Shown here piece by piece: positions 1-64,000 of a stretch of 64,000 nucleotides of DNA (its first letter is position 1; each line of letters starts with the position of its first letter). This DNA comes from Pirellulaceae bacterium (lineage in GTDB: Bacteria > Planctomycetota > Planctomycetia > Pirellulales > Pirellulaceae). The DNA is taken from contig BPJU01000008.1 in the NCBI GenBank assembly GCA_026004775.1, forward strand, positions 186,001 through 250,000. The letters run 5' to 3'. The translations under genes and the position numbers were made by a program. A model generated the notes under the pieces. It made no database searches and was not told the DNA's origin. It saw nothing but the letters and a program-made list of their open reading frames with translations.

Positions 1-239
1 CGCACCGAAGACATGCCGTAGCCCCAGCGTTCCAGCGCTGCGGCTGCGGCTTGGATCACTTCCGGGTGGGAAGCCAGGCCCAGGTAGTTGTTGGCGCACA
101 GGTTGATGACTTGCCGGCCGTCTTCCAATCGGATGTGCGCATCCTGACGGGAGACGATAAGGCGTTCCTTTTTTTCCAGACCGGCTTGTCGGATGGCGTC
201 CAACTGCCGAGCCACGTGTTCCAGGAAAGCCGGATCCAT
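1..239 (-). CDS. kbl: Glycine C-acetyltransferase (2-amino-3-ketobutyrate CoA ligase), N-terminal part
   Basis: PLP-dependent enzyme that, with threonine dehydrogenase, converts 2-amino-3-ketobutyrate and CoA to glycine and acetyl-CoA in the cytoplasm. Only the first ~79 residues are present; the gene runs off the left edge of the window. The visible part starts MDPAFLEHVARQLDAIRQAG and contains the family hallmark INLCANNYLGLASHP followed by ALERWGYGMSSVR, the conserved N-terminal region of the alpha-oxoamine synthase family (Kbl, BioF, HemA, SPT). Kbl is preferred over BioF because the GMSSVR segment matches Kbl, but the PLP lysine and substrate pocket are outside the window. The start is the ATG whose complement is at 237-239. 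Confidence 0.8.
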   Translation of the reverse strand, partial: MDPAFLEHVARQLDAIRQAGLEKKERLIVSRQDAHIRLEDGRQVINLCANNYLGLASHPEVIQAAAAALERWGYGMSSV

Positions 240-317
240 GGTGCTATCCCTTCGTGTCAGGCCGCTCTTCTTTGCAGGATACCGCTTATTGTACCGCAAG
301 CGGCGGGCGGAGGTGGG

Positions 318-1409
318 TCAATGGTGCCTTTGATGAAGCTCCGGTTCATCCCCGTCCCACTGCGGTTCGTCCTGCGCCAGGCAATGCACGGCGCCCAATC
401 CCCATAAAAGATCCAGGCATGGAAAAAGTTCTATCTGTCGATCAGGAAAAAGATCCTGGAATATCGCCTTGGCCATTTCATCTTTCGGGTCATGGAACGC
501 CGGCACAATGACCGCACCATTGACGAAATAGAAATTGCAGTAGCTTGCCGGCAAGCGCCGTCCCGAATAGTATTTTGGCTCGGGCAGCGGTAGTCGGATG
601 ATGTCGAGCCGATTGCCGTGTTCGTCCACCGCCTCGGCAAGTTCACGATGTAATTGCTGCAAAGTTGCGTAGTTGGGATCGTGGGGATCTTCACACCAGG
701 AAGCTACCACCTGGTTGCGCCCCACGAAGCGGGCCAACTGATCGATGTGCCCATCAGTGTCGTCACCGGCGAAGTCGCCGCCGGTCAACCAGAGAATGTG
801 GCTCGCTCCGGTAAAGTCGGCCAGGTATCGTGTGATGCGATTCTCGCACCAGCCGGGATTTCGCCCGGGATGCAGCAGGCACGAACGGGTGGTCATCAGC
901 GTGCCTGAGCCGTTAAAGTCGACCGCTCCGCCTTCCAGTACCATGTCGGCGGCGAATCGCCGGTAGCCGCCTCGCCGGGCGATTTCCGCCGGCACCGCAT
1001 CATCCAGATCGTAAGGCGGATACTTCCCGCCCCAGGCGTTGTACCGCCAGTCGACAAGGGCGGGCGGCTGCCCGGGTGCCTTGACGAACATCGGTCCGTG
1101 ATCGCGGCACCAGGCGTCGTTGGTCGGGACGTCCCAAATCTCGACACCCGCGACATCGCCTACCAGGTGGCGTGCCATGCCCAGAGCTTTACCTCCCGCC
1201 AGCAACCGCACCGGCTCATATCGAGCCACCAGCCGCACCAGATCGGCAAATATCGGCGGAATGACGTGGAATTTTCCCGGCCACGTGCGCTCATTGTGCG
1301 GCCAGGCCAACCACGTGGCTTGATGTGGCTCCCATTCGGCTGGGCGGCGATACCCCCACGCCCGCGGGCGCTGCGGCAGATCGGTGGCGTTGTTGTCATC
1401 TATACTCAA
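318..1409 (-). CDS. aguA: Agmatine deiminase (peptidylarginine deiminase family)
   Basis: Hydrolyses agmatine to N-carbamoylputrescine and ammonia (polyamine route or acid/energy metabolism), cytoplasmic. Family motifs are all visible in order: PAEWEPHQATWLAWP near the N-terminus, NDAWCRDHGPMF, VLEGGAVDFNGSG, GDDTDGHIDQLARF with the catalytic His and Asp, and the C-terminal GLGAVHCLAQDEP carrying the catalytic Cys. The frame is open further upstream to 1649, but that extension overlaps the divergent antiporter gene and has no family similarity. A TTG at 1409 with a GGAG eight bases upstream gives a 363-residue protein, close to the usual family length, so it is chosen; a GTG at 1505 is an alternative. 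It lies head to tail with kbl, about 80 bp apart. The enzyme assignment is firm, the start is not. Confidence 0.88.
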   Translation of the reverse strand: MSIDDNNATDLPQRPRAWGYRRPAEWEPHQATWLAWPHNERTWPGKFHVIPPIFADLVRLVARYEPVRLLAGGKALGMARHLVGDVAGVEIWDVPTNDAWCRDHGPMFVKAPGQPPALVDWRYNAWGGKYPPYDLDDAVPAEIARRGGYRRFAADMVLEGGAVDFNGSGTLMTTRSCLLHPGRNPGWCENRITRYLADFTGASHILWLTGGDFAGDDTDGHIDQLARFVGRNQVVASWCEDPHDPNYATLQQLHRELAEAVDEHGNRLDIIRLPLPEPKYYSGRRLPASYCNFYFVNGAVIVPAFHDPKDEMAKAIFQDLFPDRQIELFPCLDLLWGLGAVHCLAQDEPQWDGDEPELHQRHH

Positions 1410-1614
1410 CGGAGTGTCTCCGAATCCACGCTTCCACGCGTACGTATCCGCCGTGCGGGAGGCGACCGGCGCGGCTAACGAAACATGCTGAGTGTCATGC
1501 GGCACCAGCCCTTGCGTCAAGGGCTCTGGGAGCAATTGCCTTTCCCCACTACAATGCTGGCGATCCGTTGGGCACGTCCACAGCGACACATACGTCATTG
1601 TCAGGACCGAACGG

Positions 1615-2763
1615 ATGGACAACTCACGTTCATTGAATCCGTTTTCCATGCTTATTCGCGAACCGCTTTATTGGCTGCTGCTGGCCTTGCCGATGGCCTG
1701 CGTTTTGCGCTTCGTGGCCCCCGCGAGCCTGGCACTGTTTATTGTCTCGTGTATCGCCATTATCCCGCTGGCTGGACTGATGGGCCGAGCTACCGAAAAT
1801 CTGGCCGAGTCGGTAGGCGAGGGACTGGGAGGACTCCTGAATGCAACGTTCGGCAACGCCGCCGAATTGATCATCGCACTGTTTTTTCTGGCAGCCGGTC
1901 CTCAGATGATTCCTTTCGTGAAAGCCTCTGTGACCGGATCGATCATCGGAAATATACTTCTGGTACTCGGATTGTCCCTGCTGTTGGGAGGCCTCCGCTT
2001 CCGGCGTCAGACGTTCAATCGGGTGGCGGCCGGTATGGGGGCAACGCTGCTGGTCCTGGCTTCGGCCGGACTACTCGTTCCCTCTTTCTACTGGAATCTT
2101 ATTCCGGAACCTGCCAAGGCTGCCGGAGCCGTGGCTGTGATCAGTGACGAAATCGCCGCCATCCTGGCGGTGGTGTATCTGCTGAGCCTCGTATTTGCGC
2201 TCAAGACCCACCGGCATCTTTTCTTGGCCGACCATGCTGATGAAGAATGGTCCCATTATGAGCCGGAATGGAGTATGCGAACGTCGCTGGTTGTTTTGGC
2301 ACTGGCAACGGCCGGGGTGGCTTTGATGAGCGAGTTCCTGGTTGGGTCGGTGGAACATGCCTGTGAATCGTTGGGGATGAACCGGGTGTTCGTCGGCGTT
2401 ATCGTGGTGGCCGTGATCGGCAATGCGGCCGAACATTCCACCGCCATCCTGGTCGCCATGAAAAACAAGATGGATCTATCACTCAATATCGCCATCGGCA
2501 GCGGACTCCAGGTGGCATTGTTCGTAGCTCCTGTCCTGGTATTGGCAAGCCATCTGATGGGACACCAGCCGGCGATGGACTTGCATTTTACCTGGATGGA
2601 AGTCGTGGCGGTCACCATCTCAGTAGTATTGCTTACTTTCGTTTGCCAGGACGGAGAATGCCATTGGATGGAAGGCGTGTTGCTGCTTGCGCTCTATGTT
2701 ATCCTGGGACTTGCCTTCTACCACATGCCTGCCGAATCAGCAATACAACCGGGACACCATTGA
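1615..2763 (+). CDS. Calcium/proton antiporter, CaCA family (CaxA/ChaA type)
   Basis: Inner-membrane Ca2+ (cation)/H+ exchanger of 382 residues. The two inverted alpha repeats that form the ion path are visible: [17 protein letters not shown] in the first half and [16 protein letters not shown] in the second, each with the GNAxE core. Hydrophobic segments fill most of the rest, with one charged loop ([13 protein letters not shown]) linking the halves. The start is the ATG at 1615 with AGGA eight bases upstream; the longer frame from 1492 overlaps the divergent aguA region and is unlikely. ATG 1651 (MLIREPLYW) is a second possibility. It is divergent from agmatine deiminase, so the promoters of both lie between about 1410 and 1615. 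Ion specificity (Ca2+ versus Na+/K+) cannot be set from sequence alone. Confidence 0.9.
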
Positions 2764-2938
2764 GCGTACTGAGTAATTGCGTCTTGCGGTCTGGCGATTT
2801 CTGCTTTGGGTTTTGGGTGAGCGACTTTTGCGCCTGAGGACAAAAAACACCTTTCCAAGCCGGCAAACCGTGACGGTAATTGGACTGAACCTGAGAGCTG
2901 TTACACAAGTAGTTGGTCGAATAATAGAAGGAATTAGC

Positions 2939-3568
2939 ATGATAGAAAGAATTGTTGTTGGATCACGTAACGAAAAGAAAAAGGACGAGCTTTTGCGGCT
3001 CGTGCAGCCGCTTGGCATCAAAGTACTGAGCCTGGATGACTGTCCGAATGCTTTGGTGGTAATAGAAGACGGGACCACGTTCGCCGAGAATGCCGCCAAG
3101 AAGGCGTCGCAGCAGGCGCGGCACTTGGGCGAATGGGTGCTTGCCGACGACAGCGGTTTGTGCGTGGATGCTCTGGGAGGTGCGCCGGGAGTTTTGTCGG
3201 CATACTATGCCGGGCCGAACGCCACCGATGAACAGAACAACGAACGCCTACTGGAAGCGTTACGGGACGTTCCGGACGAAAAACGCACGGCCCACTACGT
3301 CTGTCACCTGGCATTGGCTGACCCGTCTGGGGCCGTGCGGCTGAGTTGCGAAGAAACTTGCTCTGGACGCATTACCCGCCAACCGCGCGGCAGTCACGGT
3401 TTCGGCTACGACCCGCTGTTTGAAATTCCCGAATACCGCCGGACGTTCGGTGAACTGGGTGAGCCGGCCAAGTCGGTCCTGAGCCACCGCGGGCGAGCCA
3501 TGCGCACCTTATTGAGGCAACTGCGGCACCTGCTGGCCGAAGAAGGGCACGGGGAGCAAAAAAAGTAG
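2939..3568 (+). CDS. rdgB: XTP/dITP pyrophosphatase (RdgB/HAM1 family)
   Basis: House-cleaning nucleotide pyrophosphatase that removes ITP, dITP and XTP from the pool by hydrolysis to the monophosphate. The 209-residue length fits the family. Motifs in order are VVGSRNEKKKDEL (nucleotide binding), FAENAAKKA, LADDSGLCVDALGGAPGV (metal/catalytic Asp), GSHGFGYDPLF and ELGEPAKSVLSHRGRA. The ATG at 2939 has AAGGA seven bases upstream and begins exactly where the family fold begins; an in-frame extension back to 2777 is rich in Arg/Leu without similarity and is rejected. The gene follows the antiporter by ~175 bp, so co-transcription is possible but not shown. Confidence 0.93.
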   Translation: MIERIVVGSRNEKKKDELLRLVQPLGIKVLSLDDCPNALVVIEDGTTFAENAAKKASQQARHLGEWVLADDSGLCVDALGGAPGVLSAYYAGPNATDEQNNERLLEALRDVPDEKRTAHYVCHLALADPSGAVRLSCEETCSGRITRQPRGSHGFGYDPLFEIPEYRRTFGELGEPAKSVLSHRGRAMRTLLRQLRHLLAEEGHGEQKK

Positions 3569-3706
3569 CAGGCCGAGCCATAACCTGCTCGACCTGCCCA
3601 ATAAATACGAGGCGCCGCCTCGACAGATGAATCTCCTCCTCCATCGCGTTATGATCATAGCATTGGATACGGGGAATGCAACAGTTTTTGCAGGAAAAAA
3701 CGACCG

Positions 3707-4075
3707 ATGCGCATCCCACTATGGTGGATCTGGATTGTGCTGTACGTGGTATTCCTGAGCGTTCTGGTTAGCGGCATGTTCTACGCTCGGCGCCAGGCAC
3801 TGGCTTTGTACACGACGGCGCAAGCCCGGCAGGAGTGGCAGGAGTGGGTGGCCGAGGCCAGGCGGCAGGAAGCGGGCAAGGGACCGGTGCGTCGCCGAGC
3901 CCCGCAGGTGGGCGAACCGCCGGCTGCCGTCCTGATGCGCGATTATTTCGGTACGTGCCTGGCTGGAGCTGTTGTGCTGTCATCAGCACTTTACTGGTCG
4001 CTGGCATTCATGATCCACGGAGCGCTCTTCGTCCGGCCAGCTCGCCCGTCTGACCCGGCGAAGCACGATTCCTAG
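3707..4075 (+). CDS. Small two-helix membrane protein, function unknown
   Basis: A 122-residue protein I cannot assign to a family. It has an N-terminal membrane segment (IWIVLYVVFLSVLVSGMF, residues 8-25), a charged Arg/Glu/Gln-rich middle that would be soluble (about residues 27-70), and a second membrane segment (CLAGAVVLSSALYWSLAFMI, about 83-104). The hairpin topology and basic tail suggest both ends on the same side of the inner membrane. It lies ~140 bp downstream of rdgB on the same strand, with a weak AGGA-like site ahead of the ATG. The two well-formed membrane segments argue for a real gene. Function is not inferable. Confidence 0.6.
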   Translation: MRIPLWWIWIVLYVVFLSVLVSGMFYARRQALALYTTAQARQEWQEWVAEARRQEAGKGPVRRRAPQVGEPPAAVLMRDYFGTCLAGAVVLSSALYWSLAFMIHGALFVRPARPSDPAKHDS

Positions 4076-4236
4076 CCCCGAGTTCGACATTGGGCTCTGA
4101 GGAAAATGGGGCGACCACAGTGCTTGGGGGGATGAGCGTCTGTTGTCCCTAGTTCGGGGGACTCTGGGAGGAAGTGGCCAACGGCGTGTGGAGTTCGTTC
4201 TGGGCACGCCGACGACCAACCGACCGCGAAACAGCG

Positions 4237-4347
4237 GTGCCAGGCACTACAGTCCGCAGGCCAAACGTGGTGCCAGGCACTACGCCAACGAGAAAGAGCG
4301 GTGCCAGGCACTACCGTTACCGCGAAAAGCGTGGTGCCAGGCACTAC
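4237..4347 (-). repeat. Four REP-like palindromic repeats (GTAG + TGCC-T-GGCA)
   Basis: The 14-mer GTGCCAGGCACTAC occurs four times in direct orientation at 4237-4250, 4270-4283, 4301-4314 and 4334-4347, with periods of 33, 31 and 33 bp. On the minus strand it reads GTAGTGCCTGGCAC: a GTAG tetranucleotide followed by the perfect small palindrome GTGCC-A-GGCAC, which is the layout of REP elements recognised by RAYT proteins. The 17-19 bp between copies are also alike (GCGAAA/GAGAAA then AGCG or GCGTG), so the unit is really ~32 bp. The repeats fill the 521-bp gene-free stretch 4076-4596 directly downstream of the RAYT-like gene. I see nothing else in that stretch. Confidence 0.75.
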
Positions 4348-4596
4348 GGTTTTGCCGGCGGGGCCGCGAACCGATACCACCCTAATTGCGGATTAGCCAA
4401 TTCGACAATATCGGTACTTCCCGGGCGCGTTTTCGCCCCTACTGGCACAATACCGCTCAGAAAAGCCTCAACGAAAAGCCCAAAAGACCAAGTACCGGCT
4501 CTTGCGAGCCACCACCGACAAGACTCTCACCCCACAACCCCTTCCGGGCTGCTAAAAAAGCTTCCGAAAAACTGAACTTTCATCCACCACGGGACA

Positions 4597-6250
4597 CTAA
4601 CTCGAGTCCAACCGATTCTCGTCCGAGCCTGCCCGCTCCTCGCGCTGGCTACGCAGCAACGCACGCCGCCGCCTCACCCAATCGTTAAACCCCAACAACT
4701 CCTTGGCGGTCCTCCGCGGATTGCGCACCCACGCCTCGCCCGTCCGTATCACATCCGCTACCCGCAACCGCACCCGCCCCAGCACCCCGCGCAACCTCTC
4801 CAACTCCGCCTCGCCAAAGCCCATCAGAACGCGCAACCACGCCCGCCAACTCGTCCGGATTCTCCCTTACCGCCAATAATCGCTCGACCCATTGTTGAAC
4901 CTCTTCCTGCGTGCTCAAGCCGGACAGTTGACAAGCTTGCCCCCACACCTGAAGCCAATGGGCCAAGTTCCGGCGCACTCGGTCTCGCAGATTCTCATCC
5001 AGCGGCTTTACCTGGAGCAATTCGTCCGTGATTTTCCAATGGCGACCCGGGCGGTGTATCTGCTCCTCTTCCACATCGGCGCTGGGCTTCACCAACCGCC
5101 AAATACGCCATGTGGCACCCAACCACCGCGAAAGCGCTACCCATTCGACCGGGTCGACCGGCCCGATTCCCGATATCCCGTGCCACTGGTCGACGTCGGT
5201 TGCCGGCCAGCCCTCCCTCCGGCAATCCACCGGACCTAACGCCAGCACTTCGCGTATTTCTTCCACATAGCCATCAATTTGTATTGGCTCAACAGCGCCG
5301 GCACTCGCCGCCCCATTTGCCTGCCGGCCTTGCCCTGATGCGTTTTGCCTTGATGTATTTTGCCGGGACGCATTTTGCTTGGATGGACTGTGCCGGGACG
5401 GATTCTGCCTTGATGGATGTTGCGCACCATCCGGCACGTGCAGCCCGCCCGCTACTACTAACCCCGATTCCAGCTCCACACCCGCCACCTGAATCCTGCG
5501 ACCGTCCGGAGTCCGCAGCCCCGTGATCACCAATTCGTTGAGGTCCGTTACCACCTGGAGCAAGCTGTCGTCGTCTTCCAGGCCTTTCTCACGCATCAAA
5601 CCCACATATCGGTCCCACAGCGAACCGCTGTGACACACCTCCGATATCGGGACCACACCGGTCGAGACCAGCTCGATTTCTTGAATCAATGCCACCAGGA
5701 TCGAATGCGACTCGGCATTGACCGGCACCGAGCCATATCGGTCCGACCAAAAGTGGCCGCTTACCTGGTCCTCCCGGTTGAAGACGATCGCCACGCGTTG
5801 CTTGACCACTTGCTCAAAAAAGGGCAGCGACGCCAATTGCCCGCGCCAATACTCAATAAACTCCACGTCCTGGCACAGCACTTCCGGTGGCGGTGCATTA
5901 CGCCTCCAGCGGATGCGGTGCTTTCTGCACCTCTTGGCAACCGGCCTGGGAAAAGCACGCTTTACGCGAAGCAGTAGCTCCTGGGCCGACCAACTCTTCG
6001 CCCACTCCGGATGCACGTGCAGATAGCTTACCCAGGCGTTGGGCAGCACAGCCGTCGAATAGAGCTCCAACGAAAAGGACGGAAGGTAGTGGTTACAAGT
6101 GTCGAGAATCGTTTTGCGCCTGTGGGCAAAATCCTTTCCTCGTAACGGGTTCTTGCCCAGCAGGGCTTCCTGGCGAGAACACTCCGAGATGCACGCTACC
6201 CGCACAGGTTGGCCGTCGGGCAAGATCTCATATCGAGCCGCACGTCCCAT
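4597..6250 (-). pseudogene. Degenerate RAYT/Y1-type (IS200-like) transposase gene with C-terminal frameshift
   Basis: The N-terminal ~200 residues resemble planctomycete REP-associated Y1 transposases: LELYSTAVLPNAWVSYLHVHP then WSAQELLLRVKRAFP (compare the family LPNHxHVVLR...WSDEEVARRWxxLFP), and NREDQVSGHFWSDRYGSV (residues 158-175) in place of NRxxxxxGHLWQGRFKS. The HUH histidines are missing (PNAWVSY instead of PNHxH, residues 70-76), and the region expected to hold the catalytic Tyr reads LIQEIELVSTG, without Tyr. A pentapeptide repeat (SRQNA/SRQNP type) sits mid-protein. Start: ATG at 6250 with GGAGG eight bases upstream. The frame breaks near 4837: read on, it becomes Gly/Arg nonsense to 4685, while the neighbouring frame gives a natural-looking C-terminus (FGEAELERLRGVLGR ... 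ending 4597). Probably catalytically dead as a transposase; a domesticated DNA-binding role is possible. Confidence 0.65.
5326..5415. repeat. 15-bp tandem repeat inside the RAYT-like gene
   Basis: Six consecutive 15-bp units of the kind TTTTGCCTTGATG / TTTTGCCGGGACG run from 5326 to 5415 with substitutions but no length change. On the minus strand they encode the pentapeptide series S-R/K-Q-N/H-A/P/T. The unit length preserves the frame, so the array behaves as an in-frame minisatellite and a flexible polar linker in the protein. Confidence 0.8.
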
Positions 6251-6562
6251 CGATGCCACCTCCGTTCGGCGCGCACGTCGCGGCCCACGGCGCTTGCCGA
6301 AACCCAGCCTACCCCTCCTGTCTTACTTAAATTTATCCCCACCCCTGGGAATCAAGAACGGGGTGGCCGATTTTTGGCGGTGGCTACCGGTCAAGCAAGC
6401 AGTATGGCCGCGTACCGGTACCAGAAGCGGCATCGCGAACAAACCGTTCTTCAAGCCATCGTTCTAAATGAAGAAACCTTGCAACTCTTTGTGGCCGTGG
6501 CACTTGTCGCTGGGCTAGCCGCAGCGTGCCGGTGCCCGCGGTGGCTAGAGAAGATTTTCTGG
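6251..6562. other. Gene-free stretch between the RAYT-like gene and the S9 peptidase
   Basis: 312 bp with no convincing gene on either strand. It should hold the promoter of the minus-strand RAYT-like gene and the 3' end of the S9 peptidase transcript. The only signals noted are the GGAGG Shine-Dalgarno of the RAYT-like gene just above 6250 and a short ACCGGT palindrome near 6412. No clear terminator is seen. Confidence 0.5.
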
Positions 6563-8656
6563 CTATGGCTGGGAGCCATCCGTCGCGGCACGACAATAGC
6601 GTGCCAGCCAGTCGAAGAAGACCCGCTGCCACAGAACACTGTTCTGGGGAGTCAACACCCAATGGCCTTCGTTGGGGAAATAGAGGAAGCGCGAGGGAAC
6701 GCCCTGCACTTGAGCAGCCGTAAACGCTTCGATCCCCTGAGTCACCGGCACGCGAAAATCCTTTTCTCCATGAATAACCAGCAACGGGGTTTTCCAGTTA
6801 CCGACAAAGCGATGCGGTGAGAATCGGTCATACAAGCCCCGCAGCTCTTCGCTTTTCCAGTACGGACCTCCCAGATCGTGATTCACGAAAAACAGCTCTT
6901 CCGTAGATCCGTATGCCGACTCCAGATTAAAGACACCGCAGTGGGCAATCATGCAACAAAACCGGTCCTGGTGGTTACCCATCAGCCAATAGACCGTGTA
7001 GCCCCCAAAGCTGGCACCTACGGCCGCGATGCGGCGCCGGTCGATGTAGGATTGGGCCATCATCTCGTCCGTGGCCGCCAAAATGTCCTGCATCGCCTGG
7101 CCGCCCCAATCCTGCGTAATCTGGTCGTTCCACTCTTGTCCAAACCCCGGAAGGCCTCGGCGATTCGGTGCCAATACTACATAACCGTGAGCCGCCATGA
7201 GGTGGAAATTCCATCGATAGGAGAAAAACTGGCTTACCTGACTTTGCGGGCCACCCTGGCAGTAGGTCAGCATGGGCCAGGTGCGCTGGGCGTCGAAGTC
7301 GGGGGGAAAGACGACCCAGCAATGCAATGGGCGCCCGTCGCTGGCCCGCACCCACCGCTCTTCGACCCGCGGTAGCTCAAGTTTCTCATACATCCCGTCA
7401 TTGATGTGAGTTAGGACTTCGGCAGGAGCGCCATCTACCGGCACCCGATACAGCTCTTCCGGGCGGATCATATCCTGCCGAGCCGCCAACAACCATCGTC
7501 CATCCGGACTGACTCCGCATAATCGCCAATCATGCCGGCCGCCCGTAATCTGGCGGACCTCCCGGTGACCCAACGCGATACGGAACAATTGCCGAGTCCC
7601 TCGCAATTCGGATTCGAACCACACCGATCGGCTGTCGGAACTCCACGCCGCGTGATGCGTGGTTTGGTCCAGCTCTGCGGTCAGTTCCTCGATCACTCCC
7701 GTCGCCCGATCAAACAACATGATCCGGTTGCGGTCCGATTCATACCCGGGTTCGGCCATGGAATGGAAGGCTATCCATGCCCCGTCTGGCGAATAATTCG
7801 GCTCCATGTCATAGCCGTCCATACCGTGGGTAATGCAGCGACGCTCTTCCGGACTTTCCAGACGTACCAGGTAGATGTCGCCGTCGGTCGATTCGGCCGG
7901 GTTGTTGACCAGTTTCATCGTCAAAGCCAGCTCCCGGCCATCTGGAGACCAGGCATACTGCTCGGCACCTCCAAATGGCGGTAACGGACAATCGGCCCGC
8001 AGAGCACGCATCAAATCCACTTCCTCACCTAAACTGCCATCCGGCAACCACGGGCACACGAAGACGTGGCTATACGAATAATCGTGCCAATGATCCCAAT
8101 GGCGGAACATCAGCGAATCGATCAACCGCGCCTCGGCCTTGGGCAAGTCGGGATAAAGCTCGTTGATCGTCGGGTCGAGCTTCACGCGGCGCACATAGGC
8201 GATATGCTCCCCGGTGGGGCTTGCTTTCACGTGCATTACCGATTCGGAAAAGTTACTCAGTTGTCGAGGTTCGCCTTCGTGCGGATCCAACAAGAAAAGT
8301 TGGGCCGGACCTTCCTGGCCGGACCGGCGAGCCAAGAAGAGGAGCTGCGGTCTTCCGTCTCGCAACGTCCACTGGACCGAAGCAAGCGATTCGAGCCGAT
8401 CCCACACCAACCGGTCCGCACCATCCTCCAGCCGCAATAGATGCAGTTCGGACCAACCACGGTTTTCGGCAAGATCATACCGGCGCACCCCGTAGGCGAC
8501 CCACCGGCCGTCGCCCGATAGGGTGCCCCCTTCCAAGCGTCCCAACTGCCACAACCGCTCCGGCGTCATCCGCTCGGCTCGAACCGCCCCTGGGAGCAAC
8601 CCTGTGACGAGCATGGCCAACCAGACTGCGGATTTTCCGCAAACCGCCCAGCGCAT
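6563..8656 (-). CDS. Secreted S9-family serine peptidase (prolyl oligopeptidase/DPP-type)
   Basis: An ~697-residue exported alpha/beta-hydrolase peptidase. A signal peptide MRWAVCGKSAVWLAML...GAVRA is followed by a seven-bladed-propeller-like region rich in SPDG/SPTGE-type repeats (WSPDGRELAL, YSPDGAWIAFHS, VSPDGRWLLA), then the C-terminal catalytic domain. The nucleophile motif GASFGGY (GxSxGG), the acid in VIHGEKDFRVPV and the His in FPNEGHWVL form a complete triad. Likely cleaves short peptides in the periplasm. The start is placed at ATG 8656 because it begins the signal peptide; ATG 8692 or upstream 8764 are possible but add a non-signal-like leader. It lies ~395 bp downstream of the next minus-strand gene, so it is probably transcribed alone. 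Confidence 0.9.
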   Translation of the reverse strand: MRWAVCGKSAVWLAMLVTGLLPGAVRAERMTPERLWQLGRLEGGTLSGDGRWVAYGVRRYDLAENRGWSELHLLRLEDGADRLVWDRLESLASVQWTLRDGRPQLLFLARRSGQEGPAQLFLLDPHEGEPRQLSNFSESVMHVKASPTGEHIAYVRRVKLDPTINELYPDLPKAEARLIDSLMFRHWDHWHDYSYSHVFVCPWLPDGSLGEEVDLMRALRADCPLPPFGGAEQYAWSPDGRELALTMKLVNNPAESTDGDIYLVRLESPEERRCITHGMDGYDMEPNYSPDGAWIAFHSMAEPGYESDRNRIMLFDRATGVIEELTAELDQTTHHAAWSSDSRSVWFESELRGTRQLFRIALGHREVRQITGGRHDWRLCGVSPDGRWLLAARQDMIRPEELYRVPVDGAPAEVLTHINDGMYEKLELPRVEERWVRASDGRPLHCWVVFPPDFDAQRTWPMLTYCQGGPQSQVSQFFSYRWNFHLMAAHGYVVLAPNRRGLPGFGQEWNDQITQDWGGQAMQDILAATDEMMAQSYIDRRRIAAVGASFGGYTVYWLMGNHQDRFCCMIAHCGVFNLESAYGSTEELFFVNHDLGGPYWKSEELRGLYDRFSPHRFVGNWKTPLLVIHGEKDFRVPVTQGIEAFTAAQVQGVPSRFLYFPNEGHWVLTPQNSVLWQRVFFDWLARYCRAATDGSQP

Positions 8657-9051
8657 GGTTCTCGAGCCAACGAGCGCTAATGCGATGGTCATGGCTGTCG
8701 CAGCCTCCACTTGCAAGCTTGACTTGATGATCCGTTCCCCTCCGGTACAGGCTGACAAAAACAATCTCCTGTCACACCACCAGCAACCGGCCCTCTTTAC
8801 TGCGGGTTAGTCCTGGAAAAACAACCGAGTGGGGAAGCTACCGTAGCCGCTACCGGCTGGTAAACAAGTGTAGCTTATCGCCTCTGGAAGAGGGCAGCTC
8901 TACGCCGAGGGAACTTCCAGGTGGAGCTTCGGATCGGCCGGCCAGCCGCACTCACTCGGCCGACTCGGCTATCTTCATTCTGTGACACCGGCACCTCTGT
9001 TTCGCTCGTCAGTCATCCGCAGTGCCTTGTCATCGCCGGCAAGAGCACTTC
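8657..9051. other. Gene-free stretch upstream of the S9 peptidase
   Basis: 395 bp between two minus-strand genes. It probably contains the S9 peptidase promoter and the 3' end of the DUF1549/DUF1553 transcript. I see GC-rich imperfect inverted repeats (for example GGCCGGCC with flanking CGGCCGA motifs around 8937-8965) but no tRNA, no clear promoter and no T-rich terminator. Confidence 0.4.
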
Positions 9052-11676
9052 TCAATCCAAGTAGATAAACTCGTTTAGATTGAGCGCCATCAGGCAAAAG
9101 GCCTGCATCGCCTGATCCGGTGACAGGCCGTCCCGTTCGCGGAGTTGCTCGATCATCGTCACCCCACGTTCGACTTCCGTGGTCGTTACGGGGCGTTGCA
9201 CAACACGCTCCAGGACCCACCGCACTGCATCCGGCGGGCGATCCGGGAAGCGGTTGGAAGCGGCTTGAGCCAGGAGTGCAGCCTGTTCGTTGAGAAAATC
9301 GCTGTTGAGCATCGTGAGGGCTTGAGTGGGGAGCGTGGTGGTGAATCGCACCGGGCAACTGAAATCGACGTCCGGGCCATCGAACAGCGAAATCAATGGA
9401 GGGATGAGCGAACGTTTGACATGGATGTAAACGCTCCGCCGCGATCGCTCGGAGGGCGGCGAGTTGCCCCAGCCGGAGCCGGGTCGCGACTGGCCGTGCA
9501 ACACTTCCGGCGGAATGATCGGGTAGATGCTCGGCCCACCCACGCGGCTGAGATTCAACGTGCCGTTGACGGCCAGAATTGAATCCCGGATTTCTTCTGC
9601 CGTCAGGCGGCGCATGTCAAAGCGCCAGAACCAGTCGTTGTTCGGGTCCTTGGCCAGCGCTTCCGGGTCGGCCTGCGAAGACATCTGATAAGCGCTGGAG
9701 AGCATAATCAGCCGGTGCATATGCTTCATCCGCCAGCCCGACCGGACAAACTCATCGGCCAGCCAATCCAGCAGTTCCGGATGCGTGGGACGATCGCCTG
9801 CAAATCCGAAATTATTGGCCGATCGAACGAGCCCTCGACCAAAATGGTATTGCCAGATTCGGTTGACCATGACGCGGGCGGTCAGTGGGTTGTCGGGGGA
9901 GGCGATCCATTGAGCCAGAGCGCGGCGGCGGCCGGAGGACTCCTGCCGAGGGACTATTTCGGGAGCAGGCGGATCGAGCACCGAAAGAAACCCCGGCTCG
10001 ACTTGCTCACCCGGCGCATGAGCGCTGCCTCGCAACAAGATATAGGTTGCCGGCGGTTGTGGCCCGTGCTCCTTGACACATAACGCCTGCCGCAGGCCGG
10101 CCGGCGGATGGTCCTCCAGCCAATTGCGTCGCTGCGTCCACTGCACGTATTGCTCGAATTGGGCAGCGCTGAGTACCTCCGGCACCCGCTTCTTGATAAT
10201 CGGTATGCGATTCTGCCGGTGCTGGAATTCCTGTTTTTCCACGTCGCTCAGAGTCGGCAACACCAGACCTTCGATTTCCTTGAGCTGCGCCACTATCTGC
10301 TCGAGCTGGCGACGGTGCTCGCTGGACTCCCTCCGGAACCGCTCCTGCTCCTCGGGTGTTGCAATCACGCGCACCGATGCATCGAGCACGGTTTCATGGG
10401 CCCGCACGCCATAGCGCCGCACGTTGCGGATAAACGCCAGCATCCGGTAGTAGTCGGCCTGCGGAATCGGATCCAGTTTATGGTTGTGGCACCGAGCACA
10501 ATTGATCGTCAGCCCCAAGAACACTTGGGAAATAGTGGTGAGAATATCATCCAGATCGTCATACAGCGCCTGTTCCGCGTCCGACGGCTCGTCGTCCCAC
10601 GGTCCCAGCCGATAAAAACCGGTGGCAATGATCGATTCGGCAGTGACTTCGTCCAGTTCGTCACCGGCCAGTTGCTCCAGGATAAACTGATCATACGGCT
10701 TGTCGGCATTCAACGAATCGATCACATAGTCGCGGTATTGCCAGACAAACGGCTTGGCCGCATCCCGCTCGAAACTGTTCGTCTCCGCATATCGGACCAG
10801 GTCCAGCCAGTGCCGCCCCCAACGCTCACCATAATGAGGCGATTGCAAGAGACGATCGACCAGCCGCTCGAACGCCTGCGGCGAATCGTCCGCCAGGAAC
10901 GCCCGCACTTCCTCGGGTGAAGGCGGAAGGCCAATCAAGTCGTAGTAGGCACGCCGGATGAGCGCCACCTTGGTGGCCGGAGGAGCCGGTCGCAGTCCCT
11001 CAGCCTCCAAACGAGCCAAGATGAACGCATCGATCGGCGTGCGCACCCACTGGCTATTGCCCACCGCCGGCACTTCAGGCCTCCGTACAGGCCGGAACGC
11101 CCAAAACCGCTTGGCCGATTCAGTGACCTGAGGCTCGTGTCCTACCCCTTCCGGGTCACTGGGAGCAAAGATCTCCTCGTTCGGATCGAACGGCACACCC
11201 ATGTGGACCCATCGAGTTAGCACAGCGATTTCCGATTCGGGCAGTTGCCCGGACGGAGGCATCTGGAGCCCTTCATACCGGATGGCACTCAGCAGCAAGC
11301 TTTCCTCCGGCGACTCCAAGTCCACAGCCGGTCCGCTTTCACCGCCCTTGATGAGATCCTGGCGGTTCGACAACCGCAAACCACCTTTGACTTCAGCCTG
11401 GCCTCCGTGGCACGTAAAACAACGACGAGCCAGGATCGGCCGCACGCGGTCCCGATAAAACCTCAACCCTTCGCCACTGGATACGGCCTCGTCCACCGAC
11501 TGCGCTTGCGAGCTGCGACCATCCCAAACGTCGAAAACCAAGGCTACAGCCAGGAAAACCGCAGAGCAGAAGCACACCCCACGCCCCAAAGCAACACCGC
11601 CCTGCCACCGCCGGCTCGCCGCCAATCCCAAAGGACTCACCCGCCGGTCACCCATCACGTGACGATCCCTTCCCAT
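9052..11676 (-). CDS. Exported cytochrome-c-like PSCyt1-DUF1549-DUF1553 protein
   Basis: An 874-residue planctomycete-type protein. An N-terminal signal/anchor ([15 protein letters not shown]) is followed by a planctomycete cytochrome C domain with the haem-binding CxxCH in [20 protein letters not shown], then DUF1549 ([35 protein letters not shown], and a second CxxCH in [14 protein letters not shown]), then DUF1553 ([36 protein letters not shown]). Exported and probably haem-bearing; its substrate is unknown. Proteins of this kind are often encoded next to DUF1501 proteins, but this copy stands alone. ATG 11655 with GAAGGGA upstream is an equally good start. A ~100-residue helical, Glu/Arg/Gln-rich segment separates DUF1549 and DUF1553. 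Confidence 0.9.
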
Positions 11677-12170
11677 CCGCTCATACAGCTAATACAACGT
11701 CAACCGACCTTCTCCGTACCATCAAGTACTGTGTCAGAAAACTAAGGCAATTGCAACACGTTCCCCATGATCACCCGACGCCCATAGTCGCTCGACTCTG
11801 CATTCGAAGCGCCCCCAAACGCACGCCTCTCCGGCTCCATCCGGCAAGGCTCTCCGGCTCGATCCCATCCGACACACCCGACCCACGGACAGCTATCCGC
11901 ACGGCAGCCGGCCGAATAATCCTCCATCGACGACCTGCCGGCGCACGCTCCTCACACCATCGCCAGCCCCACCGATTGACACCCGCGCCTGCTGTTTTCA
12001 TTCCATACTTTTGGTGTATATATCTATTGCAAGTCAGGGCATGTGAGGTTGGCGTTTGCGAGTCTGGTGTGCGCAAGTTATTTAAGAGCAATAACTTGTG
12101 ACCAGGACACAAACGAAAATTTCCCAACGGTTTGGCCGAAAAAATTTCGAAAAATTTTTGGAAAAAATGC
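11677..12170. other. Gene-free stretch, AT-rich towards the sRNA promoter
   Basis: About 490 bp without a credible gene. The left part is GC-rich and should hold the promoter of the minus-strand DUF1549 gene. From about 12000 it becomes AT-rich (GTGTATATATCTATTG, then runs of A/T at 12115-12170), resembling an upstream activating (UP-element-like) region before the promoter at 12171. Confidence 0.45.
12074..12098. promoter_or_regulatory. Perfect 9-bp inverted repeat (operator-like dyad)
   Basis: CAAGTTATT (12074-12082), a 7-bp centre, and AATAACTTG (12090-12098) form a perfect dyad, about 75 bp upstream of the -35 box at 12171. No T-run follows on either strand, so it looks more like a protein-binding site than a terminator. 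Confidence 0.45.
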
Positions 12171-12199
12171 TTGAACTCGTTTGCTGCGTGCTTTATATT
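12171..12199 (+). promoter_or_regulatory. Sigma-70-type promoter of the candidate small RNA
   Basis: TTGAAC (12171-12176), a 17-bp spacer and TATATT (12194-12199) make a near-consensus promoter, preceded by an A/T-rich stretch. The predicted start of transcription is about 12206. Confidence 0.7.
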
Positions 12200-12205
12200 C
12201 ATTGA

Positions 12206-12278
12206 TGCAAGTGGGTTAGCTGCCCCTACCCGCTTTGCCCCGTGTAAGGTCTCTACCCCGCCTTACACGGGTTTTTTT
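12206..12278 (+). ncRNA. Candidate small RNA or terminated leader (~73 nt)
   Basis: A strong promoter and a strong terminator bracket ~73 nt with no open reading frame worth the name. The transcript would fold into a first hairpin (GTGGGT paired with ACCCGC, one G-U pair, around 12211-12233) and then the terminator hairpin at 12239-12271. It could be a free small RNA or the prematurely terminated leader (attenuator or riboswitch) of the folate operon that starts 190 bp downstream. I recognise no known RNA family. Confidence 0.55.
12239..12278 (+). terminator. Rho-independent terminator
   Basis: A perfect 11-bp stem, CCCGTGTAAGG (12239-12249) with CCTTACACGGG (12261-12271), an 11-nt loop, then seven T. 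A textbook intrinsic terminator for the + strand. Confidence 0.9.
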
Positions 12279-12467
12279 GTTCGGTGTGCCAGCTTTCTTT
12301 TTTCTTGAAGCTCAGTCGGCAACTGCGTTGCTTGCGAACGTATTCGGGAAGGTTGCCTCTGAAAAACACGTGCGCGGAGCCGGCACAAGCTGGGTGCGGG
12401 AGGTGTTGGCACGGTAATCGGCTCGGCCGTCAATCGTTTGGCTGTAGCTCGGATGGGAGAGTAGGCG

Positions 12468-13208
12468 GTGGCGGACAAAGACTTGACCGGACAAGTTGCG
12501 ATCGTGACCGGCGGTGCGCAGAGGCTGGGGCACGCCATGGTCACGGCTCTGGCCGAAGCCGGATTGCGCGTATGCATCCACTACAACCGATCGGCTGAAA
12601 GTGCGCACCAGGTGTGCCGGCAACTTCAAGAATCCGGTCGGCAAGCGATGGCGGTCCGGTGTGATTTTTCGGATCCCGGAGCGGACGCTGCCGGTGTGGT
12701 GGATGCGGCCTATCGAGCCTGGGGGCGGGTGGACGTGCTGGTCAATAGTGCGTCGATATTCGAGGCGGCCTCGTTAATGGATACGACTGTCGAGCAGTTT
12801 GACCGGCACGTGGCTGTGAATCTGCGCGCACCGTGGCGATTGGCCCAAGCCTTCGTGGCGCGCCTCGACCCTCAAGCTCAAGGACAGATCGTCAACATTC
12901 TGGACTGGCGGGCATTGCGTCCGGTACCGGGGCATTTCAGTTATACGCTGACCAAGGCAGCTTTGTGGGCGATGACGCGGCTGCTGGCTCAGGAACTGGC
13001 TCCCCGCGTGCGAGTCAATGCCATTGCTCCGGGAGCCATCCTGCCACCGGCCGACAGCAGCCCGGATTACCTGGAACAGCTTGCAACCCGGATTCCACTG
13101 GCACGTGCCGGGTGCCCGGACGACGTGACCGAAGCCCTGCTCTATCTGTTGCGGAGTGACTTCGTCACGGGTATCGTGCTTCCGGTGACCGGTGGCCAGG
13201 AGTTGTAG
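12468..13208 (+). CDS. Pteridine-reductase-like SDR (FolM/PTR1 type)
   Basis: A 246-residue short-chain dehydrogenase that probably reduces dihydropterin or dihydrofolate with NADPH. The cofactor loop is VTGGAQRLG, the TGxxxRxG form typical of pteridine reductases rather than the general TGxxxGxG. The usual catalytic Ser region reads IVNILDWRA with Asp in place of Ser, as in PTR1, followed by YTLTK supplying Tyr and Lys. NSASIF and VNAIAPGAI complete the fold. It begins at GTG 12468 behind GGGAGAG. It heads a run with folB (76 bp on) and folK, which strongly supports a folate role, perhaps as the window's dihydrofolate or dihydromonapterin reductase. Confidence 0.8.
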   Translation: MADKDLTGQVAIVTGGAQRLGHAMVTALAEAGLRVCIHYNRSAESAHQVCRQLQESGRQAMAVRCDFSDPGADAAGVVDAAYRAWGRVDVLVNSASIFEAASLMDTTVEQFDRHVAVNLRAPWRLAQAFVARLDPQAQGQIVNILDWRALRPVPGHFSYTLTKAALWAMTRLLAQELAPRVRVNAIAPGAILPPADSSPDYLEQLATRIPLARAGCPDDVTEALLYLLRSDFVTGIVLPVTGGQEL

Positions 13209-13284
13209 GCGAGCAGGTGCACGCGGGCATCGGCTCGGCACGACCAAGACATAAGGCATCTATGCCGAAAGGAGGTCCTAGTCC

Positions 13285-13638
13285 GTGGACGAAATCCATA
13301 TCCGCGATCTGGTGGTGCGAACGATTATCGGCACCAATCCTGAAGAGCGCCTCGAGCGGCAGGATGTGCTGATCAATATCACGCTCTATACCGATACGCG
13401 TCCGGCTGGACGATCCGACGATTTGGCCGACACGATCAATTACCGGGATGTGGCCAAGAAAGTGATGACGCTGGCCGAACAATCCCAGTTTTATCTGGTG
13501 GAAAAGTTGGCTGAAGAGATCGCTGCTTTGGCTTTGAGCGATCCGCGTGTCGATCGAGTCCGGGTGGCGGTCGAGAAGCCGGGCGCCGTGCGCTTTGCTC
13601 GGTCGGTCGGTGTATGCATCGAGCGGGGACGCGTCTGA
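13285..13638 (+). CDS. folB: Dihydroneopterin aldolase
   Basis: Cleaves 7,8-dihydroneopterin to 6-hydroxymethyl-dihydropterin and glycolaldehyde in folate synthesis. 117 residues, the normal size. Family motifs: LVVRTIIGTNPEERLERQDV, LADTINYRDVAK, FYLVEKLAEEIA (with catalytic Glu/Lys environment) and VAVEKPGAVRFARSVGV. The start is GTG 13285, eight bases after a perfect AAAGGAGGT Shine-Dalgarno. The stop codon abuts the folK start with no gap. Confidence 0.93.
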   Translation: MDEIHIRDLVVRTIIGTNPEERLERQDVLINITLYTDTRPAGRSDDLADTINYRDVAKKVMTLAEQSQFYLVEKLAEEIAALALSDPRVDRVRVAVEKPGAVRFARSVGVCIERGRV

Positions 13639-14169
13639 ATGCCGCCGGCATCTTCTTCGGATAGATGGACTCTTTTCGGTCTCGGGTCGAATATCCGCCC
13701 GGAAAAGTATTTGCCGGAGGCGGCTCGCCGGTTGGCCGAGCATGCGACGGCGGTGCGGTGTTCTTCGGTTTGGCAAAGCCGCCCGGTGGGATTTCGCGAC
13801 CAGCCGGATTTTCTAAATGCCGTGGTGGCGATCCGGAGTCGCTGGGAGCTGGTACGCTGGCAAGAAGAGCTGATACCGGCGATCGAGCAGCAGTTGGGCC
13901 GGCAGCGGGATCCGAATAACAAGAACGCACCGCGGACGATCGACATCGACCTGTTGTTACACGGTGATTGGGTCGGCGCGGTGGGAAAGCATCGGCTGCC
14001 GGCACCGGAGCTTTTGGAACGCTGGTTTGTGGCGGTCCCGGCGGCCGAAGTGGCACCCTACCTGCGGCATCCGACCGATGGCCGCACGCTCCGCCAGATT
14101 GCCCACCAACTGTGGCAATCCCTGGACGAAACGCCACGTACGCGCCCCGACGTCGTGCTGCTCGAATGA
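13639..14169 (+). CDS. folK: 6-hydroxymethyl-7,8-dihydropterin pyrophosphokinase
   Basis: Transfers pyrophosphate from ATP to hydroxymethyl-dihydropterin, the step after FolB. 176 residues. Diagnostic motifs are FGLGSNIRPEKYL, SRPVGFRDQPDFLNAVV and the ATP/Mg site DPNNKNAPRTIDIDLLLHG. It begins at the base after the folB stop, so the two are almost certainly translated from one mRNA. No further folate genes follow; the next 400 bp hold a MITE-like element. Confidence 0.93.
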   Translation: MPPASSSDRWTLFGLGSNIRPEKYLPEAARRLAEHATAVRCSSVWQSRPVGFRDQPDFLNAVVAIRSRWELVRWQEELIPAIEQQLGRQRDPNNKNAPRTIDIDLLLHGDWVGAVGKHRLPAPELLERWFVAVPAAEVAPYLRHPTDGRTLRQIAHQLWQSLDETPRTRPDVVLLE

Positions 14170-14209
14170 TCGCCGGCTGCCCGGATGCCCCATCGACAGA
14201 GCGGCGATT

Positions 14210-14318
14210 TTAATTGGACAACGCCATTTTAGGAAATAGGTAAAACGGCTCATCTCCAATTCAGGGCTTGCGCCGGGTAAGCCTTGCGCAGTCTATCAAA
14301 ATGGCGCTGTCCCATTAA
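14210..14318. mobile_element. MITE-like element with ~21-bp terminal inverted repeats
   Basis: The left arm TTAATTGGACAACGCCATTTT (14210-14230, 21 bases with only two changes) is matched in inverse orientation by 14298-14318 (core AAAATGGCGCTGTCC). The ~67 bp between holds a short inner GGCTT/AAGCC stem and no reading frame. A non-coding element of ~109 bp bounded by good inverted repeats fits a MITE or a solo transposon remnant. The rest of the 404-bp gap between folK and the oxidoreductase (14319-14573) shows nothing clear beyond the AGGAG of the next gene. Confidence 0.55.
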
Positions 14319-14573
14319 CATCGCGGCCAGAAGCGCCGCCAGGTCCTGGCTGATACCTGGCAGGTGGGCCGGCTGTTTTTTCGACCCGGCTGATGGCAGA
14401 GTCCACGGGAGTTCTTCCTCGGAGTGAAATGAACCTATGGCCAGCCGCCACTGGGTCGAGTAGTCTAATGGGTGCCGATAGTCGAGCCGCCTGATGCCGG
14501 CCGGTGTGGGGTGTAATCGTTGTGGGCGATCGTTGTGGGCAGAGGTGAGGTACGAACAGGCAGGAGATCCAAG

Positions 14574-15854
14574 ATGTTGTCGAGCAACCGTCGTACGTTT
14601 TTGGCCGGATTGGCTGCTGGAGCCATGGCGTCGTATGCGCGGGCCTCGTTTGCCGGAGCTCCGAACCAGCGCATCGTGGTGGCCGTAATGGGCTTGGGCC
14701 GTGGTGCCGCTGTGGCCCAGACGTTCGCCCAACAGCCTGACACGGTGGTCAAGTATTTGTGTGACGTCGACTCGGCGCGTTCGGCTCCGGTTGCCAAGAG
14801 TTTCGAGGCTCGCTACGGAACGGCTCCCGAGGTGATCACCGATTTTCGGCACGCTTTGGATGACAAAGACGTGGACGTGTTGGTATGTGCTGCGCCGAAT
14901 CACTGGCATGGACCGGCCACGATTCTGGCGTGTGCGGCCGGCAAGCATGTGTATGTGGAAAAGCCCTGTTGCCACAATCCTCAGGAGGGCGAGTGGATGG
15001 TGGCGGCGGCCCGGAAATACCGTCGCTGTGTCCAGATGGGCAACCAGCGTCGCAGTGCCCCGGGAACTCAGCGCGCCATACAGCGCCTGAAAGAAGGAGC
15101 CATCGGTCGCGTTTACCTGGCCAAATCGTGGTACAACAACAACCGCCCGCCGATCGGCAAGGGTGTGCCGGCCGAGGTGCCGTCGACCCTCAATTACGAT
15201 CTTTGGCAAGGTCCGGCTCCGCGCCGGCCGTACCTCACCAACCGGATCCATTACAACTGGCATTGGTTCTGGCACTGGGGCAACGGCGAACTGGGTAACA
15301 ACGGCGTGCACACCATCGACCTCTGCCGCTGGGGTCTGGGAGTAGATTACCCGACGCGCGTCGTGAGCACCGGATATCGCTACCGGTACGACGACGAGCA
15401 AGAGACACCCGACACGCACATGGTGGCCTTTGAATTCGGCGGCCAGGCCATGATCGTGTGGGAGGGTAGAAGTTGCCACCGGCATAACGAGGGCTTCGTG
15501 AAGTTTTACGGCGAGTCCGGCACGATGGCTCTGGAGTCCAACGGCACCTACACGATTTACGACATGCAGGACAAGCAGGTCGAACGCGAAGTGGGCAATA
15601 CGGTAGGTGACGCTCAACACGCGGCGAACTTGTTGGAAGCCATTCGGGCGGACGACCCGGAGCGGCTCAATTCCGAGATCGAAGAAGGCCACAAGAGCAC
15701 GCTGTTGTGTCACCTGGGCAATATCGCATATCGCACGACGGGCAGTGTTCAGTGCGATCCAGCCAACGGGCGCCTGCGCGCGGAAGCCAATCCCTCAGAA
15801 GCGCTGGCCCTGTGGTCGCGGGAGTACGAACCAGGATGGGAACCGAAATTCTAG
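14574..15854 (+). CDS. Tat-exported Gfo/Idh/MocA-family oxidoreductase
   Basis: A 426-residue NAD(P)-dependent sugar/inositol-type dehydrogenase. The N-terminus NRRTFLAGLAAGAMASYARASFA is a twin-arginine signal, implying folding with cofactor before export. The Rossmann segment follows (VVAVMGLGRGAAVAQTF, VKYLCDVD), with the family's EKP motif in HVYVEKPCCHNPQE and the C-terminal dimer domain (HYNWHWFWHWGNGELGNNGVH, typical of planctomycete Gfo/Idh paralogues). ATG 14574 is preceded by AGGAG. Its end overlaps the start of the MazG-like gene by 19 bases, suggesting translational coupling. The substrate is unknown. Confidence 0.9.
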   Translation: MLSSNRRTFLAGLAAGAMASYARASFAGAPNQRIVVAVMGLGRGAAVAQTFAQQPDTVVKYLCDVDSARSAPVAKSFEARYGTAPEVITDFRHALDDKDVDVLVCAAPNHWHGPATILACAAGKHVYVEKPCCHNPQEGEWMVAAARKYRRCVQMGNQRRSAPGTQRAIQRLKEGAIGRVYLAKSWYNNNRPPIGKGVPAEVPSTLNYDLWQGPAPRRPYLTNRIHYNWHWFWHWGNGELGNNGVHTIDLCRWGLGVDYPTRVVSTGYRYRYDDEQETPDTHMVAFEFGGQAMIVWEGRSCHRHNEGFVKFYGESGTMALESNGTYTIYDMQDKQVEREVGNTVGDAQHAANLLEAIRADDPERLNSEIEEGHKSTLLCHLGNIAYRTTGSVQCDPANGRLRAEANPSEALALWSREYEPGWEPKF

Positions 15855-16219
15855 ACGATCCTGCGCCGGATGAGCCGCATGATGACCGCTCGACGACGCT
15901 GGCCGAGCTGCGCGCGTGTGTCGAGCAGTTTGTGGCTGAGCGGCACTGGCAAACTTATCATGCGCCGAAGAACCTGGCGATGTCGCTGGCGATCGAGTCG
16001 GCCGAACTGATGGAGCATTTTCAGTGGGTGACGGTGGATGAGTCACGGCACGTGGCGGACGACACTCAGGTGCGCGAAGCGGTGCTGGACGAACTGGCCG
16101 ATGTTTTCTGTTACGTGTTGGCTATGGCCAACGCCTTGAACGCCGATTTGACGCGGGCCTTCCGGCAGAAGATGCGGAAGAACGCCCGCAAATATCCAGC
16201 TCCCGATACGACACTATAA
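15836..16219 (+). CDS. MazG-like nucleotide pyrophosphohydrolase (dCTPase/RS21-C6 type)
   Basis: A 127-residue all-alpha NTP pyrophosphohydrolase that probably hydrolyses dCTP or modified nucleotides. The metal-binding motif is visible as LAIESAELMEHFQW (ExxE) and VLDELADVFCYVLAMAN (ExxD), with the C-terminal RKNARKYP typical of the short MazG/DCTPP1 group. ATG 15836 lies inside the end of the upstream oxidoreductase gene (19-base overlap); longer in-frame extensions run through that gene and are rejected. The 3' end overlaps the convergent DUF1501 gene by six bases. Confidence 0.85.
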   Translation: MGTEILDDPAPDEPHDDRSTTLAELRACVEQFVAERHWQTYHAPKNLAMSLAIESAELMEHFQWVTVDESRHVADDTQVREAVLDELADVFCYVLAMANALNADLTRAFRQKMRKNARKYPAPDTTL

Positions 16220-17521
16220 AACGCCCTGGATCAGTTGGCCGCCGTCGACCAGCTTGATCGGCCGCCCGATGCTGCTCATGTTTTCATGGTCCGGGTCGAT
16301 ACCTAAGGCCGTGAAGATGGTGCGGAATAGATCCGGCACGGTGACCGGCTGGCCGGTGATTTCCACCCCGCCGGCATCGGTCTGGCCGATGGCTTGCCCC
16401 GGACGCACTCCACAGCCGCCCAACACCACGCTGAAAGCTCGCGGGTAGTGGTCGCGCCCCCCTCGAGGGTTGATTCTTGGCGTGCGCCCGAACTCACCCA
16501 TCCACACCACCAGGGTCGACTCCAACAGACCCCGTTGCTCCAGATCCCGCACTAAGGCGGCCATCGGCTGGTCGAGCTGCCCGCACAACGAACGGGAACG
16601 GTTGAAGTTGTCTTCGTGCGTATCCCAGTTGCCCAGTGTCACCTCGACACAGGTGACTCCCGCTTCAACAAGCCGGCGTGCCAGCAGGCAACCACGAGCA
16701 AAGGTCGAATCGCCGTAGGCTTGCCGCACCGACACCGGCTCCCGATCCAACTCGAACACTTGCATCTTGGGGCTGAGGATCATGTCGGTGGCAGCTCGAT
16801 AAATGGCGTGGCGATCTTCTACGAGCCGGCCGCCCACCCGCTCGGCAAACTCGTGATCGGCCTCTTCCAACAGCGCCAACCGCCTCCGCAATCGCTGCTC
16901 GCCCGATGACGGCGTGGCGTTCTGCGGCATCTGGCCCGGGTTGGAGACGACAAACGGGTCGAATTTGACGCCCAGCAGGCCACCGCCACCCAAATCCCGA
17001 TTGCTTTGTCCGATGCGGACGAACGCCGGTAAATCCAGATCGGACGGCGCGAGTTGGTGAGCGACCGAAGCGCCGAGCGTCGGATGCTTGACCGTTGCGG
17101 TGGGCAAGTAACCGGTGTGCAGCAGGTAGGTGGCTCGCGAATGCGTTCCTTCCCGGGCGGTTACCGAGCGCAGCAGGCAAAGTCGATCGAGTACCCCGGC
17201 AACTTGCGGGAGGTTTTCCGAAATCGGGACTCCGGGGATGCGCGTCGGAATCGCTCGGGTTTCGCCACCGTTGGCATGGCCGGGCTTGGGCGTGAACGTT
17301 TCGAATTGGCTCGGCCCGCCCTGCATCCACAACAAGATCAAATGTTTGCCGTTCTTGCGCATCTCCTGGGCATGAGCACTTACCACATGCCCCAAACGCA
17401 ACCCGATGGCCGACGTACCCAGGGCCACCCAACGCAACAGGTCGCGGCGCGCGATACCGTCGCGGCGGCCCAGCCGCACATCCCATTCGTGTATCCATTG
17501 TCCGTTAAGCTGGTGAGCCAT
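16214..17521 (-). CDS. Exported DUF1501 protein
   Basis: A 435-residue planctomycete DUF1501 (alkaline-phosphatase-superfamily-like) protein. A twin-arginine-like leader (GIARRDLLRWVALGTSAIG) is followed by ILLWMQGGPSQFETF (start of the domain), TREGTHSR-type segment, CVEVTLGNWDTHEDNF and VVWMGEFGRTPRINPRGGRDHYPRAF, with metal-type Asp/His residues. ATG 17521 has AGGAG seven bases upstream; an upstream ATG at 17554 is less likely. It lies ~107 bp downstream of a DUF1549/DUF1553 gene on the same strand, the usual pairing. The pair probably works together in the periplasm on an unknown substrate. Confidence 0.9.
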   Translation of the reverse strand: MAHQLNGQWIHEWDVRLGRRDGIARRDLLRWVALGTSAIGLRLGHVVSAHAQEMRKNGKHLILLWMQGGPSQFETFTPKPGHANGGETRAIPTRIPGVPISENLPQVAGVLDRLCLLRSVTAREGTHSRATYLLHTGYLPTATVKHPTLGASVAHQLAPSDLDLPAFVRIGQSNRDLGGGGLLGVKFDPFVVSNPGQMPQNATPSSGEQRLRRRLALLEEADHEFAERVGGRLVEDRHAIYRAATDMILSPKMQVFELDREPVSVRQAYGDSTFARGCLLARRLVEAGVTCVEVTLGNWDTHEDNFNRSRSLCGQLDQPMAALVRDLEQRGLLESTLVVWMGEFGRTPRINPRGGRDHYPRAFSVVLGGCGVRPGQAIGQTDAGGVEITGQPVTVPDLFRTIFTALGIDPDHENMSSIGRPIKLVDGGQLIQGVL

Positions 17522-17628
17522 AATTGGGCTCCTGAATCGTAAGGCAATACCCATCTACATGTATGTGGTCCAAATGTTTGTGGTCCAAGCGGTGGCCGCG
17601 GCCTGTGGTTCGCCCCATAACCAACCCG

Positions 17629-19266
17629 TCATGGCCGGTGAGCGAACTCGGTCGAGTTCAAAAGCACCCACAAAAGATCTTCCCGCCCGGCTTGCTCCGA
17701 CTCGGCTTTCTCGATACAGCGGGTCGCCCACTGTAGCTCGCTTTCGGTGGGAAACCGCGACAGCACGCGCAGGTACAGGTAGCGCACCGCGTCTTCGGTG
17801 CGCGGATATTCAAAAGCGACTCGTCGCAACAGGGGCCCACCGGCAGAAGCGGCTCCCGCGATTTGCCGCGAATTCATCATCGCCAGAACTTGCGGCAACG
17901 TGGTGACAATTTCCTCACGCGGCGTGCTGGGATCGAAGCCGAAAACTTGGTTGAAGGCGAATCGCCCGGCACGAGCCCGCGCCATACCCAGGGGCGGGAC
18001 CCCGCGGGGCATCGGATCCTGGATTCCCAGAGCGGCCAGCAACGACTCGTACAAGACGTCGGCCCGCAGAGGCTGTACGACGTTGGCCGTCATGGGAGGA
18101 GCATCCGGCAACCGCCGTGCACGCCCTTCGCTTTGATACAATTGCGTCGCTGTAATCACGCGCAGCAGCCACTTGATGTCGTAGCCGGACTCGGCGAATT
18201 GCGCGGCCAGGTAATCCAATGTCCGTGGGGCCGTGGGCGTATGGTCCGGCCCCATCTGATCGATCGGCTCATAGAACCCCTCGCCGCAAAGCTCGGCCCA
18301 CATCCGATTGACGAAGGCTTTGGCGAACCACGGATTTTCGGGCGACGTGAGCCAGCGAGCCAGCATGCCTCGCCGCATCGCATCCGAAACGCCCACCGGA
18401 AGCGACTGGCCCGTCACGAACAGCGCCGGCTTCATCAGCGTCCCTCGGGCCTGGGGATCTTCCAGGTCGGGCATGTAGTGCTCCGGAGTCCCCACGAACC
18501 GCACATCGTTGCGTCGCGGGGCAAACCGGCCGTCGTTGACCGTCACCAAAAACGTCGGCTGGTCCCCGCTGCGATCCGGCCTGACAGCAACCCGCGGAAA
18601 GAAAGCCGCCAACTGGTGGAACTGTTCCCGCTTCCAGCGTTCCGACGGGTGATCGTGGCACTGGGCACATTGAATCTGGATGCCCAGAAAAATTCGAGAC
18701 ACCTCGGCCACGATCTCCTCGGGTTTGCCTCCCTGAGCCATGATCAGAGCCGTGGCGCCGTTTTCCCGCACATCGCCACGGGCTGTAATGAACTGCGTGA
18801 CGATTTCATCCCATCTCGTATTGTTGTTGAACGCCTCGGTAAGAAACTGCATCGCGCTGTTGGCCACCACGATGGCCCGTTCTTCGGTGCGGGGGTACAA
18901 GATCACATCCCGCCAGTAGCTGGCCCAGTTCTCGCCGTACTGCGGATCGGCCAACAGCCGTTCCACCAGACGCGCCCGCTTGTCCGCCGATCGGTCCGCC
19001 AGGTAGGCCAACACGTCGTCCGGCGTGGGTGGCTCACCAATAAGGTCCAAAAACACGCGTCGCAGGAATACGGCTTCCTCGGCCGGCCCAGCCAGCTTCC
19101 ACTCCGGCGACGATAGCTCCTCGGCCAACAACTGATCCACCCGTCGAGCCACTTCTTGTGGATCGGCCGCGTCGGATCGGCCAGCCGCCAATAAGGCGGC
19201 AAGCGCCAGGGTTGCCCCCGCCACAAGTAACCAACCCGTTGGAACACGTCGTTCGCGTTCAGGCAT
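17629..19266 (-). CDS. Exported DUF1549-DUF1553 protein (short form)
   Basis: A 545-residue version without the N-terminal cytochrome domain. A signal peptide (GWLLVAGATLALAALLAAG) precedes DUF1549 (RRVFLDLIGEPPTPDDV, LLADPQYGENWASYW) and a CxxCH in IQCAQCHDHPSERW, then DUF1553 (NPWFAKAFVNRMWAELCG, TLPQVLAMMNSRQI). ATG 19266 is preceded by GGAGGAG; a longer frame to 19323 is not needed. It is the upstream partner of the DUF1501 gene at 16214-17521. The single CxxCH suggests possible covalent haem, but this motif is also part of DUF1549 and its haem binding is not proved for the family. Confidence 0.9.
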   Translation of the reverse strand: MPERERRVPTGWLLVAGATLALAALLAAGRSDAADPQEVARRVDQLLAEELSSPEWKLAGPAEEAVFLRRVFLDLIGEPPTPDDVLAYLADRSADKRARLVERLLADPQYGENWASYWRDVILYPRTEERAIVVANSAMQFLTEAFNNNTRWDEIVTQFITARGDVRENGATALIMAQGGKPEEIVAEVSRIFLGIQIQCAQCHDHPSERWKREQFHQLAAFFPRVAVRPDRSGDQPTFLVTVNDGRFAPRRNDVRFVGTPEHYMPDLEDPQARGTLMKPALFVTGQSLPVGVSDAMRRGMLARWLTSPENPWFAKAFVNRMWAELCGEGFYEPIDQMGPDHTPTAPRTLDYLAAQFAESGYDIKWLLRVITATQLYQSEGRARRLPDAPPMTANVVQPLRADVLYESLLAALGIQDPMPRGVPPLGMARARAGRFAFNQVFGFDPSTPREEIVTTLPQVLAMMNSRQIAGAASAGGPLLRRVAFEYPRTEDAVRYLYLRVLSRFPTESELQWATRCIEKAESEQAGREDLLWVLLNSTEFAHRP

Positions 19267-19831
19267 GCTGCTCCTCCGCACACAAAGGCCGCTATAGCTC
19301 GCCTGCATTGCCTGCCCCGTCAAGAAAGCCTACCACAATTTGATTCGCATCAACTTTCCGCCACCAATGTAACCACGACCTCCCACCATTTACTAACCTC
19401 AGTAAAGCCAAAAAGTTTCTTGCGTTCTTGGGTGCGTCTTCCCGTACGGAATATGCGGGCAAGTCCGTTTCTGGCACGCGTGGAACCGTCACGGCCTGGC
19501 CGGTTCCCCTTCCACCGCATCGCCAACGGTCCGCCCCAGAAGGGAAAACCCTCTGGCTGCCCCCGCGCCAAGGAAGGATTGACTTGGGTAAAGCAACTCA
19601 TCACGCGGCAAAAAAGCGGTGCCTAGTTTGGTGTAGAAACCAAACCAATATTCGGGGAAGATTGCTCGAGGCCCAGCTTGTGTGATAATGGCGCTGACAA
19701 GTGCCGGCTTATCGCGGGATCCACCTCGGCAAAATCGGGCAACCGTTTCCCGGATCGATGCTTGATCGATCGTCAGGTTGATTTGGATAACTTGCATCGG
19801 AGTGTTGCCTGCCTAGCGACGGGGTGCAGTA
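19267..19831. other. Gene-free divergent promoter region
   Basis: 565 bp between the minus-strand DUF1549 gene and the plus-strand pseudokinase gene, so it should hold promoters for both. I see one stem-loop, GTTTGGT/ACCAAAC at 19626-19645, and no convincing gene, tRNA or terminator. A phrase AAAAAAGCGGTGCCTAG near 19610 resembles the 5' part of the REP-like units at 4237 but lacks the palindrome. Confidence 0.4.
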
Positions 19832-21496
19832 ATGACCCAATCACGAATCGGCTCGTTCATCCTGGAAGAAAAACTCCCAGGGGCCGGTTGCACCTGGCGG
19901 GCGATCCATGGTCAGCAGCGGGTCGCCGTGGCGCTAAAAGTGTTCGCCGCTGCTTTTGGCACAACTCCCACCATGCGGCAGACGTTTATGGACGAGTGCG
20001 CCACGCTCAAGATGCTCCACCATCGGAGCCTCGTGCGGTGCTTCGGAGGCGGATTCGACGGGCAGCACGCCTACCTGGTTCACGAACTGGTCGAGGGCGA
20101 ATCGCTCAGCCGGCTACTGGAGCGGCGCGGGAGGTTGCCGTGGGAGATGGTGGTCGAGCAATTGCGGCAGGCGGCCGAAGCGTTGGAGTTTCTGCACGAG
20201 CGGGAGCTTTTCCATCTGGCACTCCAGCCCGACAAATGGATGATCACTCACTCCGATTCGGTAAAGCTTCTGGACGTGCGTCCGGCGCGGTTGTCGGGAA
20301 CCTTGTTGGCAGGTTCCGGCGAACGAAGCCTGGAGGCGATGCGGTATTGGGCGCCGGAGCAGTTTTCCGGAACCATCTCGTCTCCGGGCCTGGTCGACAT
20401 TTACGCATTGGGCTGTATTGCCTTTCAGATGCTGACGGGCAAACCTCCCTTTACCGAGACCGAGCCGGAAAGGCTTGCCGAGGCGCATGCCCGCCAACCT
20501 CCGGAACGCGTAGCTCTGCATGTGCTCGACTGTCCGGTCTGGCTGGATGCGCTAGTGAGTCAGATGCTGGAGAAAGATGCCGAGCGGCGAGTGCGCTCAC
20601 CGCGAGCGTTACTGATGGCGCTGGACGAAGCGGAGCGTCACATTGCTCAGGGAACGACCGTAGCCGAACATGCGGCTCGGGGCGTTTCTCCGTTGCGAGC
20701 GCCGGGTGATGCGCGTCAAGCAACCGCCTTGTTGCGCCCGAAGACCAAGCGCCGCCCGGTACGCCCCGCTCGGCAGACGCCGGTATGGGAGCGTGCCTGG
20801 TTCCTGGTGGCGGCGTTGGTGGTACTGATCGGGATCGGAGTGGTGTTGGCGTGGCCACCCAGCGAAGAAAAGCTCTTCCGCCGCGCCGAACAACTGCTCC
20901 AGTCCGACGAGCCGGGTGCCGCTCTGAGGGCTCGTGACGATTATCTGTTGCCGCTGCTGCGCCGCTTTCCGGACGGTAAGTATGCCGAGCAGGCCCGGCA
21001 ATGGCTCGACAAGATCGACATGGACCTGGCCGAGGCTCGTCTGCGCAGCAAGCTGCGGCTGGGGCGACCTCTGGAAAATGAAACCGAACGGCTGCTGGCC
21101 GAAGCCTGGCAATACCGGCAGTTTGGGGACCATGCGTCGGCGGCCGAAAAGTTTCGGGCGATGCTCCAGGTGCTGCCGGACGATAAAGAGAATCGGCCGT
21201 ACCGACTGCTTGCCGAGCGGGAGCTGAAGGCGATCGAACAGCAAGCGTTCGACAACCGGAGTCAATTCCTGATCGAGCGTCTGGCGGATGCCCGGCGGTT
21301 GGCCGACGAGGGGAAACGATCCGAGGCCGAAGCGATTTGGCGCAGCATCATCTCGCTTTACGACGGACAGCCGGAACTCATGGAACTGGTCGAGCAGGCT
21401 CGCGAAGCGCTTCGCCGTGCCGCGGCGGACGCACAGGACGGTGCTCAGCGCGGCGATTCTTCGATCGAGCCCCCCTCATCCCACTCGCCTCCGTAA
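19832..21496 (+). CDS. Membrane-anchored Ser/Thr protein kinase homologue, predicted pseudokinase
   Basis: A 554-residue PknB-type protein: kinase-like domain (about 1-270), Arg-rich linker, one membrane helix (WFLVAALVVLIGIGVVLAW, 323-341) and a TPR-like helical extracytoplasmic part (about 345-540). The ATP-binding Lys is kept (VALKVF, K36), and the APE motif is present (YWAPEQF). However, the catalytic loop HRDLKPxN reads HLALQPDK (H128, A130 in place of the catalytic Asp, Gln for Lys, Lys for Asn) and DFG reads DVR (148-150), while the Gly-rich loop is PGAGCTWRA. Loss of the HRD Asp predicts no phosphotransfer; the protein may bind ATP and act as a scaffold or sensor. The extracytoplasmic region could sense a ligand. 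It is ~130 bp upstream of the amidation/radical-SAM/flavin cassette on the same strand. Confidence 0.8.
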   Translation: MTQSRIGSFILEEKLPGAGCTWRAIHGQQRVAVALKVFAAAFGTTPTMRQTFMDECATLKMLHHRSLVRCFGGGFDGQHAYLVHELVEGESLSRLLERRGRLPWEMVVEQLRQAAEALEFLHERELFHLALQPDKWMITHSDSVKLLDVRPARLSGTLLAGSGERSLEAMRYWAPEQFSGTISSPGLVDIYALGCIAFQMLTGKPPFTETEPERLAEAHARQPPERVALHVLDCPVWLDALVSQMLEKDAERRVRSPRALLMALDEAERHIAQGTTVAEHAARGVSPLRAPGDARQATALLRPKTKRRPVRPARQTPVWERAWFLVAALVVLIGIGVVLAWPPSEEKLFRRAEQLLQSDEPGAALRARDDYLLPLLRRFPDGKYAEQARQWLDKIDMDLAEARLRSKLRLGRPLENETERLLAEAWQYRQFGDHASAAEKFRAMLQVLPDDKENRPYRLLAERELKAIEQQAFDNRSQFLIERLADARRLADEGKRSEAEAIWRSIISLYDGQPELMELVEQAREALRRAAADAQDGAQRGDSSIEPPSSHSPP

Positions 21497-21504
21497 TTGC
21501 GGTG

Positions 21505-21510
21505 TATAAT
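21505..21510 (+). promoter_or_regulatory. Possible -10 element ahead of the AsnB-like cassette
   Basis: A perfect TATAAT hexamer in the gap between the pseudokinase gene and the AsnB-like gene, 117 bp before the latter's start. No good -35 box is seen 16-18 bp upstream, so this is only suggestive that the cassette has its own promoter. Confidence 0.35.
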
Positions 21511-21626
21511 TTGGCTTGTCGCAGTCGAGCGTCTGAGTTCGCGTTTTGCCGGTGATGCGCGGTGGTCCTTCCGAACCGGCTGGGCGCGTGCCATCGGGGG
21601 ACGGCGGTCGTGTGAGGAGACTTTGC

Positions 21627-23036
21627 ATGCAGCGTGATGGTTCGCAACAACTGTTGGATTCCGAGGGCGGTAGCTCAGCCGTCACCGCTTCAGCCGAAAT
21701 GGCATCGGCAGTGCGGTACACGTCCGTGGCCCGATTTGTGGACTTGATGGATCCGGACGCAGATGTGCTGCTCAATACGACGCGGGCCGCAGCCGTGGCC
21801 GCCGTCGCGTCGGGCGATATCCAACGCATCCGCAGTCTGGACGGGCACTTTGCCATTGCCGTACGCTCAGATCGCATCGTGCGGATGGCTCGGTCCCTGG
21901 GCCGCCCCATGCGTTACTTTCTCGCCAAAGAAGCCGACGGACCGTGTCTGGTGGTGGCCGAACGGATCGACCAGATTCGCCGGTGGCTCGAACAGCATGG
22001 CTTGCAGGACCAGTTCCATCCGTCGTACACCCGCATGGTGCCGGCTCATTATCTGGTCGAGTTGCAACTGGTAGGGTGCCCGGATCCGAATCCGCGCTAC
22101 CAGCGTTTTTTCACGCCCCAGTCGGAGCGATTGCCGGCAGACTTGGATGGCATCGGCCGCGCGTATATCGGCACCTTGGCCGATGAAGTGGCTCGCTGGT
22201 TAAAGACCGTCGAGCCGCGAGAACCGATCGGCGTGCTGTTTTCCGGAGGCATCGACAGCGGGTCGGTGCTGTTGGTGCTGTACCATGTGATGCTCACGTC
22301 GGGCATCTCGGCTTCGCGACTGAAGGCTTTCACCCTTTCGGTCGATGACGCCGGACCGGATATCGAACAGGCGTATGAATTCGTGAGGGCCGTCGGATTG
22401 GATTATTTGTGGGAAGTGATACGCGTTCCGGTCGAAGAGGTGCGGGTCGAGGATGCCGTCCGGGCGATCGAAGATTACAAGCCGCTCGATGTACAGGCGG
22501 CCGCCATGACGCTTGCGCTTTGTCGCGGAATCCGCCATCGCTATCCGCAATGGAAATATCTGGTCGATGGCGACGGCGGCGATGAAAACCTGAAAGATTA
22601 TCCGATCGAGGATAACCCGGAACTCACGATCCGCAGCGTCCTCAACAACCGCTTGCTCTATCAAGAAGGTTGGGGCATCGACGCCATCAAGCATTCGCTG
22701 GTCTATTCGGGCGGCCAGAGCCGCGGGCACGTGCGATCGTATGCCCCCCCGCGGTTGCTCGGTTTTCGCAGCTTCAGCCCGTACGCCCTGCCCAATGTCA
22801 TCGACGTTGCCGAACGGATCCCGTTCGTGGAGCTGACCGAGTGGGATCCGCAGCGCCTCTATGCGCTGAAAGGGGAAATCGTGCGCCGTGGGGTGGAGGC
22901 GATCACCGGTATGAAAATGCCGGTTTTCCCGAAGCGGCGATTCCAGCATGGAGCGGCGTCGCATGCAACGGCTCAGCGACTGTTTCCCCGAGAGGAACGA
23001 GCCTACCGGCGTCTGTTCGAGCAGTTGTTTGCGTGA
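21627..23036 (+). CDS. Asparagine-synthetase-like amidoligase lacking the glutaminase Cys
   Basis: A 469-residue protein of the AsnB/beta-lactam synthetase superfamily that would adenylate a carboxylate and join it to an amine or ammonia. The synthetase half has the ATP pyrophosphatase PP-loop LFSGGIDSGSVLL (about 204-216) and YLVDGDGGDENLKD (311-324). The N-terminal half retains the scaffold of the class II glutaminase domain (SLDGHFAIAV, ARSLGRPMRYF) but the protein does not begin Met-Cys: it starts MQRDGSQQLL, so it cannot form the N-terminal nucleophile. This is the state seen in beta-lactam/carbapenam synthetases and lasso-peptide cyclases, and points to a specialised ligase. ATG 21627 follows AGGAG. 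It is the first gene of a tight three-gene set with a radical SAM and an FAD protein. Confidence 0.8.
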   Translation: MQRDGSQQLLDSEGGSSAVTASAEMASAVRYTSVARFVDLMDPDADVLLNTTRAAAVAAVASGDIQRIRSLDGHFAIAVRSDRIVRMARSLGRPMRYFLAKEADGPCLVVAERIDQIRRWLEQHGLQDQFHPSYTRMVPAHYLVELQLVGCPDPNPRYQRFFTPQSERLPADLDGIGRAYIGTLADEVARWLKTVEPREPIGVLFSGGIDSGSVLLVLYHVMLTSGISASRLKAFTLSVDDAGPDIEQAYEFVRAVGLDYLWEVIRVPVEEVRVEDAVRAIEDYKPLDVQAAAMTLALCRGIRHRYPQWKYLVDGDGGDENLKDYPIEDNPELTIRSVLNNRLLYQEGWGIDAIKHSLVYSGGQSRGHVRSYAPPRLLGFRSFSPYALPNVIDVAERIPFVELTEWDPQRLYALKGEIVRRGVEAITGMKMPVFPKRRFQHGAASHATAQRLFPREERAYRRLFEQLFA

Positions 23037-23041
23037 CGTGT

Positions 23042-24007
23042 ATGATGCGCATCCCGCGGCCTGTTACACGCCAGGAGGTTGAGCAATCGCGACCGGCACG
23101 GTTCTCCGTAGACCCGTATCAACCTGTCGGTTGGCTGATAGAAGAAGAATATTCCCGCAACCGGCGCGTGGAAAAAACGGCGGTCGTCTTTTTGGCCAAT
23201 CGCGAATGCCCGCTGCGGTGTGTGATGTGCGACTTGTGGAAACAGACGCTGGTCGGCCGCACGCCGGCCGGCGCGGTGGTGGCCCAATTGGAAGGCGTAC
23301 TGCCTGAACTGCGGGCCGCGACCCAAATCAAACTCTACAACCACGGCAACTTTTTCGACCCCCTGGCTGTGCCGATGGCCGACCGACGGGCGATCGCCCA
23401 GCGGATGGAGGGGTTCCACACGGTGATCGTTGAGAACCATCCGCGATTCTGTGGCCCCGGCTGCGCCGAATTCAGAAGTTGGTTGCCCGAGGCTACGCAA
23501 CTGGAAGTCGCCATGGGGCTGGAAGTGGCCAACGACCTGTGGCTCCGCTGGCTCCACAAACAAATGACGGTCGCCGACTTTTGTCAAGCCGCTCAATGGC
23601 TTGTGCGCCAAGGCATTTTTGTGCGGGCGTTCGTGCTGTTGGGCCTTCCCGGTACCGAAGCCGCAGAATCGTTGCACTGGGCTCTGCGTTCGGTGCGTGA
23701 GGCTTTTCGTGCCGGAGCCGACGTTGTCAGCATTATTCCTTTGCGGTCGGGCAACGGGATTCTGGATCGCTTGGCTGACGAGGGATGGAGGTGGCCGAGC
23801 CGGCTGGTGCTGTTGGAGACGGCACTGTTTCTGGCGCTTCAGGAAAAACAGGGCCGCGTGTTTGCGGACCTGTGGCAGGTGGAGAACTGGGAAGCGTGCC
23901 CGGAGTGCCGCAGCCGGCGGCTGGAGAATCTCTGCTACATGAACAGCACCCAACAACCGTCGGAGCCCGTGGCGTGCCGATGCTCGACACCGATCACGAT
24001 CCCGTGA
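23042..24007 (+). CDS. Radical SAM protein of the cassette, function unknown
   Basis: A 321-residue radical S-adenosylmethionine enzyme. The [4Fe-4S]-binding motif is NRECPLRCVMCDLWK (Cys 56, 60, 63; CxxxCxxC). The following region (IKLYNHGNFFDPLAVP, FVLLGLPGTEAAES) resembles the Elp3-like/TIGR01210 part of the superfamily. The C-terminus has five more cysteines (CPEC at 286-289, Cys298, CRC at 312-314) that might bind a second cluster. Starts six bases after the AsnB-like stop (ATG 23042 or 23045); its 3' end overlaps the FAD gene by 28 bases. Substrate not inferable; by context it works on the same compound or protein as its neighbours. In-frame sequence upstream of 23042 lies inside the AsnB-like gene and is rejected. 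Confidence 0.82.
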   Translation: MMRIPRPVTRQEVEQSRPARFSVDPYQPVGWLIEEEYSRNRRVEKTAVVFLANRECPLRCVMCDLWKQTLVGRTPAGAVVAQLEGVLPELRAATQIKLYNHGNFFDPLAVPMADRRAIAQRMEGFHTVIVENHPRFCGPGCAEFRSWLPEATQLEVAMGLEVANDLWLRWLHKQMTVADFCQAAQWLVRQGIFVRAFVLLGLPGTEAAESLHWALRSVREAFRAGADVVSIIPLRSGNGILDRLADEGWRWPSRLVLLETALFLALQEKQGRVFADLWQVENWEACPECRSRRLENLCYMNSTQQPSEPVACRCSTPITIP

Positions 24008-25512
24008 CGTTTACCCGCAAGCCGCTGGATGTGCTGATTGCCGGCTCCGGATGCGGCGGTAGTCTCCTGGCGTGGATTCTGGCGTCGCAAGGCATGCGCG
24101 TCGCCATGATCGATCCCCAGCCGCATCCGCGGTTCGCCATCGGTGAGTCGTCCACCCCCGTTGCCGACATGATCCTGGCCGACCTGGCGGCCCGTTATCG
24201 GTTGCCCAAGTTGGCGCCCCTTGCACAATACGGCACGTGGTGTCAGGTTTATCCGCAACTGCGTCGCGGTCGCAAACGCGGGTTCAGTTATTTTTTTCAT
24301 GCACCTGGTAAAGCTTTTCAGCCCTCACCGAGCCACACCACCGAACTGTTAGTGGCAGCCAGCTCCGACGATTTTCATTGCGATACTCATTGGTACCGAG
24401 CCGATGTCGATGCGTTCTTGGCGGAGGCCGCTGTGGAGGCGGGAGCGGGATGCATTGCTCCCGCAACGCCGCGGCAGTGTCGATACGCCCGCGACCGGTG
24501 GCAGGTCGTCGTGGAAACTCCAGCTGGCGACCTAGCCTTCCGCAGCCGTTTCCTGGTGGATGCCTCGGCGGGACGGTTCGGAACACGTTTCTTGCAAGCG
24601 GGCGACCGCACCGACTTGCTGCTGAGCCGCTCCGGAGCCGTGTACACTCACCTTCGCAACGTACGGCCGTGGCGGGCGCTGCTGGAAAACTGGGGCGCTC
24701 ACTGCCAGGACCATCCGTTTGATTGCGATGCCGCGGCTTTACACCACGTATTCCCGGGTGGGTGGATGTGGCAGTTGCGCTTCGACCATGGAGTAACGAG
24801 CCTGGGTGTGGCGTGCGAATCCAGCCCGGCAGCATTACCGGGCGCTGGCGGTTGCGAAAAAATCCGATCCTTCCTGGCCCAATACCCCTCCATCGCCGCG
24901 CAGTGCGAGCAAGCGCAGTTGGTCGATCCGCCCGGAGGATGGGTGATTGTCGAGCGACTCCAGCGGCGTGCGGCTCGAGCCACCGGCACCGCGTGGGCCG
25001 CCCTGCCTTCAGCCTTCGCCTTCATCGACCCGCTCCACAGCACCGGCATTGCACACACGCTAAGCGGTGTGGAGCGCCTGGCGCGCATTCTCTTGAGTAC
25101 CGGCACGGACTCAACACAAGTCGAGCAACTTGAACAGTACGAACGGCAATTGGTATCCGAGGTGGCTCTGGTCGATGAACTGGTGTCGGCCGCCTACGCC
25201 AACACCGGAAACTTCTCTCGCTTCATCGCCGCCACCATGCTCTACTTCACCGCAGCCATCCAATACGAATGCCGCAGAAAACAGGGCCTTCAAGAGCAAG
25301 CCTTCCTGTGCGCGGACGATCCGGAATTGTTCCACCGGCTACGAGCAGCCTGCTGCTACCTTCGCGAAACGGCAAGCCGATCCGATGCGAACCAACGCGA
25401 ATCGATCGAAAACGGCTGGGACCGCGTTCGCCAATGGATCGAACCGTACAATACGGTCGGGTTGTTGGATCGCGACATGCGTAATATGTATCGGCATACG
25501 GTTGCGCGGTGA
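23980..25512 (+). CDS. FAD-dependent monooxygenase/halogenase-like protein
   Basis: A 510-residue flavoprotein related to flavin-dependent halogenases and geranylgeranyl-reductase-type enzymes. It has the GxGxxG dinucleotide motif VLIAGSGCGGSLLAW (18-32), the GESSTPVADM segment (55-64) found in halogenases, the mid-protein GGWMWQLRFDHGVTSLGV (260-277) at the position of the halogenase WxWxIP motif, and FIDPLHSTGIAHTLSGVERL (348-367), the flavin-site FIDP segment. WxW is kept but IP is replaced by LR, so true halogenation is uncertain; hydroxylation or reduction is as likely. It overlaps the radical SAM gene by 28 bases, implying co-translation. The start is chosen at ATG 23980, which begins ahead of the flavin fold. 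Confidence 0.8.
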   Translation: MLDTDHDPVTFTRKPLDVLIAGSGCGGSLLAWILASQGMRVAMIDPQPHPRFAIGESSTPVADMILADLAARYRLPKLAPLAQYGTWCQVYPQLRRGRKRGFSYFFHAPGKAFQPSPSHTTELLVAASSDDFHCDTHWYRADVDAFLAEAAVEAGAGCIAPATPRQCRYARDRWQVVVETPAGDLAFRSRFLVDASAGRFGTRFLQAGDRTDLLLSRSGAVYTHLRNVRPWRALLENWGAHCQDHPFDCDAAALHHVFPGGWMWQLRFDHGVTSLGVACESSPAALPGAGGCEKIRSFLAQYPSIAAQCEQAQLVDPPGGWVIVERLQRRAARATGTAWAALPSAFAFIDPLHSTGIAHTLSGVERLARILLSTGTDSTQVEQLEQYERQLVSEVALVDELVSAAYANTGNFSRFIAATMLYFTAAIQYECRRKQGLQEQAFLCADDPELFHRLRAACCYLRETASRSDANQRESIENGWDRVRQWIEPYNTVGLLDRDMRNMYRHTVAR

Positions 25513-25523
25513 TCCGTCTGATC

Positions 25524-25555
25524 GAACAGATCGGTCGGATCCGACCGATCTGTTC
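25524..25555. promoter_or_regulatory. Perfect 32-bp palindrome abutting a promoter
   Basis: The half-site GAACAGATCGGTCGGA (25524-25539) is followed directly by its exact complement (25540-25555), with no spacer. It lies 12 bp after the FAD gene stop and touches the -35 box at 25556. It could be the terminator stem of the upstream cassette (only a poor T-run follows), the operator of the downstream promoter, or both. Confidence 0.7.
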
Positions 25556-25585
25556 TTGACACCGAAGGTGACCCCACCGTACAAT
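25556..25585 (+). promoter_or_regulatory. Sigma-70 promoter of the coiled-coil DUF1549/DUF1553 gene
   Basis: A consensus TTGACA (25556-25561), an 18-bp spacer and TACAAT (25580-25585). The predicted transcript starts near 25592, ~70 bp before the ATG at 25662. A perfect palindrome overlaps its upstream edge. Confidence 0.75.
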
Positions 25586-25661
25586 CCATAAATATGCGTG
25601 GATGCGTCCGCGCACTATCCCACCAGCACTAGCCCACCGTAACCGAAGGGAGAGCTTCCTC

Positions 25662-28295
25662 ATGCGAGGTCCTGCTTGGCTTTCTCCCGGCACTCCGCAT
25701 AGCGGAACGTGGCCGACTGCGGTTAGGCGGATTAGCCAACTGGCGGCAGCATGGCTCTCCGCGTTTACGGCCGCCGTTTTTTGTCAAGAAGCTCCGCCGC
25801 TTCGCGAGCGTATCGATCAACTGGTGGAGTCGGCTTATGTGGGCCAGCCGGCTCGTATGGTAACGGACGCGGAGTTCCTGCGACGTGTGAGTCTTGATTT
25901 GACCGGGCGCATTCCGACGGCCGAAGAAGCGCGTGCCTTTCTGGCCGACACTTCACCAGACAAGCGGCAGCAGTTGGTCGATCGGTTACTGGCCAGCCCG
26001 GCGTTCGTACGGCACATGACCGATACGTTCGACGTGATGTGGATGGAACGCCGGCCCGATAAGTACGTTTCGTCAAGCGATTGGCGCAATTACCTGTTTG
26101 AATCGTTTGCCGCAAACAAGCCGTTGAACGTGTTGATTCGCGAGATTTTGAGCAGTGACGGAACGGATCCGGCCTTGCGGCCGGCCGCCAAGTTCTTCCT
26201 GGATCGCGAAGCCGATGCGAATTTGCTGACACGCGACGTAGGGCGCATGTTCTTCGGCGTCGACCTTCAGTGTGCCCAGTGCCACGATCACCCGCTTATC
26301 GAAAGCTACCTCCAGGCCGACTACTACGGCATTTTTGCATTTTTGAACCGCACCGTCCTGTTTGTCGACCCTAAGGACAACAAGAAAGCCTACCTGGGTG
26401 AGAAGGCCGAAGGTGACGCCAAGTACAAATCGGCATTCACTCAGGAAGAGGGCAGCACTTTGCCGCGCCTGCCGTTCGGGGAAGCGATCGACGATCCGAT
26501 CCTGGCCAAAGAAGCGGTTTATATCGTGAAGCCGGAAAAGAACGTGCGTCCGGTGGCACGTTACAGCCGCCGGTTGCGGCTGGCTGAAGAGGCGACCAGC
26601 GGGAACAATTTGGCTTTCAACCGCAACCTGGCTAACCGGCTGTGGGCGATGGTCTTCGGGCGCGGCCTGGTGGAGCCTGTCGATCTCCATCACCGGGACA
26701 ACCCTCCGGTTCACGCTCAATTGTTGGACCTCTTGGCGGAAGATCTGGTAGCTCATCAATTCGATCTGCGCTATTTCCTGCGTGAATTGGTGTTGTCGCG
26801 AACGTATCAGCGGTCCAGTGAACCGCCCCAACAGTGGGTGGAGTACAGCCGCCAGGCCGAAGCGGTTCTGGTGAGCCTTGAACAAGAGACGCAATCGCTT
26901 CAGCAGGCACATGAGTCGATAGTGGCAGAGCTGGAAAAGCTGCGCAAGGAGCGCTCCTCGCTCTTGGAAGCGATCGAACCGCTGCGGCAGAAGTGGCGTG
27001 AAGCCGAACAGGCGTGGGCCGATGCCGATTGGGCTGTCCAGCAAGCCCAACAAGCCGTGCAGTCCGCGCAGCAAGCTCTTGCTTCCCAGCAGCAGACCCA
27101 CGCCACGCTCGCCGAAGCTCTCGCCTCACTCCAGAAGGCTGTGGCACTGTTGCCCGAAGCGGAGTTGAAGGCGGCGGTCGAAAAGCTCCAGGCGTCGCAG
27201 AAGGCAGCCGAGGAACAGCTCCAGAAACTTGAAAAAGAGTTGGCCGAAAAGCAACAGACCCTTCAAACGGCAACCGAAAAGCGTGCCGCGTTGCAGCCGG
27301 CGCGCGAGCAGGCTCTGGCTGAGCTTCAAAAGGCCCAGGGGCCGCTTGGCGAGCTTGAGACGCAACTGCGCGCCGTGCAGCGATCCGAGATCCAAGCGGG
27401 CGATCGGTTATTGACGGCGAAACGCCGCCTGAAAGATGCCCAATGGCTGGCAAGTCAACGAGGCGGTCTGGAAGCTTACGCCGCCGGTCAAGATCGCTGC
27501 CGGCAATTGGAAAACCAGTTGGCTCGTCTCGATCAAGAACGGGCCCGCCTCCAGCAACAACTGACCGCTACGGCAGCCAGCCCGAACGCAACTTCGGCTG
27601 CGGACGCCGCTCCCGAAGAACTTCAAAAACAACTCGAAAAGCTCGATGCTGAAACCAAACAGTATTCTGAGCAACTCGCTGAGGCTCGACAGGCGGCCCA
27701 GCAGCAGCGCCAAGCGCTCGATGAGCTGCTGGCCCAACTCGACGAGCGCTGGGTGAACCAGTTGGCACTGGCTCCTTTGAAACCGCTTTCGCCCGAGCAA
27801 TTGGCTTGGTCGACGTTGCAAGCCACAGGTGTGCTGGCCAATACGCTGCCGGGAGTCGAGGACGAGGTGAAGAAGAAATCGCCGGAACTGGCCGAGCAAC
27901 CCGAAAAATTACGCGTGGCCGTCGAGCGTGCTCTGGAGGCGAAGTTTGCCGGCGTGATTCGTGAATTTGTCTCGTTGTTCGGTTCCGGTGCCGGGCAACC
28001 ACCCCAATTGTTCTTCGCCACCGTGGACCAGGCACTTTACTTGTCCAACAGCGGCAATGTCACGTCCTGGATCAACCCGTCCGGGAACAACCTGGCGGCA
28101 CGGCTCGTGTCGATCGAGAACCCCGAACAAATCGCCGAGGAACTTTACCTGAGCGTGTTGACACGTTTTCCCGACCCGCAGGAGCGGCAGTGGGTTGTGG
28201 CCACGCTGTCGCAGGCCGGCGAGCAGAAAAAGCAGGTGATTCGCGACATGATTTGGGCTTTGTTAAGTTCGGCAGAATTTCGGTTTTGTCCCTGA
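25662..28295 (+). CDS. Exported DUF1549-DUF1553 protein with a long coiled-coil insert
   Basis: An 877-residue exported protein. Signal region (LAAAWLSAFTAAVFCQE), DUF1549 (RRVSLDLTGRIPTAEEA, LLASPAFVRHM) with CxxCH in LQCAQCHDHPLIE, then the first part of DUF1553 (FNRNLANRLWAMVFGRGLVEP, FLRELVLSRTYQRSSEP). At that point, where family members normally go straight on to the next helices, ~300 residues rich in Gln, Ala, Glu and Leu form a long heptad-like coiled coil (roughly 26850-27750), before DUF1553-like sequence resumes (NSGNVTSWI, YLSVLTRFPDPQER). It starts at ATG 25662 behind GGGAG. It heads a set with DUF1501 (133 bp on) and a WD40 gene. The insert could drive oligomerisation or span to a partner. 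Confidence 0.88.
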   Translation: MRGPAWLSPGTPHSGTWPTAVRRISQLAAAWLSAFTAAVFCQEAPPLRERIDQLVESAYVGQPARMVTDAEFLRRVSLDLTGRIPTAEEARAFLADTSPDKRQQLVDRLLASPAFVRHMTDTFDVMWMERRPDKYVSSSDWRNYLFESFAANKPLNVLIREILSSDGTDPALRPAAKFFLDREADANLLTRDVGRMFFGVDLQCAQCHDHPLIESYLQADYYGIFAFLNRTVLFVDPKDNKKAYLGEKAEGDAKYKSAFTQEEGSTLPRLPFGEAIDDPILAKEAVYIVKPEKNVRPVARYSRRLRLAEEATSGNNLAFNRNLANRLWAMVFGRGLVEPVDLHHRDNPPVHAQLLDLLAEDLVAHQFDLRYFLRELVLSRTYQRSSEPPQQWVEYSRQAEAVLVSLEQETQSLQQAHESIVAELEKLRKERSSLLEAIEPLRQKWREAEQAWADADWAVQQAQQAVQSAQQALASQQQTHATLAEALASLQKAVALLPEAELKAAVEKLQASQKAAEEQLQKLEKELAEKQQTLQTATEKRAALQPAREQALAELQKAQGPLGELETQLRAVQRSEIQAGDRLLTAKRRLKDAQWLASQRGGLEAYAAGQDRCRQLENQLARLDQERARLQQQLTATAASPNATSAADAAPEELQKQLEKLDAETKQYSEQLAEARQAAQQQRQALDELLAQLDERWVNQLALAPLKPLSPEQLAWSTLQATGVLANTLPGVEDEVKKKSPELAEQPEKLRVAVERALEAKFAGVIREFVSLFGSGAGQPPQLFFATVDQALYLSNSGNVTSWINPSGNNLAARLVSIENPEQIAEELYLSVLTRFPDPQERQWVVATLSQAGEQKKQVIRDMIWALLSSAEFRFCP

Positions 28296-28344
28296 GTTTT
28301 GTCCCTGATTCGTTAATCACAAGTCCGAAACCGGGAGACTGATA

Positions 28345-28365
28345 GCCTGTTGCAACGAAACAGGC
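28345..28365 (+). other. Intergenic stem-loop
   Basis: GCCTGTT/AACAGGC around a 7-nt loop in the 133-bp gap between the DUF1553 and DUF1501 genes. No T-run follows, so it is more likely an mRNA-processing or stability hairpin than a terminator. Confidence 0.35.
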
Positions 28366-28428
28366 GTTGCCGAAGGTAGACAACAGAGGGCCGTTCGAAG
28401 AGCACCGCAAGGTGACAAGGAGTCCGCC

Positions 28429-29718
28429 ATGAAGTGCACATATGCTTGTGGAAGCCAGGAACATTTGTTGGCACGGCGTACGTTTCTGGGCGGGGTAGTG
28501 GCCGGCGTCGGTGCGGTAGTGGGAGGTTTGGGTGCGCTGGCGACCCCGTCGGCTGCTCGCCAATTGGCTCGCGACGGAAAACGCGTACTGGTCATCAACA
28601 TGCATGGCGGCTTGAGCCAGTTGGAAAGTTGGGATCCGAAACCCGGAGCGCCGACCGGAGGCCCGTTCCGAGCCATCCCGACGTCGGTGCCGGGGATTCA
28701 CATCAGCGAATTGTTGCCGAAGACAGCCCAAGTAATGCACCACTTGGCCCTGGTGCGTGGCGTGAACACCAGCGAAGACGATCACGGCAAAGGGATCTAC
28801 TTGATGTTGCATGGCCGGCGGCAGACTCCGGCGGCCGACTATCCGGAAATTGGAGCCGTGGTGGCGAAAGCCCTGGAACCGCTGGGCGGCGATGCGCTCC
28901 CGGGACACATCAAGATCACCTCGGGTGGCGGCGGCCGCGGCAACGATGCGGCTTATCTGGGACCTCGCTACGCCAGCGTGCGACTCGGGGATGGCAAACC
29001 CCCCAGCCATTCCAGCCGTCCAGACGGTATGAGTGATGACGATGAGGCGCGCCGCCAGCAATTCCGCCGCCTGGTCAATGAACATTTCTTGAGCCGGCGG
29101 CGCACGGCGATGACCGACCTTTATACCTACAGTTATGAACAAGCACTCCAGCTCATGGAACAGCGGCAGATCTTCGACGTGTCGCTGGAGCCCCAAAAAG
29201 ACCAGGAACGCTATGGCGACCATGCCTTCGGGCGACATTGCCTGCTGGCTCGCCGACTGCTGGAACACGGCATCACGTTTGTGCAAGTGTCTCACTCGAA
29301 CTACGACACGCACAACGAGAACTTCCGGTTCCACTACGAACAGATGGGCGAATTCGACGGGCCGTTCGCAACGCTCATTTCCGACCTGGCCGATCGAGGC
29401 ATGCTCGATTCGACCCTGGTAGTGGTACTGAGCGAGTTCGGCCGCACACCGAACATCAACCAATACTACGGGCGTGATCATTGGAGTCGCGCCTGGTCGG
29501 TGTGCCTGGCTGGCGCCAAGATCGCTCGAGGAGCGGTTCTGGGCAAGACCAATGAAAACGGCACCGCCGTCGTCGATCACCAGGTCGATCATGCCCAACT
29601 GTTCCACACCTACCTCCAGGCTGTCGGCATCGACTCGTTCGCCACCATTGACGTGGCGGGCCGCCCCGTGCCGCTTGCCGATCCGGCGGCAGCGCCGATC
29701 AAGGAGTTGTTGGCTTAA
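28429..29718 (+). CDS. Tat-exported DUF1501 protein
   Basis: A 429-residue DUF1501 protein, partner of the preceding DUF1549/1553 gene. A twin-arginine leader (LARRTFLGGVVAGVGAVVGG) is followed by VLVINMHGGLSQLESWDPKPG, SEDDHGKGIYLMLHGR, FVQVSHSNYDTHNENFRFHY and VVVLSEFGRTPNINQYYGRDHW, the family's likely metal-binding Asp/His positions. ATG 28429 has AGGAG seven bases upstream. Likely periplasmic; the reaction is unknown, although the fold is related to alkaline phosphatase/sulfatase enzymes. Confidence 0.92.
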   Translation: MKCTYACGSQEHLLARRTFLGGVVAGVGAVVGGLGALATPSAARQLARDGKRVLVINMHGGLSQLESWDPKPGAPTGGPFRAIPTSVPGIHISELLPKTAQVMHHLALVRGVNTSEDDHGKGIYLMLHGRRQTPAADYPEIGAVVAKALEPLGGDALPGHIKITSGGGGRGNDAAYLGPRYASVRLGDGKPPSHSSRPDGMSDDDEARRQQFRRLVNEHFLSRRRTAMTDLYTYSYEQALQLMEQRQIFDVSLEPQKDQERYGDHAFGRHCLLARRLLEHGITFVQVSHSNYDTHNENFRFHYEQMGEFDGPFATLISDLADRGMLDSTLVVVLSEFGRTPNINQYYGRDHWSRAWSVCLAGAKIARGAVLGKTNENGTAVVDHQVDHAQLFHTYLQAVGIDSFATIDVAGRPVPLADPAAAPIKELLA

Positions 29719-29736
29719 AGCTGTCGGCTTGCACCC

Positions 29737-29771
29737 GATCGAGCCGCGGGCCATCGGCCCAGGGCTCGATC
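29737..29771 (+). other. Two-stage intergenic hairpin
   Basis: GATCGAGCC (29737-29745) pairs with GGCTCGATC (29763-29771); inside, GGGCC (29748-29752) pairs with GGCCC (29756-29760) around a 3-nt loop. It lies just after the DUF1501 stop and 45 bp before the WD40 start. There is no T-run, so partial termination or mRNA processing between the two genes is a better guess than full termination. Confidence 0.55.
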
Positions 29772-29815
29772 CGTGTGCCGGCCGATTCCCAACTCGTAGT
29801 TCGCGGGAGATGAGC

Positions 29816-30817
29816 ATGGTGCGTGTCGCGGCTGACCCGAAAGCGGTACATGTAGCCGAGGAGTTCCAGCACGATCGGCCCTTGATCTCATGCCGCTTCG
29901 ACCCAACGGGAAGGTTTGTATTTGCCTGTAGCGAGGACTTCACGATCCAGCGGTGGGAACTGGCCACCAAGAACAAAGTGGCTCTGGCCGGACACGGTTC
30001 GTGGCCCCGTGATATCGCTTTCACGCCCTCGGGTGACGTGGCGATCTCCTGCGGCTACGACGAAATGCTTATTTGGTGGGAGACCGCGGCGGAAAAACCG
30101 CAGCCTCTTCGCACCCTCAAAGCTCACCAGGGCTGGGTCGACGCCGTAGCGATCAGCCCCGATGGACGGTTAGTGGCGAGCGGTGGACGCGATCGGATCG
30201 TGCGCATCTGGCAAGTCGAAGACGGTGCACCGGTGCGGGAGATGTCCGGTCACGAAAAACATATCTACAGTGCGGCGTTTCACCCGAGCGGCGAGTACCT
30301 GCTGAGCGGGGACTTGGGTGGCAAGGTGCACCAGTGGGAAGTGGCCACAGGCAAACTGGTACGTACTTTCGATGCTACCGCCTTATGGTCCTACAATTCC
30401 GGCCAGCAGGTCGATTACGGCGGAGTGCGTAGTATTGCGTTTCGACAAGATGGCCAGCAAGTAGCCTTCTCGGGACTCCATAATGCCAGTAACCCGCTTG
30501 GTGCCGTCAACGAACCGCTCGTGCTCCGCTTCTCCTGGGAAAAAGCCGAAAAACTCCGGTCGCATGTCGCTCAAGGCGTACGCGGGGTGGCGTGGCGGGC
30601 CTGTTTTCATCCGGAGGGCTTTCTCCTGGCCGCCAACGGCGGCAGCGGTGGAGGTTGGCTGCTGTTCTGGAAAGAGGACGACGACCAGGCTTTCCACAAG
30701 TTCCAACTCCCCAATACCGCTCGAGGCATGGATCTTCACCCGGACGGCATCCAAGTCGCAACGGCTCATTACGACCGCAAACTGCGTATCAGTCGCCTGG
30801 CGCCTAAGGCCACATGA
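29816..30817 (+). CDS. Cytoplasmic WD40-repeat protein
   Basis: A 333-residue beta-propeller with no signal peptide. About six or seven WD40 repeats are visible through units such as FDPTGRFVFACSEDFTIQRWE, GWVDAVAISPDGRLVASGG, SAAFHPSGEYLLSGDLGG and GMDLHPDGIQVATAHYDRKL. ATG 29816 has GGGAG six bases upstream; ATG 29810 is an alternative. It follows the DUF1501 gene by ~100 bp on the same strand. WD40 propellers scaffold protein contacts; lack of an export signal means it is not in the same compartment as its exported neighbours. Confidence 0.88.
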   Translation: MVRVAADPKAVHVAEEFQHDRPLISCRFDPTGRFVFACSEDFTIQRWELATKNKVALAGHGSWPRDIAFTPSGDVAISCGYDEMLIWWETAAEKPQPLRTLKAHQGWVDAVAISPDGRLVASGGRDRIVRIWQVEDGAPVREMSGHEKHIYSAAFHPSGEYLLSGDLGGKVHQWEVATGKLVRTFDATALWSYNSGQQVDYGGVRSIAFRQDGQQVAFSGLHNASNPLGAVNEPLVLRFSWEKAEKLRSHVAQGVRGVAWRACFHPEGFLLAANGGSGGGWLLFWKEDDDQAFHKFQLPNTARGMDLHPDGIQVATAHYDRKLRISRLAPKAT

Positions 30818-30901
30818 CATGCTTTCAGGAAATTGGTTTCCCGACTAGCCGCCCTGCGAGCCGGTATTTCTTCGGAATGTCTCGCCGTGCGCCAGCAGCG
30901 G

Positions 30902-32404
30902 CTATGGCGAACTTTCCGATGTCCGGGGGCGGGCAATACCGGCGACGATTCTTCGCACCACATGCCACATCGCCGGTCCCAGGATCATCGCCAGCGTCAA
31001 TATCATGAGCACCAGACTCTCCGGGCGCTCCCATGCGGCCTGGAATCGCCCATCGGATTTGATCAGCCCCTGTCGAAGATTCAGCTCCAGAATCGGTTGC
31101 AAAATCATTCCCAATATGAACGGCGCTACCGGGACCTGGTGCCGATCAAACCAAAGCCCCAGCAGGCCGAAACCGAACATCACCATCACATGGAACCATT
31201 TTTGTTCAATGGCATACGCCCCGACTACGCAAAACACTACTACGGCGCTCATCACCAAACTGTGTGGTAGTCGGATAAATAGTCGGAATCCCAGAATTCC
31301 TATCATTCCGGCTGGTATAAGAAAAAGTTGTGTTAGAAATGCTATAGCAAGCAACAAGTGTAGCTGATGGATATTCTCATGGAAAAGATTCGGGCCGGGA
31401 CGGATGTTATACATCAACATCGCCCCGACCACAATCGCGGTTACGGCGTCACCTGGGATACCGAAGACCAGTGCGGGAATCCAAGCGCCGGCCACGGCGG
31501 CATTATTGGCGCTGGTCGGCGCCACGACTCCTTCCCAGCATCCCTGGCCGAATTGTTGGGCGCGGCGCGACAAGCGCTTCGCCAGGCCGTAGCTGACCCA
31601 TGCCGCCACGTCAGCTCCGGCTCCCGGCAGAGCCCCGATCAGGGTTCCCAGCAGTGAGGATTGCAGGATCAGCCGGGGATGGGCAAGCACGGTGCGCAAA
31701 GCACGGCTCGATGCCGAGCGGATTTCCAAGCGGGCGTCGGGGCGGCGGGCGAGCCGGTGGCTTGCCGAGCGGAACACCTCGGCCAGGCCGAATAAGCCGA
31801 TCATCGCAGGAATAAACCCCAGCCCTCCAAAAAGCTCGGTGCGTCCCCACGTATAGCGCTCGACGGCCGCCACTTCATCCCAGCCCACGGTGCTGGCCAG
31901 TACACCCAACGCGGCAGCCGCCATTCCCTTCCAAGCCTGGCCGGGGGTAAGTACCGCGCTGAGGCTCAAACCGAATACGCCCAACCAGAAGTATTCAAAG
32001 CTGCTGAAGCGCAGGGCCCATCGAGCCAATTGCGGCGCCAGCAGCGCCAGCAGCCCCACACCCACCAGACCTCCAATAGCCGAACAGAACAGGTTCGTCA
32101 GAAGCACCGGCGCACCATGTCCTTGCCGCTGCAATTCATAAGCATCCAACGTAGCCGCAGCCGAGGCCGGCGTTCCAGGAATCCGAAGCAACGTGGCAGG
32201 TATGTCGCCCGCAAAAATTGCCGTGAAACTTACACCCAATATCACCGCCAGCCCCGCCATCGCGGGAAGGTGAAACGTCACCGGCAACAAAATCGCCACC
32301 GCCATCGTGGCCGTAAGCCCCGGCGTGCTCCCCACGAGAATGCCGAATGCCATTCCCAAAAGCCACGGAACCCAGATTTCGGGGCGAGCCAGCTCGTGCC
32401 ACAT
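30902..32404 (-). CDS. tctA: Tripartite tricarboxylate transporter, large permease (TctA)
   Basis: A 500-residue integral membrane permease of the TTT family that moves tri- or dicarboxylates using a solute-binding protein. Hallmarks are GILVGSTPGLTATMAVAILLP near the N-terminus and the internal copies FAGDIPATLLRIPGTPASAA and ALPGAGADVAAWVSY, plus about a dozen membrane helices. Last gene of the minus-strand run sirtuin-tctC-tctB-tctA. Start ATG 32404 lies ~100 bp after tctB with a poor ribosome site, so tctA may need coupling or its own signal. Confidence 0.93.
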   Translation of the reverse strand: MWHELARPEIWVPWLLGMAFGILVGSTPGLTATMAVAILLPVTFHLPAMAGLAVILGVSFTAIFAGDIPATLLRIPGTPASAAATLDAYELQRQGHGAPVLLTNLFCSAIGGLVGVGLLALLAPQLARWALRFSSFEYFWLGVFGLSLSAVLTPGQAWKGMAAAALGVLASTVGWDEVAAVERYTWGRTELFGGLGFIPAMIGLFGLAEVFRSASHRLARRPDARLEIRSASSRALRTVLAHPRLILQSSLLGTLIGALPGAGADVAAWVSYGLAKRLSRRAQQFGQGCWEGVVAPTSANNAAVAGAWIPALVFGIPGDAVTAIVVGAMLMYNIRPGPNLFHENIHQLHLLLAIAFLTQLFLIPAGMIGILGFRLFIRLPHSLVMSAVVVFCVVGAYAIEQKWFHVMVMFGFGLLGLWFDRHQVPVAPFILGMILQPILELNLRQGLIKSDGRFQAAWERPESLVLMILTLAMILGPAMWHVVRRIVAGIARPRTSESSP

Positions 32405-32507
32405 CGTTCGTCTATTCTTCGGTTCGCATCCTCGTCAAAGTAGCGGCACACCTAAGCTACCTTGCTTCAATACTCTGCCACTGCCCGCTGTCGCCCCACC
32501 CCGCCGG

Positions 32508-33059
32508 CTACCAGCCGATCGACCCTCGTGGCAACGGAACCTGCAACAGTTTCTCAAACAAGACCACCACATACAGTGTCAGCGCCACGGCAGCCACGAC
32601 GGCCGACCACCACCGCCAGCGTTGCGAGGTGGTTTTCAAGAAGCTGACCACAAACACCACCGTTGCCACGCCAAAACCGATAACGGGAGCCACCACGATG
32701 TACCCGGCACTAAGAAGGACGACAATCCATCGTCCCGCGGGCCGGGCCGGCGTTTCCTGCTCCCGAGGAGCACCCACCGATCGCCTCCCCACCAAACCGG
32801 CGATACCAGACCCGATCGCCAGCACCGCCAGGATCGCTGCGGCGGACCAGGGAACAAGCCACGGGCCGGGGTCGCCCGGGCTGAGCACCAGCGCCGATCG
32901 CCCGCCCCCGGCCAGCCACGCCGTCAGCGCTACAGCGCAGCCAACCACCGTCCATTCCAGAGCTTTCCAGGTTGGCTCTGAAACTCCTCCACGGGCGCCA
33001 CGATTCGACCCGGGCGCGGCCGTCTCATCGGTACGGGCAGGATGAGCAGAAAACATCAT
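32508..33059 (-). CDS. tctB: Tripartite tricarboxylate transporter, small permease (TctB)
   Basis: A 183-residue protein with four membrane helices (for example LEWTVVGCAVALTAWLAGG, WLVPWSAAAILAVLAIGSG, RWIVVLLSAGYIVVAPVIGF and VVAAVALTLYVVVLFEKLL), the TctB layout. The ending FEKLLQVPLPRGSIGW is typical of the family. The start ATGATG overlaps the TGA of tctC, with AAAGG ahead, so translation is coupled. Confidence 0.88.
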   Translation of the reverse strand: MMFSAHPARTDETAAPGSNRGARGGVSEPTWKALEWTVVGCAVALTAWLAGGGRSALVLSPGDPGPWLVPWSAAAILAVLAIGSGIAGLVGRRSVGAPREQETPARPAGRWIVVLLSAGYIVVAPVIGFGVATVVFVVSFLKTTSQRWRWWSAVVAAVALTLYVVVLFEKLLQVPLPRGSIGW

Positions 33060-34174
33060 GAGCCTTTTGTTTCTGGCCGGAACCCGGTCTTTTCAATGAC
33101 TTGCTTCCAAATACGGTCCTGTTCGGCAAGAAACCGCACGAACTCTTCACCCTCCCGGATGGCTATCTGGAATCCGTTTGTTCCCATAAATTCCGTGAAT
33201 TCTTGCGACTGACTGATGCGCCGGCAGACCGACATCAGTGTCTGTTTGACTTGCGGGGGAAGCCCACGCGGAGCGGCCAGTCCGCGCCAACCGACCGCCG
33301 TCCAGGCAATGCCCAACTCCCGGCAGGTCGGCACGTCCGGCTCGCACTCGAGTCGTTGGTCAGCCATCACCGCCAATACCCGCACCTGGTCACGCACCGA
33401 AGCAGCTTCCGGAATGCTACAGCAGACCGCGTCCACGTGGCCGCCGACCAGTTCCACCAGAGCCGGTGCAGCTCCCAGAGTGGGAACCCACACGATATCG
33501 TCCACCGATTGGCCGTTGGCCAACAGCAACCCGGCTCGAGCCAGATCCCAAGCCCCGCCCCGCGCCGTACCCGACATTTTGATCTGTCCCGGTTTTTCAC
33601 GCGCTTCCTGGAGCATCTCGTTCAAATCGCGCCACCGGGCGTCGTTGCGCACGATGATGGCGGCCGGATCGGCATTCCACTGCATCAGGCAATCGAAGTC
33701 CTGATACGTCAACGGGGCGATCCCCATGTGGTGCATCGTACACAGTTCGAAGGTGATCAACGTCAGCGTGTAACCGTCGGGCCGAGCCGAAGCACCGGCT
33801 TGGTGTCCGATAGCTCCCGCTCCGCCCGTGCGATTCGCCACCACGCACGGAACACCCAGTTCTCGCTGCACTGCGTCTGCCAAAAACCTGGCCAGGCGAT
33901 CCGTGCCGCCGCCGGCCGCCCAAGGACAGATGATCGTGATCGGGCGGTTCGGATAAGGACGGCTGTGGCACCCGCTCATCATGCATGCCAACAACGCCAG
34001 CAGCCATACCCAGCGATGGTAGCTCCCATGGGTCGCCGTGCTCTTCTGCCGCCCCGTCGCGCGGCGATCGGCGGAATCGGTGCCCGAAATGGAGTACCAA
34101 CTTCCCCGACAAAGGCATATCCAAAGCTCCCCGGTCAGGACGTCGATATCGAGGTCGCCAGGCGTTGCCGCCAT
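33056..34174 (-). CDS. tctC: Tripartite tricarboxylate transporter solute-binding lipoprotein (TctC/Bug family)
   Basis: Captures the carboxylate and hands it to TctA/TctB. A lipoprotein signal WVWLLALLACMMSGC is followed by the Bug-family start YPNRPITIICPWAAGGGTDRLAR, then NRTGGAGAIGHQAG and PDGYTLTLI. The start is a problem: between the signal peptide and the sirtuin stop there is no in-frame ATG, GTG or TTG. The nearest ATG (34174) lies inside the sirtuin gene and adds ~50 residues ahead of the signal. Translation may begin at a rare codon near 34050, or the 34174 start may be real and coupled to the sirtuin. tctC and tctB share an ATGA overlap. Confidence 0.85.
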   Translation of the reverse strand: MAATPGDLDIDVLTGELWICLCRGSWYSISGTDSADRRATGRQKSTATHGSYHRWVWLLALLACMMSGCHSRPYPNRPITIICPWAAGGGTDRLARFLADAVQRELGVPCVVANRTGGAGAIGHQAGASARPDGYTLTLITFELCTMHHMGIAPLTYQDFDCLMQWNADPAAIIVRNDARWRDLNEMLQEAREKPGQIKMSGTARGGAWDLARAGLLLANGQSVDDIVWVPTLGAAPALVELVGGHVDAVCCSIPEAASVRDQVRVLAVMADQRLECEPDVPTCRELGIAWTAVGWRGLAAPRGLPPQVKQTLMSVCRRISQSQEFTEFMGTNGFQIAIREGEEFVRFLAEQDRIWKQVIEKTGFRPETKGS

Positions 34175-34923
34175 CGCTCGATCGAATCCAGTATTGGGCC
34201 GCTTTCCCCACGCAACACACATCGGGCCAAGGAATCCTGCGGCGTGGGATCGCGATTGATGATTACCAGGCGGCCGCCGTTACCAGCCACCATCCGCGGC
34301 AGACTGGCAGCCGGTTCCACCACCAACGACGAACCGACCACCAGCATCAGGTCGGCCTGCCGGGCATGGCAGAGCGCCGTTTCCATCACCTGCGGTTCCA
34401 ACTGCTGGCCGAACGAGATCACCGCGTGTTTTAAAAGCCCCCCACACTCAGGACAATCCGGCACGCGATCTTCATCGAGAAACCGGAGCACGTAGGGCTC
34501 GGCATCAAACCGGGCACCGCACCGCAGACAACCGACCAATCGCCCGGTGCCATGGAGCTCGATGACGTTTTTCGAGCCCGCATCTTGATGGAGGCCATCG
34601 ACATTCTGCGTCAGCACGCACCGTAACAGACCGGCCCGCTCCCAATCCGCCAGTACTTGATGGCCACGATTCGGCCGGCAGTCACGACACTCCCGATACA
34701 GTTCTGCTTTCTGCCGCCAATATTCATATCGTGCTTCGACCGAATCCAGAAACTCGTCAAAGTAAATCACGCGATACCGCGACCAGATTCCATCGGCCGA
34801 GCGGAAATCCGGAATACCGCTTTCGGTACTGATTCCGGCACCCGTGAAGGCCACCGCATGGCGAGCGGCCAGCAACCACTGGGCGACTTGGCGACATTTT
34901 TCTTCTAAAACTTCGCTTGTCAT
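34135..34923 (-). CDS. NAD-dependent protein deacylase (sirtuin, SIR2 family)
   Basis: A 262-residue class-typical sirtuin that removes acyl groups from lysine at the cost of NAD. The motifs are complete: VAFTGAGISTESGIPDFRS (NAD binding), LTQNVDGLHQDAG (catalytic core), the His in VIELHGTG, the zinc pairs CLRC and CPEC, and VVGSSLVVEPA. First gene of the minus-strand run leading into tctCBA, and its 3' end overlaps the tctC reading frame. ATG 34923 is chosen because it begins just ahead of the fold; ATG 34950 would add nine residues. Subclass (deacetylase versus desuccinylase) is not resolved. Confidence 0.92.
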   Translation of the reverse strand: MTSEVLEEKCRQVAQWLLAARHAVAFTGAGISTESGIPDFRSADGIWSRYRVIYFDEFLDSVEARYEYWRQKAELYRECRDCRPNRGHQVLADWERAGLLRCVLTQNVDGLHQDAGSKNVIELHGTGRLVGCLRCGARFDAEPYVLRFLDEDRVPDCPECGGLLKHAVISFGQQLEPQVMETALCHARQADLMLVVGSSLVVEPAASLPRMVAGNGGRLVIINRDPTPQDSLARCVLRGESGPILDSIERWRQRLATSISTS

Positions 34924-35127
34924 AGCTAACAATCTAAAAGACCACGGCACTCATTCCAAGTCGGCGAGCGAGGGTCGAACGACGCCGGCAGCGTGCCACG
35001 AGTCGGTAGGATTCTTAAAGCCTGGCCGAATCCCAGCCTTGGTGGCCGATTGTGCACACGTAACGGTTTGAAAAGGCCACCGAAAGCGGCCGCATCGGAT
35101 ACAAGGAGATACGAAACTTCGCGACAG

Positions 35128-36108
35128 TCACGGACGGGAGATCGTCTCTTGTTGTGCGGCAGCGTCGCTGCCTGCTAGTTGCCGAGCGAGCGTCGGATCG
35201 AGTCTGAGGGCCATTTTCAGATCCGCGAGGGCTTCTTCGGGCCGTCCCAGGGTCTGGCGTGCCTGAGCTCTCCCCCAATAATACCGCCCCGCTGCATCCG
35301 ACTTACTGCAAGCGATCGCCGCCGACCATTCTTGTTCCGCCCGCCCTGGGTTACCGTGCTCCATGCTGATCGCCGCACGCAGTGCGTAGGCCTCCGCCAG
35401 ACGAGGCGCTAAGCGGACGGCCTGCTCCAGGTCTTGCCAGGCACCGGCCACGTCCCCCAGTGCCCGGCGGGTACGCGCTCGTTCCACATAGGCTTCCGCA
35501 TGAGCTGGAACGGCGTCCAGATACCGGTTCCAATCCGATTCCGCGCCTTGCCAGTCTTCCATATCCGCTCGAATCCGGGCCCGCACGAAAAACGCCGTCA
35601 CCGGGGGGTGCGCCGTATCGATCAGTTGATCCACATCCCGTAATGCTTCGCGCAACTTTCCCTGAAGTCGCCGGACTTCGGCTCGATCGAGCCGAGCCCG
35701 TTCGAAACCCGGCTCCAATTCCAATGCACGGTAGAAATCGCTTTCCGCTGCTTCCAACTTTCCCAGCTTCCACCAGGTGCGGGCCCGCAAGTACCAGCCT
35801 TCCGCCTTGGCCGGTTGCCATTGCGTGGCCGTGGTGAAGTCCGCAAGCGCATGGTCGAACTTTTCCAGCTCAAACCACACTTTGCCCCGTTCCAGGAGTG
35901 CCTCGTAGCTGGGCTGCAACCGAAAAGCATGGTCGATCCACGCAAGCGCCTCTTGAGGCTTCCCCTCCTGCCGCAACGATCGGCCGATTTCCAGTCGTTG
36001 TCTTGCTTCGTCGCTTTGCCCGAATAACGTCTTTTCCGGCGCGCAGAAGAGCAGGCTCACTAGCACGCAATACCAGCACCCGCGCCACAATAATTCCCAT
36101 GCACGCAT
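35128..36108 (-). CDS. Exported tetratricopeptide-repeat protein
   Basis: A 326-residue protein with a signal peptide or anchor (CWYCVLVSLLFCAPEKTLFG) and about eight TPR units with the usual W/G/Y/A/P pattern, for example LEIGRSLRQEGKPQEALAWI, LRARTWWKLGKLEAAESDF, ERARTRRALGDVAGAWQDLE and WGRAQARQTLGRPEEALADL. TPR arrays serve as protein-binding scaffolds. ATG 36108 follows GGAAG. The gene is transcribed away from the DUF1549 gene at 36341, so the ~230-bp gap between them carries divergent promoters. Function in the cell is unknown. Confidence 0.85.
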   Translation of the reverse strand: MRAWELLWRGCWYCVLVSLLFCAPEKTLFGQSDEARQRLEIGRSLRQEGKPQEALAWIDHAFRLQPSYEALLERGKVWFELEKFDHALADFTTATQWQPAKAEGWYLRARTWWKLGKLEAAESDFYRALELEPGFERARLDRAEVRRLQGKLREALRDVDQLIDTAHPPVTAFFVRARIRADMEDWQGAESDWNRYLDAVPAHAEAYVERARTRRALGDVAGAWQDLEQAVRLAPRLAEAYALRAAISMEHGNPGRAEQEWSAAIACSKSDAAGRYYWGRAQARQTLGRPEEALADLKMALRLDPTLARQLAGSDAAAQQETISRP

Positions 36109-36340
36109 GACACTTCCTGCCCGGTCGCTCAAACCCTACACGACTTACGACTATTCTTCCTACCAAGTGTAGTGTATATCTCCTACCCGGTCCCATGCGC
36201 GCCCGGTGGTTTGCGCAAAACTTTTGGCAGAACGTGCATACACACTTCGCGCAGCAGGCTTAAATCGCTCCGATAACGCCGACACGAAGCGCATTTTCGT
36301 CTTTCACAAATCCCTCCATTAGGTGGCTTCTTAGCGCAGT

Positions 36341-39262
36341 ATGATTTATCGGAAACATATTGCATTCGTGCAAAAACCGGGATTTCCTTCTATGGATCAC
36401 ATACAACACTTTTGCGGAATGTGCAGTATTTTTCGTTGGGCATGGGTTTTTCTGTTGTATTTTCTTGGCCAGAGCGCCCGACCATTGCCGGCTCAAGGAG
36501 CCGACTGGTGGGCGACGGCGCCGCTTCGCTACGGCCCACCTCCCGCTACGGATCCTGATGCCCAATACAATCCCATCGATGCTTTTATCAACGCCAAATT
36601 GCGGTACCTGGGAATAGCGGCTTTGCCGGAAGCCGATCGCCGGACGTTGATTCGCCGTGTGACACTGGATCTTACCGGCCTTCCCCCCACACCGGAGGAG
36701 GTAGCCGAGTTCCTGGCCGACACTCGCCCGGATGCCTACGAACGGCTGGTGGATCGACTCTTGGCATCGCCGGCCTATGGCGAGCGGATGGCGACTCCGT
36801 GGCTGGATGCCTCACGGTATGCGGACACCAACGGCTACGAACAGGATAACGGCCGCCATATGTGGCCGTGGCGCGACTGGGTAATCCAGGCCTTCAACCG
36901 CGGCGTGCCGTTCGACCATTTCACTATTGCCCAAATGGCCGGCGACCTGTTGCCGGACGGAACGGACGAAGATCGCTTAGCAACCGGCTTCCACCGGAAT
37001 CACGGCCTGAACTTCGAAGGTGGCAGTATCTCGGAAGAGAGCCGCTGGAATTATGTGCATGACCGGGTTCATACCACGGCCATGGTATGGTTCGCTACCA
37101 CCCTGTCGTGCGCCCGCTGCCACGACCACAAATACGATGCGATTACCCAAGAAGAATATTATCAATTTGCCGCATATTTCAATAATATCGATGAAGAAGG
37201 CTATGCAGGGGAGAACGGAAATGCCGATCCGTTGATGAAATTAGCAGATCCGGAACGCGAACACAAAATTTTCCAGCTTAGAAACGGATTGCGGTCTATT
37301 GACGCTCTATTGCAGACAAAATCCGCGGCCGGTAATCAATACGACAGATGGAAAAAGGAATTCTTGCGGACCGGCGCCATATCGCGTGATGTAATTGACA
37401 GTCCGGCTTGGCATTTTGCTTTTGAAGCGGATCAAGGAATCAGGGACGCATCCGGTGAAGTTACCGGAGTCGTACAAGGTGCTACAAAATTTTGCGACGG
37501 AGTTGCGGGTGATGCTATTCGGCTGGATGGAGCAGGTCGCGTCAACCTCGGCCAGATAGCCGCATTCGATACAAATGATGAGTTTACCATTGCATGTTTT
37601 GTTCGCCCCGAAATGGTCGACTTTGCTCCGATCGTGGGAAAAGTGTACTATCACGGCTATGACATTTGCTGGCACGAGGGGCGTTTTCTGGTACATCTCG
37701 TCCATCGTTGGGATGGACATTATTTGGCAGTGCGTACGCAAGAAAGCTTTCCTGCGGGTCGCTGGATGCATCTGGCTGTGCGATACGACGGGTCGGCGCG
37801 AGCCTCGGGAGTCGCCATCTATGTCGACGGGCGCGCGGTACCCGTAGAAATACTGGCCGATTCGTTGGACGGCTCTTTCGCTTCGGAAACCGATCTGTTT
37901 CTCGGGGCACGCAGCGACCAAACGCCGGAGTGTTTTCGTGGAAGTATCGATGAGCTGCGCGTCTACGATCGTGTTCTTAGCGGCTTGGAAATCCTGTCGT
38001 TGGCCGAAGCGGAATGGCCATTTAGCCCAGGGGCACGCAGCTCCCTTCGACTGCAAGACGAAGAGCTGCTGCGGGAACATTTCGTGCTACGGGTAGACGA
38101 GGCGGGTGAAGTTTTGCGCTCGCGCCGCAGGGAACTGCTCGAAGAGATTCGAAAAGCTTATAACGACTGGCCCACGGTGATGGTGCTGGCCGAACGCGAA
38201 GAAAAGCGACCGACGCACGTGCTGGAGCGAGGCCGGTACGATCGTCCCGGTAAAGCGGTGCAACCGGGCGTGCCTCGCGCCTGGTTAGGCAAGAATCCGG
38301 TGGAATTGCCCGATCGGCTGGCTTTGGCCCAATGGATGGTCTCCCCTCAAAATCCCCTTACGGCACGTGTGATCGCCCATCGCCAGTGGGAACTCTTTTT
38401 CGGTAGAGGTTTGGTGCCCACTACGGACGACTTTGGTTCGCAAGGCGAGCCGCCGACGCATCCGGAATTGTTGGACTGGTTGGCGTGGCAACTCCAGTGT
38501 GAAGGCTGGGATCTGAAACGCCTGCACCGCTTGATAGTCACGTCGGCAGCCTATCGCCGCAGCAGTCGAGCTACACCGGAACTAAGGGCCGCCGACCCCG
38601 AAAACCGGTATTACTCGCGGCAAGTTGTTCGCCGGCTGCCTGCGGAAACGCTGCGAGACGCGGCTCTGGCGGCCACCGGACTTTTGGATCGCCGCATGGG
38701 TGGTCCGGGCGTCCATCCCTATCAACCCAACGGCTTGTGGAGTGAATTGTCGTTTCAAGGAGAATATTCAGCCCAGAATTATGCTGTGAGCGAAGGGGGC
38801 GACCGCTACCGGCGGAGTCTGTATACCTACTGGAAACGGACCTGCCCGCCACCATTTCTGTCATTGTTTGATGCGCCGGATCGCGAGGTATGTCAGGTAA
38901 CGCGACGCACCACGGCCACCCCACTTCAAGCTCTGGCGCTCATGAACGACCCTACTTTTCTGGAAGCGGCGGGCACTTTGGCAATGCGGTTGCTCAAAGA
39001 GGTTCCGGACCCGAAGGTCCGCTTGCGGCATCTGTTCGAGCACGTGTTAAACCGGCCTCCGGCGACCGATGAGGAGAAGCTGGTTGGTGATTTGCTTGAT
39101 GAAGCAGGAAGCTGGTATCAATCCCATCCGGAAGAGGCAGAGGCCCTTGTAGAGCAGTGTTCTGCAACCGGAGTCTCACCGCCGGACGTTTGTAGCTGGG
39201 CAGCTTGGACAGTAGCGATTCACTCGGTGTTGGTAAGTCCCGAGGCGATGCTGCGGCCGTAA
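36341..39262 (+). CDS. Exported DUF1549-LamG-DUF1553 protein
   Basis: A 973-residue protein. A membrane-type leader (WAWVFLLYFLGQSARPL) precedes DUF1549 (RRVTLDLTGLPPTPEEV, LLASPAYGERMATPWLD, CxxCH in LSCARCHDHKYDAI). A concanavalin/LamG-like domain is inserted (AIRLDGAGRVNLG, FTIACFVRPEM, AGRWMHLAVRYDG, GSIDELRVYDRVLS; about residues 350-560). DUF1553 follows (NPLTARVIAHRQWELFFGRGLV, LQALALMNDPTFLE). The insert and the DUF1549 end are visibly AT-richer (about 37140-37700) than the rest of the gene. LamG domains often bind sugars, so the insert may target the protein to polysaccharide. ATG 36392 is an alternative start. It is followed 37 bp later by DUF1501. Confidence 0.88.
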   Translation: MIYRKHIAFVQKPGFPSMDHIQHFCGMCSIFRWAWVFLLYFLGQSARPLPAQGADWWATAPLRYGPPPATDPDAQYNPIDAFINAKLRYLGIAALPEADRRTLIRRVTLDLTGLPPTPEEVAEFLADTRPDAYERLVDRLLASPAYGERMATPWLDASRYADTNGYEQDNGRHMWPWRDWVIQAFNRGVPFDHFTIAQMAGDLLPDGTDEDRLATGFHRNHGLNFEGGSISEESRWNYVHDRVHTTAMVWFATTLSCARCHDHKYDAITQEEYYQFAAYFNNIDEEGYAGENGNADPLMKLADPEREHKIFQLRNGLRSIDALLQTKSAAGNQYDRWKKEFLRTGAISRDVIDSPAWHFAFEADQGIRDASGEVTGVVQGATKFCDGVAGDAIRLDGAGRVNLGQIAAFDTNDEFTIACFVRPEMVDFAPIVGKVYYHGYDICWHEGRFLVHLVHRWDGHYLAVRTQESFPAGRWMHLAVRYDGSARASGVAIYVDGRAVPVEILADSLDGSFASETDLFLGARSDQTPECFRGSIDELRVYDRVLSGLEILSLAEAEWPFSPGARSSLRLQDEELLREHFVLRVDEAGEVLRSRRRELLEEIRKAYNDWPTVMVLAEREEKRPTHVLERGRYDRPGKAVQPGVPRAWLGKNPVELPDRLALAQWMVSPQNPLTARVIAHRQWELFFGRGLVPTTDDFGSQGEPPTHPELLDWLAWQLQCEGWDLKRLHRLIVTSAAYRRSSRATPELRAADPENRYYSRQVVRRLPAETLRDAALAATGLLDRRMGGPGVHPYQPNGLWSELSFQGEYSAQNYAVSEGGDRYRRSLYTYWKRTCPPPFLSLFDAPDREVCQVTRRTTATPLQALALMNDPTFLEAAGTLAMRLLKEVPDPKVRLRHLFEHVLNRPPATDEEKLVGDLLDEAGSWYQSHPEEAEALVEQCSATGVSPPDVCSWAAWTVAIHSVLVSPEAMLRP

Positions 39263-39299
39263 TAAGAATTCCTTCGACCATGTGATAGAAAGGTGCACT

Positions 39300-40778
39300 A
39301 TGGATCGACGCACAGAGAATAGGATCGACGGCCGGCAAACGACCAATCGGGTGCAGGCCGCAGAGTGCTCCTCCGGTTGTTCGCGACGGCGATGGCTGAC
39401 TACGACGGTGGAACTTTTGTGGGCCGCGGCTGTGGCAACCGTCACCGGCCGACTGGACGCGGCGGAACGGCCGCTTGCCGGCTGGCGACCACCTCGCAAG
39501 AGGGCCCGCAGCGTTATTTATATGCACCAACTGGGCGCTCCGTCTCAGTTGGATCTGTTTGACTACAAGCCGCAATTGGCCAAGCGGCACGGTGAAGAGT
39601 TGCCGGCCGACCTTCGCAACTCACAACGGCTGACTGCGTTCACCGCCGAGCAGGGCAGTTGGCCCGTAGCCGCGTCGCCGTTTCGATTCCGGCAGCACGG
39701 TGAGAGCGGGCGATGGTTGAGCGAGTTGCTGCCCCACTTGGGGCGAGTCGCCGACCAATTGTGTTTCGTCTACACGGTTCAGACGGATGCCATCAACCAT
39801 GTCACCGGTGCCAGTCTGATGTTAACCGGCAGCCAACGGCCGGGCCGCCCGGCAATCGGAGCCTGGATCCAATATGGCTTGGGCCGCATGTCCGACGAGC
39901 TGCCGGCCTACGTGGTGCTCACGTCCAAAGGCAGCGCTTGGCGCGGCGGCGAATCGCTTCAAAGTCAGTTGTGGGGGAATGGTTTCCTGCCGGGCGAGTA
40001 TCAAGGGGTTCCGTTTCGCAGTGGTAGTGAACCGGTGCCCTACCTGACACGTCCTCGCGGGATTCCCGCTCCGCTGCAGCGGATGTGGTTGTCGACTGTT
40101 ATGCAACTGGGTGATGGCGTGGAGGCGGATGAGGCTCTATTGTCAAGCCGGCAATGGGAGACGGCTTTTCGCATGCAGGTGGCGGTGCCGGAATTGCTCT
40201 CGTTGCGGGACGAGTCGCCGGCCACACTGCAGTTGTATGGACCAGACGTGGAGCGACCCGGAAGTTTCGCCTTCAACTGCCTGATGGCGCGTCGGTTGGT
40301 AGAGCGGGGAGTGCGTTTCGTGCAGCTTTTTCATCGAGGCTGGGATCATCATGAACGGATCAACCAGGACCACCCGCTCCAGGCTCGTGATGTGGACCAG
40401 CCTTCGGCTGCCCTGGTGGAGGATCTGCGGCTGCGCGGGCTGCTGGAAGAGACGCTTGTGGTTTGGGGGAGCGAGTTTGGCAGAACCGTTTATTGCCAGG
40501 GGTCGCTTAGCAGTCCCGATTATGGCCGCGACCACCATGCCGGTTGTTTTACGGTGTGGCTGGCAGGTGGTCCGGTGCGCGCCGGTTGCGGCTACGGCCG
40601 CACCGACGACTTTAGCTACCAGGCGGTGGAGAATCCTGTCCACGTCCATGATCTGAACGCAACGATTTTAGCGTGTTTAGGGCTCGATCATGAGCAATTG
40701 GCCTATCGGTACCAGGGACGTGATTTCCGGCTCACCGATACGGGTGGACGCGTGATCGACGATCTCTTGGATTCTTGA
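39300..40778 (+). CDS. Exported DUF1501 protein
   Basis: A 492-residue DUF1501 protein paired with the preceding DUF1549-LamG-DUF1553 gene (37-bp gap). A basic leader (CSRRRWLTTTVELLWAAAV) suggests Tat-type export. Motifs: VIYMHQLGAPSQLDLFDYKP, TDAINHVTGASLMLTGS, FVQLFHRGWDHHERIN and VVWGSEFGRTVYC with SPDYGRDHHAGCF. ATG 39300 is preceded by AAAGGTG. It is longer than the other DUF1501 copies here and its N-terminal leader is Cys-rich. Confidence 0.9.
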   Translation: MDRRTENRIDGRQTTNRVQAAECSSGCSRRRWLTTTVELLWAAAVATVTGRLDAAERPLAGWRPPRKRARSVIYMHQLGAPSQLDLFDYKPQLAKRHGEELPADLRNSQRLTAFTAEQGSWPVAASPFRFRQHGESGRWLSELLPHLGRVADQLCFVYTVQTDAINHVTGASLMLTGSQRPGRPAIGAWIQYGLGRMSDELPAYVVLTSKGSAWRGGESLQSQLWGNGFLPGEYQGVPFRSGSEPVPYLTRPRGIPAPLQRMWLSTVMQLGDGVEADEALLSSRQWETAFRMQVAVPELLSLRDESPATLQLYGPDVERPGSFAFNCLMARRLVERGVRFVQLFHRGWDHHERINQDHPLQARDVDQPSAALVEDLRLRGLLEETLVVWGSEFGRTVYCQGSLSSPDYGRDHHAGCFTVWLAGGPVRAGCGYGRTDDFSYQAVENPVHVHDLNATILACLGLDHEQLAYRYQGRDFRLTDTGGRVIDDLLDS

Positions 40779-40826
40779 AAAGCCGACGGGCACCGGCTGT
40801 TACTTCATGACCTAAGCTTGTGTTGG

Positions 40827-40851
40827 GAGCATCCGCCGGTCGGGGATGCTC
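40827..40851 (+). other. Stem-loop in the leader of the TadG/VWA gene
   Basis: GAGCATCC (40827-40834) pairs with GGATGCTC (40844-40851) around a 9-nt loop, 29 bp upstream of the ATG at 40880. No T-run follows. It may act on translation or mRNA stability. Confidence 0.45.
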
Positions 40852-40879
40852 GAGTCGTCCTGTAATCGTAGGCCAACCG

Positions 40880-43102
40880 ATGAAACGAGACCAGATTGTG
40901 AAACGTTCGGACCGCCGCGGGGCGATCGCCGTATTGGCCGCCATTGTGCTCGTCGTATTGTTAGCTTTCATCGCCTTTGCTGTGGACACCGGCGTGGTAG
41001 CCGTGTCGCGCACGCAGTTACAAGCGGCCGCCGATGCAGCGGCGATCGCTGCCGCGCAATCGCTGGGGCTGGCCGATGAAGAAGTACGCAAAACGGCTCA
41101 GAGCGTCGCCCGTTTGAACCTGGGCCAAACGTTCGACCTGCGCACGCAGGACATCGAGTTCGGTTACTGGGACCCAGCCGACAACAGCTTCACCCCTACA
41201 GCACAGCAATCCAATGCGGTGCGGGTCACCCTGCGGCGGGATCGGGTGTCAAACGGCCGCACCCGGTTGTTTTTTGGCCGGATACTGGGGTTGAGCCAAG
41301 TCGATACCAGGGCCAGCGCGGTGGCCACCGTGCAGCCGCGGGATATCGCCTTCGTGGTGGACTTGTCCGGCTCGATGAACGACGACAGCGAGCCGTGTTG
41401 GGCCACGGACGAAATCAGCCGGCAATACGGTTCCGCCACCGCTCAGCAGGTGATGGCTCGGGTGTATCAAGATTTTCGCTTGGGGAGTTTTCCCGGCCCC
41501 ATTCAATACATCGGCGAGCCCTTGGGCGTACCGAAGAACTCGTATGCGTACGCCGAAATGACGAAAGATAACGGCCCGCTGGCTTCGGCGTCCATTCCGG
41601 CGGCCTATCGAATCACGTCCAGCGACAACGAGCTGACTCGCAAGAAAAAAGCCTACAGTTGGATCATCGACAATCAGATTGCCCGGTTGATGCCCAACGC
41701 GTTACCGGTACCCGATAGTCGCAACGCGACGAGTTATGCTTTTTGGGAGCGGTATCTGGACTACATCATCATCCCGCAAACGGTCAATTTCAGGCCGCCG
41801 CGTCCCCCCAGTCCACGTCCCCAGCCAAAGCCACCCCAGCCTCGGCCACAGCCGAAACCGCGTCCTTCGCCGCCACCTTCGCCCAAGCCTTCGCCGCCAC
41901 CTTCGCCAAAGCCACCGCCGCCACCGCCGCCGCGTGTTCCTCCACCACCGCCTCCACCTCCACCACCGCCGCCGCCGCCGCGGGGTGGTGGGGCTGCGGC
42001 TGAGCTACCGGCGCCCGAAGGCATTCAGTGGGCCGGTGAACCGCGGTGGACCGAAGAAGCGTATGGCTGGCTAATCGGCGGGAATTTGGGGACCTGGTCT
42101 TGGACCAGTTATTTGCAAGCCGGGGGGCTGTCGGCCGCTCCATGGATCGGTGGCCGCAATCCGGCTGGAACGCCTCCTTATCGGCGCGGCACGCTACCTC
42201 CCCATCAATACGGTGACCGGATCACCTCCAGCAAATTCAACAACCCCAACAAGGACACGTATCCTCGGGCGCCGAGCAACGCTCCGGCTTCCTGGCGTAA
42301 CTACGTCGGCCCGCGGACCTACATCCAGTTCTTGATGGATCACGGGCGAGACAGGAAAGTGGCTGGGCGCATCACGCCTCTGGCGCTCAGCTATCCATCG
42401 CCTTTGAATCCGGATACGGTGGCGGGCCGCACGTTCAATTTTCCGCCCGCCGAACAGCCGATGCATGCCTGCCGGCGAGCCTTGATCGCGGCGATCAAAG
42501 TGATCGAAGACCGCAACGCCGCGATTCCGAACATGAGCCAGCGCGACCATGTGGCGATCATCTCGTTTGATCTGAAAGACAACGGTACCACGGTGCATTA
42601 CGGTCTGGGGGGAGACTACTACCAGGCGATGTTGGCGTGCGTCAATCTTCAGGCCACCACCGATGTCGGTTACAGCACGACTACCGAAGCCGGTCTCATC
42701 CGCGCCCGCCAAGTGCTCCAGCAGGGACGCCCGCGTGCCAATAAAGTTGTGGTGCTACTGACCGACGGGGCGCCGAACGACTGGGTCTCTCCCGAAGCGG
42801 AAATCGCCCTCTACATGGCGCGCCATCCCAGCAACGAGTATTACGGTCGCGGCGGGTGGTGGCTCGATGCGCCCCTGATGCAGGCCGACATCATGCGGGT
42901 GATGGGCTGGGACGTCTGGCCGGTGGGGATCGGCCTGGGAACCAATTACGACTTCATGGACCGTATGGCACGCCTGGGAGGGACGGCTGACGATAATGGA
43001 AAGAGCCCGCGAGGCTCGGGCGATCCGTCGAACTACGAGCAGCGGCTGGTGCAGATCTTCGAACAGATCATCCGCACCCCCAAGGTCCGCCTGGTCGATT
43101 AA
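40880..43102 (+). CDS. TadG-like protein with a von Willebrand A domain split by a polyproline insert
   Basis: A 740-residue surface or membrane-anchored protein. The N-terminus is of the Tad pilus-assembly TadE/G type (RRGAIAVLAAIVLVVLLAFIAFAVDTG then AAADAAAIAAAQSLG). A VWA domain begins with IAFVVDLSGSMNDDSEP, the DxSxS metal site, then breaks. About 300 residues follow, including an almost pure Pro run (41790-41990 on the DNA) and a Trp/Tyr/Gly-rich segment. The VWA fold then resumes with CRRALIAAIKVIEDR, DHVAIISFDLKDN, KVVVLLTDGAPNDW and VWPVGIGLGTNYDFM. Likely displayed outside the membrane and binding partners through the metal site. Upstream is the DUF1501 gene; downstream is a convergent PQQ-type gene. 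Confidence 0.85.
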   Translation: MKRDQIVKRSDRRGAIAVLAAIVLVVLLAFIAFAVDTGVVAVSRTQLQAAADAAAIAAAQSLGLADEEVRKTAQSVARLNLGQTFDLRTQDIEFGYWDPADNSFTPTAQQSNAVRVTLRRDRVSNGRTRLFFGRILGLSQVDTRASAVATVQPRDIAFVVDLSGSMNDDSEPCWATDEISRQYGSATAQQVMARVYQDFRLGSFPGPIQYIGEPLGVPKNSYAYAEMTKDNGPLASASIPAAYRITSSDNELTRKKKAYSWIIDNQIARLMPNALPVPDSRNATSYAFWERYLDYIIIPQTVNFRPPRPPSPRPQPKPPQPRPQPKPRPSPPPSPKPSPPPSPKPPPPPPPRVPPPPPPPPPPPPPPRGGGAAAELPAPEGIQWAGEPRWTEEAYGWLIGGNLGTWSWTSYLQAGGLSAAPWIGGRNPAGTPPYRRGTLPPHQYGDRITSSKFNNPNKDTYPRAPSNAPASWRNYVGPRTYIQFLMDHGRDRKVAGRITPLALSYPSPLNPDTVAGRTFNFPPAEQPMHACRRALIAAIKVIEDRNAAIPNMSQRDHVAIISFDLKDNGTTVHYGLGGDYYQAMLACVNLQATTDVGYSTTTEAGLIRARQVLQQGRPRANKVVVLLTDGAPNDWVSPEAEIALYMARHPSNEYYGRGGWWLDAPLMQADIMRVMGWDVWPVGIGLGTNYDFMDRMARLGGTADDNGKSPRGSGDPSNYEQRLVQIFEQIIRTPKVRLVD

Positions 43103-43144
43103 ACGGCGGTAGCCCCACCCCCATGCCCGCAGTGATGCCAACGC

Positions 43145-44482
43145 TTATGGTGCGCCGGTCGAGCCGATGCAATACAGGTGTTGGAACGTGCGGATGAAGA
43201 TTTCTCCGTCGGACAACGCGGGAGTGGAATTCGATGGTTCGCCCAGAGGGTTGCTGGCCAACCGCACCAGCTTTTCCGCGCTGGGCTCGAACACCAGAGT
43301 CGTGCCGTTTTGGTCCGTGACATAGGCCCGCCCCGCCCCATAGACGATGGAACTCCAGTAATTGGCACCTCCCCGCTCCGTCCACACAACTTTGCCCGTT
43401 TTGGCCTCGATGCACTGAACTGTTCCCGGGCCGGCATTGGCCATGTAATAGAATTCGCCTAGAAGTATTCCGGATCCGATACTTTGGGGATTCTGTTCCT
43501 TGCGCCACAATCGAGCCGTCGCGGTCAGGTCCCCCTGGCCTCCCAAGAGAACGGCGAACGACGGACCTTGATAACCTCCGGTGGTTACCAGGATGGCGCC
43601 GTTGGACAAGGGCGATGAGTAGGCCAAGTCGCCGCGCGGTCCGCGTAGTCCTTCGCACCACCAGACGATCCGCCCGGTTTGCAGATCGTAGCCTACGACC
43701 CGCGTCGGCAAACTGACGGCGACCTGTTCGTGGCCGTTGACTTTCACGACAAGCGGTGTCGTCCACGAGCCCATATAGTTTCCGGCCGAGTTGCGGTCGC
43801 CATCACCGTCGAACGGCTCATCGGTTTCCCACAACGTCCGGCCGGTCTCCAGATCGTAGGCGCCGACGAACATCCGCTGGCGACTGGGCCCCGTAAACAG
43901 AATCACGCGACCCTGATGGATGATCGGCGAACTGCCGTAACCCCACATGTGTTCGAACTCTCCCAGATCGCGTGACCAAACGGGGTTGCCATCCCGATCA
44001 TAGCAATGAAGACCGGCCGACGCGTGCCACACCACGACGCGTCCGGACTGGTATGCGGGTGTGGAACCGCAATAGGGATTCGTCTGATGGGTCGGTGATT
44101 TTTCCGGATATTCGACGATCTGCTTCCACAGAAGCTTTCCGTTCTTTCGATCAAAGCAGAATAGCCCTCGGCGTTTTCCGTCGGCGTCTTCGGCACAGGC
44201 CAGCCAGACGCGCCCATCAGCCACGATCGGGCTGCCGTTGCCGGGGCGGGGAAGTTCGGTCTTCCAGCGGATATTTTGGGTGGCATTCCATTCCAGCGGT
44301 AACCGTTCTTCGTCACTGAGACCATTTCCATAAGGGCCCCGGAATTGCGGCCAATCTCCAGCGATCGCCACGCCGGCTGCCAACAAGAATGCCCCAAAAA
44401 CCAGACCGGCGGCAATTTTCCACCGCGTGCCAGCTCCCGTGCGCAAACTATGCGACCGGAACCCAATCAAACTTTCCTTCAT
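43145..44482 (-). CDS. Exported PQQ-type beta-propeller protein
   Basis: A 445-residue propeller with a signal peptide (KIAAGLVFGAFLLAAGVAIAG). The repeats have the PQQ-domain W/D pattern: WPQFRGPYGNGLSDEERLPL (planctomycete opening), LFCFDRKNGKLLWKQI, LHCYDRDGNPVWSRDLGE, VGAYDLETGRTLWETDEP, VGYDLQTGRIVWWCEGL and VQCIEAKTGKVVWTERGG. No dehydrogenase catalytic residues are recognised, so it may be a structural or binding propeller. ATG 44482 has GGGAG seven bases upstream. Confidence 0.9.
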   Translation of the reverse strand: MKESLIGFRSHSLRTGAGTRWKIAAGLVFGAFLLAAGVAIAGDWPQFRGPYGNGLSDEERLPLEWNATQNIRWKTELPRPGNGSPIVADGRVWLACAEDADGKRRGLFCFDRKNGKLLWKQIVEYPEKSPTHQTNPYCGSTPAYQSGRVVVWHASAGLHCYDRDGNPVWSRDLGEFEHMWGYGSSPIIHQGRVILFTGPSRQRMFVGAYDLETGRTLWETDEPFDGDGDRNSAGNYMGSWTTPLVVKVNGHEQVAVSLPTRVVGYDLQTGRIVWWCEGLRGPRGDLAYSSPLSNGAILVTTGGYQGPSFAVLLGGQGDLTATARLWRKEQNPQSIGSGILLGEFYYMANAGPGTVQCIEAKTGKVVWTERGGANYWSSIVYGAGRAYVTDQNGTTLVFEPSAEKLVRLASNPLGEPSNSTPALSDGEIFIRTFQHLYCIGSTGAP

Positions 44483-44804
44483 GGAAGCACTCCCTTCGGA
44501 GCCATTCGGGAATTGTCGAACACAACCGCAACCCAAACGCACGACCTACTGCCGGGAAGTTTACAAAGTTCCGATGGCGGTGCAACAATGCTGGGGGTAT
44601 GCAACGGTCGGTTACTGGGCTTGGCCGCACGGTTCCGCACCGTTCAGACGGATTTTTGAGACTGCGAGCAGAAATCATTCGATAGGTCGCATCCTCCGGG
44701 TAACCGTTCACAGTTAGCAAATGAACAATAACGGATGAACCCGTGACAATCGTTATCCGGTGCGGCCGCCATCCAAGGAGGTCGGCAAGATATTGGTTCG
44801 TGGT

Positions 44805-45013
44805 GTAGCGGAAGTCGCCAGGCGAAACGCGCTAGCGTTTCGCCGCAAGACTTCCGCAAGGAAAGAATCGTCGCGAAGCGTCCACTTTTGGTATGCGGAA
44901 CACGCAAGCGTTCCGCACTTGCGAAGGTAAAGCACCGAACGACCCTCAAATTCAACCGCGAACGGTTACTCCTCCGCGAGTGCACACGGTGAAGAGGAAC
45001 GCCACCGCGTTCC
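44805..45013. repeat. REP-like hairpin region in a 705-bp gene-free stretch
   Basis: Three related dyads lie close together. At 44808-44857, GCGGAAGTC pairs with GACTTCCGC outside and GGCGAAACGC pairs with GCGTTTCGCC inside, with 4-base internal loops and a 4-base tip; GTAG (44805-44808) sits at its foot. At 44895-44916, GCGGAAC pairs with GTTCCGC. At 44996-45013, GGAACGC pairs with GCGTTCC. The GTAG plus two-stage hairpin is the REP layout. The 44483-45187 stretch otherwise contains the 5' regions of two divergent genes and no gene I can support. Confidence 0.65.
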
Positions 45014-45187
45014 GCTCGGGGTCGGAGGAAGACGATGGGCGGCGCGTTTTATTATGCGTAAGTCTTGCGGCGGCCGTTGCCGCGGCCGAGCCGTTTCCGC
45101 CGCCGGGCAAAGCGCAACGGGCGAGTTGCACCGCACGTGCACTATGATACCTTCTTAGCATGGTGACCCGTTATAGGAGACGCTGTT

Positions 45188-46972
45188 ATGTCCAGGTTCT
45201 GTGGACTGATCCAGTGGCTTTTGACCGGCGCGGTCAGAGGGCTGTCTGGGTTGGTGTTTCTCTTTAGCATTGCCGGTTCGGTTCTGGTGCAAGGTCAACA
45301 ACCACCGGCAGACCTTGTGGTGCTCAACGGAAAAATCGCTCTCGTAGACAAGGAATTTCACATTGTTGAAGCGCTTGCGGTACGCGACGGGTTGGTGGCT
45401 GCAACCGGAAGCAACGCGGAAATCCGGCGCTGGATCGGTCCGAACACCGAGCAGCTAGACGCCCAGGGAAAGTTGGTGCTGCCGGGTCTGATCGACTCAC
45501 ACGTGCATCCGATCGACGCGGCCGTATTCGAGTTCGATCATCCGGTGCCGGAGATGCGGTCGATCGCGGACGTGCTGGCTTACGTGCGGCAGCGCGCCGG
45601 CCAGTTGCCGGCCGGCGAGTGGATCGAGCTGAACCAGGTTTTTATTACTCGATTGGAGGAAAAGCGTTATCCGTCTCGCAAAGAGTTGGACGAAGCGGCG
45701 CCGCATCACCCGGTCATTTACCGCACCGGCCCCGATGCGATGCTCAACTCCCTGGCGTTGAAGCTCAGCGGTATTGACCGCAATACCACGCTGCCGCCGG
45801 GAAGCACGGGGCGTATCGAGAAAGATCCGGTGACGGGTGAGCCGACGGGATTGTTGCGAGGGGTAACGTACCTGGCCAAGGTGCGCAGTCCGCTGAAACG
45901 GCCCGGCCATGAAGAGCGACTGGCAGCCGTGCGCGCTTTGCTTCGCGACTACAACTCGGTGGGCATCACGAGCATCGCCGATCGAAGCACGTCCGACAGC
46001 GAACTGGCAATTTATCAGGAGTTGCTCGACAAGGGACAACTTACCTGCCGCGTTTTCGTTTACTACGCCTTGGATCCCAATCAGCCTTTGGCCCAGATAG
46101 AAGAGCGGCTTGCGCGAGCCGAGGCGCATCCCTTGCATGCCTACAATCCGTGGGTGTGGTTACGAGGTGTGAAAGTGTTTCTCGATGGGGGCATGCTTAC
46201 CGGAAGCGCCTACATGAGGCAACCTTGGGGCGTCAGTTCCATTTACGGCATTCAGGACCCGAGCTATCGCGGCGAGCTGAAAATTGATCCGGAAAAACTC
46301 TACCAGATCGCGCGGCTGGTGATGCAACACGGTTTTCAAATGACCGCACACGCCGTCGGCGACGGCGCCGTCCATACACTCCTGGAAGCTTACGATCAGG
46401 TGGACAAACAGTTTGCGGTGCGCGAGCATCGGCCCTGCGTCACGCACGCCAATTTTATGAGCCGCGAGGCGATCGACATGATGCGCCGGCTCGGTGCGGT
46501 GGCCGATTTGCAGCCGGTCTGGTTGTGGCTGGACGGCGCGACGCTTCGCCAACAGTTCGGTGAACAGCGGATGCGCTACTTCCAGCCCTATCGGTCGCTT
46601 TTCGATGCCGGAGTCGTGGTGGGTGGCGGTTCGGACCACATGCAAAAGCTGGGCAGCTTCCGCGCCGTCAACCCATACAACCCCTTCCTGGGTATGTGGG
46701 TGACACTTACCCGCCAGCCACGCGCCGGTGGGCCCCCGCTACATCCGGAAGAGATCATTACGCGTGAAGAAGCGATCCGACTTTACACCATCAATAACGC
46801 GTTCTTGAGCTTTGAAGAACAAAAGAAAGGATCGCTGGAAGCCGGCAAGTATGCGGATTTCATTCTGCTGGATCGCGATATTCTTACCTGCCCGGTTGAC
46901 GAGATACCGAATACCAAGGTGCTGGCCACTTATCTGGCCGGCCGAAAAGTCTTCCCACCGTCCGGCCGATAG
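45188..46972 (+). CDS. Exported amidohydrolase of the YtcJ/Amidohydro_3 type
   Basis: A 594-residue metal-dependent hydrolase with an N-terminal signal peptide (GLVFLFSIAGSVLVQGQQ). The family motifs are VLPGLIDSHVHPIDA (metal-binding HxH), GRIEKDPVTGEPTGLLRG, LRGVKVFLDGGMLTGSAYM, FQMTAHAVGDGAVHTLLEAY (metal His), CVTHANFMS, and VVGGGSDHMQKLG with the catalytic Asp. Related proteins cleave N-acyl or cyclic amide bonds; the substrate here is unknown. ATG 45188 has AGGAG nine bases upstream. It is single and followed by ~180 bp before the DUF1559 array. Confidence 0.9.
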   Translation: MSRFCGLIQWLLTGAVRGLSGLVFLFSIAGSVLVQGQQPPADLVVLNGKIALVDKEFHIVEALAVRDGLVAATGSNAEIRRWIGPNTEQLDAQGKLVLPGLIDSHVHPIDAAVFEFDHPVPEMRSIADVLAYVRQRAGQLPAGEWIELNQVFITRLEEKRYPSRKELDEAAPHHPVIYRTGPDAMLNSLALKLSGIDRNTTLPPGSTGRIEKDPVTGEPTGLLRGVTYLAKVRSPLKRPGHEERLAAVRALLRDYNSVGITSIADRSTSDSELAIYQELLDKGQLTCRVFVYYALDPNQPLAQIEERLARAEAHPLHAYNPWVWLRGVKVFLDGGMLTGSAYMRQPWGVSSIYGIQDPSYRGELKIDPEKLYQIARLVMQHGFQMTAHAVGDGAVHTLLEAYDQVDKQFAVREHRPCVTHANFMSREAIDMMRRLGAVADLQPVWLWLDGATLRQQFGEQRMRYFQPYRSLFDAGVVVGGGSDHMQKLGSFRAVNPYNPFLGMWVTLTRQPRAGGPPLHPEEIITREEAIRLYTINNAFLSFEEQKKGSLEAGKYADFILLDRDILTCPVDEIPNTKVLATYLAGRKVFPPSGR

Positions 46973-47059
46973 AAGCCGGCAAGTCCGGACACGGCAAGCA
47001 ATTAAGTCGCCACCGCATTCTGATCGGCGGCTAATTTGCGTGGTCGAGCCGCCTCCCAC

Positions 47060-47087
47060 TTGCGGGACTAGTTTTCGTCATTATAAT
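47060..47087 (+). promoter_or_regulatory. Putative promoter of the first DUF1559 gene
   Basis: TTGCGG (47060-47065), a 16-bp spacer and a perfect TATAAT (47082-47087), 67 bp before the ATG. A short hairpin (AGATGG/CCATCT, 47106-47121) and a T6 run lie in the leader. A similar TTGCGG-18-TACATT arrangement stands before the second copy (49085-49114). Confidence 0.5.
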
Positions 47088-47153
47088 TCCGCGTTTGGGG
47101 TGGCCAGATGGGCTGCCATCTCGGGTTTGGGTCTTTTTTAAAGGGTTGTACTT

Positions 47154-48192
47154 ATGGTTTTACGACGGCGTGGGTTCACGTTGGTGGAGTTGTTGGTTGT
47201 TATTGCAATTATTGGGATCCTGGTGGCGTTATTGTTGCCCGCGGTTCAGGCGGCTCGCGAAGCGGCTCGCCGCATGCAATGCCAGAACAACCTCAAACAA
47301 TTAGGTCTGGCATTCCACAACTTTCATGACAGCTATAAGTATTTTCCTCATGGAGGTCGTGGTTGGTGGTTCCATGTGAACTATCACGAAGGGCGAACGC
47401 CGTATGTCAACGAGCGGCAGACGGTGGGTTGGGGTTACCAGATTCTGCCGTTCCTGGAACAGCAGGCGGTGTTTGACGGAGCCGGGGCGCCGGACAACTA
47501 CCAGCGGTCGATCGTGGCGATTTCGACGGCTGTTCCGGCGTTTTATTGCCCGACGCGGCGCAACCCAAGGCCGCTTCCGCCGCGTGCTGGATTGGTACCG
47601 GATCTGGACCGATCAGAACGGCCAGGAGCAGCCCGTCGGCACCCGTGCCACCTACGGGCACGGCCAGACCGACTATGCCGCCGCCCAGGGACGGGACCTC
47701 AATGCAGCGGGTAACTGCACCGGCAGCCGGGGCGTGGTGGTACGGATGGGAGCGATCAGTGGTGTGAATGCCGATAACCCAGTCTCCAATCCCGCGCACC
47801 GCATCGGGAATCTGGTGACATTCGCCGACATTATCGACGGAACGGCCAACACGTTTATCCTGGGTGAAAAGCGGTTGCGTCGCGATGCGGTGGGCAACTA
47901 CCAGAGCGACGACAACGAAGGCTATACCTCAGGATGGGACCACGACGTGATCCGCCAGGCTTGCTGGCAGTGGGCTCCCAGCCCCGATTGTGTTGGCGGC
48001 ACCGGCAACCTCGATCCTCGCGGGGTGCCCTGCGGTTTTGGCCAGAGCCGGTTCGGTTCTTCCCATCCGCAAGGCTTCAACGTGGCGCTGGCTGACGGGT
48101 CGGTACGTTTCTTGACGTACATCATTGATCAAGAGATGTTCCGGCGGTTGGGGAATCGAGGCGACATGCAACCCGTGCAGTTGAATGATTAA
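47154..48192 (+). pseudogene. DUF1559 pilin-like protein, copy 1, frameshifted
   Basis: Planctomycete DUF1559 protein with a type IV pilin/pseudopilin N-terminus ([20 protein letters not shown]), preceded by AAAGGG. Compared with copy 2 at 49185-50222 it carries one extra T at 47585 (CCGCGTGCTGG against CCGCGGCTGG), which ends the frame at 47714; the remainder ([19 protein letters not shown] ... MQPVQLND) is intact in the next frame to 48192. Restored, the protein would be ~345 residues. Either a recent pseudogene or a sequencing error; the shift is not at a homopolymer run. Its body is nearly identical to copy 2 while its ends differ. Confidence 0.75.
47244..48085 (+). repeat. Long near-identical duplication (copy A; copy B at 49275-50115)
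   Basis: The 842-bp block matches 49275-50115 with about five differences (three or four silent-type substitutions and the extra T at 47585). The flanks, including the first ~90 bp and last ~105 bp of the two genes, are clearly diverged. This abrupt change from identity to divergence is the sign of gene conversion rather than a fresh whole-gene duplication. Confidence 0.85.
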
Positions 48193-48234
48193 TGCGGCGG
48201 TTCGCCGAAGGATCACTCGTTGTGACATGTAAGC

Positions 48235-48275
48235 GGCTGTCGCCCGGCCACCTGCCGCGGCGACAGCCCATTTTG
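48235..48275 (+). terminator. Probable rho-independent terminator after DUF1559 copy 1
   Basis: A perfect 10-bp stem, GGCTGTCGCC (48235-48244) with GGCGACAGCC (48259-48268), extended inward by CGG/CCG, followed by CATTTTGG. The T-run is short, so efficiency may be partial. Confidence 0.55.
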
Positions 48276-48476
48276 GTTCCCATCTGGTTCCAGGGTCCGA
48301 ATATGCCCGGCGCCTCGGCCGGATGGTTGCGCCCGCGGTGGCTCTGGAGGGCACTTGCCGGAAGTCCGGCCGATGGGTTGTTCGTGCCGGCCTGCGTTTT
48401 AAATTAAAGGAGGTGTTATCAAAGTCTTACGGGAAGAGAAGCGGGATCCACGTTAGTTGGGGGGAGTAATCCGATC

Positions 48477-48974
48477 ATGCTTTCAACATCACGAATTCAA
48501 TGGTGCCTTGCCGGTGCAGTTCTTGTAGGTGCGTCGTTTTTGCTGGGCTGCAACAGAACGCCGAAGTTGCCCGTCGAGCAAGGCGTGATCGTCAAGGCGA
48601 AGATCCTCAAGGGCGGCCAGCCGCTTAAAGCTCAAGACGATTCCGGTATCCCGGGCTACGAATTGATCCAGCCCTACCAGATCAGTCTGGTACCGGTCGG
48701 CGGCAGCGAGGGGCACCAGCGGGGCGAATACGTCGGAATCTATGACCAGACGGGCTTGGTAACGTTTCTGGGTGCGGGAAAAGGCGTGCCGCCAGGGGTG
48801 TACAAACTGGTAATCGTCGGCAGCGGGGCAATGCCCGACGCCGAAGGGAGTGAAGATCCTCTCGGCGGGCGCTTCAACCGCCAAAATACTCCGCTGCAAT
48901 TTACGATTACTGTGGCGAACGTCGGTAAAGAGCAAGATCTGGGCACGATCGATCTGGACAACCCGCCGAAGTAA
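48477..48974 (+). CDS. Small lipoprotein paired with DUF1559, function unknown
   Basis: A 165-residue lipoprotein. The signal ends in the lipobox FLLGC, followed by a Pro-rich spacer and a beta-rich domain: VIVKAKILKGGQPLKAQDD, IPGYELIQPYQISLVPVGG, GEYVGIYDQTGLVTF, GVPPGVYKLVIVGS and LQFTITVANVGKEQDLGTID. The kGGxPL ... pGxYkl pattern recalls the transthyretin/carboxypeptidase-regulatory-like beta-sandwich common downstream of planctomycete DUF1559 genes. A paralogue lies at 50649-51224, sharing GEYVGsY, PGLYKVVI and NTPLRLEV. It lies between the two DUF1559 copies on the same strand. Confidence 0.75.
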   Translation: MLSTSRIQWCLAGAVLVGASFLLGCNRTPKLPVEQGVIVKAKILKGGQPLKAQDDSGIPGYELIQPYQISLVPVGGSEGHQRGEYVGIYDQTGLVTFLGAGKGVPPGVYKLVIVGSGAMPDAEGSEDPLGGRFNRQNTPLQFTITVANVGKEQDLGTIDLDNPPK

Positions 48975-49184
48975 CGAAATTGAACGGCAAGAAGCAAGCG
49001 GTGCCCGTGCGCCGCCCGGATTGTCCATCGTCCCGCGATCTGGTTGGACTGCGAGACGTTGCTTTCTTTTTTTCGAAAAAACCGTTGCGGCCGGGCCTTC
49101 CGGTGTGATACATTGGGCATCGTGGGTTAGAACGGCCTTCATAGGCCAGTTTTCCATGTCTCATTTTTCCTGGGAGGTACGTTT

Positions 49185-50222
49185 ATGGTAGCACGAAGAC
49201 GTGGGTTTACTCTCGTCGAACTCTTGGTGGTGATTGCCATCATCGGTATCCTGGTTTCCTTGTTGTTGCCGGCTGTTCAGGCGGCTCGCGAAGCGGCTCG
49301 CCGCATGCAATGCCAGAACAACCTCAAACAACTAGGTCTGGCATTCCACAACTTCCATGACAGCTATAAGTATTTTCCTCATGGAGGTCGTGGTTGGTGG
49401 TTCCATGTGAACTATCACGAAGGGCGAACGCCGTATGTCAACGAGCGGCAGACGGTGGGTTGGGGTTACCAGATTCTGCCGTTCCTGGAACAGCAGGCGG
49501 TGTTTGACGGAGCCGGGGCGCCGGACAACTACCAGCGGTCGATCGTGGCGATTTCGACGGCTGTTCCGGCGTTTTATTGCCCGACGCGGCGCAACCCAAG
49601 GCCGCTTCCGCCGCGGCTGGATTGGTACCGGATCTGGACCGATCAGAACGGCCAGGAGCAGCCCGTCGGCACCCGTGCCACCTACGGGCACGGCCAGACC
49701 GACTATGCCGCCGCCCAGGGACGGGACCTCAATGCAGCGGGTAACTGCACCGGCAGCCGGGGCGTGGTGGTACGGATGGGAGCGATCAGTGGTGTGAATG
49801 CCGATAACCCAGTCTCCAATCCCGCGCACCGCATCGGGAATCTGGTGACATTCGCCGACATTATCGATGGAACGGCCAACACGTTTATCCTGGGTGAAAA
49901 GCGGTTGCGTCGCGATGCGGTGGGCAACTACCAGAGCGACGACAACGAAGGCTATACCTCAGGATGGGACCACGACGTGATCCGCCAGGCTTGCTGGCAG
50001 TGGGCTCCCAGCCCCGATTGTGTTGGCGGCACCGGCAACCTCGATCCTCGCGGGGTGCCCTGCGGTTTTGGCCAGAGCCGGTTCGGTTCTTCTCATCCGC
50101 AAGGCTTCAACGTGGTGTTGGCTGACGGGTCGGTGCGTTTCTTGACCTACATTATTGATCAAGAGATGTTCCGGCGGTTGGGAAATCGCGGCGACAAACT
50201 GCCGCTGACCCTGAACGACTGA
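49185..50222 (+). CDS. DUF1559 pilin-like protein, copy 2 (intact)
   Basis: A 345-residue DUF1559 protein. The N-terminal [20 protein letters not shown] is the prepilin peptidase site plus hydrophobic helix of type IV pilins and pseudopilins; [19 protein letters not shown] continues the helix. The domain follows, ending with the family's FGSSHPQGFNVVLADGSVRF and FRRLGNRGDKL. GGGAGG lies seven bases before the ATG. Probably exported and assembled or anchored at the surface. It is the only undamaged DUF1559 gene of the three traces here. Confidence 0.92.
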   Translation: MVARRRGFTLVELLVVIAIIGILVSLLLPAVQAAREAARRMQCQNNLKQLGLAFHNFHDSYKYFPHGGRGWWFHVNYHEGRTPYVNERQTVGWGYQILPFLEQQAVFDGAGAPDNYQRSIVAISTAVPAFYCPTRRNPRPLPPRLDWYRIWTDQNGQEQPVGTRATYGHGQTDYAAAQGRDLNAAGNCTGSRGVVVRMGAISGVNADNPVSNPAHRIGNLVTFADIIDGTANTFILGEKRLRRDAVGNYQSDDNEGYTSGWDHDVIRQACWQWAPSPDCVGGTGNLDPRGVPCGFGQSRFGSSHPQGFNVVLADGSVRFLTYIIDQEMFRRLGNRGDKLPLTLND

Positions 50223-50432
50223 TGTAACGCATGAAGCGACGACGCGCAGGCGTCGCCCTATTTGTCGAAGGCCGTTCTATACCCACACAGCGTTTGCTGG
50301 AACAACTACTAACACAGTGCTTATTGCAGGTGCCTCGTTGTGGCGTTTCCGTCCACTGGCGCTGGCCGTGGTGTACCAACGAGAATCGCTGCGAGAAGTT
50401 GTTCCCGTTTTCTATCCCACCGGAACGGAGAC

Positions 50433-50516
50433 CTGGTGACGTTCGCGGACATTACGGACGGAATGGCCAACACACGCGTTCGTGGCGGAAAACGCTTGCG
50501 GCGGGATCAGCATTAG
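50433..50516 (+). pseudogene. Remnant of a third DUF1559 gene
   Basis: Read from 50433, the DNA gives LVTFADITDGMANT then GGKRLRRDQH and a stop, matching the DUF1559 stretch LVTFADIIDGTANTFILGEKRLRRDA of the neighbouring copies. Flanking sequence from 50223 to 50648 has lost recognisable similarity, apart from a CGACGC/GCGTCG hairpin just after copy 2 (around 50236-50252). The remnant shows that the array once had at least three members, each apparently followed by a lipoprotein gene. Confidence 0.75.
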
Positions 50517-50648
50517 ATACTCAAGATTGATCGAGCGCTGCAGTGGTAAGAGTGCGGGGCCGGCCGGAGTCTTGCATCGCCGGCCGGCCTACCGCGCTCC
50601 ATGCGCTGGCACATCATCAGCCCGCAATTTTCTTCGGGAGATACCATC

Positions 50649-51224
50649 GTGGGGTGCGGCTTCTTGGATGTGCGGTTCTCAATAGTTTTTTGGTTGCCGG
50701 TCAGCGTGACACTGCTTGGCGCTGGTTGTGCCGGACAGAACAAACCGGCCACAGAGGAACCGCAAGGTTACTGGATCCGCTTCCGGCTGTTGGAGGGCGG
50801 CAAGCCCCTTCGGTTGCCAATGACCGCTCGGATTCCGGGCTTGGAATCCGTCGGCGTGTTGCATGTCGGTCTGGTACCCGTGCAAAGCGAGGGCCATATC
50901 TTGGGGGAGTATGTCGGGAGCTACGGCGAGGACGGTTCCGTGAAGGTATTCTTCCCGGAACAAAGCGCCGTGCCGGGGCTTTACAAGGTGGTGATCCGGC
51001 GCACAACGGCCATGCCCGGAGATGGCGATCCGTTTGACCCCTACAGCGGACGTTACACCGCACTCAACACACCGTTGCGGCTGGAGGTTGCTCGGCTCCC
51101 GCCGCTGGGGGAAACACTTGATCTTGGCATTATCGACTTGGCGAGTGTGGCAGCATCGACGGACGACGGACCGACAAAAGGCCCTGGGCAGCCACCATCA
51201 CAGTTGCATGCGTTGCAGAAATAA
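50649..51224 (+). CDS. Small lipoprotein, paralogue of the 48477 gene
   Basis: A 191-residue lipoprotein with lipobox LLGAGC and a beta-rich domain parallel to the protein at 48477-48974: FRLLEGGKPLRLPMTARIPG, LHVGLVPVQSEGHILGEYVG, SAVPGLYKVVIRRTTAMPG and NTPLRLEVARLPPLGETLDL. The start is set at GTG 50649, which has GGGAG eight bases upstream and leads straight into the signal peptide; an ATG at 50601 would add 16 residues. It follows the DUF1559 remnant as its sister follows copy 1. Function unknown, presumably an outer-envelope beta-sandwich protein. Confidence 0.72.
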   Translation: MGCGFLDVRFSIVFWLPVSVTLLGAGCAGQNKPATEEPQGYWIRFRLLEGGKPLRLPMTARIPGLESVGVLHVGLVPVQSEGHILGEYVGSYGEDGSVKVFFPEQSAVPGLYKVVIRRTTAMPGDGDPFDPYSGRYTALNTPLRLEVARLPPLGETLDLGIIDLASVAASTDDGPTKGPGQPPSQLHALQK

Positions 51225-51330
51225 AAGATCCGTCACGGGCCGACCAAGTAGAGGCAGTTGGTCTCCGGGAGCGGTCCTGCTGGCAGGCGGTGCAGAAATG
51301 AAATAACCGTGATGAGCGCGGGGACGGGTG

Positions 51331-51819
51331 TCAGGAGCTGCGTTGCTCCACCAGCGCCCGGGCTGCTTCGAGCACCTCCTGGTCGTGGCCGTCAACTTGT
51401 ACCCGCTTCCAAACGCGTGCCACTTTGCCTTGAGCGTCGATCAGGAAAGTCGACCGCTGGATGCCCATGGTTTTCTTTCCGTACAGGGTTTTTTCGCGCC
51501 ACGCGCCGTATTTTGAGGCGACGCTGTGATCGGTGTCCGATAGGAGGGGAAAGTTCAGTTGGTATTTTTCCCGAAACTTGCGGTGCGACTCGACCGAGTC
51601 CGGGCTGATCCCGACAACCTGCACTCCTAGGGTTTGCAACTTGTCGAGGGCGTCGCGGAACGCGCACGCTTCACGAGTGCACCCGGGTGTATTATCGCGC
51701 GGGTAGAAGTAGACTACCACAGGTTTCCCGCGGAAATCCGCCAGCGATACGGTCTTGCCCGAGTCGCTCGGAAGCCGAAATGCGGGGGCTTTTTGCCCTT
51801 CTTCTACCCAGTCACTCAC
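51331..51819 (-). CDS. bcp: Thiol peroxidase of the Bcp/PrxQ family
   Basis: A ~162-residue peroxiredoxin that reduces hydroperoxides with thioredoxin. The active site is FYPRDNTPGCTREACAF, with the peroxidatic Cys in PGCT and the resolving Cys five residues later, typical of atypical two-Cys PrxQ. Also VVGISPDSVESHRKF and LLSDTDHSVASKYGAW. GTG 51819 (VSDWVEEGQKAPAF) has GGGGAG six bases upstream and is preferred to the GTG at 51840. A TATAAT-like sequence on the minus strand (51862-51870) lies ~45 bp upstream. No signal peptide, so cytoplasmic. Confidence 0.92.
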   Translation of the reverse strand: MSDWVEEGQKAPAFRLPSDSGKTVSLADFRGKPVVVYFYPRDNTPGCTREACAFRDALDKLQTLGVQVVGISPDSVESHRKFREKYQLNFPLLSDTDHSVASKYGAWREKTLYGKKTMGIQRSTFLIDAQGKVARVWKRVQVDGHDQEVLEAARALVEQRSS

Positions 51820-51916
51820 GGACGGCTCCCCTTGAAACACACGGCAACATGAGCCAAGTCGTATTATAATCGACGGCGATCACCAACTTCGAGGGCGGAT
51901 CGTACGGAAATGGGTG

Positions 51917-54526
51917 TTAGAAGATTCCTAGGGCCAGCAAGCTGTAGCGCACCACCAGGCCGGCGGCCACTACGCTTACCATGCTCATCAGCTTGATCAA
52001 GATATTCAAGCTGGGGCCGCTGGTATCCTTGAACGGATCGCCGACCGTGTCACCCACCACGGCTGCCTTATGGGGGTCGCTGCGTTTACCGCCGAAGTTA
52101 CCTGCTTCGATATACTTTTTGGCATTATCCCAGGTACCGCCCGCATTGGCCATGAACACGGCCACACAGAAGCCGGTGGTCAACGTGCCGACGAGCAATC
52201 CCAACACGCCTCCGACGCCCAACAGCAAGCCGGTAGCCACCGGCAGGATCAAGCCGACCAGTGACGGCAGGATCATTTCGCGCTGGGCCGCGCGTGTGCT
52301 GATGGCGACCGGTGCGGCATAATCCGGAGTTTCAGTGCCTTCCATGATCCCTTTTCGTTCGCGGAACTGCCGGCGGACCTCTTCCACCATGCCTTTAGCG
52401 GCACGTCCCACGGCTTTCATCGTCAAGGCGCAGAAAACAAAGGTCGCCATGGCACCCACCAGCACTCCCACCAAGACTTTGGGATTCATCAAAGAGGCTT
52501 CGTAATAGTTTGTAAAATCGGGCAGCGTGGCTTGATGGATTTCCACTAACCGCGCGCCGGTGATCAGTTCCAACTCCCCGGATTGGGGATTTTCGATACG
52601 GATCACCGCGTCCGGTCCCTCAGTGGGAACGCGTACCGGCCCCTGGCGAAAATCGAGTGCTTGCCAGCGATCCTTGATTTCCGGATCGCGGGTATCGTTA
52701 GGGGCAACCAGGAATTTCGTGACTTGTTCACCGTGTTTGTAGATCACGAAGCCGTTGGAAAGTTTGTAGACGCCGTCTTCACGGATTTGGCGAGCCACGT
52801 CGTTGCCCCAGCGTTCAAATCCGATGCGCACCTCTTCGACATACGCGGCCAATAGTGCCAATGCCGTCAGCGCGGCCGAACCGATGGCGAACCCCTTGCC
52901 AGTGGCAGCCGTGGTATTGCCCAGACTATCCAGAGCATCGGTCCGCTTGCGGACAATCGGATCCAGATGGGACATTTCGGCATTTCCACCCGCGTTATCG
53001 GCTATCGGACCGTAGGCGTCGGTGGCCAACGTAATCCCCAACGTGCTGAGCATCCCCACGGCGGCGATTCCCACGCCGTACAGCCCCAAGGCAAAATAGC
53101 TCACATCGTCAAACCGCCAGCCGGCGGCGAACCCGAACGCCATCAGCGTTCCGACACACACGACCACCACGGGGAACCAGACACTGAGCATCCCATCGGC
53201 CACCCCGCCGATGATCACCGTGGCCGGTCCGGTAACGGCCTGGGCGGCCAGTTCGCGAGTCGGCCGGTATTCGTCGCTTGTCACATACTCGGTCCATTTG
53301 CCGATCAGCCAGCCGGCGATCAGGCCGACGATAATGCTCCAGGCCACCCCCGGAATGCCCCCCCACGAAATCGTACCGGGCGTGCGTGGCATCAACCAAA
53401 GGGAAAGGGCGATGGCGGCCACAGCGACCAGCAGGGTCGACGCGTTGATGCCACGTCCCAAAGCAGCCAACAGGTTCTTTTGGGTGGCTTCTTCATGAGT
53501 GCGCACCAGATAAATGCCCAGAATCGAGAGCACGATTCCCACGGCGGCGATCGCCATCGGCAGGAATAAGGCGCGCAACTGAGCCTCGATCGCCGTCATT
53601 CCCTGAGGAACCAGCTCACCGCTGCTGAAGGCCGCCACCCCCAGAGCCGCCGTAGCCAAGATCGACCCGCAGTACGACTCGTACAGGTCGGCCCCCATGC
53701 CCGCCACGTCACCCACATTGTCGCCCACGTTATCGGCAATGGTCGCCGGATTGCGCGGGTCATCTTCCGGAATCCCCTGCTCGACTTTGCCTACCAGATC
53801 GGCTCCCACATCTGCCGCTTTGGTAAATATACCGCCGCCGACACGGGCAAAGAGCGCTTGCGAACTGGCTCCCATGCCGAAACAGAGCATCGTCACCGTG
53901 ATGTCGACCAGCGTCAGCGGATGACCGGACAGCTTAGGGTAAATCCAGTAAAGAAAGCCAAACCACAAGGTTATGTCCAACAGGCCCAGTCCCACCACGG
54001 TCAGTCCCATGACGGCCCCACTACGGAACGCCACCCGCAGTCCCTGGTTCAACGACTTCTGGGCACCGGCTGCCGTACGGCTGCTGGCCCAGGTGGCGGT
54101 CTTCATGCCGAACCATCCGGCCAAGCCCGAAAAGAATCCCCCCGTCAGAAAGGCAAACGGCACAAAGGGACTTTGCACTTTCAATACGAAGGCCGCATAA
54201 GATAAAAGGGCGCAGATGACTACGAAAAACAGAGCCACGACTTTGTACTGTTGCTTTAGATACGCATTGGCCCCCTGCCGCACGAAACTGGCGATCTGCT
54301 GCATCCGTTCATTACCCGGATCGCAGCTCATCATCCACCGAAAAAAAGACCAAGCCTGCACCAGGGCTGCCACCGAAGCCGCCAGCGCCAACGCCCACAC
54401 CAGTACGAATTGAGTTTGGCTCCCGCCCGATGTGCCGTCCTCAGCCAGCAACTCTGCCGGATGACCGCCCCACACGGAAAATGCCACGACGAATGTCCAC
54501 AACCACCCCCAATTGGCAGCTTTCAT
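51917..54526 (-). CDS. hppA: Membrane-bound (H+ or Na+)-pumping pyrophosphatase
   Basis: An 869-residue ion pump driven by PPi hydrolysis. The signature motifs are [58 protein letters not shown] and [20 protein letters not shown]. The key potassium-dependence site reads [18 protein letters not shown], with Ala where K+-independent enzymes have Lys, so a K+-dependent enzyme is predicted; H+ versus Na+ cannot be decided here. An extra segment of about 110 residues (nucleotides ~52500-52840, ending [18 protein letters not shown]) lies between two membrane helices near the end, where most family members have a short loop. A signal-like start ([21 protein letters not shown]) precedes the first helix. 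Confidence 0.95.
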
Positions 54527-54853
54527 AGTGCGTTCCGTCCCCTCATCTAGTTGTCGTTACATGATCCCATTTCGTGCCACGGTCAAGTATCAGAATGGCG
54601 ATTCGGGCACCCAGTACCCCGCAATTGCGCTGTTCGTTAAAGTTACGGAGTCTAATAAAGCCGCCCAACGACTGTCAACATGGCTCAAGCTCCCCGCGCC
54701 GCCTTGCAGGCAAAATGCCTGCCGTTGTAGCATCCTTTTCGGAAACTCGGTCGCCGCTGGCACCGGCAGGCACTTGTCGGCCCGCGCCTGTGCTATGCGG
54801 TGACGAGTTTTGTTTATAACAATCAACCGTCATGTTGGGGAGGTGCAACCGGC

Positions 54854-56132
54854 ATGCAGTTCCTGGCCAAGCCGATGGCTGTGCTGTGCTTGACCTACCT
54901 TTACGCAGGGGTCGGATATGCTTTGGAGCCGTTACCGGAGTTGAGAGATTGGCCGGGTTGGCGCGGTCAGGACGGGCGGGGAAGTTGGGTGCCGGTTTCG
55001 TTGGATCAACAAGAATTTGCCGAGAAAACAAAGATCCGGTGGCGTCACCCTGTAGGGCCCGGCTACTCGGGAATCAGTGTCGCTCAAGGAAGGCTCTATA
55101 CACTGGACCGTCAGGCGGAGCGGGGCGCGGAGCGCGTACTTTGTTGCGACACCGAGTCGGGAAAATTGTTGTGGCAATTCGAATACGCAGCCGACTACGG
55201 CGATCTTGATTATGGTAAGGGGCCGCGATCCACTCCGTTGGTGGTCGGCAGCCGTGTCTATACGATCGGAGCTGTCGGGCATGTGCACTGCTTCGACGCC
55301 CAGACCGGTCGCGTGCTGTGGACTAGCCACGCCGTGACTGCATTGGCAAGGCCGACTCCCTACATGGGGCTTTGCCGCCTCCCCGGTCCTGTATCGCTCA
55401 TCGGTAATCTTCCACATCGGAAGTCCAACGGGCACCTATGTTGCGGTTAACCCGCAGAATGGTCAGATCATTTGGCGAGCCGGTTCGGATCCGTGTGGTT
55501 ATGCAACGCCGCTTCTGGTACAGCACGGCGGACGGGATCTGCTGGTCGGTTGGACTCCGGAACACGTCCTAGGGATTGACCCTCAGGATGGACGACTTCT
55601 CTGGCAAATCCCGTATCCCGTCACGTACGGTGTCTCCATCGCCTCACCCATAGTCGAAGAAAATATCGTTCTCGTTTCCGGTTACTGGGAGGGCACAAAG
55701 GCGATCCGTTTGGGTCAGGCACCTGACGAGGCCCGACTGCTGTGGGAAGAAACCCGGAATTTGCGGGGACTGATGGCCCAACCGCTTTACCGCGACGGTT
55801 TGGTCTACCTGTTGGACCGAACGCACGGATTGTGCTGTTTTGAACTGGCGACGGGTAGGATCCTGTGGAATGATGAACATCGGCTGACGCCGCCGGGACG
55901 CAATCCGCACGCGTCGATCGTCTGGGCCGGACCCGGCCAGATCTTGGCTTTGAATTCCGAGGGTGAACTGGTTTTGGCGCAAGTTTCCCATGATGGCTAC
56001 CGCGAATGGGGCAGAAAGCGGATCGTCGGCCCGACCTGGGCTCATCCTGCCTTCTGTGGCCGGTGGGTCTTTGCTCGGGATGACGAGCAACTGGTGTGCA
56101 TCGAGTTACCGAGTCCGGACCGGGAGCGGTAG
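54854..56132 (+). pseudogene. PQQ-type beta-propeller protein, split by one frameshift
   Basis: A ~425-residue secreted propeller when repaired. The first frame has a signal region (MAVLCLTYLYAGVGYA) and PQQ repeats (DWPGWRGQDGRGSWVPV, LCCDTESGKLLWQFEY, HCFDAQTGRVLWTSHAVTAL) and then turns into nonsense (PYMGLCRLPGP) to a stop at 55450. From about 55345 the +1 frame continues the fold: WGFAASPVLYR, YVAVNPQNGQIIWRAG, LGIDPQDGRLLWQIPYP, LCCFELATGRILWND and so on to 56132. Dropping one G of the GG at 55345-55346 would restore HAVTALQGRLPTWGFAASP. GGGAGG precedes ATG 54854. Related in type to the 43145 gene. Real pseudogene or sequencing error: undecided. Confidence 0.7.
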
Positions 56133-56368
56133 TCGGGTGGGCCATGAGGAAGCTACAACCCGCACGGACGTCGAGTCGCTCGACCAGGAATTTCTCCTGG
56201 ACACCGAATTTCTTGCATTCAAGCAGCGCTCCCAATTATGATAAAGGGCAGCGAGACGGGTGGATGTCGCGAAAATCGGCAGATCTTGCCGTCGCGTCGC
56301 GGCTTGTACGTGATCGGGCGCTCGGCTGGGAGAGTGTGGAACAGAAAGAGGCTGGGAGGGTAAACCCC

Positions 56369-57300
56369 ATGAAGACAGTCTGCTTCAAAGCGTGTTTGAG
56401 TTTCTTGGCGGTACTAGCCGGTTCGGCTGTGGCTTTTTGCGCAGGATTCGCCTCGTGAAGCTCGAGGTCGCAAGCCGGTAATCCACGAAAAAGTGATCGA
56501 CCTTTTCGAAGGCATGAAGTCCGGTGAAATTGAAGTGAAGATCATCCCGAAGGATGCCACTGAGGCAAATGTGTTGATCGAGAACAAGACGGGACAGCCG
56601 ATTACCATCCGCCTACCTGAGGCGTTTGCGGGGGTCCCGGTGTTGAAACAGGCTGGGGTCGGCGGACCAGGGTTTGGCGGCCCGGGAATGGGAGGCTTCG
56701 GTGGGCGTGGGGCCGGAGGTGCCGGTGGTTTTGGTGGCGGCCTTGGCGGCGGCGGCAACCAAGGCTTCGGTGGCGGTTTCGGCGGCCTTGGGGGCTTCGG
56801 CGGCCTTGGTGGCTTCGGCGGGCTTGGGAGGTCTTGGAGGACTTGGAGGCCTTGGCGGTCTTGGCGGCTTCGGTGGCGGCTTTTTCAACGTCGCACCCGA
56901 TAAGGTCGGCAAAATCAAAGTGACCACCGTCTGCCTGGAGCATGGCAAACCCGACCCGAATCCGCGAGTCCCTTACACGATCGTGCCGATCGAGCAGTTC
57001 ACCGACAAGCAAGAAGTGATCGAATTGTGCAAGATGCTCGGCCGCGGTGAGGTGCCTCAAAATGTCGCTCAGGCCGCCGCCTGGCATTTGGCCAACGGCT
57101 TGAGCTGGCAAGAGCTGGCGGAATTGGATCGGAGGTTCTCGTCGCTGACCGGCCGCCGCGAAAAATTCTTCAACCTTACCGAGCTCCAATTGGCCGTTCG
57201 CGTGGTTACGGAGGTGGCCCGCCGCGCGGAATTGGCTCGCGCAAATAGCGAGCGGTCTCCGGGTGAGTCGGTGTCGGCGGCTGGCACGTTTCAACCGTAA
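56369..57300 (+). pseudogene. Secreted Gly-rich protein gene with two frameshifts, function unknown
   Basis: It starts MKTVCFKACLSFLAVLAGS behind GGGAGGG. Frame 1 ends in the signal region (AFCAGFAS, stop 56458). If T5 at 56434-56438 were T4, it would read AVAFAQDSPREARGRKPV, a clean signal-peptidase site joining the frame IHEKVIDLFEGMKSGEIEVK. That frame runs through a long (GG-F/L) repeat and is lost at GGG 56820-56822; one G fewer joins it to GGLGGLGGFGGGFFNVAPDK and the C-terminal domain (QNVAQAAAWHLANGLSWQEL ... AAGTFQP, stop 57300). Repaired length ~310 residues. I do not recognise the family. Both shifts are extra bases in homopolymer runs, so sequencing error is likely, though slippage in the repeat could be biological. 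Confidence 0.65.
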
Positions 57301-57398
57301 GGCTTGCGGTGGCCGGAGCCCAGGTGTCCGGGACTAGTTGGTCAAGCAGCACCGCTCCGAAGAATACCGGACAGCGCTGCCGGTTCGGGCATCTGCGA

Positions 57399-58931
57399 TT
57401 AGCCGGCGGTAGGGGAGCTTTCGCCCAGATATTTCCAGTTTTCTTCTTCCCATTGGCGCCGCGCTGCCAGAAGGCGGGCGGCTTCGTTTTCCAGGCATTC
57501 GTGGCGGTGGTCCAACCAATGCTGTAGGCTTTCTCGTTGTTCGGAAAGTTGGCGTCGCAGGTCTGCCAACTCCTGACGGAGCATGAGCAACTGCCGTCGC
57601 TCTTTTTGTAACTCGGCGTGGCGCCGGCCGAAAAAGTCGGCCACCATGGCTCGAATTCGGGCCGTGACTTGTTGTCGGCCGGGCGAAAGATGGCCGGCCA
57701 GGCGGCGCAGGATTTCTTCGGCTGCCAAGCGAAGCTCCAGCGATTCGCCGTGCAGTTTGAGTGCCTCGTTGCGAGCCGCCTGAGCCATGAGGGCCAACTG
57801 GCGGAGGTTTTTCTGGCGGCGTTGCCAGAGTTGTTCTTGCTGTTGGCGCAGCGTTTCGAGGCGCGCGCGGTACGTTTGCAGCCGCTGGTGTTCGCTTCGT
57901 TGCCGCTCTTCCCAGAGCTGCCGTGCCGTTTGAAGGGCGCGGCGTTCCTGGCCGAGTTCCGCCCGGAGTTGCTCGAGTTCTTCTCGTTGCAGTACCAACT
58001 GGTGTTCCAGGTCTGCCAGCTTTTCCAGCCGTTGTTGCAGGTGCCATTCGAGTCGGGCGGTTTCTTGGCTGGAGGCAGCGGTTTTCGCCTCGTCGGGCAC
58101 AGTGTCCGGATTACCGCGGGCCTCGATCGCTTCACACCAGCGGGCCAACAGTCGCTGGTGCAATCGCTGCATCTGACTAGCGCGATGCGCCAGTTGTTGT
58201 TCCTCCCAACGGCGGCGCAGTTCCCAGTCCTGCTCGCGATTCTTCTGGCGCTTCAGAGCCTCCCTAGACGCCTCCTCGCGCTGGGCCACCTGCTGCTCCC
58301 GCTCCGCTACGGCCGCTTCACGCAATTGAAGCTCCCGAAGTTTCTCATCCAGTCGCCTTCGCTCATCCCGGCATTCCTGCTCGAATGCCAGTTGCGCAGC
58401 GGCCAAGGCACCGGATGCTTGTTCGATGCGGCGCCGTTCCTGGTCCAATCGCTCCCGATATTCGTCCAGCGCCGCACGTTGTTCTTGAAGCTGAAGTCTT
58501 TCGGCCCGCAGTTGCTGCTCGTATCGGGCCCACTGGGCGTGCCACTGGGCATCGCGCCGGTCGAGTTCTTCTTGGCGTCGGGCCAGGCAGGCCTCCAGTT
58601 GCTCGGCGTGGTACGCCAGCCTTTGTGCGACCGCGTCGGCTGGCAAAGCCGCCTCCGCTTGACTAGCCTCGTCAGTCCCGACCGGTATCGCTATCGAAGG
58701 CGGGTTGTTATGGGTGGTGGGCGACGGGGGAGCATGAGCCGAATCGATGCGAACCGGCTCACCCGCCACCTCGGTGGCCGGCACCATTGGTTGGCGGGAG
58801 GGTCTTTCGCGGTCTGTGAGACTGCTTGTCATGGGAAATAGGGCACCCCGCGGAAGCTCCCGGATGGTCCTACCGACTGGATCACCAAATTCATAATCGG
58901 CAAGGATTCCGCCACCGTTGAAGTTTCTCAT
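57399..58931 (-). CDS. Long coiled-coil protein, function unknown
   Basis: A 510-residue protein. After ~95 residues of Pro/Thr-rich tail (GEPVRIDSAHAPPSPTTHNN) almost all the rest is heptad-type Arg/Gln/Glu/Leu sequence (QLEACLARRQEELDRRDAQW, RERLDQERRRIEQASGAL, LQQRLEKLADLEHQLVLQRE), i.e. a long coiled coil of ~400 residues. There is no signal peptide or membrane helix, so cytoplasmic; cytoskeletal or structural role is a guess. It opens MRNFNGGGILADYEFGDPV, a short non-coiled N-terminus that might be a docking motif. It is convergent with the Gly-rich gene and divergent from groES. Confidence 0.8.
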   Translation of the reverse strand: MRNFNGGGILADYEFGDPVGRTIRELPRGALFPMTSSLTDRERPSRQPMVPATEVAGEPVRIDSAHAPPSPTTHNNPPSIAIPVGTDEASQAEAALPADAVAQRLAYHAEQLEACLARRQEELDRRDAQWHAQWARYEQQLRAERLQLQEQRAALDEYRERLDQERRRIEQASGALAAAQLAFEQECRDERRRLDEKLRELQLREAAVAEREQQVAQREEASREALKRQKNREQDWELRRRWEEQQLAHRASQMQRLHQRLLARWCEAIEARGNPDTVPDEAKTAASSQETARLEWHLQQRLEKLADLEHQLVLQREELEQLRAELGQERRALQTARQLWEERQRSEHQRLQTYRARLETLRQQQEQLWQRRQKNLRQLALMAQAARNEALKLHGESLELRLAAEEILRRLAGHLSPGRQQVTARIRAMVADFFGRRHAELQKERRQLLMLRQELADLRRQLSEQRESLQHWLDHRHECLENEAARLLAARRQWEEENWKYLGESSPTAG

Positions 58932-59121
58932 ATTGAAAAAACCGCCTTAGCCGGCAAATCCCTAACCGGAAGCCTCGGGCACGGTAAACGAGTAGGGCAT
59001 GATTCCGGCGGGCTGTCTCTTGAAACCGGTCACAAGCGCCGTCACAATCAGCAGCACGAGTGAGCCGGCTACAGGTCCGTCTCCCAGACCGCGATTAGTC
59101 GATCAGGTAGGAGCCACACCC

Positions 59122-59409
59122 ATGCGATTAGAACCCTTGGGGAACAAGGTGATTGTCAAGCGAGCAGAGGCCGAGGAGCGCACGGCGGCCGGCATCGTGC
59201 TGCCCGACGTGGCTCGCGAAAAACCCCGCATCGGACGCGTATTGTCCGTCGGATCGGGCCGCCAATTGGATGGCGGACAGCGCGTGCCGCTTCAGGTCAA
59301 GGAAGGTGACCGGATCGTGTTCTCGGCGTGGGGTGGCACGGAGGTGGAAGTGGACGGCGAGAAACTTTTGATCCTCACCGAAGATGACATCCTGGCCGTC
59401 ATCGAATAG
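59122..59409 (+). CDS. groES: Co-chaperonin GroES (Hsp10)
   Basis: A 95-residue GroES, the lid of the GroEL folding chamber. Conserved segments: MRLEPLGNKVIVKRAEAEE, the mobile loop ERTAAGIVLPDVAREKP, then GRVLSVGSG and EVEVDGEKLLILTEDDILAVIE. ATG 59122 has AGGAG nine bases upstream; in-frame sequence back to 58999 is not GroES-like. There is no groEL beside it and no CIRCE inverted repeat upstream, so it is an orphan groES, possibly one of several paralogues. Confidence 0.93.
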   Translation: MRLEPLGNKVIVKRAEAEERTAAGIVLPDVAREKPRIGRVLSVGSGRQLDGGQRVPLQVKEGDRIVFSAWGGTEVEVDGEKLLILTEDDILAVIE

Positions 59410-59557
59410 TTCTCATCGCGCAAAAGGGCGCCGGCGGCCGACACGTATATGGCTCGTTTCCGGCATCTTGTGTAGCATAGGAAATAGGCTCGCAGCAATC
59501 GTCGTGCTGCGAGCACACGGCATACAGCCGAGAACCACCTGATATAAGGGGAACGGT

Positions 59558-60721
59558 ATGAGACAGGCAGCTAGGGGTAAGAGATGGCTTGGCATCGTAT
59601 CGCTGGTCGTGGTCCTTGTGGGCGGCGTGCTTCAGGCTCAACAAAGCGCGCCGGTCGGGCAACAGCCCGCCGTGCCCCCCTGGTCGGCGGAGGAGGTGCA
59701 ACTATGGGACCAGACGCGCACCAAGGCGCTGGCTTATTTGGCAGCCAAAGGGCAAGCCGAAGACGGTTCCTTCAGCAAGGAGGCTGGTCCGGCGGTGACC
59801 GCCTTGTGCGCCTATGCCATGTTGCGCCATGGAAGGACTACGGCCGACCCGGCGGTTGCCAAGGCGCTTCAATATCTTGAGGGGTTCATCCAACCGGACG
59901 GTGGCATTTATGCTCCGGGTACCTATTATCAGAACTATGAAACGGCTTTGGCGCTCCTCTGTTTCCAGGCGGCCGACAGCGTCAAGTATCGAGAAGTGAT
60001 TCGCAAGGCCGATTCGTTTTTGAAGCGGATCCAGTGGGACGAGTCCGAACAGATAGAACCGTCGGATTTCCGGTATGGCGGGGCCGGATATGGGCGGAGC
60101 GCTCGGCCGGACTTGTCCAACACGTCGTTCTTGATCGAAGCGTTGCGAGCGGCGGGCAATCCGGCCGAAGACGAAGCGATCCAGCGGGCGTTGGTTTTTG
60201 TGTCGCGTTGCCAGAACCTGGAAAGTCCCTTCAATACCACCCCCTTTGCCGCCAAGAATCCGGATGGCGGGTTCTATTACACGCCCGCCGCGGGCGGACA
60301 AAGCCAGGCCGGAACGACGGAAACCGGCGGACTGCGCAGCTATGCTTCGATGACCTACGCGGGCCTGAAGAGCATGATCTATGCCGGAGTGGGCCCCGAT
60401 GACCCTCGAGTCAAGGCGGCCTTCGAGTGGGCTCGGAAACACTATGACCTTACCACGAACCCCGGTATGGGATCGGCCGGCCTGTACTACTATTACCACA
60501 CTTTCGCCAAAGCCCTCGATGCCATGGGCGTAGGCATACTGGTGGATGCCAGCGGCGAGCGCCATGACTGGCGCAAAGAGCTTCTGCAGGAATTGGCTCG
60601 CCGCCAGCGGCCCGATGGTTCCTGGGTCAACGAAAACCCGCGATGGCTGGAAGGTGATGCCAACCTGGTGACGGCGTACGCTCTGTTGGCCTTGGCCTAT
60701 TGCCGTCCCCCGAATCCCTAG
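59558..60721 (+). CDS. Secreted prenyltransferase/squalene-oxidase-repeat protein
   Basis: A 387-residue exported protein (signal GIVSLVVVLVGGVLQAQQ) with alpha/alpha-barrel repeats of the squalene cyclase/prenyltransferase-beta type: EDGSFSKEAGPAVTALCAYAML, QPDGGIYAPGTYYQNYETALAL, NPDGGFYYTPAAGG, LRSYASMTYAGLKSMIYAG and RPDGSWVNENPRWLEGDANLVTAYALLAL. No DxDD or DCTAE cyclase motif is seen, so it is probably not a cyclase; planctomycetes have many such secreted barrels of unknown role. AAGGGG precedes ATG 59558. The WD40 gene follows by 72 bp on the same strand. Confidence 0.88.
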   Translation: MRQAARGKRWLGIVSLVVVLVGGVLQAQQSAPVGQQPAVPPWSAEEVQLWDQTRTKALAYLAAKGQAEDGSFSKEAGPAVTALCAYAMLRHGRTTADPAVAKALQYLEGFIQPDGGIYAPGTYYQNYETALALLCFQAADSVKYREVIRKADSFLKRIQWDESEQIEPSDFRYGGAGYGRSARPDLSNTSFLIEALRAAGNPAEDEAIQRALVFVSRCQNLESPFNTTPFAAKNPDGGFYYTPAAGGQSQAGTTETGGLRSYASMTYAGLKSMIYAGVGPDDPRVKAAFEWARKHYDLTTNPGMGSAGLYYYYHTFAKALDAMGVGILVDASGERHDWRKELLQELARRQRPDGSWVNENPRWLEGDANLVTAYALLALAYCRPPNP

Positions 60722-60793
60722 CCGCTCGATCGCGGCGATGGCCGGCCGGAAGCGGGCGCGGCAACGGTTCGCTTTTTCGGGAGGACCAACCCA

Positions 60794-61795
60794 ATGCGTC
60801 ACACATTGGCCGTTTTCGGGCAGACACTCTTGGTACTCTCCGGAATATGGGGAACGGGTTTTTCGCAGGAAGCCATTCCAGGACTTCACGAAGGTTGGGT
60901 GACATCGATCGCCTGGATGGATCAACTGGTTGTCGTCGGTGGCGGACAAAGCCTTTTGTACCGGCCGGGATTTGTACGAGCGTATGACCTGAAGACAGGC
61001 CAGCCGGTGTGGGCGTTGCAGGGAGCCGAGTCGAACGTGTGGGATGTAGCTTGTCGGCCCGACGGCAAGACGGTGGTAGCCGCCACGTATGACGGCAAAT
61101 TATTGGTGTGGGACGTAGAGAGCCGGCAGTTGCGTGCGACGCTCAGCGAGCATAAAGGTTGGGTTCGATCGCTGGCGATGAGCCCGGACGGCTCGCGGCT
61201 GGCGTCTTGTGGTGAAGACGGCCAGGTGATGCTTTGGAACACCGAGACCTGGCAGGTCCAGCAGAAACTGAAGGCTCACGACAGCACGATCTACCAGGTG
61301 GTGTTTTCGCCAGATGGTGCGACGATAGCCACGGCATCGCTGGACAAGACCGCGTGTCTGTGGGACGTTTCGGCTCAGGAGCAGACGCCGGTCTTGAAAC
61401 TGGAAGGGCACGAAGAGGCGGTGTGGACAGTTGCTTTTTCTCCGGATGGACAGCGCCTGGCCACGGCGGGGGCTGACCGCAAGATTCGCCTGTGGGACCG
61501 GCAAGGGCAGATGGTGCGCACGCTGGAAGGCCATCGCGACTGGATTTCGCGGGTGGTTTTTTCTCCGGACGGCAAGCAACTGGCGGCGGCCGATCTTGGC
61601 AAGACGGTCAAAGTGTGGGACATTGAGCGCGGTGAGGTGGCCGGCGAGCTGGCCGGATTTACCGGCAGTGTCTGGTGCGTCTCGTATTCGCCGGATGGCT
61701 CGCTGCTGGCTGCCGGTTCCCACAAGGAAGGACTGCGACTTTGGGCGGTGGCTGACGGTAAAGAGCTGTTTGCGGCCATGTCCCATAGTCAATAG
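60794..61795 (+). CDS. Exported WD40 beta-propeller protein
   Basis: A 333-residue WD40 protein with a signal peptide (AVFGQTLLVLSGIWGTGFSQ). About seven repeats are clear: VACRPDGKTVVAATYDGKLL, LAMSPDGSRLASCGEDGQVM, VVFSPDGATIATASLDKTACL, VAFSPDGQRLATAGADRKIRL, VVFSPDGKQLAAADLGKTVK and VSYSPDGSLLAAGSHKEGLR. The regular spacing and the GH...WD signature make the call firm. Likely a periplasmic scaffold, perhaps with the preceding repeat-barrel protein. Confidence 0.92.
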   Translation: MRHTLAVFGQTLLVLSGIWGTGFSQEAIPGLHEGWVTSIAWMDQLVVVGGGQSLLYRPGFVRAYDLKTGQPVWALQGAESNVWDVACRPDGKTVVAATYDGKLLVWDVESRQLRATLSEHKGWVRSLAMSPDGSRLASCGEDGQVMLWNTETWQVQQKLKAHDSTIYQVVFSPDGATIATASLDKTACLWDVSAQEQTPVLKLEGHEEAVWTVAFSPDGQRLATAGADRKIRLWDRQGQMVRTLEGHRDWISRVVFSPDGKQLAAADLGKTVKVWDIERGEVAGELAGFTGSVWCVSYSPDGSLLAAGSHKEGLRLWAVADGKELFAAMSHSQ

Positions 61796-61884
61796 CCAAA
61801 CACTGCCCGCTGCGCAAACGCAGGCCACCAGAAGTCGCGAGCGGGTGGGTGTTGGGAGTCGGCCGATTCGAGGACCAAACCAAA

Positions 61885-62712
61885 ATGCCTCGCTATATAG
61901 TCCGCTATGGTGCGATGCGGTTGCTGGCCGTAGGAAATGCTCGAGACAGCGACTGCTACCAGCGGGGAATGCAACTGATCGTACGCACTCAACGCGGGCT
62001 GGAAGTAGCCGAGCTTTTATGTGAGGCGACACCGGATGCCGTGGAACGTCTGGCCGACACACCTGCTGTCCAGATACTGCGCGAGATGACACAAGAGGAC
62101 ATTCGAGAATGGGACCACATCCGCGCCCAGGAACGGCAGGAATTCGAATCCTGTCGCCGGCTGGTGCAACAGATGTCTCTTCCCATGGAAGTGGTCGATG
62201 TTGAGCATCTGTTTGGCGGTGAAAGGATCGTGGTCTATTTTCTGGCCGAGCAGCGTGTCGATTTTCGAGAATTGGTCAAGACGCTGGCTTCCGAATTCCA
62301 GACGCGGATTGAAATGAGGCAGATCGGGGTCCGCGACGAAGCCAAGTTGCTGGCCGACTATGGCGATTGCGGTAAACCGGTCTGTTGCAATACGCATCTT
62401 ACGTCGATGCCACCGGTGTCGATGAAAATGGCCAAACTCCAGAAGGCGACGCTCGATCCGTCCAAGATCTCGGGCCGATGTGGGCGGTTGAAATGCTGCT
62501 TGCGATATGAATTCGACACGTATGAAGAGCTTCAGCGAGAGCTGCCGCCGGTGGGAGCCGAAGTGATTACGTCGTTCGGCCGAGCCCGTGTGTTGGGTCA
62601 GGAGATCCTGGCCCAACAAGTGCTCGTGCACACGGAAGACGACCGGCGGATGCTGTTGGATGTCAAGGAGGTGCTCTCCGTGGTGCGCAAGGGACCGCAG
62701 AAATCCACTTGA
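61885..62712 (+). CDS. ricT: PSP1-domain regulatory protein RicT (YaaT family)
   Basis: A 275-residue PSP1-domain protein. In Bacillus, RicT works in the RicAFT complex on RNase Y-dependent RNA processing. Conserved Cys motifs are seen: YGDCGKPVCCNTHLTSMPPV and SGRCGRLKCCLRYEFDTYEE. Those pairs can carry an iron-sulfur cluster in the Ric complex. Also LEVAELLCEATPDA and HLFGGERIVVYFLAEQRVDF. The start is set at ATG 61885 (MPRYIVRYGAM); a GTG at 61849 is in frame but less typical. Whether it partners RNase Y here cannot be read from the window. The Minf_1886 gene follows. Confidence 0.88.
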   Translation: MPRYIVRYGAMRLLAVGNARDSDCYQRGMQLIVRTQRGLEVAELLCEATPDAVERLADTPAVQILREMTQEDIREWDHIRAQERQEFESCRRLVQQMSLPMEVVDVEHLFGGERIVVYFLAEQRVDFRELVKTLASEFQTRIEMRQIGVRDEAKLLADYGDCGKPVCCNTHLTSMPPVSMKMAKLQKATLDPSKISGRCGRLKCCLRYEFDTYEELQRELPPVGAEVITSFGRARVLGQEILAQQVLVHTEDDRRMLLDVKEVLSVVRKGPQKST

Positions 62713-62773
62713 CGGACGCGGGAACCGCCTGGCAGGTGGGGCCTTCGCATGGAGGCATTGGGCCGGATCGGTG

Positions 62774-62802
62774 TTAAAGGAATCGCCCAGTGGGCGTATA
62801 AT
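62774..62802 (+). promoter_or_regulatory. Putative promoter of the Minf_1886 gene
   Basis: TTAAAG (62774-62779), a 17-bp spacer and a perfect TATAAT (62797-62802), ~90 bp before ATG 62893. It supports that start over the upstream ATG at 62749, which this promoter would exclude. Confidence 0.55.
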
Positions 62803-62892
62803 AAAGTAACAGTTCCCGAAAATGCGGCGTCCCGAGCCATTATTTTAACCTCGGGCGGTTATCGTTCGCATACATCACGGGGTTATCAACAA

Positions 62893-63312
62893 ATGGCGAG
62901 CGATCGTCGAGCGGCATTGGCAGCATTACTACATGAGAATCGGCGTTTTCCTCTGGATGCATACTTATTCGTCGCCGAATCGTTGCGCTATGCTCAAGAG
63001 GTGTTGGGTATGGGGCGTGTGTCCCCGTTCCGGCCGGGAATGGGTGAGCCGGAGCGGCATGTGACGGGGCAGGAATTGTGCGAGGCGGTACGGCTCTATG
63101 CCATGGAGCAGTTCGGCCTGCTGGCACGGCTGGTTCTTGCCCACTGGGGTATCCGCTCAACCAGTGACATCGGCGATGTCGTCTATGACCTTATCGCGAT
63201 CGGGGAGATGAAAAAGTCGGACACTGACCGCCGTGAAGATTTCGACGACGTTTTCGATTTTGAAGAAGCGTTCGACCGCCAATACGAAATCGTCGTTCCT
63301 CAATTGCGTTGA
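62893..63312 (+). CDS. Minf_1886-family protein, function unknown
   Basis: A 139-residue conserved protein recognised by its family pattern: RRFPLDAYLFVAESLRYAQEV, HVTGQELCEAVRLYAMEQFG, WGIRSTSDIGDVVYDLIAIG and DRREDFDDVFDFEEAFDRQY. The fold and role are not known. ATG 62893 begins just ahead of the conserved region. Its stop overlaps the start of the next small gene (TTGA), and RicT lies upstream, which suggests a link but does not give a function. Confidence 0.85.
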   Translation: MASDRRAALAALLHENRRFPLDAYLFVAESLRYAQEVLGMGRVSPFRPGMGEPERHVTGQELCEAVRLYAMEQFGLLARLVLAHWGIRSTSDIGDVVYDLIAIGEMKKSDTDRREDFDDVFDFEEAFDRQYEIVVPQLR

Positions 63313-63611
63313 ACGCTGCCGCCCTATCACAAGGGCGAGTACCCCCGGGTTGGCAGGCCCAAGTATGGCATACCGGCGCAACGGGCAAGCTGCTTTGTGC
63401 CAGGATCGCCGGCCGCCGGTGTGTGGTTTTCTATTGTGACGTCCCTGTTGATCGGCTCGTAAAGTTGGCTGCATGTGGACTTATGAATGAACAACAGCAC
63501 GGCAGGGCGGCAGGCCGACAAGGTCTCAGGGCCGGCCATTTCCGGGCAGCAGCCGCGGTATATGGCTTGTGGCTGGTTTACTTGCTATGGTTGGCATGGA
63601 GTTGCCTGTAG
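63309..63611 (+). CDS. Small membrane protein, doubtful
   Basis: A ~100-residue frame starting at TTG 63309 that overlaps the Minf_1886 stop by four bases (TTGA), an arrangement favouring real coding. It encodes a polar Cys-containing domain (PGWQAQVWHTGATGKLLCAR, VVFYCDVPVDRLVKLAACG) and a C-terminal membrane helix (AAAAVYGLWLVYLLWLAWSCL region). I know no family. It could be a tail-anchored protein, but chance coding remains possible. Confidence 0.5.
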   Translation: MNAAALSQGRVPPGWQAQVWHTGATGKLLCARIAGRRCVVFYCDVPVDRLVKLAACGLMNEQQHGRAAGRQGLRAGHFRAAAAVYGLWLVYLLWLAWSCL

Positions 63612-63698
63612 TAGGCGGTCACTAGCCCGCTACCGAGGCAACTTGACCAACGCCCGTTAACGCCACTTGTACGCCCCGGTGTAAAAAAGGCCAGAAAC

Positions 63699-64000
63699 AT
63701 GCCACGACTTCTTCCTCACCCCGGGATAAGTACAGGAACCTTGCTGCTGTTTTTCGCTGTGCAACTCCACGCGCAGCCGGCATCGGTCGGGCCACCTGTG
63801 GTGATTCACTTGGAGGGGGAAGTCGGCCCGGTGATGGTGCAGTCTGCCCGTCGAAGCTTGGAGAAGGCTCGTCGCTGGAATCCGCCGTGCGTTGTCTTTG
63901 AAATCGACAGTCCCGGTGGCCTGCTGGCGTCCGGCTTGAAGCTTGCTGAAATGTTTCAGGAAATCGGCTGGACGCGGACCGTGGTTTTCATACCTCGCGA
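63699..64000 (+). CDS. NfeD-family membrane serine protease (ClpP-like), N-terminal part
   Basis: The first ~100 residues of a protein cut by the right edge. A signal peptide (TLLLFFAVQLHAQ) is followed by VVIHLEGEVGPVMVQSARRS and VVFEIDSPGGLLASGLKLAEMFQ, the NfeD/1510-N type protease start. The D-S-P-G-G segment is the ClpP-class region that precedes the catalytic Ser; the Ser itself lies beyond the window. Such proteins act at the membrane on stomatin-type partners. ATG 63699 follows a 90-bp gap. Confidence 0.8.
   Translation, partial: MPRLLPHPGISTGTLLLFFAVQLHAQPASVGPPVVIHLEGEVGPVMVQSARRSLEKARRWNPPCVVFEIDSPGGLLASGLKLAEMFQEIGWTRTVVFIPR

Follow-up and report, generated by a model that had tools for sequence, protein, structure and literature searches.

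In the maturation of quinohemoprotein amine dehydrogenase, the radical SAM (rSAM) enzyme QhpD and the halogenase-fold flavoprotein QhpG act together with QhpE on a protein client that is handled before export, and QhpG is reported to carry out the cytosolic dihydroxylation of a peptidyl Trp (PMC7876137). ArcS/RaSEA employ lysine as the amine donor (PMC11298593), and the AS-like (AsnB-like) enzymes PesC, a nitrile synthetase, and TsrC work on a ribosomal peptide (PMC13060819). An AsnB fold without the N-terminal Cys is also found in beta-lactam synthetase, carbapenam synthetase, and lasso cyclase. The gene trio described here encodes an AsnB-like ATP-dependent ligase, an rSAM protein, and an FAD protein, and it shares with the Qhp system the pairing of an rSAM protein with a halogenase-fold flavoprotein. 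It differs in that its rSAM protein matches RaSEA, the QhpD model being absent from the nine families matched, in that an AsnB-like ligase is added, and in that its partner is an FG-GAP protein of ~1,200 residues. The partners of PesC and TsrC differ as well, and the short precursor peptide was not found beside the trio. A literature search on the combination, its parts, and the partner covered mainly titles and abstract openings outside subscription journals, and the set was not described in these among the matches listed.

The three genes are located on the + strand of the window (the whole stretch of 64,000 nucleotides analysed), at 21627..23036 (AsnB-like ligase), 23042..24007 (rSAM protein), and 23980..25512 (FAD protein). 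All of the open reading frame coordinates in a preliminary description were confirmed, as were the 28-bp overlap between the rSAM and flavoprotein genes and the distance of about 130 bp (130 bp by our count) from an upstream membrane pseudokinase gene (19832..21496, + strand), whereas the gap between the AsnB-like and rSAM genes was 5 bp rather than the 6 bp first given. The AsnB-like start is ATG 21627, preceded by GAGGAG; a first-start rule would open the frame at TTG 21546. The perfect palindrome reported at 25524 proved to be a perfect 32-mer (25524..25555) 3' of the last gene; it is terminator- or operator-like, marks the cassette boundary, and is the sole perfect inverted repeat in the 64 kb with arms of at least 12 and a loop of at most 8 nucleotides. 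Pfam-type scores of the window proteins were 48 bits for Asn_synthase, 21 for Radical_SAM, 42 for Trp_halogenase, and 98 for Pkinase. The three enzymes all scored far under the curated NCBIfam cut-offs of the models that they matched.

The ligase belongs to the Asn_synthase PP-loop ATPase superfamily (PF00733, cut-off 21 bits), with SGGIDS as its PP-loop and SGG.DS conserved in 28/28 proteins, and it reached 40 bits against the 267 curated for glutamine-dependent asparagine synthetase (TIGR01536). Its nearest folds are beta-lactam synthetase and asparagine synthetase, and the top Foldseek match was beta-lactam synthetase (E 1.8e-13); identity to beta-lactam synthetase, carbapenam synthetase, and lasso cyclase is 16-19%. 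The loss of the N-terminal catalytic Cys noted at the outset holds for all family members compared: none of 52 rows (51 distinct) has a Cys directly after a start codon, with starts tried as far as 60 codons ahead of the conserved core. The alignment column of D316 is acidic in 28/28 proteins (26 D and 2 E); this site may be the one at which the beta-lactam enzyme has the Tyr of its Tyr/Glu catalytic dyad.

The rSAM protein has a CX3CX2C cluster motif, present in 32/32 members, and although its Radical_SAM score lies under the 29.5-bit cut-off, its AlphaFold model (pLDDT 93.9) finds its counterparts among rSAM folds (best E 1.8e-6). All 32 members match archaeosine RaSEA (TIGR01210), which is also the family that the window protein matches best, and these matches suggest an archaeosine-style pair in which the ligase would add an amino acid, for instance lysine, to donate the amine, and a RaSEA-like C-N cleavage would leave an amide, giving glutamine-free amidation of a protein, a tRNA, or a metabolite. 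The absence of the Cys for glutamine hydrolysis agrees with such a scheme, as do 10 of 47 loci in which the AsnB-like and rSAM genes occur without a nearby FAD gene, some of them at contig ends. We nevertheless consider it unlikely as an account of the trio: the window protein is bacterial and only distantly related, with 63 of the 212 bits at which RaSEA is curated, and a tRNA role leaves both the flavoprotein and the exported partner described below unexplained.

The flavoprotein falls in the PltM/tetracycline 7-halogenase group, matching this profile over 400 residues (E 1e-83 to 1e-78), and is also QhpG-like. The active-site halogenase Lys (K99) aligns with that of PltM and is kept in 29/29 flavoproteins. 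WxWxIP is the motif of FAD-dependent halogenases; the window protein has WxWxLR in its place, and among the 29 flavoproteins the motif is relaxed (first W in 29, second W in 26, I in 2, and P in 2), so that the catalytic-type Lys is common to these enzymes and the two halogenases while the motif is not. All 29 aligned flavoproteins matched the peptidyl-Trp dihydroxylase QhpG at E<=0.001, the window protein scoring 63 bits against a curated cut-off of 240.

In a survey of 392 genomes from the phylum of the window, the AsnB-like gene was found in 22 and the rSAM gene in exactly those 22, while a flavoprotein of >480 bits was present in 21 of the 22 and in none of the 370 others. In a second set of 60 relatives, each trio gene occurred at high score in 25 genomes and all three in 23. 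Co-inheritance survives unlinking, since two genomes (G273 and G146) carry the trio on three contigs each and in a third (G128) the FAD gene lies at a distance of 308 kb. The association far exceeds what chance would give, and the proposal that the three enzymes form a conserved cassette has held up in both genome sets; almost certainly, the trio is a functional module passed on as a unit in several bacterial phyla. Among 72,556 plasmid records, the AsnB-like protein had no match and the rSAM protein only three weak partial ones.

A fourth component is encoded beyond the window. It is an exported, membrane-anchored protein of ~1,200 residues with an FG-GAP propeller, UnbV_ASPIC, TPR repeats in many relatives, and an unnamed C-terminal domain of ~450 residues, here called GSCP; in the window genome, its gene lies on another contig than the trio (G000:C2, about 471795-475493, - strand). 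With a profile built from nine trio-adjacent proteins, which defines high-scoring GSCP, a protein of >440 bits was detected in 22/22 trio genomes and 5/370 others of the phylum. All 22 trio genomes fall into two families, and inside these the counts were 22/22 versus 3/14 (Fisher 6e-7, kinship among genomes inflating this and every other p-value given here). Among the 60 relatives, GSCP at >=447 bits and the rSAM gene marked out an identical set of 25 genomes, and GSCP was present at high score in 24 of the 25 AsnB-bearing genomes and 1 of the 35 others. A further 45 genomes were reached through rSAM homologues (45 of 47 loci, with L034 and L064 left out); GSCP was matched at E<=1e-10 in 43 of these and unmatched in two, and at least four had a partial match alone. 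The base rates at that threshold were 34/60 relatives (25 with the rSAM gene) and 26/84 genomes of the acidobacterial phylum.

The GSCP gene adjoins a trio gene in 11 of 110 fetched loci. In five of them (L048, L050, L052, L071, and L072), it lies 3' of the FAD gene on the same strand, 0-63 bp away, and in L136 the two genes meet tail to tail. The candidate client is thus co-inherited and, in some genomes, co-encoded with the enzymes, as in a protein-client maturation system. High-scoring GSCP without the trio occurred in 5 of the 27 genomes of the phylum that have it and, in the acidobacterial phylum, in five of six further cases, there within fetched stretches of 3 to 19.5 kb. On these distributions, the GSCP protein is very probably a dedicated partner of the trio. 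Because the trio is inherited as a set, nearly always alongside this protein, trio and partner together probably represent a hitherto undescribed system for modifying or serving an exported protein.

As far as sequence comparison can tell, it is an evenly balanced proposition that the trio is a maturation (or partner) system with the GSCP protein as its most likely substrate; that the protein is indeed the substrate is a tentative claim, with the balance tipping slightly against it. The enzymes would modify the protein in the cytosol, ahead of export. The ligase would convert a carboxylate via an adenylate into an amide or isopeptide, the attacking nucleophile not being ammonia from glutamine. 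Radical chemistry by the RaSEA-like enzyme would cleave or form a C-N or C-C bond, and the flavoprotein, which resembles halogenases and QhpG, would introduce a hydroxyl group or a halogen into an aromatic side chain, W824 and W869 being candidates. A redox cofactor, cross-linked or protein-derived, could arise in this way. Archaeosine-style amidation can be a sub-mechanism of such maturation. An observation against maturation is the mismatch in location between the enzymes, which look cytosolic, and the exported GSCP protein.

This pairing of cytosolic enzymes and an exported partner also suits a compound that is made and then exported, and the trio might instead produce a small molecule from common metabolites by ligation, a radical step, and halogenation or hydroxylation, with the GSCP protein binding, exporting, sensing, or using the product. 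The families are typical tailoring enzymes: the Cys-less ligase has beta-lactam synthetase as its top fold match, and the flavoprotein belongs to a halogenase group whose Lys is kept throughout. A recurring biosynthetic core gene was, however, not recognised near the trio across distant groups among the few annotated neighbour clusters, and the trio rarely occurs without the GSCP protein (0/22 and 2/45 genomes) whereas that protein often occurs without the trio. We regard small-molecule synthesis as somewhat unlikely.

The evidence favours a large exported partner over the initial suggestion of a small molecule or peptide product, and no precursor peptide was found nearby. A mix of AsnB-like, rSAM, and FAD enzymes broadly resembles the equipment of RiPP clusters, and an ordinary RiPP pathway would require that a small precursor peptide near the cassette had been overlooked. 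The gaps within and beside the cassette contain 24 open stretches (>=15 residues); compared with related loci, they gave two matches (best E 0.022) and no convincing counterpart. Comparison of 600-bp flanks gave 10 matching pairs upstream (54 loci) and 16 downstream (31 loci), which apparently reflect close relatives, the GSCP gene, or a DUF1549 neighbour. A nearby precursor was accordingly rejected and a RiPP pathway appears highly improbable. The DUF1549 neighbour is common to three loci, including that of the window; genes of this type, a many-copy family, lie near 12 loci. DUF1501/1549/1553 genes, together with the named relatives, point to Planctomycetota as the phylum of the window.

Within the GSCP domain, Trp columns 52 and 97 rank among the three with the clearest contrast between 84 proteins from trio/rSAM genomes and a further 45 (87% and 86% versus 9%). 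The two co-vary, with both present in 75 proteins, neither in 50, and a single one in 2, and correspond to W824 and W869 of the window genome's protein, near the invariant Cys of GSC805P. The pair was considered as a strict mark of the trio, which the exceptions weaken: ten Verrucomicrobiota genomes have the rSAM gene and a GSCP protein with neither Trp (the AsnB-like and/or FAD gene being on the same contig in nine), and both Trp occur in 4 of 33 proteins from trio-less genomes, a subset at the higher-scoring end of those found, so that the pair is not a strict mark. In the acidobacterial phylum, at least four of the five trio-less stretches and one low-scoring protein also encode both. A doubtful though specific conjecture is that the enzymes install in the GSCP domain a new cross-link or a cofactor made from the protein itself, with W824/W869 at its core. 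This would be an unrecognised counterpart of the tryptophylquinone systems, serving a large propeller protein that several phyla export.

Many large exported proteins without a known role are encoded in Planctomycetes, Acidobacteria, and their neighbours, and three uncharacterised enzyme subfamilies are now tied to one such protein, one domain, and specific residues. If the GSCP protein is the substrate, the trio is a new multi-enzyme protein-maturation system in several phyla; if it is not, the trio represents a new pathway that is widespread and whose partner is defined.

The pseudokinase reads HLALQP at the HRDLKP position and has therefore lost the catalytic Asp. The preliminary description had counted it with the cassette, perhaps as a sensor of the product; this was rejected, the gene adjoining the trio in only 2 of 60 genomes (G000 and G025). 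Relatives of >290 bits occur in 14 of the 60, namely in 11 of the 25 that have the AsnB-like gene and 3 of the 35 that lack it (Fisher 0.002), a link weaker than that of the GSCP protein and one that shows how far relatedness alone can reach. The pseudokinase is probably outside the module. Kinase candidates numbered 15 to 150 per genome in the 60 genomes, and at 7 of the 110 fetched loci protein-kinase-like genes lay no more than 3 kb from a trio gene (raw count). Also within 3 kb were aldehyde dehydrogenase clusters at seven loci and sulfatase clusters at four, names that were assigned by reading the sequences.

An open reading frame listing and an inverted-repeat search recovered the membrane pseudokinase gene (19832-21496), the AsnB-like ligase gene (21627-23036), the radical SAM (rSAM) gene (23042-24007), and the FAD flavoprotein gene (23980-25512), all on the forward strand, as well as the palindrome behind them, in agreement with the preliminary description; its coordinates stood, and only the spacing between the first two enzyme genes was corrected, from 6 to 5 bp. 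The window lies on contig 8 of a 6.1-Mb assembly; DUF1501/1549/1553 genes nearby, like the named relatives, suggest that the genome belongs to Planctomycetota. The palindrome is perfect, spans 32 nt (25524-25555), and may serve as terminator or operator; right behind it, with 11 of 12 matches, lies a sigma-70-like promoter that points at the next gene (25524-25585 for both elements). A Pfam scan assigned the three enzymes to Asn_synthase (48 bits), Radical_SAM (21 bits, under that model's cut-off), and Trp_halogenase (42 bits). The NCBIfam matches, to asparagine synthase (40 bits; curated cut-off, 267), RaSEA (63 bits; cut-off, 212), and QhpG (63 bits; cut-off, 240), were all far under the cut-offs, so these models name none of the three.

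The three enzyme genes almost certainly form one conserved module. When the rSAM protein was used to scan GTDB genomes, 47 loci came up, labelled in their records as Planctomycetota, Acidobacteriota, Verrucomicrobiota, Bacteroidetes/Balneolaceae, Chthonomonadaceae, and one Nevskia. The check for conserved gene order that had been proposed gave a positive result: 21 loci contained the contiguous trio in identical order, and a further 4 had all three genes nearby. The remainder held AsnB-like and rSAM genes (10 loci), rSAM and FAD genes (7 loci), or the rSAM gene alone (5 loci), with several of these partial sets sitting at contig ends. Aligned relatives were 44 to 68% (AsnB-like), 35 to 47% (rSAM), and 27 to 41% (FAD) identical to the window proteins. 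Among 60 related genomes, the AsnB-like, rSAM (at least 128 bits), and FAD (at least 256 bits) genes each occurred in 25, and all three occurred together in 23; the misfits were G014 (rSAM gene at a contig end, FAD gene with it), G036 (only a diverged AsnB-like gene), G040 (no FAD gene), and G009 (FAD gene only). In a search of 392 genomes of the same phylum, the same 22 carried the AsnB-like (E ≤ 1e-60) and rSAM (E ≤ 1e-30) genes, and FAD matches above 480 bits were found in 21 of these (all but G422) and were absent from the other 370, five of which had weaker FAD relatives (213 to 334 bits). The Fisher tests applied to co-occurrence ignore relatedness. The trio genes are often nonadjacent, being spread over three contigs each in G273 and G146, with the FAD gene 308 kb off in G128; linkage alone therefore cannot account for their co-inheritance.

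The reported loss of the N-terminal Cys in the AsnB-like protein holds across the family, with Cys in none of 52 alignment rows (51 distinct), and the SGG.DS motif, an acidic residue at 316, and K436 were kept in all 28 members compared. The AlphaFold model (mean pLDDT, 84.6) matched beta-lactam synthetase best (E = 1.8e-13), followed by asparagine synthetase. Together, the missing Cys, the kept motifs, and the model fit would suit a ligase with ATP-dependent carboxylate activation and a nucleophile other than glutamine-derived ammonia. The rSAM enzyme has CX3CX2C in 32/32 members and at least three additional Cys residues toward the C-terminal part in 25/32; RaSEA matched all 32 and was the best match for the window protein, whose confident model (pLDDT, 93.9) has the general rSAM fold. 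The nearest solved relatives of the FAD protein are PltM and tetracycline 7-halogenase. Its active-site Lys is conserved in 29/29 members, and in the WxWxIP motif I and P are each present in 2/29, the commonest residues instead being L (27) and R (22); QhpG matched all 29, the window protein under the cut-off. Halogenation and hydroxylation are both possible chemistries.

Clustering of the genes neighboring the trio identified one outsider recurring over distant groups: a large protein (about 1,060 to 1,260 residues) with FG-GAP and partial UnbV_ASPIC domains, TPR in three of four copies scanned (none reported in the window genome's copy), and a final domain of about 450 residues that starts with GSCP and had no significant Pfam match in the three examples scanned. 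It lay near trio genes in 11 of 110 fetched loci (two in Acidobacteriota, three in Gemmataceae, three in Phycisphaerae, one in Verrucomicrobiota, and two, G013 and G390, in the window's own family). Its gene is 0 to 63 bp behind the FAD gene on the same strand in five of the 11, tail to tail with it in L136, and 1.0 to 4.6 kb off in the other five. A FG-GAP/UnbV_ASPIC protein of about 600 residues sometimes follows, and the Gemmata locus L048 has a five-gene run of AsnB, rSAM, FAD, GSCP protein, and UnbV protein. The window genome encodes its copy on another contig (G000:C2, about 471795-475493), with an N terminus that reads as a membrane anchor. The GSCP domain is common in the phylum: at E ≤ 1e-40 it was matched in 132 of the 392 genomes, with up to several copies per genome.

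A GSCP-domain profile (A5), built from nine trio-adjacent proteins, was run against whole genomes. It scored at least 447 bits in 25 of the 60 relatives, exactly the rSAM-bearing set; the next-best score was 376 bits, and 34 of the 60 had a match at E ≤ 1e-10. Among the 392 genomes, all 22 trio genomes exceeded 475 bits, five others exceeded 440 bits (G302, G323, G079, G083, and G418), and 105 further genomes had lower-scoring relatives. Within the two families holding all 22, the high-scoring protein was present in 22/22 trio-bearing versus 3/14 trio-less genomes. Taking 45 of the 47 rSAM loci as the entry point led to 45 genomes, of which 43 had a GSCP match and two, G478 and G480, did not; the score was at least 417 bits in 38, and some matches were partial. 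Of 84 genomes from the phylum of the Acidobacteriaceae locus L041, 26 had a match and 7 exceeded 440 bits, a base rate of 8% for the high-scoring form; of the six high scorers beside the seed genome, one (G541) had the trio nearby, and the stretches retrieved for the other five, 3 to 19.5 kb long, contained no trio. The dependence runs in one direction: the trio is hardly ever seen in the absence of the GSCP protein, and the GSCP protein is seen in the absence of the trio. This is what a client relation predicts, and it is also compatible with a shared pathway of trio and GSCP protein, which would fit as well. The GSCP protein is very probably a partner of the trio.

Residues were compared between 84 domains from trio or rSAM genomes and 45 others (33 from trio-less genomes and 12 second copies). 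The three most discriminating columns were one Pro and two Trp, numbered Trp52 and Trp97 in the domain alignment (in the window genome's protein, W824 and W869); these two are present in 87% and 86% of the 84 versus 9% of the 45. The Trp residues covary, both being present in 75 proteins, neither in 50 (mostly Gly and Arg instead), and one in 2. The pattern suggests a candidate site that the enzymes may act on; the plain alternative is a subfamily feature. Both Trp residues also occur in 4 of the 33 proteins from trio-less genomes, in at least four of the five acidobacterial high scorers with no trio nearby, and in one low scorer. The ten exceptions among the trio-genome proteins, which have neither Trp, all come from genomes labelled Verrucomicrobiota. 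The Cys of GSCP was present in 56/56 and 13/13 proteins of two sets and thus has no discriminating power. Several Verrucomicrobiota loci (among L055, L056, L059-L062, L068, and L075-L077) have rSAM or rSAM and FAD genes away from the AsnB-like gene, and the GSCP proteins that are classifiable belong to the Trp-less type; in this phylum, the module may have another client or chemistry.

The best account is that the trio would serve as a maturation or partner system for the exported GSCP protein. That this protein is the actual substrate is put at slightly under an even chance, and a new Trp-based cofactor made by the trio appears unlikely. QHNDH, in which a protein still in the cytosol is acted on by an rSAM enzyme and by a halogenase-like flavoprotein, with export afterwards (PMC7876137), is a precedent for such a system. 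For the AsnB-like/rSAM pair, the precedent is chemistry in which lysine donates the amine and RaSEA is the partner enzyme (PMC11298593), and AS-like enzymes with peptide substrates have been described (PMC13060819).

The pseudokinase, once proposed as the reader of the product, probably falls outside the module: it adjoins the trio only in the window genome and G025, on opposite sides. It has lost the catalytic Asp; relatives above 290 bits occur in 14 of the 60 genomes, and 7 of 110 fetched loci, as a raw count, have a kinase-like gene no more than 3 kb away from a trio gene. The suggested precursor peptide was not borne out, as no small conserved ORF was found near the cassette and related loci.

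Pairs of DUF1501 and DUF1549/DUF1553 genes flank the cassette on both sides (16214-19323 and 25602-29718), and one also adjoins the window genome's GSCP-protein gene (L201, 11633-15783); at 12 loci, genes of the DUF1549 type are no more than 3 kb away from trio genes. Because these families are many-copy, such proximity may be chance. The DUF1549/DUF1553 protein at 25602-28295 matches DUF1553 over profile positions 1 to 144 of 244 only and has a long Glu/Gln/Ala-rich, coiled-coil-like stretch inside or behind that region. Farther on, 30902-34222 (reverse strand) encodes TctA and TctC of a tripartite tricarboxylate transporter by family match. Four loci, L053 and L074 (both Chthonomonadaceae), L063, and L067, have AsnB-like and rSAM genes with no adjoining FAD gene; a gene of about 299 residues, whose product resembles a phytanoyl-CoA dioxygenase, recurs near all four.
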